From a virus: 24,989 nt of DNA. The notes below the pieces were generated by a model. It saw only the letters and a program-made list of their open reading frames with translations, did no database searches and was not told the DNA's origin. The position numbers and the translations under genes were made by a program. Below, one piece after another: positions 1 to 24,989 of the stretch (position 1 is the first letter of the stretch; every line of letters starts with the position of its first letter). Location: IMG/VR virus record IMGVR_UViG_3300008050_000291, positions 1 to 24,989 of that record. The stretch is one strand, 5' to 3'.

Positions 1-2
1 AG

Positions 3-83
3 TCTATTCTCGTAGCTTCTGCAAGGTATGGTGGTGCATACTACCCAGACATATTACCACGACGGGTGGCTTCCGTCAGATAA
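3..83 (+). CDS. possible C-terminal tail of an upstream gene (partial)
   Basis: Frame 3 is open from the left edge to a TAA at 81-83 and reads SILVASARYGGAYYPDILP followed by a basic tail. The residue mix is protein-like and better balanced than in the other two frames. No domain can be named from 26 residues. A competing reading is a 31-residue ORF starting with ATG at 28 (stop at about 123), with an AAGG placed too close to that ATG. The region could also be entirely non-coding, because it merges into a structured leader. Confidence 0.3.
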   Translation, partial: SILVASARYGGAYYPDILPRRVASVR

Positions 84-320
84 TGAAGAGATATGCGTAA
101 GGGGCTCTTCACTTCATCCATAAGAATTGCTCTGGTGCATCAGGGCTTTAGTCCCCCGAAGGGCCAAGGGTAAGATACGTTCGCTCGTTTCCTTATAATG
201 ACGCAGAATTGCGTAAGTGTGTTGGCAACCGATAACTGGTTGTCAGACATTTCAGGTTGCAACCTGCATTAGCCCTTGAGAAGTTTTTTATTATGTTAAC
301 AAGTAAACACGGAGTCAAGT
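84..320 (+). other. structured non-coding leader before the rightward gene block
   Basis: No credible ORF covers this stretch, and it looks richer in G and C than the genes after it. Several short inverted repeats can be seen: TGAAGAG (84-90) with CTCTTCA (105-111), ACGCA/TGCGT around 210-224, CAACC/GGTTG around 226-242, and a 14-base palindrome at 253-266. GACGG/CCGTC at 61-77 lies just upstream. A TATAAT at 194-199 resembles a -10 box, but no convincing -35 box sits 16-18 bases before it. The stretch could be a 5' leader RNA, a small RNA or a control region for the operon starting at 321. I recognise no known RNA family. Confidence 0.4.
253..266. repeat. 14-bp perfect palindrome
   Basis: CAGGTTGCAACCTG reads the same on both strands and lies about 55 bases before the first confident start codon at 321. 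Perfect dyads of this size are typical of operators for dimeric repressors, but the same sequence can also fold as a small hairpin in RNA. No second copy was noticed by eye in the window. Confidence 0.5.
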
Positions 321-542
321 ATGCCTGTATTTACACCTGAAAGTCTGAAGGCTCTCATCAATGATGTGGTCTTTTGGAGTAAGCATACCAATGGTAAAAG
401 AGTCGGTAAGCATCTTGTAGTTAAATCAATACTACAAGGTAATGCTGGTTGGCTCACTCATTATGTTAAGACCTGTCAAGAAGGTACTCTGCATAAGCTC
501 CCATCTAATTGGTGGAAGAGAAAGAATGAGTACCTCTGGTAG
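321..542 (+). CDS. small hypothetical phage protein (73 aa)
   Basis: The ATG at 321 follows GGAG at 311-314, a good ribosome binding site. The protein is basic and has several Trp residues (NWWKRKNEYLW at the C-terminus). No membrane segment, Cys pair or recognised domain is visible. It overlaps the next gene by 17 bases, which supports co-translation. It is the first confident gene of the rightward block and so sits where phages often place early host-interaction genes, but its function is unknown. Confidence 0.65.
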   Translation: MPVFTPESLKALINDVVFWSKHTNGKRVGKHLVVKSILQGNAGWLTHYVKTCQEGTLHKLPSNWWKRKNEYLW

Positions 543-756
543 ACAAGAAGTTGTACTTCCATATGGAATAAAGTCATTGTTCGATTTAGAGCAATGGCTT
601 CGTTCTGTATTCTTTTCTTCGTATGAGCGGGAAGTTAAGGAGTGCAATTTAGAAGAGTTAATTGCTAAAGCTCTCCAAGTGGAGAGTTCTATTGACGCTG
701 AAATTGACGCTCAAATTGATGAATATTATGATAAATATGAACAAATGGAGTCTTAA
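526..756 (+). CDS. small acidic hypothetical protein (76 aa)
   Basis: The reading frame is open from 442, but the ATG at 526 is preceded by GGAAGAG at 514-520, while the earlier ATG lies deep inside the previous gene, so 526 is preferred. The C-terminal third is acidic and helical with a repeating pattern (IDAEIDAQIDEYYDKYEQ), suggesting a short coiled coil. The stop overlaps the next start as TAATG. No family recognised. Confidence 0.65.
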   Translation: MSTSGRQEVVLPYGIKSLFDLEQWLRSVFFSSYEREVKECNLEELIAKALQVESSIDAEIDAQIDEYYDKYEQMES

Positions 757-908
757 TGGTCATAATGAACATACCTGAATGGTTGAGTATTATACTCGCT
801 TTAGGGTTTTCCTTATTTTTTTGGTCTATTGGTATATTATGTGCAATGATTATCGGTGGTATATTTAATAAGGGAGTTAAACAAGTATGGTCAAGGGTAT
901 TTGGATAA
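756..908 (+). CDS. small single-pass membrane protein (50 aa)
   Basis: The ATG at 756 overlaps the previous stop in a TAATG junction, and the TAA at 906-908 directly precedes the next ATG at 909. After a short polar start (MVIMNIPEW) there is a hydrophobic stretch of about 27 residues (roughly 10-36), then a basic tail (NKGVKQVWSRVFG), which suggests an inner-membrane protein with its C-terminus in the cytoplasm. The tight packing on both sides argues that it is translated. Function unknown; small membrane proteins are common among phage early genes. Confidence 0.65.
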   Translation: MVIMNIPEWLSIILALGFSLFFWSIGILCAMIIGGIFNKGVKQVWSRVFG

Positions 909-1157
909 ATGCCTGATATCCACGATATGGCACAAGATGCCAGACCATCAACACACGAGTTATTCGGTTTTGATACTGATGAAATAACTGATGTAGAATG
1001 GCAGGATGTCCATTATAGTGACTATCCTGACTTCTCTGATGCCTTTATTGCAAGTGCAAATTATAAAGGTAAAGAGATGACTGAAGGTGAGTTAGATAGG
1101 CTAATGGATTTATATCCTAATTGGTGCTATCAATCATTATTGGATGCCGCATTCTAA
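909..1157 (+). CDS. small acidic phage protein with an ELDRL motif (82 aa)
   Basis: An acidic, Tyr/Asp-rich protein. Its second half (DYPDFSDAFIASANYKGK, then MTEGELDRLMDLYP) resembles a recurrent kind of small phage protein with the pattern D-Y-x-D/K...A-x-I...G-x-x-(L/M)-T-(D/E)-x-E-L-D-x-L. That resemblance is from memory and no function is attached to the family. The start directly follows the previous stop, and the stop overlaps the next ATG in a TAATG junction. Confidence 0.7.
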   Translation: MPDIHDMAQDARPSTHELFGFDTDEITDVEWQDVHYSDYPDFSDAFIASANYKGKEMTEGELDRLMDLYPNWCYQSLLDAAF

Positions 1158-1393
1158 TGCCAAAAGGTATTAACAGGTACATAGATAACTCTATTGCCAG
1201 AACTCGTACAGTAGGAATTTTAATCAAGTGTATTGAAGTCCTATTGAAGTATTCTTCCACCAAATTACCCATCAGAGTAAGACAGCTTTCAGAACAGTGT
1301 TTAGCAGAGTATAACTTTGCTATTACGCAGAAGACGAAAGGTCACACAATGACAAGATGGGCAAAGGAAGATTATTTAAGTAACAACAACTGA
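1157..1393 (+). CDS. small basic hypothetical protein (78 aa)
   Basis: The frame is open from a TTG at 1121, but the ATG at 1157 forms a TAATG overlap with the previous stop, the dominant junction type in this window, so 1157 is chosen. The protein is basic and predicted helical (IARTRTVGILIKCIEVLLKY, about residues 13-32) with no Cys pairs or known domain. It is the last gene before a hairpin-rich non-coding stretch, so it may end a transcription unit. Confidence 0.55.
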   Translation: MPKGINRYIDNSIARTRTVGILIKCIEVLLKYSSTKLPIRVRQLSEQCLAEYNFAITQKTKGHTMTRWAKEDYLSNNN

Positions 1394-1440
1394 TTTATAC
1401 ATTTGGCCTAGTTCACCTTACCAAAGGTTGGAACGCCAAG

Positions 1441-1500
1441 GTTTGGGTAGGATTGTCAGTATAAGCGATTGATTTCCCGCTTCCTATATTCTACCCAAAC
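1441..1500 (+). other. long nested stem-loop in an intergenic region
   Basis: GTTTGGGTAG at 1441-1450 and CTACCCAAAC at 1491-1500 are a perfect 10-base inverted repeat. The 40-base interior carries a second stem (AAGCG with CGCTT). A further small hairpin, GGTCG/CGACC, follows at 1524-1535. The flanking stretch 1394-1567 has no credible gene. The downstream side is AT-rich rather than a clean T-run, so this may be a weak terminator, a processing or stability element, or a small structured RNA between two parts of the early block. Confidence 0.5.
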
Positions 1501-1550
1501 AATTATTATTCTCTTCCGAATGTGGTCGTGCGACCGTAATCCCCGAAAAG

Positions 1551-1556
1551 TATAAT
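1551..1556 (+). promoter_or_regulatory. candidate -10 box (TATAAT)
   Basis: A perfect TATAAT consensus lies 12 bases before the ATG of the micro-ORF at 1568 and just after the hairpins at 1441-1535. The best -35 hexamer at 17 bases spacing (GTGCGA, 1528-1533) matches TTGACA at only three of six positions. If real, it would restart transcription for the membrane microproteins and the ubiquitin-like cassette. Its position after possible terminator-like hairpins makes it more plausible than sequence alone does. Confidence 0.3.
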
Positions 1557-1567
1557 CTAAGGTGAGT

Positions 1568-1651
1568 ATGTTTGAACTGAGTGTCGACACAAAGGAGGCG
1601 CTTAGGAATGATGTCAAGCTGGAAATTGTAGTTATTAAGGGTGAAGACTAG
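1568..1651 (+). CDS. micro-ORF (27 aa)
   Basis: ATG at 1568 follows AAGGTGAG and encodes MFELSVDTKEALRNDVKLEI plus a short VVIKGED tail, with alternating hydrophobic/charged residues and a balanced composition. The TAG is at 1649-1651. It is too short to assign. It could be a real early microprotein or a leader peptide for the genes downstream. Confidence 0.4.
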   Translation: MFELSVDTKEALRNDVKLEIVVIKGED

Positions 1652-1733
1652 GGATAAAGACGCCCTGCTGGTAGGATGTCATTGCCCAGAAGAGTGGCAA
1701 GCAGATTTGACCAACTGCATTTGGAAGAGATAG
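1641..1733 (+). CDS. possible Cys-containing micro-ORF (30 aa)
   Basis: A GTG at 1641 opens a frame containing LLVGCHCPEEWQADLTNCIW and a TAG at 1731-1733. The composition is protein-like and the three Cys residues recall other Cys-rich microproteins in this block. Against it, the start has no properly spaced ribosome binding site and overlaps the previous micro-ORF. A rival 23-residue frame starts with ATG at 1676 and ends at 1747, also with poor spacing. Only one of the two, or neither, is likely to be used. Confidence 0.22.
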   Translation: MKTRDKDALLVGCHCPEEWQADLTNCIWKR

Positions 1734-1757
1734 ATTTTAACAAATAAGGAGGAGACT

Positions 1758-1853
1758 ATGGAAGTTATCATATTCTCATTATTAATGCTGATAGTTGTAA
1801 TGTGCACATTAATTATAGCAATGCTACCTGAAGAAAGAGATGACTTCAAGTAA
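1758..1853 (+). CDS. single-pass membrane microprotein (31 aa)
   Basis: A near-perfect Shine-Dalgarno (AAGGAGGAG, 1746-1754) precedes the ATG at 1758. The product is almost all one hydrophobic helix, from about residue 3 to 24, followed by LPEERDDFK. The TAA overlaps the ATG of the next gene (TAATG at 1851-1855). The very strong ribosome binding site makes translation likely despite the length. Function unknown; it may work with the membrane protein encoded next to it. Confidence 0.65.
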   Translation: MEVIIFSLLMLIVVMCTLIIAMLPEERDDFK

Positions 1854-2092
1854 TGGATAACATATTAATGTCATTATTCGCACTACTGGCAGTAGTTAGT
1901 ATCGTCTTTATTATATGGGTAACTCAAACTTTAATTGATGTAGCCAAAGAAAGAGATGAATGGCGTGAAAGAGCAGTTCGAGTTAATGCTATTTTACAGG
2001 AAATAGATGAATTACGACCATTTAGGTCAAATACTCGAGTAAGTCCGAACAGTAATGATTCGGCATTGCAAACCCTCTCAAAAGGAGAATAG
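1853..2092 (+). CDS. membrane-anchored coiled-coil protein (79 aa)
   Basis: One N-terminal hydrophobic segment (about residues 4-26) is followed by a charged helix (DVAKERDEWRERAVRVNAIL) and a Ser/Asn-rich tail. This layout fits an inner-membrane anchor with a cytoplasmic coiled coil. Translationally coupled to the 31-residue membrane microprotein by a TAATG overlap, and six bases from the ubiquitin-like gene. Some phage spanins and holin-like accessory proteins look similar, but there is no lysis gene nearby to support that, so function is left open. Confidence 0.65.
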   Translation: MDNILMSLFALLAVVSIVFIIWVTQTLIDVAKERDEWRERAVRVNAILQEIDELRPFRSNTRVSPNSNDSALQTLSKGE

Positions 2093-2098
2093 GTACCT

Positions 2099-2332
2099 AT
2101 GGCAAAAGTTTATGCGATATCTTTCCATTCAGGTGGTCAGGTACACGAACTGGAAGCTAATTCCCCCGCCGATATTGCCTCTGGCTGGGACTTATCCTTG
2201 AAAGACGTCGAAATCTTCGTTAATGAAGATAAGGCAAACGTGAGCTCTGACCTTCGGGACGGAGATTATGTTTCTTTTCAACGGAATAAAGTCACATCAG
2301 GAAGCGATATTGTAGACTTCGCTCTACGGTAG
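2099..2332 (+). CDS. ubiquitin-like / ThiS-MoaD-type beta-grasp protein (77 aa)
   Basis: Predicted small protein modifier. The layout matches ThiS/MoaD: an N-terminal strand (VYAISFHSGG), a helix (NSPADIASGW), then EIFVNEDKA near residues 39-46 like the conserved VN-x-x-x segment, and DLRDGDYVSFQRNKVTSG near 51-68 like the L-x-x-GD-x-V-x-F...G ending of the family. There is no terminal GG. The protein ends SG-SDIVDFALR, so a 9-residue tail may have to be removed after Gly68 before the C-terminus can be adenylated. The E2-like, JAMM and E1-like genes follow directly, and the JAMM peptidase is the natural candidate for trimming. AAGGAG precedes the start. The fold call is by motif and context, not alignment; MoaD/ThiS-like sulfur carriage is the main alternative. 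Confidence 0.72.
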   Translation: MAKVYAISFHSGGQVHELEANSPADIASGWDLSLKDVEIFVNEDKANVSSDLRDGDYVSFQRNKVTSGSDIVDFALR

Positions 2333-2352
2333 GGTAACTGGTTTGCTTAATG

Positions 2353-2376
2353 TGGGGGCTGAATGTTCGGCCCCCA
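2353..2376 (+). other. strong stem-loop between the Ubl and E2-like genes
   Basis: TGGGGGC and GCCCCCA pair perfectly and the stem continues through a wobble pair and a G-C pair to a six-base loop. The stem is among the most GC-rich sequences in the window. No T-run follows, so it is not a canonical intrinsic terminator. It lies 20 bases after the modifier gene and 30 before the E2-like gene, where it could protect an RNA end or limit read-through so that the modifier is made in excess over its enzymes. Confidence 0.6.
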
Positions 2377-2406
2377 ACCTTTCAACATTTAAACAAGGAG
2401 TAATTA

Positions 2407-3819
2407 ATGGATAAGGGTAAAATCAAATGTCTAATGGAAATATTCCCCGCTTTAAAGCGTATGGATGGAGAAAATAGACAAATACAGCTAGACATCATTG
2501 ATAAAAACTTCGATATACCTTATTGGAGAAATTATGAAGATGTTAATAGTAGTAAGGATGAGGATGGTAACTTTAATCCTTATTACTTTGGCAGTTATGG
2601 TGAAGGCACTGTGCTTTCATCAGCTTTTTTGATAGTAAGATATGACAAAGTAACAATGCGTGGTAGGAGAAAAATCACTTTTGACCCTCAATATGTTCAA
2701 ATTACTCAAAGTCATAGTTCAGATGGTATGCCCTTTCTTAAATGCTACGAGAATACAGCTGTAAATACAGGTGTATATGGTAAAAATTTCTCTGGTAGCG
2801 TTTATGATGGTTGGGATAGACCATTACATCCACACATTTCAAGAAATGAGCCTTGCTTAGGCTCTTTTGAGAATATGTTATATAAAGAAAGCAGGTCTAA
2901 TCCAGTAGCGTATTTTACAGTACTGGGAAAATTCTATAGAACGTGGAATATTGACTCTTGTTTTTGGAATATCAACAGAATGACACCATTGTACAGTGAA
3001 GCAGGAGCTGATAACAATCGGAAGGTTATACTAGATGCTAAAACGTATCAAAGAGTTAGGATAAGTACAGGCACTTCTGATAGTGACTTACGACGTTATA
3101 TTCCTGATTTTATGAAACAAGGATTAGATTTAGTTGACTGCATTGAACCGATTAGAGTACTTGGAGACATTAGACATTCGTGGATGGAAGTATTCTCTAA
3201 CGTAGGCCTCGATAGAAGAGATAGACTTGAGATGGATACTGATTGGAAGGATGATTGGAAGTCTATTTTAAGAAAACTCCAAATGTTGTCAGGTGAAATG
3301 TGGCAATACTACAGACAATCTATCGCTACTCAAGACAGGAGACTGTTAAGGCAGTATTTATCGGTAATTAAAGACCGTTATCAAGGCGATTTTGCATTGG
3401 CGTTAGAAGAAAGATGGAAAGAGGTTATTAACACTAATCTTAAGGAAGTATTACACAGGATGACAATGCCTGCAAATGTTGAAGGTACCTTAAGGCAGTT
3501 TAATAGAGAGCTTATGGAAGGTAATAGTTACCGAACTAATTGGTTGTGGGATAATATGGATTTATTCGGCTTCAGCAATGAAGAAGAAATGGCCTATTTT
3601 GCTGAACCAATGATTTTACCTCCTAGAAGTATGGATGATACCTCAACGACATTCACACCCGAAGACATTATTTCTAAGCTTGAAAAGCTAAAGAGAGAAT
3701 GTGGGAAAATAGCAATTAACAAATTGGATAAACAAAAGGAAGTTATAATTAATGAAATTAAAACTCTCGAGAGCAATTCAATCGAAGATTCAATACTTCA
3801 ACAGCAGATTTCCTTCTAA
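2407..3819 (+). CDS. E2-like (ubiquitin-conjugating-type) protein, large (470 aa)
   Basis: Predicted E2-like conjugating protein. Residues 139-152 read PLHPHISRNEPCLG, matching the E2 signature in which an HPx-type motif is followed after a few residues by the catalytic Cys in CL(G/D); Cys150 is the candidate nucleophile. Bacterial and phage E2-like families often carry this HPH...CLG form. The protein is much longer than a minimal E2 (about 150 aa): about 130 residues precede the motif and roughly 300 follow, the latter mostly helical with a final coiled coil (about 425-460), perhaps for substrate choice. GGAG at 2397-2400 sets the start. The gene overlaps the JAMM gene by 68 bases. The E2 call rests on one motif plus the Ubl/JAMM/E1 context. 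Confidence 0.62.
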   Translation: MDKGKIKCLMEIFPALKRMDGENRQIQLDIIDKNFDIPYWRNYEDVNSSKDEDGNFNPYYFGSYGEGTVLSSAFLIVRYDKVTMRGRRKITFDPQYVQITQSHSSDGMPFLKCYENTAVNTGVYGKNFSGSVYDGWDRPLHPHISRNEPCLGSFENMLYKESRSNPVAYFTVLGKFYRTWNIDSCFWNINRMTPLYSEAGADNNRKVILDAKTYQRVRISTGTSDSDLRRYIPDFMKQGLDLVDCIEPIRVLGDIRHSWMEVFSNVGLDRRDRLEMDTDWKDDWKSILRKLQMLSGEMWQYYRQSIATQDRRLLRQYLSVIKDRYQGDFALALEERWKEVINTNLKEVLHRMTMPANVEGTLRQFNRELMEGNSYRTNWLWDNMDLFGFSNEEEMAYFAEPMILPPRSMDDTSTTFTPEDIISKLEKLKRECGKIAINKLDKQKEVIINEIKTLESNSIEDSILQQQISF

Positions 3820-4567
3820 GGAATGGTCTGGCCCAGCGTGGTATAGTTTAAAGGCAGATAAGAATGGTTTTCCAGTCGAATTTGCCTTAAGCCATTTCCA
3901 TCCACTGGATTTAGGTCACGGTACTGCAACCGAATGGGAAGCAAAGGACTTGGCAAAAGTTCTTAAAACCACATATGATAGCTATCCTAAACTTAAGAAA
4001 TGTTTCTTAGGTTTAATTCATAGTCATCATACTATGGGAGCTTTCTTTTCTGGAACTGATGCCTCTACTTTAAGAGATATGGCTCCAGATGTGGGATTTT
4101 ATTGTAGTCTAGTAGTGGCTACAGCTAAAGACCCATTTGCATTCGCATTTGCGTACAAAGACCAATATGGTCAATCTCAAATGATAGAAATTGATGAAGA
4201 TGATATTACGGGAACACCTGTTAAGGCAGAACAGCCTTGGATAGATGTTGCTGACACGATTGAGAAAGCTAACAAACCTGTAGTGTATGCAGGAACAAAT
4301 GGTCAATTAGGATTTTACCAAGGTGGTAATTATAGACCGGGTTATGGGTATGGAAATACCTATGCAAGCAATGACAAGAAAGCAAATTATGATGATAAAC
4401 AAACCAAGGAGATGGAAGCGTTAGCTAAAGAGCTATCCGACAATCAAATATCTTGGTATGAGTTTAAAGTCAAATCTGAAGAGTTGAATTGCGACCCATT
4501 AGAGTATTGGGATGAACGTCCTGATACTCCGTTTTACTCTAAATCATATGGTGGTTATAATTACTAA
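3752..4567 (+). CDS. JAMM/JAB (MPN) metallopeptidase (271 aa)
   Basis: A zinc isopeptidase-type domain occupies about residues 1-150. HSHHTMGAFFSGTD at 90-103 is a perfect HxHx7SxxD signature (His90, His92, Ser100, Asp103), and Glu24 in KEWSGPAW fits the upstream catalytic Glu. In characterised relatives the domain removes ubiquitin-like proteins from targets or trims their precursors. From about residue 195 there is a Gly/Tyr/Asn-rich low-complexity linker, then a charged helix and a Tyr-rich end. AAAGGA at 3734-3739 precedes the ATG, which lies inside the E2-like gene. The frame and motif are certain; the substrate, presumably the protein encoded at 2099-2332, is inferred from context. JAB proteins of tail-assembly modules carry NlpC domains, which are absent here. 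Confidence 0.88.
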   Translation: MKLKLSRAIQSKIQYFNSRFPSKEWSGPAWYSLKADKNGFPVEFALSHFHPLDLGHGTATEWEAKDLAKVLKTTYDSYPKLKKCFLGLIHSHHTMGAFFSGTDASTLRDMAPDVGFYCSLVVATAKDPFAFAFAYKDQYGQSQMIEIDEDDITGTPVKAEQPWIDVADTIEKANKPVVYAGTNGQLGFYQGGNYRPGYGYGNTYASNDKKANYDDKQTKEMEALAKELSDNQISWYEFKVKSEELNCDPLEYWDERPDTPFYSKSYGGYNY

Positions 4568-4580
4568 TCAGAATAGGTTT

Positions 4581-5240
4581 ATGAGGAACAAAGACCTTAT
4601 TGACCAGAGTAAATTGGATGAAGTAACAATCGTAGGCTTAGGTGGCATCGGTTCTGCCGTTGTCACCTTGGCTAGTGCAATGGGATTTAACAAGATAATA
4701 GGTTATGATGATGACGTATTAGAAGAGCATAATCTTTCTACTTGTGTCTATCCGCACACATTTGTTGGAAAATCTAAGGCTTATGCCGCTAGAGAAACAG
4801 CATTAGTTCACGGTTGTCCTGAGGTTCAAATGGATGAGTCCAAGTGGACTCTGGGTTCTGACTTACCCTTATCAAATAAAGTCATAATGGGCCCAGATAA
4901 TATGGATGCCCGTATGGATGTCTATAGAGGTTGGAAAGAAAATCCTAACAGGGATTGGCTTATTGACTTAAGGATGGGCGCTCTTGCAATGGAAATAATT
5001 ACAGTTACTCCTGAAAATGATAATTTTCTTGAAAGCTGGATACCACAAGGTGAAGAAGTTGTAGAACCTTGTACCGCAAAACATACTATCTTTACTGCTA
5101 CTATGGCCGCAAGTTTCGGATTAAATCAAATCTTGATGCTTGATAAAAAGCCATATTATCAGTATATTTGGATAGGCCTGATGCCTTTTTCTGTAAAGAA
5201 AGAGATGATGGTCTTCCCCCATAAGCAAGGAGAGACATAA
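4581..5240 (+). CDS. ThiF/E1-like adenylating enzyme (219 aa)
   Basis: Predicted to adenylate the C-terminus of the ubiquitin-like protein and pass it on as a thioester. A Rossmann nucleotide loop, VGLGGIGS (18-25), is followed by the acidic GYDDDVLEEHNLSTC segment and GKSKA, in the order found in ThiF/MoeB/E1 proteins. Cys164 in EPCTAKHT is the best candidate for the thioester Cys. The usual NLNRQ motif reads NLSTC, so the ATP-contacting Arg is missing or displaced. No CxxC zinc pair is seen, and the length is about that of a minimal catalytic domain. The frame is open from 4512, but the ATG at 4581, 14 bases after the JAMM stop, gives a better N-terminus. Its TAA overlaps the next ATG by one base. 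Confidence 0.85.
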   Translation: MRNKDLIDQSKLDEVTIVGLGGIGSAVVTLASAMGFNKIIGYDDDVLEEHNLSTCVYPHTFVGKSKAYAARETALVHGCPEVQMDESKWTLGSDLPLSNKVIMGPDNMDARMDVYRGWKENPNRDWLIDLRMGALAMEIITVTPENDNFLESWIPQGEEVVEPCTAKHTIFTATMAASFGLNQILMLDKKPYYQYIWIGLMPFSVKKEMMVFPHKQGET

Positions 5241-6106
5241 TGGAATTAAGCATCCGTAAAGTAACCACGGACTGGCAGGAAATGCCTAGTGGTTTGACTT
5301 ATATGATAATAGGTCAACCTAAAACTGGGAAAACAACTGCCGCAAGTGCGTGGAGTAGTAAGGGTCAAGCTGGTGTTCTTATGATAGACACTGACCTTGG
5401 CTCTGACTTCGTTGATGGAGCAAATACTGTAACCTGTTCTTCTTTGAATGCACCTACCAGAGAGAAAACTCTTGACGGTAAAGTAGTCAGAGAAGGCGGG
5501 CAACCAGTATTGGAGGTAATACCTCCTAAAGAGCGAGGACATTTTGTCCGTTCAGGCCCTGATAAAGGTCAACCGTTGGAAACTTATTCTTTGATAGAGG
5601 TATATCTATATCTTAAAGAGAATTGGGACTCATTACCATATGATACTATAGTCATTGATACACTAGGTCAAGTCAATCGTTGGATTGAAGATGTAGTAAC
5701 AAATGAACTTGGTATAAATGAGATGGGTGAAGGCCAATGGGGAGCCGATTGGGGTAAAGCTCGTAAGAAACATCTCGACGTCGTAAAGCGATTCCAAGAA
5801 CTAATTAAGCAGAAAGGTGGAAACCTTGTGCTTGTAGTTCACAGTAAGACAAGTACACTTACTGATGGCAAAGTTCAACTTATGCCAGAATTGCCACGTG
5901 GTTTGGCTTATGGTCTCACCGCTTCAGCCGATGTTGTAGGTTATACTACAGGTAGTCGTGATGATGAAAAGTATTATATTTCTTTTCTCTCATACGATGA
6001 AAGAGCTGTTGGCAGTAGACTTAAGCCTCTTGCACAAAAGACGTTACCCTTAAACTATGAATCAATAGCTAAAGAAGTTATTGGTTTTAAAACAGAAAAG
6101 GAGTAA
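5240..6106 (+). CDS. Sak4/AAA_24-type RecA-like phage ATPase (288 aa)
   Basis: A RecA-fold P-loop protein. Walker A is GQPKTGKTT (25-33), an early acidic strand is LMIDTDLGSD (about 49-58), and a Walker B-like segment is TIVIDTLGQ. Length and motif order fit the phage nucleotide-binding AAA_24/Sak4 group, whose members promote single-strand annealing recombination with an SSB partner. An SSB-like gene follows six bases after, which supports the call. The ATG at 5240 overlaps the E1-like stop, so this replication gene is probably co-translated with the ubiquitin-like cassette. RecA/UvsX-type full recombinases are longer, making Sak4-like the better reading. Confidence 0.8.
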   Translation: MELSIRKVTTDWQEMPSGLTYMIIGQPKTGKTTAASAWSSKGQAGVLMIDTDLGSDFVDGANTVTCSSLNAPTREKTLDGKVVREGGQPVLEVIPPKERGHFVRSGPDKGQPLETYSLIEVYLYLKENWDSLPYDTIVIDTLGQVNRWIEDVVTNELGINEMGEGQWGADWGKARKKHLDVVKRFQELIKQKGGNLVLVVHSKTSTLTDGKVQLMPELPRGLAYGLTASADVVGYTTGSRDDEKYYISFLSYDERAVGSRLKPLAQKTLPLNYESIAKEVIGFKTEKE

Positions 6107-6112
6107 TAGCAT

Positions 6113-6715
6113 ATGGCTATATTCAGACCACAGCCCGCTACTGGCGGTAGTTATCTAGGTTATCAAAATGCAGGTATTTCATCATTTAACGACAGAGCAG
6201 ATGAGTTCGGTTGGGCAGATGTATATATCGTTGTTAACCTTAAACTAGAAAATAGTCAATACGAACAGCCAATGAGTATCGCTGGTAGTTTTGACACAGA
6301 GCCCGATGGCAACATCAAGGATTGCACACTGCTGAGACGGTTGTATTACTTGTTTGATGCTATTGGGTTTCAAGGCGGAGTAACCAAAGAAGGTGATTTC
6401 GAAGATGCGGATGGAAATCCCATTGACGATATTAGAGGTTATTTAGAAGAGCATTATGCTCCTGTCTTTCCCGCAGAACCAACAATGGATTATCACGTTT
6501 ATCTTTATAAAGAATGGAATGATAAGGAACAAAAGGCCTACACTCGTGTAGTACCCAAAATGGTTCGTAATACTTCCAATGATAAAAAGGACTTTCAGGG
6601 ATATATTGATTTCTGTAAAGGAAAGGGCGTAATAAAAGAATACGATGGGACTGCACCAACTCCCTCAGGTACAGCAAACCCCACAGGGGGTAACACTACC
6701 CAAACATCCTTCTAA
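6113..6715 (+). CDS. probable phage single-stranded DNA-binding (SSB-like) protein (200 aa)
   Basis: The N-terminal half is rich in beta-strand patterns (ADVYIVVNLKLEN, PMSIAGSFDTEP), followed by an acidic segment (KEGDFEDADGNPIDD, about 88-102), more strands, and from about residue 183 a disordered Pro/Thr/Gly/Asn tail ending in Phe. An OB-like core plus a flexible tail with a C-terminal Phe is the SSB pattern, although the tail lacks the usual acidic residues. It sits between the Sak4-like ATPase and the primase-helicase, the usual SSB position. AAAAGGAG precedes the start. I cannot confirm the OB fold without a structure prediction. Confidence 0.5.
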   Translation: MAIFRPQPATGGSYLGYQNAGISSFNDRADEFGWADVYIVVNLKLENSQYEQPMSIAGSFDTEPDGNIKDCTLLRRLYYLFDAIGFQGGVTKEGDFEDADGNPIDDIRGYLEEHYAPVFPAEPTMDYHVYLYKEWNDKEQKAYTRVVPKMVRNTSNDKKDFQGYIDFCKGKGVIKEYDGTAPTPSGTANPTGGNTTQTSF

Positions 6716-6729
6716 AAGAGCAATTCTAA

Positions 6730-8550
6730 TTGCACTGGGTAGAAGTAGCGATAGGGAGTCCTCGCAACAGGGGACTCCTTATCCCAATAGAGGAAATGCA
6801 CCTCTATGTCCTTGATGAAGGAGATACAAAACCTGTTTATCGTAGTATGTATCTTTACGATGAAGAAGGTAAAGACTATGTAAATAAAAATGGTACTCTA
6901 AAGAATTACTTTGGTACTAGATTTATAGATGAAGTCTTAATTGATATCGACAAAGGGCAGAATTCAGATGCCTTCACTTTAAAGAATGCACAAGGTATTT
7001 TATATGAATTAGAACAACTTGGAGTTCAAGCCGGAGCAATTCAGCCTTACTTTAGTGGAACTGGATACCATATCGCCTTAAGTGGTGAGGTATTTAATTT
7101 TCCCGCAAGTAAAGACCTTCCTTTTGTAGTAAAAAATACTATGACAAGTTTAATTGAAGGTCTTGATGCTAGTGTATATCAAAGGACAGGCATCTACCGC
7201 CTTCCACATACCTTAAATGAAAAACGTGGGTATTTTAAAGTTCCATTGGATATAACAGAACTAATGGGTCTTGGAGTAAAAGAAATCTTAAAGATAGCTG
7301 AAACTCAAAGACTTAATTATGATTATCCAGACTTATGGGGTGATGGTGAGCTTGAAGAGCACGTTATCACTGAAGTACCAAAGATAAGGGCTTTAAAAAC
7401 GGTAGTAGAACCTCGAAACATTGTGCCTTGTGTACAACAAATGTATAAAGATGGCCCCAGTCAGGGCAATAGAAACAATATTATTTTACGTATTGCTTCT
7501 CATTTTAGACGTAACGGTATTCCCTCAGATGCTACTAAAGCTTCCTTATTGTATTGGAATGACAATCAATTAGAAGAAACTGTAGTTCACGAGAAGATTG
7601 AAGCTGTCTATAACGCTGGATACAAATACAGTTGTCACGATAACATAATGAAAGAGTATTGTAAACCTCATTGCATACATTATAATAGGAAAGATTATCT
7701 TATTGATGTACATACAAGTGATGATTTACATAAAGAACTGCGAGAAAGATTAACTTCTGATTTCTCTGGTAGAGTAATTGATTTAGCAAGGAATTTAGGT
7801 ATAAACAGAGATGTTATTATCTTTCCCGGTGAATTAGTTACTGTATTTGGTTCTACAGGTGCTAATAAAACTACATTGGCTCATAATCTTGTTTTAGGTT
7901 ATGACTCTTTGTATGATATTATTCGTACTGAATGGCAGGTACCCACACTTTATCTTTCATTAGAATTAAGTGGTTGGTATATGCACAGAAGAAGTCTTCA
8001 GATAATCAGCGGCAAAGACAAGGACTATGTCAATGAAAATTATGATTCATTGTATGAAGCTCATCACGGGCAATTACAACACATTGTTTTCCAGACTATA
8101 TCTCCTACAATAGAACAAATTAAGGAGAAGGTTAAAGAGCTTAACCCCGCTTGCGTAGTTGTTGATTATATTGACCTTATCGAACCTCCGAAAGGAATTC
8201 GAGGAGAGTATGAAACCATTAGGTACATCTCTCACCAGTTAAGTAATCTAGCTGTAAATTATGATTGTATCATAATACAGATATCTCAGATATCAAGAAC
8301 ATACAGTAGAGACCAAGTATTAGACTTGTATGCTGGTAAAGGTTCTGGAGCAATAGAAAACGCATCACGAAAAGTAGTAGGTATTGAAGGCGAAGCTAAC
8401 AGTACTGCTAAGAGCGTTTCTTTGTTTAAGAACAGTGATGGAGATTTGTTTGAAGGCGTAAAGCTAGAATGGACACCATCATTTAGACTACGGAGGGAAG
8501 ATTATGCACCATCGCTTGATAGTAGCGTCGTCACAAGACGCCAAAAGTGA
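6730..8550 (+). CDS. AEP primase / DnaB-type helicase fusion (606 aa)
   Basis: Predicted to unwind DNA and make primers at the replication fork. The N-terminal half has archaeo-eukaryotic primase features: LIDIDKG with Asp72 and Asp74, SGTGYHIAL with His114, then IYRLPHTLNEKRGYFKVPL. The C-terminal half is a RecA-fold helicase with Walker A GSTGANKTT (374-382, Lys380) and Walker B VVVDYIDLI (Asp479), then a QISQISR segment like DnaB motif H3. The Walker A motif has Asn where the Gly before Lys is usual. The chosen start is a TTG at 6730, since the first in-frame ATG (6796) has its GAGG only two bases away. The domain order resembles fused phage primase-helicases but with an AEP rather than TOPRIM primase. 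Confidence 0.85.
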   Translation: MHWVEVAIGSPRNRGLLIPIEEMHLYVLDEGDTKPVYRSMYLYDEEGKDYVNKNGTLKNYFGTRFIDEVLIDIDKGQNSDAFTLKNAQGILYELEQLGVQAGAIQPYFSGTGYHIALSGEVFNFPASKDLPFVVKNTMTSLIEGLDASVYQRTGIYRLPHTLNEKRGYFKVPLDITELMGLGVKEILKIAETQRLNYDYPDLWGDGELEEHVITEVPKIRALKTVVEPRNIVPCVQQMYKDGPSQGNRNNIILRIASHFRRNGIPSDATKASLLYWNDNQLEETVVHEKIEAVYNAGYKYSCHDNIMKEYCKPHCIHYNRKDYLIDVHTSDDLHKELRERLTSDFSGRVIDLARNLGINRDVIIFPGELVTVFGSTGANKTTLAHNLVLGYDSLYDIIRTEWQVPTLYLSLELSGWYMHRRSLQIISGKDKDYVNENYDSLYEAHHGQLQHIVFQTISPTIEQIKEKVKELNPACVVVDYIDLIEPPKGIRGEYETIRYISHQLSNLAVNYDCIIIQISQISRTYSRDQVLDLYAGKGSGAIENASRKVVGIEGEANSTAKSVSLFKNSDGDLFEGVKLEWTPSFRLRREDYAPSLDSSVVTRRQK

Positions 8551-9169
8551 ACACATAAATTCCAAGACTGTTAGTAATGAAGTAGTAAGCTGGTTAGATG
8601 ACCAAGGATTTGCAAGCCAAGGTGGTAGATGGGCAAGTGGCCCGTCTGATTGGTATGTAATCGGTGGTAGATGGTCGGGTTGTTTAGAACAATACGAACA
8701 TAATGCGGATTATAAAGAATGTATAAAATTCGCAAAAACTCTTGGTGAGCCAGAAGAGCATAAAGGTCACGATTGGAATTTGTTTGTTCCTACTGGTTTT
8801 ATCAAAAAACACCAAGCTGAACTGAATCAATGGTGGCAACATAAAACAGGGACAGATTCTACTCATCCTTGGTTAAGAGACTCTTACCAAAGTGAAGGTT
8901 ATGAAGGTGATAGTATGCCTCTTACTGAAAGTCTATGGAAATACTTTAGTCAAAAAGATGATTCAAGATTCACTTACCAATGTGAAGAGTCTTGGCAAAT
9001 GGTAGACAGATGGGATAGAACAGCTGATGACATAGACTATGGTGAAGATACAGTTTGGGACGATTTAAAGGGGAAGTGGATTACTACTGACCCTGATGAT
9101 TTTCTTCAAGAAACTAATCAAAATAGTAATGACCAAATCTGGCTAACAGTAGTGGATTATCATTATTAA
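8504..9169 (+). CDS. hypothetical Trp-rich phage protein (221 aa)
   Basis: GGAGG at 8493-8497 fixes the ATG at 8504, inside the primase-helicase gene (47-base overlap). The protein is acidic with many Trp and Asp residues. A segment GGRWASGPSDWYVIGGRWSG (about 41-60) repeats the element GGRW-x-S-G and resembles a motif I have seen in other phage hypotheticals. A second Trp/Asp-rich stretch lies near residues 165-200. There are no membrane segments or Cys pairs. Function unknown; it may be an accessory replication or host-interaction factor given its place between the helicase and the Gp157-like gene. Confidence 0.7.
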   Translation: MHHRLIVASSQDAKSEHINSKTVSNEVVSWLDDQGFASQGGRWASGPSDWYVIGGRWSGCLEQYEHNADYKECIKFAKTLGEPEEHKGHDWNLFVPTGFIKKHQAELNQWWQHKTGTDSTHPWLRDSYQSEGYEGDSMPLTESLWKYFSQKDDSRFTYQCEESWQMVDRWDRTADDIDYGEDTVWDDLKGKWITTDPDDFLQETNQNSNDQIWLTVVDYHY

Positions 9170-9178
9170 GGAGGCTGT

Positions 9179-9718
9179 ATGGCTAGTACAAAAGAGCTAA
9201 TAGGATTAGCAATCGACACAGAGTTGGAGATAATTCTTGAACAAGATGACGAAAGGAAACTTGACTTAGAAAAGTCACTTCAAGTATTACATCATCAACT
9301 AAGGTCTAAAGTCGATAAAATAGACCACTTCCTAGTTGAAGTTAACCGTAAGGAAAGTTTAATAGATACTGAAATCGAAGTCTATAAAGACGAGATTGAA
9401 AGACTTAAGAATCGTAAGCACGCCGCTGAGAGGACAAAGGAATTCTTTAATCAAGTATTGTTACCTATGGTTATAGAAGAAGTAGGAGATGAACAAGGTG
9501 TTTGGCAGACTGATACCGCTCGATATAAGTTATATGAATCATATGGCCCAGTATTGATAAACGCTGAAGAGCTCGACAGTAAGTATAAAACGGTAGAAAT
9601 TATCGAGAAAATTGATAAGAAAACCGCTAGGGCTGATGCAATGTCTGCCGATAAAGAAGGGAAAAATCTTCCTCTTGGAGTCGACATTTTAAAAGTTAAA
9701 CGAGTAAGGAGAAGCTAA
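9179..9718 (+). CDS. Siphovirus Gp157-like coiled-coil protein (179 aa)
   Basis: A long charged coiled coil (about residues 28-105), then a short beta region (GVWQTDTARYKLYES) and a basic end (LKVKRVRRS), is the architecture of the Gp157 family (PF05565), common in phage replication modules and first noted in Streptococcus phages. The family's molecular role is not settled; its usual neighbours are Sak/Erf/RecT recombinases and SSB, and here a Sak4-like gene and an SSB-like gene lie upstream. AAGGAGG gives a clear start at 9179. Confidence 0.78.
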   Translation: MASTKELIGLAIDTELEIILEQDDERKLDLEKSLQVLHHQLRSKVDKIDHFLVEVNRKESLIDTEIEVYKDEIERLKNRKHAAERTKEFFNQVLLPMVIEEVGDEQGVWQTDTARYKLYESYGPVLINAEELDSKYKTVEIIEKIDKKTARADAMSADKEGKNLPLGVDILKVKRVRRS

Positions 9719-9719
9719 T

Positions 9720-9947
9720 ATGGCTAAATTTACTTCAATACGTCAACATTCTCAAAAAAGTTACGTCAAGGCCGCATTGTTATCAGGTGGTAAAATAACA
9801 CCTATGACAGCGTTAAATTCTTGGGGTATAATGAGACTGGCGGCTATAATTCACACACTTAGACACAAAGAAGGGTACAATATTGATACTAGAATGGTTA
9901 AGAGACCAAATGGTTCCGAATTCGCTCAATACTCTATCTCAGCATAG
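9720..9947 (+). CDS. small helix-turn-helix protein (75 aa)
   Basis: The segment GGKITPMTALNSWGIMRLAAIIHTLRHKEGY (split here: GGKITPMTALNSWGI then MRLAAIIHTLRHKEGY) matches the phage HTH_39-type pattern of Ile-Thr-x-x-x-Ala...Gly-(I)-x-Arg-Leu-Ala-x-x-Ile-x-x-Leu-Arg, followed by a short winged-like strand (DTRMVKRPNG). It probably binds DNA. AAGGAGAAG precedes the start, two bases after the Gp157-like stop. It might regulate the block or assist replication initiation. The fold is likely; the target is unknown. Confidence 0.72.
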   Translation: MAKFTSIRQHSQKSYVKAALLSGGKITPMTALNSWGIMRLAAIIHTLRHKEGYNIDTRMVKRPNGSEFAQYSISA

Positions 9948-10275
9948 TAATGCTGTAACTTCAATAGCGCCCTATAGAATAGAAGGCGGTATGTTTGCAT
10001 TTGATGACCCAACTACTGGATTAGTCAGAGAACCGTTTATCGGTGGAGCAAACTATTGGATGGATAAGTGGAGTGGTAAAAGTAATTCCTGTACAATAAC
10101 ATTTTCTGCATATCCTTTGCCAGATTATGATGTTAAATTGGAATTAAAGGATACCCACCTTATAAATGGGAGCAATTACGATGACCAAGAAGGTCGTAAC
10201 ATATGGTTATGTCCTGCGTTATTTAAGTATTTTGCAAGTGCGCCTAAAGAACTATATATTAAAAATATTAGTTAA
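9883..10275 (+). CDS. DUF6717-like hypothetical protein (130 aa)
   Basis: The conserved-looking core runs from PYRIEGGMFAFDDP through GLVREPFIGGANYW and CTITFSAYPLPDY to IWLCPALFKYF and PKELY. That sequence of motifs matches, from memory, the DUF6717 family, which has no known function. Two starts are possible: the TTG at 9883 with AAGG at about 9870-9874, or the ATG at 9910; both lie inside the HTH gene. The stop overlaps the HNH start as TAATG. Trp/Cys/Phe-rich conservation suggests an enzyme or ligand pocket, but nothing catalytic is identifiable. Confidence 0.7.
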   Translation: MILEWLRDQMVPNSLNTLSQHSNAVTSIAPYRIEGGMFAFDDPTTGLVREPFIGGANYWMDKWSGKSNSCTITFSAYPLPDYDVKLELKDTHLINGSNYDDQEGRNIWLCPALFKYFASAPKELYIKNIS

Positions 10276-10718
10276 TGGCAAAAATCACCAAAGCTCAATT
10301 TCAGGTAGTTCTCGAACCTGTTCATAGAACATTTTGGAAGCAAGCGTATAAGAAGATGCGAAGAAAAATCTCATCTTTGAAATCGTCATTAAAAAAACGC
10401 TCAGATTTAGCAGGAGTTGATTGTATAATCACTACTGAAGAACTTGATGCGATATTTTATTCGTCATATGGAACTCCGTGTAAGTATTGTGAAAAGATAC
10501 TTAATATCCGTACGATTGCTTGCGACCATATTGTACCTTTGAAAAAAAGTGGCCCTAGTATTATAAGTAATCTTCAATTAATTTGTCGCACCTGTAATAC
10601 AAGAAAAGGCCCTTTAGACGAAGTCGATTTTCAAATGGTTATGAATTGGATAAAAGAACAGCCTGAAGAGCTTGGTGTGTATTTATTAAGAAAGTTAGCT
10701 AAAGGAGGTAGGTATTAA
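10275..10718 (+). CDS. HNH endonuclease (147 aa)
   Basis: A zinc-coordinated HNH domain at residues 69-112: CKYC (Cys69, Cys72), the catalytic ACDHIVPL with Asp84-His85, Asn99 in ISNLQLIC, and CRTCN (Cys104, Cys107) before RKG. These cover the residues expected for a beta-beta-alpha metal nuclease. About 65 basic helical residues precede the domain and may bind DNA. It lies in the middle of the operon with TAATG overlaps on both sides, so it is either an integrated phage nuclease or a domesticated homing enzyme. Packaging-associated HNH proteins usually sit next to terminase, which is not in this window. Confidence 0.88.
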   Translation: MAKITKAQFQVVLEPVHRTFWKQAYKKMRRKISSLKSSLKKRSDLAGVDCIITTEELDAIFYSSYGTPCKYCEKILNIRTIACDHIVPLKKSGPSIISNLQLICRTCNTRKGPLDEVDFQMVMNWIKEQPEELGVYLLRKLAKGGRY

Positions 10719-10804
10719 TGGATGTACTTACATTTGTCTTTATATCAAATTTTATTGTTCTTGGACTACTTGTCTGGAACAGTCGATTGAGAGATAAAGA
10801 ATGA
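10718..10804 (+). CDS. single-pass membrane microprotein (28 aa)
   Basis: AAAGGAGG at 10701-10708 and a 9-base spacer give one of the best ribosome binding sites in the window. The ATG overlaps the HNH stop and the TGA overlaps the next ATG (ATGA at 10801-10804). The product is one hydrophobic helix (about residues 3-20) followed by WNSRLRDKE, so it should insert with its basic end in the cytoplasm. Function unknown. Position and signals argue strongly that it is translated. Confidence 0.7.
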   Translation: MDVLTFVFISNFIVLGLLVWNSRLRDKE

Positions 10805-11199
10805 CTCATAATTACGAGTATTATTTAAAGAAATTTCATAGTATAGTTCCTGATTTTACTGAAAAGATACCAGTTGATTTACCTGATGGTAACAATTTCG
10901 AAGTTGAAATCACTACTGAAAATCTAAAAGGTCTAGAAAGTTTAGAAGCTTCCGGGTTATACAGTCAATTTGAAAAGAATTGGAAAGAACACTATGGTGA
11001 TTTCATAATGTCCAGTGTAACTGGAAAAACAAGATATCTGTGGACAATACTTAAACAAGAAGATGACTGTGGAATAGTCACTTTTTATATGGATAAAGAG
11101 TATAGTGGTTTAGCTGAAAATCTTTTAACAAGATTAGCAGACCTTATACAAGCGAAAGGAGCTGAAAGTATTGCTAAACCTATATCGGGAGAATCATAA
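10801..11199 (+). CDS. hypothetical protein (132 aa)
   Basis: Coupled to the preceding membrane microprotein by an ATGA overlap. The soluble, mildly acidic protein shows a mixed alpha/beta pattern: helical ends (YEYYLKKFHS; ENLLTRLADLIQAKG) around strands (NNFEVEITTEN; CGIVTFYMDKE). No conserved catalytic set or metal site is evident and I do not recognise the family. It is followed without a gap by the next gene. Confidence 0.62.
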   Translation: MTHNYEYYLKKFHSIVPDFTEKIPVDLPDGNNFEVEITTENLKGLESLEASGLYSQFEKNWKEHYGDFIMSSVTGKTRYLWTILKQEDDCGIVTFYMDKEYSGLAENLLTRLADLIQAKGAESIAKPISGES

Positions 11200-11394
11200 A
11201 TGAAAAAAATAGATTTGAAACCAAATACTATAAGTGTAATGCAAATATTTCACGATAAATGGTGTAAATCAAATACAAAAAAAGGTCGCATTGCAACTTT
11301 ATGTAATTGTAACCCAGATATGAATATAGTAGAAACAGATGGTACTGAAGAAAGTGTTGGGTCTGCTTTAGGTATTAAGCCGGAAAATGAATGA
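11200..11394 (+). CDS. small hypothetical protein (64 aa)
   Basis: GGGAG lies 9 bases before the ATG. A basic N-terminal half (DLKPNTISVMQIFHDKWCKS) with CKS, LCNCN Cys residues is followed by an acidic tail. The three Cys (positions near 22, 35 and 37) are too few and oddly spaced for a standard zinc ribbon. Ends in an ATGA overlap with the next gene. Unassigned. Confidence 0.58.
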   Translation: MKKIDLKPNTISVMQIFHDKWCKSNTKKGRIATLCNCNPDMNIVETDGTEESVGSALGIKPENE

Positions 11395-11588
11395 TGGAAA
11401 ACTTTAAATTTCTATGGCAATCGGTATTGGAAGCAGAAAATTTCCCAGCTTGGGAACTTTATGTTTTGTTTACCTTGTTATTAATGATAAGTATCATTAT
11501 AAGATGTGCTAGAATTGAAGAAAAGTTAAACAGAAATTTCGAATTGATGACAGAGTTGGTGGAAGAAATTGGAAAGGAGATTTTCTAA
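11391..11588 (+). CDS. membrane-anchored small protein (65 aa)
   Basis: Starts at the ATG of an ATGA overlap (a second ATG at 11394 is also possible). A hydrophobic segment (about residues 22-38, LYVLFTLLLMISIIIRC) is followed by a charged amphipathic helix (RIEEKLNRNFELMTELVEEI), giving a membrane anchor with a cytoplasmic coiled coil. The arrangement repeats that of the protein at 1853-2092. Its TAA overlaps the next ATG. Function unknown. Confidence 0.65.
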   Translation: MMENFKFLWQSVLEAENFPAWELYVLFTLLLMISIIIRCARIEEKLNRNFELMTELVEEIGKEIF

Positions 11589-11809
11589 TGGAAAAACCTA
11601 TAACAGCAGTGCGAGATACTATTGACAGATTAAGAGAGTATAAAGATTTAACATCTAACGCTATTTCTATAGCAGGATGTATTCAATTATACGAAAAGTG
11701 TCTAAAGAAAGGAACCATAAAAAAGTATGGAGCTGGTTATAATAGGTTGGAACAGCTTAAAAGTAGGTATCATCGTGGAGAACGATATTTTGCAAGAACA
11801 AAAAAATAA
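11588..11809 (+). CDS. small basic hypothetical protein (73 aa)
   Basis: AAAGGAG precedes a TAATG-coupled ATG. The protein is Lys/Arg-rich and helical (RDTIDRLREYKDL; NRLEQLKSRYHRGERYF), with an overall charge suited to nucleic acid binding. No family recognised. The next gene begins inside its 3' end. Confidence 0.58.
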   Translation: MEKPITAVRDTIDRLREYKDLTSNAISIAGCIQLYEKCLKKGTIKKYGAGYNRLEQLKSRYHRGERYFARTKK

Positions 11810-12047
11810 TCCACTTATACCAAAGCACACTCTTCAAGATGAGGAGTTAGTTGTATTGCTAAAAGCATTAGATTACTACGCTAAAATTCCGTTAGATTTG
11901 GGAGATGGTAGTGAAGTTATTGCAGAAAATATAGCTAAAGAATTGCGCAATAAAGCAGGTTGGGAAAAGTATAGCAAGTCTCAAGTGGACGAGATAGAAA
12001 AGATGCCTTCTCATTTACATCAAACCTGTGAAGTCTGTGACGATTAA
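11775..12047 (+). CDS. hypothetical acidic protein (about 90 aa)
   Basis: The frame is open from an ATG at 11727, but that would give an 83-base overlap and an unlike N-terminus. A GTG at 11775 with AGTAGG seven bases ahead, or a TTG at 11790 with GGAG nine bases ahead, is more likely; 11775 is used here. The soluble product contains EELVVLLKALDYYAKIPLDLGDG and ends in HQTCEVCDD, with one CxxC pair. Function unknown. Confidence 0.55.
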   Translation: MENDILQEQKNNPLIPKHTLQDEELVVLLKALDYYAKIPLDLGDGSEVIAENIAKELRNKAGWEKYSKSQVDEIEKMPSHLHQTCEVCDD

Positions 12048-12059
12048 CAAGGAGTTGAA

Positions 12060-12335
12060 ATGAAAAATTTCATACCAGTAATCGAAAAATCCGTGGCTTT
12101 ACCTCCACGAACGACGCACCAAAATAAGATGGCTAATCGCTGGCATTTTCTAGCGAATATGAAGGTAGGGGACAGTGTTTTCTTTCCTGTGGAAGTTATC
12201 AAGGCCGCTTCGGCCTCGAGTGCAGTTTGGAGACATACCAAGCTTTTAAAAGAGCAAGGTAAGCGTGTCAAATTTTCTACCCGTAAAAGGAAAGAAAATG
12301 GGGTACTTGGTATGCGCATCTGGCGTATACAGTAG
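12060..12335 (+). CDS. small basic phage protein with a VGDSVFFP motif (91 aa)
   Basis: AAGGAG precedes the start. The sequence has a compact MKVGDSVFFPVEV strand turn at about residues 34-46, an Ala/Ser helix, then a basic C-terminus (LKEQGKRVKFSTRKRKENG...MRIWRI). This layout resembles small phage proteins in which L-x-x-M-x-x-GDS precedes an HTH-like region, so nucleic acid binding is plausible. The family resemblance is from memory. The six-base hairpin AGGCCG/CGGCCT inside the gene simply encodes the Ala/Ser stretch. Confidence 0.65.
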   Translation: MKNFIPVIEKSVALPPRTTHQNKMANRWHFLANMKVGDSVFFPVEVIKAASASSAVWRHTKLLKEQGKRVKFSTRKRKENGVLGMRIWRIQ

Positions 12336-12346
12336 AAGGAAATAAA

Positions 12347-12415
12347 ATGGGGGAGTTAAAAGGATATGAAAGTCTGATTCGCTGGTTGGCAGTGAAGAAC
12401 TCCCCCGTAATTTAA
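12347..12415 (+). CDS. leader-type micro-ORF (22 aa)
   Basis: ATG at 12347 follows GAAGGA at 12335-12340 and encodes a 22-residue peptide (MGELKGYESLIRWLAVKNSP then VI). The TAA at 12413-12415 lies two bases before the ATG of the next gene, which has no ribosome binding site of its own. The micro-ORF therefore looks like a translational-coupling leader, and the same bases form a stem-loop (see 12349-12406). Confidence 0.5.
   Translation: MGELKGYESLIRWLAVKNSPVI
12349..12406 (+). promoter_or_regulatory. stem-loop spanning the micro-ORF
   Basis: GGGGGAGTT at 12349-12357 and AACTCCCCC at 12398-12406 are a perfect 9-base inverted repeat. The left arm begins in the micro-ORF start codon and the right arm ends 11 bases before the start of the Cys-pair protein at 12418. 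Folding would hide the micro-ORF start; translation of the micro-ORF would open the hairpin. This is a plausible translational switch. No T-run follows, so it is not a standard terminator. Confidence 0.5.
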
Positions 12416-12417
12416 TT

Positions 12418-12615
12418 ATGCCTACGCCATTTATGTGTCACTCGTGTGATAAGCCCACAATGAATGAAAGTGGAGTATGTGATACTTGTTATAAAAAAGA
12501 ACCTATTTTTAAACAAGATGTCGTGTACACAATAACAGCTATGCTAGATAACTGGGAAAAAGAGTATTTTAGTAGAATACGGGAGGAAAGTAAAAGAAAT
12601 GAAAGAATACAATGA
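12418..12615 (+). CDS. small zinc-ribbon-type protein (65 aa)
   Basis: Two CxxC pairs, Cys7/Cys10 (CHSC) and Cys21/Cys24 (CDTC), make a compact treble-clef or ribbon at the N-terminus. A charged helix (NWEKEYFSRIREESKRNERI) follows. The start has no Shine-Dalgarno and depends on the micro-ORF that ends two bases before. The C-terminus overlaps the next gene by 17 bases. It probably binds DNA, RNA or a host protein through the zinc site. Confidence 0.68.
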   Translation: MPTPFMCHSCDKPTMNESGVCDTCYKKEPIFKQDVVYTITAMLDNWEKEYFSRIREESKRNERIQ

Positions 12616-12808
12616 CGGTACTAATCCAATAGGTGGGGATTCATCAGAGTATGAATGTCCTGAATGTGAAGACAATATGATGACTTATATTGAGAATGGT
12701 GAAAGCTCATCAGACATATCAGAATTAGGTCTATTTTGTCTTGAATGTGAATTTGAAGTAGAACCTGATGAGTTAGAAGGATTCTGTGAAGGGTCGAGCA
12801 TACCATAA
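12599..12808 (+). CDS. small acidic zinc-ribbon protein (69 aa)
   Basis: Cys20/Cys23 (CPEC) and Cys47/Cys50 (CLEC) form a zinc ribbon around a polar loop. The rest is strongly acidic (EFEVEPDELEGFCEG), unusual for a DNA binder and more like a protein-binding or DNA-mimic surface. GGAGG at 12582-12586 is 12 bases ahead of the ATG. It overlaps the genes on both sides. Confidence 0.68.
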   Translation: MKEYNDGTNPIGGDSSEYECPECEDNMMTYIENGESSSDISELGLFCLECEFEVEPDELEGFCEGSSIP

Positions 12809-13007
12809 GGCACAAAAAGAATGCGCTAATTGGAATAATAGCAAGTGTCTAGGGGTTATGATGAATATCAAACAAAAAAGAAAAGACGGGTACAAATATT
12901 TTATAGGACAATGTGTCAACGAAGAACTGGCTGAAAAGCCCTGTATCGCTGATAAAGGTTGTCCTTATTTTGAGAATGTTATCCTACCCGGAGTCGTAAA
13001 TAAGTAA
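12786..13007 (+). CDS. Cys-rich phage protein with C-YFE motif (73 aa)
   Basis: Starts with a GTG at 12786 after AAGGA; a later ATG would cut off the first Cys residues. The pattern C13-ANW-...-C21-LG, C43, C53 and C59-PYFENVILPG matches a recurrent type of small phage protein ending in C-x-YFE-x-x-VLP. Five Cys suggest metal binding. It is the last gene of the rightward block, 22 bases before the terminator hairpin. Function unknown. Confidence 0.68.
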   Translation: MKGRAYHKAQKECANWNNSKCLGVMMNIKQKRKDGYKYFIGQCVNEELAEKPCIADKGCPYFENVILPGVVNK

Positions 13008-13028
13008 CCTCCTTAAACTGCGACTCGG

Positions 13029-13073
13029 AGAGTGTAGAGTTCTATTTCGGTAGGGCTCTCACTCTTTTTTTTT
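13029..13073 (+). terminator. intrinsic terminator of the rightward block
   Basis: AGAGTG (13029-13034) pairs with CACTCT (13060-13065); after a one-base bulge AGAG pairs with CTCT and the stem continues through TTCTA/TAGGG with two wobble pairs to a TTTCGG loop. Nine T residues follow (13065-13073). This is a textbook Rho-independent terminator for rightward transcription. The opposite strand has no T-run after the stem, so it should not stop the leftward genes whose last stop is at 13093. Confidence 0.9.
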
Positions 13074-13092
13074 ATCACTGACGTAAATAACT

Positions 13093-15480
13093 CTACTTTT
13101 CTCCTCCGTATTCCCATCTGATACCTTCCAAAGCTGGTAAAGCTCCCATTATTTTCTTATCAAGAGTAGCTTTAGATAGTGACCCAGCAACCTCTACTTT
13201 ACTGTGAAAGACTCTAATACTAAAATATGAAGTATCGTGAGTTGGAACTTCTTCTATTTTAAAAACAAGTTTAAAATCCTTTCCAAACCCTTTTTGTAAT
13301 TCCGATTCTCCCCGTTTAATTGCAGGGGCAAGTGTCTTTTTCACATATTGTACTGGTGTATCATTACCAGTTATCTTCTTTAAGTTCTTCAAATTGGTAT
13401 CTGTTAAGAAGTCTCTTACAGCTTCAACCACATCAGTACTTGTTCTTAAAAGTCCTTCTTTTTTACCTATTTTTTCAGCTTGTTTTAACAATTCTTCTGG
13501 CGGTACAGGTTGCTTAAACGGGCCAGATATTTTCTTTACGGCCTCGTCAACCGCTTCTCTTGGTTTTCTAAGACCTTGAATACCCACACCTTCATAGAGT
13601 CCGCCAGTTATAATTCTTCTAGCTCCTTTATCTACTGTTGGAAGATTTTTAACATCCTCACTAGCATTTAAAATCACATTATTCTTACCAATGTAATGGA
13701 TAGGGTCTAGCTCAACTGTAAAGTCCATACTCCCTTTACTTTGATTAGCCCAAATAGCATTTAGATTTCCATATTCGTTACTATTAATATTTCTATAATC
13801 TTGCAATCCTGAAAGTGGGCCTGAGGCGTGAGTTCTATCTATGGTATTCATCATTTGGAATGTATCCTGATGTACTGATACTTCACCCGGAACCCCTCCT
13901 GCATCCCTTATTGCTTGTCTTTTTCTATACGCCCTACTTCCAACTTCGCCAGTAACAGCATTATCTGCTCTAGATTGAACTGACAGAGCATAAGCGGATT
14001 TTGAACTCATATTATCGCTAGTCTGTATTCCTCTTGTTCCAAAATCTTTAGCTATATTCATCATATCCGTAGCTTCTTTCGAAGACCTACTCTTTAAAGC
14101 TTTTGATAATGTGTCTATAAATTCATCGTGAACTTGAACTAAATTTATACCCTGTGGTGCTAAATCTGTCACTTCATCCGATGTAAATTTATTTTTAAAC
14201 CAGTTAACGTAGTCCATATCGTCAGATTTTTTATTGAAACCAAGTCTAGGAGGAGAATCATCAGGGAGTCCGTATTTATCAACAAGCTTCTTAATTATTT
14301 CAGCTTCCGTTGCCGCTTCCCATCGTGCCATATCTTCCATAGGTTTAATTCCCACCCCTATTGATATTGAAGATGGCGGTTGACCTACTCTTGTTCCTGC
14401 AATATTACGACTACGTCGTTTTTTACCAGCTTCCTGTATGCCTTCCGCTTCTGCTCTCAAATCATCTGGAAGCTTCTTTAACCCTTTTAAGTGTGCTTCT
14501 GGAAGGCTTGTTGGAGTACCTCTAAGGGGTACAAACACATCCTTTTTTGATACACCCTCAATTCTCTCTCCATAAATAGGGTCACCATTATTGTCCATCT
14601 TTAGTACCTTTCTAGGATTCTTGTCTGGCCCCGGTCTCCATTCAACAATTTCATTAGTCTTAGGATTAATATAGGCGTGGTCTACGCTATCCCAGCCTCC
14701 ACTCCCTTTTTCAGCGGCTGTATAATCTCTACTGCCCCTATTCTTCATTTCTACTCTGTACCTTGCGCCAGTTTTAGGATTTGTAAATGTAGCAAAACTT
14801 TTTAATTGTTTATCGTAATGAGGTAAATCAATATTCCTTATTTTTTCGCCTATTTCAAATTCCATATCTGGGAGGTCAGCCCATTCTTGTCTATTCCCAT
14901 CTGTTAAATGCCCACCACTGTCCTTTATCTCTAAGATTTCAGCTTTTTTCATTCGAATAGAATCATTTCTATTCCACCTACGGAAAGTATCCCAGTCTTT
15001 TACTTCAACACCATTAACCTTTTGACCGGGAACAAACATCTGTTCTCCCCAGCCACGAATTTGTTCTCTATGTTGTCCTGTTATTTGTTGCAATACACTC
15101 TCCGGGTTACTTCTTAAATCCGCATCTGGAATATTTTTAATATCTTCAATTTGTAAATGCAACATTTCATTAAATTTATCTTGAAAATCTGGCCCTACCA
15201 TTTTATGCAATCTTTCAATACCAACTCGCCCACCTAGTTCATTCATTATTTCTTTCTCGTACTTCATTAAGGCTTCCAGACCCTCTGAAGGCATATCTGA
15301 ACCATATGAGTTAGATACTAGCCTTATATCTACGCCTTTATTAGCCAAGGTTGTAGCGTATGCTTTGTGTATATTTTTTCTTAATTGTTCTGTTGTACCT
15401 GCTATATCAGCATATTGTTCGATTGTTCTTAACCCACCTTTAGCTTTCAACATACCTGACATTAATCCTAATATATTCAT
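13093..15480 (-). CDS. large hypothetical, probably virion-associated protein (795 aa)
   Basis: AGGAG lies about 8 bases before the ATG, which overlaps the giant gene's stop as TAATG, so the two are co-translated. The protein is soluble and mixed alpha/beta, with a helical N-terminus (to about 170), a basic loop-rich middle containing a KKRRSRNIAGTRVG stretch (about 353-366), and a C-terminal part with strands (FKLVFKIEEVP; YFSIRVFHSKVEV). No peptidase, lysozyme or tail-fibre repeat is visible. By context it is likely a capsid-interior or ejected protein partner of the giant, but no function can be assigned from sequence. Confidence 0.75.
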   Translation of the reverse strand: MNILGLMSGMLKAKGGLRTIEQYADIAGTTEQLRKNIHKAYATTLANKGVDIRLVSNSYGSDMPSEGLEALMKYEKEIMNELGGRVGIERLHKMVGPDFQDKFNEMLHLQIEDIKNIPDADLRSNPESVLQQITGQHREQIRGWGEQMFVPGQKVNGVEVKDWDTFRRWNRNDSIRMKKAEILEIKDSGGHLTDGNRQEWADLPDMEFEIGEKIRNIDLPHYDKQLKSFATFTNPKTGARYRVEMKNRGSRDYTAAEKGSGGWDSVDHAYINPKTNEIVEWRPGPDKNPRKVLKMDNNGDPIYGERIEGVSKKDVFVPLRGTPTSLPEAHLKGLKKLPDDLRAEAEGIQEAGKKRRSRNIAGTRVGQPPSSISIGVGIKPMEDMARWEAATEAEIIKKLVDKYGLPDDSPPRLGFNKKSDDMDYVNWFKNKFTSDEVTDLAPQGINLVQVHDEFIDTLSKALKSRSSKEATDMMNIAKDFGTRGIQTSDNMSSKSAYALSVQSRADNAVTGEVGSRAYRKRQAIRDAGGVPGEVSVHQDTFQMMNTIDRTHASGPLSGLQDYRNINSNEYGNLNAIWANQSKGSMDFTVELDPIHYIGKNNVILNASEDVKNLPTVDKGARRIITGGLYEGVGIQGLRKPREAVDEAVKKISGPFKQPVPPEELLKQAEKIGKKEGLLRTSTDVVEAVRDFLTDTNLKNLKKITGNDTPVQYVKKTLAPAIKRGESELQKGFGKDFKLVFKIEEVPTHDTSYFSIRVFHSKVEVAGSLSKATLDKKIMGALPALEGIRWEYGGEK

Positions 15481-18400
15481 TAAAACGCTCCTGATATACC
15501 TTTTGGCCCAAGCATTTCATCATCCTTATGCTTAGTTACCTGTCTAGAGAATTGCATATATGGTAAACCCGTCATTTTCTCAACTGACCTCATTGGGTTT
15601 TCCATCATTCCACCGGGGCCAGCTACATCTCTAGCTATTCTACCAAAGGGGAACATAGTCCACATTGTATAATCAGCTAACTTGCTATAATCGTCTGTTA
15701 CCATACCCTTAAATAGAGACGGGAGCAATCTTAATGAAGGTGGAGTTACTAACTGTAAAGGCGCAACTTGTGAAGGCCAAGCACCAAAGAAAGCCCTGTC
15801 TCGCTCTTTTTCATCACCAAGTAACCAATCAGCTGTATCCTGTAAGTAATTCCAAGGAGCTGGTAAGGCACTTTCAAAAAGAGAGTACATAAATACATTA
15901 CTTAAGCCCAACATAAGCAAATCAGCAGTAGCTAACCTCTGAAATCTCTCAAATTCAGGAGTTCCTTCCTGCCAACCTCTGTAATGAGCTTCATTTATAA
16001 CATCTTTTCTAAATCTAACAGCGTTCCAAGCCCATAATTGGAACCTTGTCATCATTTTACCAAGGGAAGTAGCGGCAAACATAGGTCTAAATGGAGCAGA
16101 ATACAGAAATTGAGTCGCTTTTACGCCCTTTTTAGCCATTTCCATAAGTATCGGATGGTCAAATTGCTTAATAGCACCACCAAATTTCTCTTTTGCTTGG
16201 ATATAATGAGCCATAAACGCATCTCTTCTCAAAATACGCTCAGGTTCTCGCATAAACCACGCCGCTTTGTTTAAAACTGCTTCTGTTATTCCGTGTGATT
16301 GAGCAAGGGTTGATAAATCCTCATCTTTCATATTGGGGTCTTTTCTAATTTTAGCTACAGCATCCTGCATAAACTTGCCCCATTTTTTCCCCTTTAATTC
16401 AGGATTCATTGATGCTTCATATAAAAGGAACTCTTCAATTACGCCCTGTGACCTAACAAATGCCTCTACATCTGCCATCGTTTCCCACTTAGGATTAACG
16501 TGGGATTTTAGATAATTAATATCACGAGCTTTTTTAAAATTGCCGTAACCAGTATTAATAAGAGTATGCACTGACCCGCCATATAGATTGGCTATTGCAC
16601 TCTTGGGATGAGCAAGGAGAGAGGCCAGCGCATATTTTGCTTCCATATTACTTAGCCTAGCTATAGTACTCATATCGTAAGGGCCACCCATTTCAGGGAA
16701 TGTTTCCTGCATCTTACTTTTAGAAATACCAAGTTTATTGGCTATACTGTTCATTTTCTTAGTAACCTCTGAATCAGCAGTAAAAGCATACATACTGCCT
16801 TTTAATTTCATATTAGGATTTTTCATAACTGATTCTGGAATCTTAGTTGGATAGCCCATAGCACCTTGAGTATACAAGTTGAAGAATGTTCTCCAAGAAT
16901 TAATAAGGTCTAAATCTTTAGAAGAAACATCTGCTCCTCTTTTTTCCTTACTAGGTTCAGATTTTGCTGGTTTACCACCAGCTTTTACCCACTGGTTGTA
17001 AGACCATCCTACAATAGCATCCTTTGTTATAATCTGTGAAGCAAGGCGGTAGTATGTATCGTGTATATTCTTGATATATGTTTCGTAAGCTTCAGGACTC
17101 CTATCCCAACCATCAATATGAGCCTTACGACTAAATTGATTACCCATTTTTTTATTATGAAACCAAGTTATTCTACCCTCAGACATCTTACGTTTTTGCA
17201 CCAAATCTTGGACTATGTTTTGTACTTGGTCAAAGTGCTCACCGAAAGTATCCATAGCCATATAGTCACCAGTCATTTGATTGTGGTGGATTAGGATTTT
17301 TCTAATTTCAATATCTTTCTCTTCTTTGCTCATACTCTTGTTATTAAGAATGAAGTCCATCCCAACTTCCATTTGTTTTGCGGCCGCTTTCCTATTAAAG
17401 TTTAAATGCGGGAAATATATATCAAAATCATACTGTCCAGTAGCTTCATTATCTCTTGGTAAGTTCTTCATAATTTCAGTACGTTCTTTCTGGAATTCTG
17501 CTGGTATTTGACTAATCATCACTCGACGAGCAATCCATCTTAAGCCATCAATACCTAAATCCATTTTGAATCGTTTACCTTCATTTATTGTCTGAACAAT
17601 GTCCTTAAGAAACTTTTTCTTAATAGCATTATAATATTCAAAATCATTTAATTCTTCACCAGTCTTTTTGTTTACTCTAAGATTCTTATAAGGTTCTAAA
17701 GCTTCAGGCTTTCCAACAAGCCACTCGTGTGATTCTGCATTCTTCTTAGTGTAAACCTCGTTAATAGAGTCAACAATCTCTCGACCAGTCATATTAATAA
17801 CTTCAGCATTAGGCTTCTTTACTAAAAATGATTGGTCTTTGAGTAAATCCCAACCGTGTTTCTTTGGTATATGTCTATAAGCTTTATCATAAGACTCCTT
17901 CATAAAGAGATACATACCATTATCTTGAGTCTCATATTGTTCCTTCCACCTATTAGGAACTTCCATTTCTCTAAAAGCAATAGCAATCTCGTGAAGGTCA
18001 TACCCCCTATCCAGATTCAGGTACTGAGATAACTCTTTTCTAATGGCTATTTTCTCTTCTTCTGAACCAGCAATACTCCATTCTTGCCCTTTGTGAATAT
18101 AGTCCTGTATGACCTCCATAACTCCAGTTGGTTTCATTATCCTACCAGAGATAACATTACCATGTACATCCTTAAACGAGCCTCTCCTCTCAAGTAATAA
18201 TATCTCTTTCCTCATTAAATCTCTATTAACAGCCTCTGGAAACATCATATAATGCCATTTTGTTAACTCAGGTATACCTCTTTTTACCTTATTAAACAAT
18301 TTTTGATACCAAGTTCCAGTAAGTGTGTCCTCTAGCCACCTATCTAGGGCTTTTAATTCACTTAAATCAACTTTATTTATATCTTTTCCAAATCTTTCTC

Positions 18401-21400
18401 TCATAAATCCATTTAAATCCCTTCCTACAATATTGGGAAATGCAACATCTAATTTTTCTTTAAGAGAATTATATAATTGTCTATGCTCTTTGTTTAATTT
18501 CCCTTCATATAGCCCTTCAAAAGGAGCTACCTCATCTAAGTATTTCTGTGTAACGGCATCATAATCACTGGCTTCTAATGGATTCCCCTTAGTACGTTCT
18601 CCTGTTTTAGGGTCAAATAGCTCAGTAGGAGCTTTAGCTTCTGAAGCTTCTTCCTTGACTCGTGCTTTCTCAGATTCACTGACAACATCTATTGATTTAT
18701 CAAATATTTCCTGATAGTTTTTAAAAAACTCTTTCTTCATACTATCTTTTACGGATTCTGAAATTATGCCAAGCTTACTTAATGATGTATTAGCACTCAT
18801 CTCTTCGAGTGAATTAATCTGCTCTTTAAATCCTTGAGACCACTTATTCCCCTTATATCCTTCAATCATTTTTTGTACTTCGTGTCTATTACCACGAGAA
18901 AAAGTACCAAGCATAAGAGCATCATATAAGTTTGCTTCCTCTGGGGTAAGAGTTGCCTTATGGAGCTTTATCTTTATATCTGTTTTAATTTGGTCTTGAG
19001 CTGAAGAGAGCTTCTCTGGAGCAAATTGTAATTCCATTTCTTTGATATAATTTGCTTCTGATTCAGAAAGACCAGATAGAATTGGTTCAAGAGGCATTTT
19101 TCTTTGCCTAGCATACAAATAACTTTGTTTTTTAACTTGGTCTACGTAATCCCAAACTTTTTTAATCTGAGCATCCGACATACCTTCAGTATATTTCTTG
19201 ATTAATCTTAAACTAACAAAATCAGATATATCATCAGTAATAAATCTTTCTCCCTTAAGCATAATATCACGAATAATTTCAGCTCTATGTTCAACATTAT
19301 TCTCAGGGTCTAGCTTTCTTCGTCTAGCTTTGGTATAACCATTAAAAGCTTTTCCACTAAACAGTTTCTTCTTATAACCTTTATGATTTGGGTCTAACTG
19401 AGCATCAAAACCTTCTTGGGTAAATAACTTGTTTTTGAATATAATATCAAGATAAGCATTCATAGGTGTTCTCATACTTGACCTACCCATAGCGTCTCTT
19501 AAGGGTTTCATTTCTTGGGCTAATAAATCGTGCTCCGCATATAAAGCTTTATACTCTTCAAATTTGATTCTCTTGAAGATACTATCACCCATATCAACAC
19601 CTCTAAGAGTATCTGCTAATTTAGGTAAAAGACTATTGTGAGGCGTACCAGCAAAACTTTCATTAGCAAATTCTATTTCTTGTTGTATTTCTTCTGGTAA
19701 CCACCTTCTTCCCTCTGGGATATTTCTACCAAATAAGACTGAATTAACTCTAGAGAGAGAGCGGATAAGACCTTGTCTCATCATAAATTCATTATTATTC
19801 ATCTGTTTTGTAAGTTTTTTATGAACACCACCCTTCTTACCCATAAATCTTACTTCAAAGTTGAAAGCCCTCTTTGCCGCTTCCATAAAAAATACTTCTC
19901 GGCCTCTTAATCCAGCTTCATCCATGGGGTCAGAACCCAAGGCAATAGATGCTCTTGTTATACCCCTAAAACTCTCCATTGATTTAGAATCTGTTTTTGG
20001 AGTAAGGACAATTTTATATAATCCAGCATATTTACCGCTAAATTGCTTAAGATAACTGAATTCACCTGATTCAGAAGCTCTTATAGCGGCATATGCACTG
20101 CTTAATACAGCTTTATTTACAACAGCGGGGCCAAGTTGCTTACGTCCACCTGCCGCACCAAAGGATGCTTTCATCCTTCTATGTGGTGATAGCTTTAAAA
20201 CTGAACTATTAATCTTGTTTAATGTGTCCTCATCAGTAAAAGCCAGCATATCTTTATATTGTTTTCCAGTCAATGGGTCTATCTCTGTCTTTTGATGAGC
20301 AACAGTACCGTCTTTCTTATAAAACTCTTCTTTTTGACTGCCGTACATATCCATCCAGCTCTGTTTAAAGCCTTCACCACTTGTGCCATCCTCTGAACGA
20401 CCACCAAAGAAGCCAAATGCCTTGTCGCCGTCTAAATCAGCCCCTCCTAACGCTTCCATAGTTCTTGGGTGTAAGAGTGTACCAAAACCCCTAACGCCCG
20501 TAAAGCCCTTAAATTGGAGCTTATGAGCCCCACTGAGTGAATCCATTGGAGTTCTTTGTACAATAGCTGATAAAGTGTTCTCTACTTGCTTCTTTACCTT
20601 CCCGCTAAAACGTCCTTTATTATAATCAGTCCAAACATCTTCAAGTCTTCTATAACCGTCCCAAGACTCAGAAAATACTCTCATATCCTTATAACCATCA
20701 TCAAGGAAGAAGATATCATCCCTCTTTTCAAGGAGTGACGTATTATGTCCAGCTTTTCTTTGATAACGTAAGCCCATCTCATAAGGTCTCATTCTAGCTG
20801 AAAAAGAATTCTTTACAACTGGTCTTACTATTTGGTTTACTACAAAATTACGCATTACAGTCTGTCTATAGGGTGTCACATATTTGTGCATAAGTCCAGC
20901 AAGAGAATCACCCACAAGCTCTTGTATTTTTTCGTGAACAACATTTAGCTCCTGCTTATCCCCTTTTAAAGCATCGTATTCCTCTTTGGTAATCTCACCT
21001 TCATTTAAAGCTCTTTCAGCGTCTGTTTCTAAATCCATACGTTGAATTTTACGATATACCTTAGTAGCAAAAGACTCCATACCGGGCTTTTTCATAACTG
21101 CTAATAGCTCTTTTACGCCTACTCCTTCAAGATTGTTTAATACGGCGGCTTCAAAAGCTTCATTTTTAGGATTCTTTTCAAGCATTTTTAATTGAGCATT
21201 AGTTTCAGCGTCGCCATTGAAAGATTTGCGACTTAAATCGTTATAAATATCATCTATTTGCTCTGGTTTAATATTTTGCCAAGCATAAGGAGTAAGATTT
21301 GATAACATCTGTTTGGGTAATCTTTGCCACTGCATTGAGTGGCTATCAAATTTTTCAGAGAGAACACCTTTCATCTCATTTGGCTTCATATGGTAAACTT

Positions 21401-24179
21401 CACCACCCTCAACAGATATTTTTCCACCCTTGCGAACAATTTCACCGAATTTTCTCGTTCCGTATTGTTTCGCCGCACTCTTAGGTACCATAAAATGAAG
21501 ATTATTCTCTTTCATATAGGCTTCCATCTCAGGTGTCGCTGAAAAGACAGCATATTTACCAAGTAAAGCACCTAGGCCACGCTGACTATTGGAAACTATA
21601 AAACTCTTATGAGCCCCACCCTCTGTTGGCATTCCCCAATCTCTATTTTGCGAATCAATAACATCACTTCTACCATATATAGCACCATCGGTGCCTTGAA
21701 TCATTTCTGTTGCAGGAGTATCCTTTGTAAATTTTTTAGTATCTTTCTCATTGAACAGTCTAAAACGAAAATTGCCATTATCTAAATCCGTAATATCTTT
21801 CTCTATTTTCCGATTATCTCCGCTAAATCCAGTAGTAAACCACACTTGTGCACGCTTATTGTAAGCCTTAGAGCTATTTATCATTCCTTCCCCAAAGATT
21901 GATTTAATATTTCCCGATACTAAATCATTTGAAAATCCATTTAACTCAAGTTCATATAATACATTGGATAAGTAGCCACGATTGAACATAGTTTTAGCAG
22001 TTCTATCACTTCTCATATCAGCTCTCATATGAGGACTATAAGTCTTAATATACTCATCTCTTTCAGCATTTAACTCTTTGGTAAATTGGTTCTTAAATGA
22101 CTGGACAGTTCTTTTCTTCTGCCCCTTCTTTTGCCCCTCATATTGAGCCTGTGCCCAAGCGTCTCTTACCTCTTTGATTCCTGTCTGATGAGCTATTTTT
22201 GGAGTATCTGGATGATATTGTACAAAGTACATTCTTTCAGCATCCCCTTTTCCTCCATAATAATACATATCCTGCTTGTTATGTAAAGAATAGAAATTTC
22301 TTGCGTGAAATTTGTCTGTCATATCTCTAGCCTTACTACGAGCCATCTCAACGCCTTGGAGATAAGGTAGTCCTGCTGATTTTGCCGCATTGATAGCTGG
22401 TTGCAATTCATTCCTATAATAGAATTCTTCCATCTCAAGCAAACTAAGTTCCTTCATCCTGTTATTAGTTATACCAGTAAAACTATCCATTACAGCATAA
22501 GTTGGAGCTTCAGAATCCCTGCCGTGCTTCCTAAGAAATGCTTCATTATAAATTTTATCTAAAAGCTTAGGCTCTTCTTTTAAAAGTTTACGATTACCAG
22601 CCGCATTACTGCCACCTTGTGGCAAAACTTCCCAATGTTGGGAACCTTTTTTAGCATAAGCTTTAGCAGTTAACATAGTAACAGGCTTTTCTTTAAGGGC
22701 CCTTATCGCATATTGCCTCCACCATCTATCAGCCTCATCTTTTGGGGCAACTCCATACTTTTTCTGTAGAAACTTAATCATACTTGCCTCAGGCGAATCA
22801 TCCTCACCTCTCTGAGCCTTGCCTAATATCTTTTTCCACTGAGTATCAACATCAACAATAGTTTTTACTCGTTCTTTATTTGGAGTATCCCCCTTTGACC
22901 AGATTTTTTCCATATTACGAGTAACAAAATTATCTATCTTTAAATGGACTCCGTGAGCAGAGCCAATATCAGCATCATCTTGTTGGCCTTTTTGGACTCT
23001 CTCATCAACAGGTAATTCTACAGTTTTAATAAGTTCCCCATACTGGTCTATAGTAACGCCTTTTTCAAGTATTTTATTAGCAATACTTTGACGTTCTTTA
23101 AGGGGCATACCCGGTAAATCTTGTAATAATTGATTCATTATAATATTAGCAGTAATAGGACGACCTATCTCATCAACTTGTCCTCTAACTTTATCTGCTA
23201 ATTCTACTGCCGCTTTTTGAGACTTGGAGTCTAATTTCCCAAATTCAGGGTGACCCTCTACCGGCTCTCCAATCGTACCGTCCTTGAACCGAGCGGCAAC
23301 AAACTTTTGTGCATTTCTCGTCGTATATGGCATCTCTTTGAACCCGAAGTAAGCACCAAGGAGATACTGATATACTTGCTCAGGAGTCGTTGCACCAGCC
23401 ATAGTCGAAGGTAATCCAGAATACACCGAAGCAGACACCGTCCGTAATAGCTTGTCACCTTGAGGGTCACCTGTTTTTATAAAATTTCCTATTCCTCTAA
23501 ACACAGCACCAGTTTCAGCTCCGTGTATAAAGGCAGTCATCATTTCATCAATACCTCCTTGCCAAGCACTTATTGCACTAGCAGTACCAAGATGAAAAGC
23601 TCCCTCAACAATATCATCAACAAGAGGGCCAGCTTTACCAATAGTGGACATAGCATCTTTAGTTGCATTACCTCTAAGAAGCGTAGCTTCAGCTTTTGCA
23701 CCTCTGGCTATCCTACTTGCTTCTTTTGTAAGCCAATTAGCACCTATCATAGGGATTGAACGCCCTTTAATCGCTTTAGCGGCGGCGGCTAATCTACTTG
23801 CCTTACCTACGGCATTTGGAATTGGTACCCAACCTACAAATCCAGCTAAATGTCCAACATTTCGTGCTATAGCTTCCCACTCATTAGTAGGGTCTTCACC
23901 CATTTTTAAAGTAGTGAAACCTTCACCAAAGCCAGAAGCGGCTTGTTGGACTATCCTTTTTACTGATATATCATTATCAGCCTTATTATGAGCAAAGGGG
24001 ATGTTATAATGTTGGGCGTGAAGAGCTACCTTATTTAACTTTTCTTCGTCAAACTGGTCAGGGAATTGATTATAATATGTAACAAGCTGTTCAGTAAGCC
24101 TATAATCTATAGAAGGCTCAAATCCAGCATTCGGGTCGAATTCCTCTTTATGCTCTTTGGGGTAATATGTTTCGGGCAT
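15480..24179 (-). CDS. giant protein with a two-barrel (DxDGD) RNA polymerase-like core (2899 aa)
   Basis: One frame of 8.7 kb without a break. Residues about 830-905 carry TDGAIYG (830-836), LLGKYAVF with Lys875, and MVPKSAAKQ (897-905, Lys900/904), matching the first double-psi barrel of QDE-1/YonO/crAss-type polymerases. Residues 1209-1211 are R-T-P, like the R-x-P of the second barrel, followed by LHPRTMEALGG and D1248-L-D-G-D1252, equivalent to the Mg-binding DxDGD of RNA polymerases; QLGPAVVNK follows near 1348. The N-terminal 800 and C-terminal 1500 residues are mostly helical, with hydrophobic stretches near 110-125 and 2754-2769. Size and gene context suggest packaging and injection with the DNA. 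The start overlaps the upstream stop (TAATG). A non-polymerase polyvalent protein is the alternative. Confidence 0.72.
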   Translation of the reverse strand: MPETYYPKEHKEEFDPNAGFEPSIDYRLTEQLVTYYNQFPDQFDEEKLNKVALHAQHYNIPFAHNKADNDISVKRIVQQAASGFGEGFTTLKMGEDPTNEWEAIARNVGHLAGFVGWVPIPNAVGKASRLAAAAKAIKGRSIPMIGANWLTKEASRIARGAKAEATLLRGNATKDAMSTIGKAGPLVDDIVEGAFHLGTASAISAWQGGIDEMMTAFIHGAETGAVFRGIGNFIKTGDPQGDKLLRTVSASVYSGLPSTMAGATTPEQVYQYLLGAYFGFKEMPYTTRNAQKFVAARFKDGTIGEPVEGHPEFGKLDSKSQKAAVELADKVRGQVDEIGRPITANIIMNQLLQDLPGMPLKERQSIANKILEKGVTIDQYGELIKTVELPVDERVQKGQQDDADIGSAHGVHLKIDNFVTRNMEKIWSKGDTPNKERVKTIVDVDTQWKKILGKAQRGEDDSPEASMIKFLQKKYGVAPKDEADRWWRQYAIRALKEKPVTMLTAKAYAKKGSQHWEVLPQGGSNAAGNRKLLKEEPKLLDKIYNEAFLRKHGRDSEAPTYAVMDSFTGITNNRMKELSLLEMEEFYYRNELQPAINAAKSAGLPYLQGVEMARSKARDMTDKFHARNFYSLHNKQDMYYYGGKGDAERMYFVQYHPDTPKIAHQTGIKEVRDAWAQAQYEGQKKGQKKRTVQSFKNQFTKELNAERDEYIKTYSPHMRADMRSDRTAKTMFNRGYLSNVLYELELNGFSNDLVSGNIKSIFGEGMINSSKAYNKRAQVWFTTGFSGDNRKIEKDITDLDNGNFRFRLFNEKDTKKFTKDTPATEMIQGTDGAIYGRSDVIDSQNRDWGMPTEGGAHKSFIVSNSQRGLGALLGKYAVFSATPEMEAYMKENNLHFMVPKSAAKQYGTRKFGEIVRKGGKISVEGGEVYHMKPNEMKGVLSEKFDSHSMQWQRLPKQMLSNLTPYAWQNIKPEQIDDIYNDLSRKSFNGDAETNAQLKMLEKNPKNEAFEAAVLNNLEGVGVKELLAVMKKPGMESFATKVYRKIQRMDLETDAERALNEGEITKEEYDALKGDKQELNVVHEKIQELVGDSLAGLMHKYVTPYRQTVMRNFVVNQIVRPVVKNSFSARMRPYEMGLRYQRKAGHNTSLLEKRDDIFFLDDGYKDMRVFSESWDGYRRLEDVWTDYNKGRFSGKVKKQVENTLSAIVQRTPMDSLSGAHKLQFKGFTGVRGFGTLLHPRTMEALGGADLDGDKAFGFFGGRSEDGTSGEGFKQSWMDMYGSQKEEFYKKDGTVAHQKTEIDPLTGKQYKDMLAFTDEDTLNKINSSVLKLSPHRRMKASFGAAGGRKQLGPAVVNKAVLSSAYAAIRASESGEFSYLKQFSGKYAGLYKIVLTPKTDSKSMESFRGITRASIALGSDPMDEAGLRGREVFFMEAAKRAFNFEVRFMGKKGGVHKKLTKQMNNNEFMMRQGLIRSLSRVNSVLFGRNIPEGRRWLPEEIQQEIEFANESFAGTPHNSLLPKLADTLRGVDMGDSIFKRIKFEEYKALYAEHDLLAQEMKPLRDAMGRSSMRTPMNAYLDIIFKNKLFTQEGFDAQLDPNHKGYKKKLFSGKAFNGYTKARRRKLDPENNVEHRAEIIRDIMLKGERFITDDISDFVSLRLIKKYTEGMSDAQIKKVWDYVDQVKKQSYLYARQRKMPLEPILSGLSESEANYIKEMELQFAPEKLSSAQDQIKTDIKIKLHKATLTPEEANLYDALMLGTFSRGNRHEVQKMIEGYKGNKWSQGFKEQINSLEEMSANTSLSKLGIISESVKDSMKKEFFKNYQEIFDKSIDVVSESEKARVKEEASEAKAPTELFDPKTGERTKGNPLEASDYDAVTQKYLDEVAPFEGLYEGKLNKEHRQLYNSLKEKLDVAFPNIVGRDLNGFMRERFGKDINKVDLSELKALDRWLEDTLTGTWYQKLFNKVKRGIPELTKWHYMMFPEAVNRDLMRKEILLLERRGSFKDVHGNVISGRIMKPTGVMEVIQDYIHKGQEWSIAGSEEEKIAIRKELSQYLNLDRGYDLHEIAIAFREMEVPNRWKEQYETQDNGMYLFMKESYDKAYRHIPKKHGWDLLKDQSFLVKKPNAEVINMTGREIVDSINEVYTKKNAESHEWLVGKPEALEPYKNLRVNKKTGEELNDFEYYNAIKKKFLKDIVQTINEGKRFKMDLGIDGLRWIARRVMISQIPAEFQKERTEIMKNLPRDNEATGQYDFDIYFPHLNFNRKAAAKQMEVGMDFILNNKSMSKEEKDIEIRKILIHHNQMTGDYMAMDTFGEHFDQVQNIVQDLVQKRKMSEGRITWFHNKKMGNQFSRKAHIDGWDRSPEAYETYIKNIHDTYYRLASQIITKDAIVGWSYNQWVKAGGKPAKSEPSKEKRGADVSSKDLDLINSWRTFFNLYTQGAMGYPTKIPESVMKNPNMKLKGSMYAFTADSEVTKKMNSIANKLGISKSKMQETFPEMGGPYDMSTIARLSNMEAKYALASLLAHPKSAIANLYGGSVHTLINTGYGNFKKARDINYLKSHVNPKWETMADVEAFVRSQGVIEEFLLYEASMNPELKGKKWGKFMQDAVAKIRKDPNMKDEDLSTLAQSHGITEAVLNKAAWFMREPERILRRDAFMAHYIQAKEKFGGAIKQFDHPILMEMAKKGVKATQFLYSAPFRPMFAATSLGKMMTRFQLWAWNAVRFRKDVINEAHYRGWQEGTPEFERFQRLATADLLMLGLSNVFMYSLFESALPAPWNYLQDTADWLLGDEKERDRAFFGAWPSQVAPLQLVTPPSLRLLPSLFKGMVTDDYSKLADYTMWTMFPFGRIARDVAGPGGMMENPMRSVEKMTGLPYMQFSRQVTKHKDDEMLGPKGISGAF

Positions 24180-24989
24180 TAATAGTCCATTCCACCTAAG
24201 TCACCCCAACCTTCATACCCTACTTCTTCAGAACTTCCTAGAGCAGATGCTTCCCAAGCTCCTATAGCGGCAGGCATAGCTAGATTACCTACCCCAGTCA
24301 TTATAGAAGATGCGGCTTCAGGAGTATTCTCTGCAAGAAGCTTAAGAATTTCAGCCTTACTCTCTGGGTTACCCCAAGCTTTAAGCAATTCTTTCTGCCT
24401 TGCCTTTGGAAGAACTTTAACGATTTCGTCAATAGATTTATTATTCTTCAGACCTTCTCTCAGAGAGCCCATAAATTTCTCAGCCGCCTTTTGTGTAGCG
24501 GCACCACCTTTCTTATAGCCTAAGAAACTCTTACCAAGATTAACTAAATCATCTGCGGCATATGCTGAAGTACCAAATTTATCCACAGCACGTTTTAAGA
24601 TTTCTCCAGCTTCTCCACCAACTTTTCCAGATTTAAGAATACCTTCAACTGCTCCCTTCATATGTGGAGCATATTCTTCACCAAGTTCACCTAGTGCTTC
24701 CTGAACTCCTTTGGAATCACCTTTTTTAGCGAGCCTAGCGGCTTTATCCATCGCTTTCTCGGCACCTTTTTTGAAGGTTGCTTGTCCAATCTTACTCTCA
24801 AGAATCTTTTCTCCTACTCCAGCGGTGGGGCCAAATCTTGACATAATTTGTCCTGCTCCAGTAGCGGCTCTCTTTGTTCCTCTTAGTGCTAATCCGGGAA
24901 GAGACCAATTTTTAGCAAAATTTACAAACTGCGATGCACCAGATTCGGCGGTTTTTATAGCCCTTAGACCTTCTTTACCACCTAACTTA
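24179..24989 (-). CDS. Ala/Gly/Lys-rich protein, 5' end beyond the window (partial)
   Basis: The frame has an ATG at 24844, but it stays open upstream to the right edge for another 48 codons with protein-like sequence (SGASQFVNFAKNWSLPGLAL) and no ribosome binding site at 24844, so the visible 269 residues are the C-terminal part of a longer gene. The sequence is helical and rich in Ala, Gly and Lys (KAMDKAARLAKKGDSKG), ends with an Ala-rich segment and an acidic Gly/Tyr tail (EEVGYEGWGDLGGMDY). Such compositions are common in internal virion or ejected proteins. Its TAA overlaps the giant gene's ATG. Confidence 0.75.
   Translation of the reverse strand, partial: KLGGKEGLRAIKTAESGASQFVNFAKNWSLPGLALRGTKRAATGAGQIMSRFGPTAGVGEKILESKIGQATFKKGAEKAMDKAARLAKKGDSKGVQEALGELGEEYAPHMKGAVEGILKSGKVGGEAGEILKRAVDKFGTSAYAADDLVNLGKSFLGYKKGGAATQKAAEKFMGSLREGLKNNKSIDEIVKVLPKARQKELLKAWGNPESKAEILKLLAENTPEAASSIMTGVGNLAMPAAIGAWEASALGSSEEVGYEGWGDLGGMDY

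Follow-up and report, generated by a model that had tools for sequence, protein, structure and literature searches.

Most ubiquitin-style tagging machinery known to date belongs to cells or to defence operons of bacteria, and bacterial ubiquitin-like (Ubl) cassettes have been studied as anti-phage weapons. Among the archaeal systems, SAMP/UbaA/JAMM has no known E2, and in the Caldiarchaeum ubiquitin system a canonical E2 is joined by a RING E3. PRTRC is a ParB-related, ThiF-related cassette (PRTRC_A, PRTRC_B, PRTRC_C and ThiF) of plasmids and chromosomal islands. The anti-phage Bil and Bub operons are four-gene sets encoding a Ubl, an E2, a JAMM peptidase and an E1; in Bil, the JAMM processes the Ubl, BilA contains two Ubl domains, the E1 BilD is built of two domains and includes a Cys domain, and BilB has the catalytic signature CEHH, in which Glu, His and His follow the Cys at +6, +8 and +13 (PMC11354881). 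A Ubl adjoining a JAB peptidase is also found in phages, in the tail-assembly proteins TAPI (Ub-like) and TAPK (JAB/NlpC) (PMC1779556).

The window analysed here, a 24,989-base virus record from IMG/VR, has four co-oriented genes for a Ubl, an E2-like protein, a JAMM and an E1 on its plus strand at 2099-5240. The initial annotation had reported four adjacent rightward genes with characteristic motifs, and all of the open reading frames were recovered at the same place and on the same strand: the 77-aa Ubl (2099..2332), the 470-aa E2-like protein (2407..3819), the 271-aa JAMM (3752..4567) and the E1, with an open frame of 242 aa (4512..5240). The Ubl is modelled by AF2 (pLDDT 81) as strand-strand-helix-strand-strand-strand, and its model matches Mth1743, SUMO, TtuB and archaeal Ub in Foldseek (probability 1.0). 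The window sequence itself finds nothing in Pfam, PHROGs, NCBIfam or PADLOC; the Ubl profile matches ThiS (4e-4, its best PDB match), SAMP2 and MoaD, and Pfam ThiS is found in 11 of 46 Ubl members (best 6e-4). Gly68 is the sole residue invariant among 46 relatives, and it closes the conserved tail ...NKVTSG68, which in the window is followed by the nine-residue extension SDIVDFALR. In the non-crAss clades the protein stops at or soon after the conserved Gly (C-termini KVKSG, KVASGK, NKTGG, NKRGGNQ and NNKSGGDQ), and some crAss-clade Ubls have a long C-terminal extension beyond SG.

The JAMM, an MPN+ metalloprotease, reads HSHHTMGAFFSGTD, in which HxHx7SxxD is formed by H90, H92, S100 and D103, and it also has E24. 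It scores 26.2 bits against Pfam Prok-JAB (cut-off 25), the best PDB matches of its profile are CSN5 and Rpn11-like, and the motif is intact in 110 of 112 loci. The E1/ThiF-like adenylyltransferase most likely starts at the ATG at 4581, giving 219 aa (4581..5240, plus strand) within the frame that opens at 4512; it contains GLGGIGS and a catalytic Cys (codon 5070-5072) that is C164 when counted from 4581 and C187 from 4512. Its Pfam ThiF score is 49 bits (cut-off 28.1), its profile matches UBA5 best (1e-13) and also MccB and MoeB, with the Bub E1 as a weak match, and the Cys, D152 and R154 are each kept in 119 of 119 loci. A beta-grasp Ubl ending in Gly, a JAMM with HxH...SxxD and an E1/ThiF with an ATP-binding motif and a catalytic Cys, as expected of a prokaryotic Ubl conjugation operon, are present together, and the identities of these three proteins are established by search.

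The 470-aa protein carries HPHISRNEPCLG, with the candidate catalytic Cys150 (codon 2854-2856) downstream of HPH 141-143 (2827-2835), and across 44 close relatives no residues other than H141, H143, C150 and G152 are invariant. The Cys-x-Gly is kept in two further divergent clades, the crAss clade (20/20) and the long clade (15/15), the latter of which does not keep the two His (HPF or YPY-type instead) but does keep Cys and Gly. The long clade mostly reads [HF]P[FY][IV]...GN[ITVL]C[FLY]G, which is close to the textbook UBC motif HPNI...ICL. The invariant motif points to E2-type chemistry, although a motif does not prove a fold. The window protein matched nothing in Pfam, PHROGs, NCBIfam or PADLOC, no E2/UBC family reached significance against Pfam or PDB sequences, the E2 alignments, searched as profiles against PDB, returned nothing, and hhalign comparisons with PRTRC_B and Prok-E2_B references were below significance and at best suggestive, the best alignment to PRTRC_B placing Cys on Cys in two of the three E2 clades. 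The N-terminal 250 residues are mostly modelled at pLDDT 80-97, and the C-terminal half is helical and poorly conserved. In Foldseek, the whole model found no significant PDB match, and chains of the RWD type (UBC superfamily) recur among its top, weak matches (GCN2 RWD, probability 0.18). In BFVD the model matches crAss-like counterparts (probability 0.84-1.0), and the E2 clades are also linked by profile (n-l 83%, n-c 38%). The E2 label is therefore drawn from the invariant HxH...CxG, the place in the operon and the weak RWD-type fold and profile matches.

In these results, the initial proposal of a complete modifier pathway stands for three of its parts: the ThiS/MoaD-like beta-grasp, the JAMM with an intact motif and the ThiF/E1 with GxGGIGS and Cys164 all agree with the Ubl model and with the ThiS, JAB and ThiF matches. 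For the fourth, the motif and the invariant Cys150 are as described, but neither an E2 family, Prok-E2_B included, nor a UBC fold was matched at significance.

Among the described systems, PRTRC arranges its E2, JAMM and E1 genes (B-A-ThiF, loci L170-L178) as the phage cassette does its E2-like, JAMM and E1 genes, the PRTRC JAMM and E1 are homologous to the phage proteins (hhalign 89-96% and 97-99%, respectively), and the JAMMs share the signature FFS.TD. However, the PRTRC E2, which is about 250 aa long, reads NV..G.[VI]C.G, and the 470-aa phage protein is not significantly alike. By the NCBIfam cut-offs the phage cassette does not belong to PRTRC, since it reaches 14.4 of 101.8 bits for PRTRC_A and 20.5 of 144.75 for ThiF and matches neither PRTRC_B nor PRTRC_C; in addition, no PRTRC D, E or F genes were recognised beside it. 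The initial annotation had pointed to bacterial four-part operons, and Bil is likewise a four-gene set, of Ubl, E2, JAMM and E1 (PMC11354881). Nevertheless, the phage Ubl is a single grasp of 77 aa and the E1 has the minimal ThiF size of about 219 aa, in contrast to the two-domain Bil proteins, and the CEHH signature of BilB is absent, as the window reads C150LGSFENMLYKESRSN, with no His at those places and with HxH upstream of the Cys. The settings also differ, Bil and Bub being anti-phage operons and the phage cassette lying in a phage replication block. TAPI and TAPK belong to a tail cluster that has neither E1 nor E2, and are unrelated in setting and gene set. The phage Ubl resembles archaeal Ub in structure and SAMP2 in profile, and the JAMM is Rpn11-like, but the SAMP/UbaA/JAMM and Caldiarchaeum systems are cellular. 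Falling short of the PRTRC cut-offs and lacking the E2 signature of Bil, the phage cassette is a new variant among bacterial Ubl operons.

Of the 70 distinct viral loci whose flanks are long enough, 68 show the complete order Ubl-E2-JAMM-E1, presence counts for E2 and Ubl being partly circular as their profiles were built from the same loci; the genes are thus retained as a unit across many phages rather than kept separately. Given this order, the invariant G68 and HxH/CxG, and the near-universal JAMM motif and E1 Cys (110/112 and 119/119), the motifs and arrangement of the cassette are far beyond chance. Furthermore, the pairwise divergences of its genes correlate (Spearman 0.67-0.78, p 0.001). 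The next gene in the window encodes an AAA_24/Sak4-like ATPase (5240..6106, plus strand; Pfam AAA_24 1.7e-20, PHROG Sak4-like 3.9e-26), and a primase-helicase with Pfam PriCT_1 and DnaB_C follows (6730..8550, plus strand). By neighbourhood clustering, the ATPase is directly downstream in 77 and the primase-helicase nearby in 82 of 119 loci, and the neighbours across loci are primase, helicase, Sak4-like or uracil-glycosylase genes, which confirms the earlier placement inside a phage replication block. The cassette itself encodes neither an E3 nor a proteasome- or Clp-type partner, a point against a conjugation pathway.

The JAMM is encoded on at least 379 IMG/VR contigs, whereas 84,980 cellular species genomes yielded 6 weak matches, and a plasmid search with the E1 gave weak, generic ThiF/MoeB-type matches only. 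Cultured carriers include PhiCrAss001 (gp79-gp76), DAC15 and the Flavobacterium phages Fpv. A tblastn search of cultured phages with the window E2 had no match, and the crAss E2s are tied to it by synteny, profile and structure instead.

The cassette is probably a self-contained, reversible, phage-made Ubl conjugation pathway that acts during phage replication. The short Ubl tail after Gly68 would be trimmed by the JAMM, Gly68 would be adenylated by the E1 and the Ubl held as a thioester on the invariant Cys (C187/C164), from which it may be handed to Cys150 of the E2-like protein. Ubiquitin E2s carry an HPN motif, and HPH could act as its equivalent. The E2 might then need no separate E3 and use its C-terminal half, which is long and variable, to put the Ubl on target lysines, and the JAMM would take it off again. 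Several deep phage lineages have these genes firmly embedded in their replication/recombination block, and on this ground the likeliest targets are proteins of phage or host that function in DNA replication and takeover; SUMO and ubiquitin tag proteins at eukaryotic replication forks. We are evenly divided on the broader proposal that the cassette, as a core module widespread among tailed phages and present in cultured crAss-like ones, is a complete virus-encoded system for Ubl conjugation and deconjugation that has its own, new family of E2 and tags the phage replication machinery or host proteins during takeover.

The same conjugation chemistry could be aimed at host immunity or competing phages, serving counter-defence or superinfection exclusion rather than replication. 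Bil and type II CBASS are bacterial anti-phage Ubl systems (PMC11354881, PMC10097602), whose chemistry a phage could exploit or sabotage, but genes for defence or counter-defence are usually patchy accessories, whereas several deep lineages have this cassette fixed in their replication block, with genes that diverge together; PADLOC gives generic E1 and JAB similarity only, and we consider this role unlikely. It is rather improbable that the 470-aa protein serves a minimal Ubl/E1/JAMM system as its dedicated substrate or as an adaptor, H141/H143/C150 then being a metal or structural site. One Cys and two His could bind a metal, and significant E2 fold or family matches are lacking, yet the long clade, in keeping Cys and Gly but not the two His, fits a catalytic Cys better than a metal site. 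The recurring RWD-type chains and the alignment of Cys on Cys with PRTRC_B in two of three clades also speak against this reading.

Mec+ frees the C-terminal glycine of CysO, and a sulfur-carrier pathway would likewise have the JAMM free the C-terminal Gly of a ThiS/MoaD/CysO-like Ubl, with the E1 making a thiocarboxylate and the 470-aa protein either accepting the sulfur or acting as a thiolation enzyme, for instance in nucleotide or tRNA modification. ThiS is the best PDB match of the Ubl profile, the E1 is of minimal ThiF/MoeB-like size, and E1, JAMM and a ThiS-like protein without E2 form a known sulfur arrangement (PMC1779556); however, the conserved neighbours include no recognised sulfurtransferase, rhodanese, cysteine synthase or thiolase, the additional Cys protein bears a conserved E2-like motif, and the top score of the E1 profile goes to UBA5, which is a protein-conjugation E1. 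This pathway is quite improbable. A hitchhiking host operon is rejected on the grounds of the conservation across deep phage lineages and the near absence from cellular genomes.

No earlier description of the phage cassette was found in searchable papers, the main text of two crAss papers mentions neither ubiquitin nor ThiF (PMC7886860, PMC6235969), and other literature searches returned bacterial or tail-cluster cases only. Here, an apparently full Ubl set is a property of phages, nearly absent from the cellular genomes searched and fixed beside genes of replication. Were it active, prokaryotic viruses would encode a reversible pathway for tagging proteins, and its new E2 family would bear on E2 origins. 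The cassette further gives a possible role to each of four neighbouring proteins of a cultured gut crAss-like phage whose host is Bacteroides intestinalis, PhiCrAss001 gp79, gp78, gp77 and gp76 (two annotated as 'hypothetical', one as 'metalloprotease domain' and one as 'thiamine biosynthesis ThiF').

The sole clear intergenic gap of the cassette, between Ubl and E2 (2333-2406), contains a hairpin (2354..2375, plus strand). Judged by itself, the window's copy is weak (z -1.62, 17/200 shuffles). The gaps of relatives have a hairpin at the same position and of unrelated sequence, with z <= -2.0 in 16 of the 20 gaps tested and with at most 1 in 200 shuffles reaching it in 13 of the 20, and it may be a terminator/attenuator-like or mRNA-processing element.

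The four genes lie on a viral contig in IMG/VR and are all on the rightward strand, at the positions initially annotated: a ubiquitin-like protein (Ubl, 2099-2332), a 470-aa E2-like protein (2407-3819), a JAMM peptidase (3752-4567) and an E1/ThiF-like protein (4512-5240). The last 68 nt of the E2-like frame are shared with the JAMM frame, and the E1 frame opens within the JAMM gene, with the ATG at 4581 as its likely start; counted from there the E1 cysteine is Cys164, as the initial annotation numbered it (Cys187 from 4512). In Pfam, the JAMM protein scores above the Prok-JAB cut-off and the E1 protein far above that of ThiF, which confirms both identities, while the Ubl and the 470-aa protein have zero matches in Pfam, PHROGs, NCBIfam and PADLOC. 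Chemically, the cassette probably encodes a Ubl-conjugation pathway that is both complete and reversible.

IMG/VR scans recovered 123 E1 and at least 379 JAMM relatives, and loci were retrieved for the best 80 of each; duplicate removal left 119 distinct loci. The solved structures closest to the E1 profile are UBA5 (1e-13), MccB, ThiF and MoeB, and all 119 loci retain the catalytic Cys as well as D152 and R154. Among solved structures the JAMM profile is closest, albeit at weak E-values, to CSN5 and Rpn11-like proteins of archaea, and the metal motif is intact in 110 of 112 loci.

The AlphaFold model of the Ubl (pLDDT 81) has the order strand-strand-helix-strand-strand-strand, which is that of ThiS, MoaD and ubiquitin. 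Its top PDB matches (Foldseek, probability about 1) are Mth1743, SUMO, TtuB, archaeal ubiquitin and MoaD, and the family profile matches ThiS (4e-4), SAMP2 and MoaD, all in agreement with the proposed ThiS/MoaD-like beta-grasp protein. G68 is the sole invariant residue among 46 relatives. Ubl tails stop either right at G68 or within a few residues after it (terminal KSG, ASGK or TSGQ; NKTGG, NKRGGNQ or NNKSGGDQ in another clade). Nine residues follow the conserved glycine in the window and more than 100 in crAss Ubls, and the natural reading is that the JAMM peptidase would expose the glycine by trimming the tail. One crAss-type Ubl protein (L138:3265-4203) has, in the extension past its SG motif, the C-terminal domain of ribosomal L7/L12 (3.1e-10).

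The 470-aa protein shows E2-like residues around Cys150, and Foldseek gave no significant PDB fold match for it. Only H141, H143, C150 and G152 are invariant among 44 window-clade relatives. In the crAss clade, where the spacer is longer, 18/20 keep the first His and 20/20 the second His as well as Cys and Gly. A third, long clade mostly has the form [HF]P[FY][IV]...GN[ITVL]C[FLY]G, and its Cys and Gly are retained in 15/15. This motif resembles both HPNI...ICL of UBC proteins and PH[VL]...C of Prok-E2_B proteins. Residues 1-250 are modelled mostly with confidence as a helix, strands, the motif loop and two helices, the element order of UBC/RWD domains. Near the top of the Foldseek list, at low probability, stand inner-kinetochore entries for Ctf19/Mcm21, which are RWD proteins (ranks 2, 4 and 5), and the RWD domain of GCN2 (rank 8), and a search of viral models ties the protein to crAss-like phage proteins. 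Comparison with the PRTRC_B profile is not significant, yet scores above five unrelated decoys in each clade. We read the 470-aa protein as a candidate new E2-type family with a putative UBC/RWD-type fold. The long clade (L110, L118, L130, L133, L141, L142 and others) also has a conserved CxxC...C cluster C-terminal to the motif, which could bind zinc and might form an E3-like or substrate-binding part.

Completeness was counted in the 70 loci in which 3.6 kb or more of sequence precedes E1. An E2-like gene is found in 70/70 and a recognised Ubl in 68/70, counts that are partly circular because both profiles were derived from the counted loci; JAMM is present in 70/70, and its co-occurrence with E1 is less circular since loci were fetched via either gene. 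The order Ubl-E2-JAMM-E1 holds in all 68 loci with a recognised Ubl, so the genes are kept as a unit rather than separately. In L123, one of the two others, inspection by eye shows a Ubl-like protein whose C-terminus reads SSKISAGNY. Furthermore, pairwise divergences of JAMM, E1 and E2 correlate across 79 loci (Spearman 0.67-0.78, p 0.001), as would be expected of genes inherited together.

Among cultured phages, tblastn matched 78 records with E1 and 74 with JAMM, mostly at ~25-36% identity, and nearly all carriers are crAss-like Bacteroides phages and Flavobacterium phages Fpv. In the genomes examined, E1 and JAMM adjoin each other, a protein of ~390-440 aa lies upstream of the pair, and the first of the four has an N-terminal ThiS-like domain ending KKIKSG or QVKSGG; alignments of the four genes across these phages revealed common motifs. 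In PhiCrAss001, gp79 is the Ubl, gp78 the E2, gp77 the JAMM and gp76 the E1, with motifs intact. The same JAMM scan gave six weak matches among 84,980 cellular species genomes. One of the six, the short contig RZYO01000145 labelled Spirochaetia MAG (L163), holds an entire crAss-type cassette; it seems to stem from a crAss-like phage and to have ended up in a bacterial bin.

The placement in a replication block also holds: in the window clade a Sak4-like ATPase, an uncharacterised 200-aa protein and a primase-helicase follow the cassette (77-82 of 119 loci), and crAss-like phages have a DNA primase upstream of it and a uracil-DNA glycosylase downstream. Ubl conjugation would most likely serve phage replication and takeover, with counter-defence as the main rival for its role. 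The main chemical rival, a sulfur-carrier pathway, would call for sulfur enzymes, none of which was recognised among the conserved neighbours, and it offers no account of the E2-like protein. The open-licence literature yielded no report of a Ubl conjugate in these phages.

Bub and PRTRC are bacterial four-gene Ubl operons. The phage cassette has JAMM and E1 ancestry in common with PRTRC, but its proteins fall under the PRTRC cut-offs and its E2-like protein is missing the BilB signature of Bil, which makes it a new variant among Ubl operons. Bil and CBASS-type four-gene operons are known in bacteria (PMC1779556, PMC11354881, PMC10097602), and phage Ubl and JAB pairs in tail clusters have been described (PMC1779556); no earlier description of the phage cassette was found in the open-licence literature, and one may exist in a subscription journal or preprint. 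A cellular PRTRC-like cassette in a Lentisphaerae MAG (L166, 5692-9840), whose JAMM (HSHCNMGAFFSGTDD) is unusually near the phage JAMM, is a possible intermediate.

The sole sizeable gap within the cassette is the Ubl-E2 interval, and most non-crAss loci have a strong hairpin there of unconserved sequence: z is -2.0 or below in 16/20 gaps, and at most 1 of 200 shuffles is as stable in 13/20. The window copy is weaker (z -1.6). The hairpin may act as an expression switch, a partial terminator or processing site yielding Ubl in excess of the enzymes; such a ratio would fit a tag needed in stoichiometric amounts alongside enzymes that work catalytically.

Some neighbours were noted in subgroups. 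A SET-domain protein (Pfam SET 6.8e-10), the lysine methyltransferase fold, lies directly upstream of the Ubl at L024:4838-5203 and in L026, L029, L030, L031 and L034, and is a second eukaryote-like protein-modification gene adjoining the cassette. ParB-like proteins near the cassette (L081:555-1331; also L062, L070 and L090; ParB_N 0.002, below cut-off, plus pattern matches) are of interest in view of PRTRC's ParB-related name, and in one relative the gene directly upstream of the cassette (L007:4352-5227) resembles radical-SAM spore photoproduct lyases (Pfam SPL 1.4e-22). In the window, a 2,899-aa ORF on the minus strand (15480-24179), unmatched in Pfam, PHROGs and cultured phages, makes up with 13093-15480 (795 aa) a block that reads leftward, toward the replication genes.
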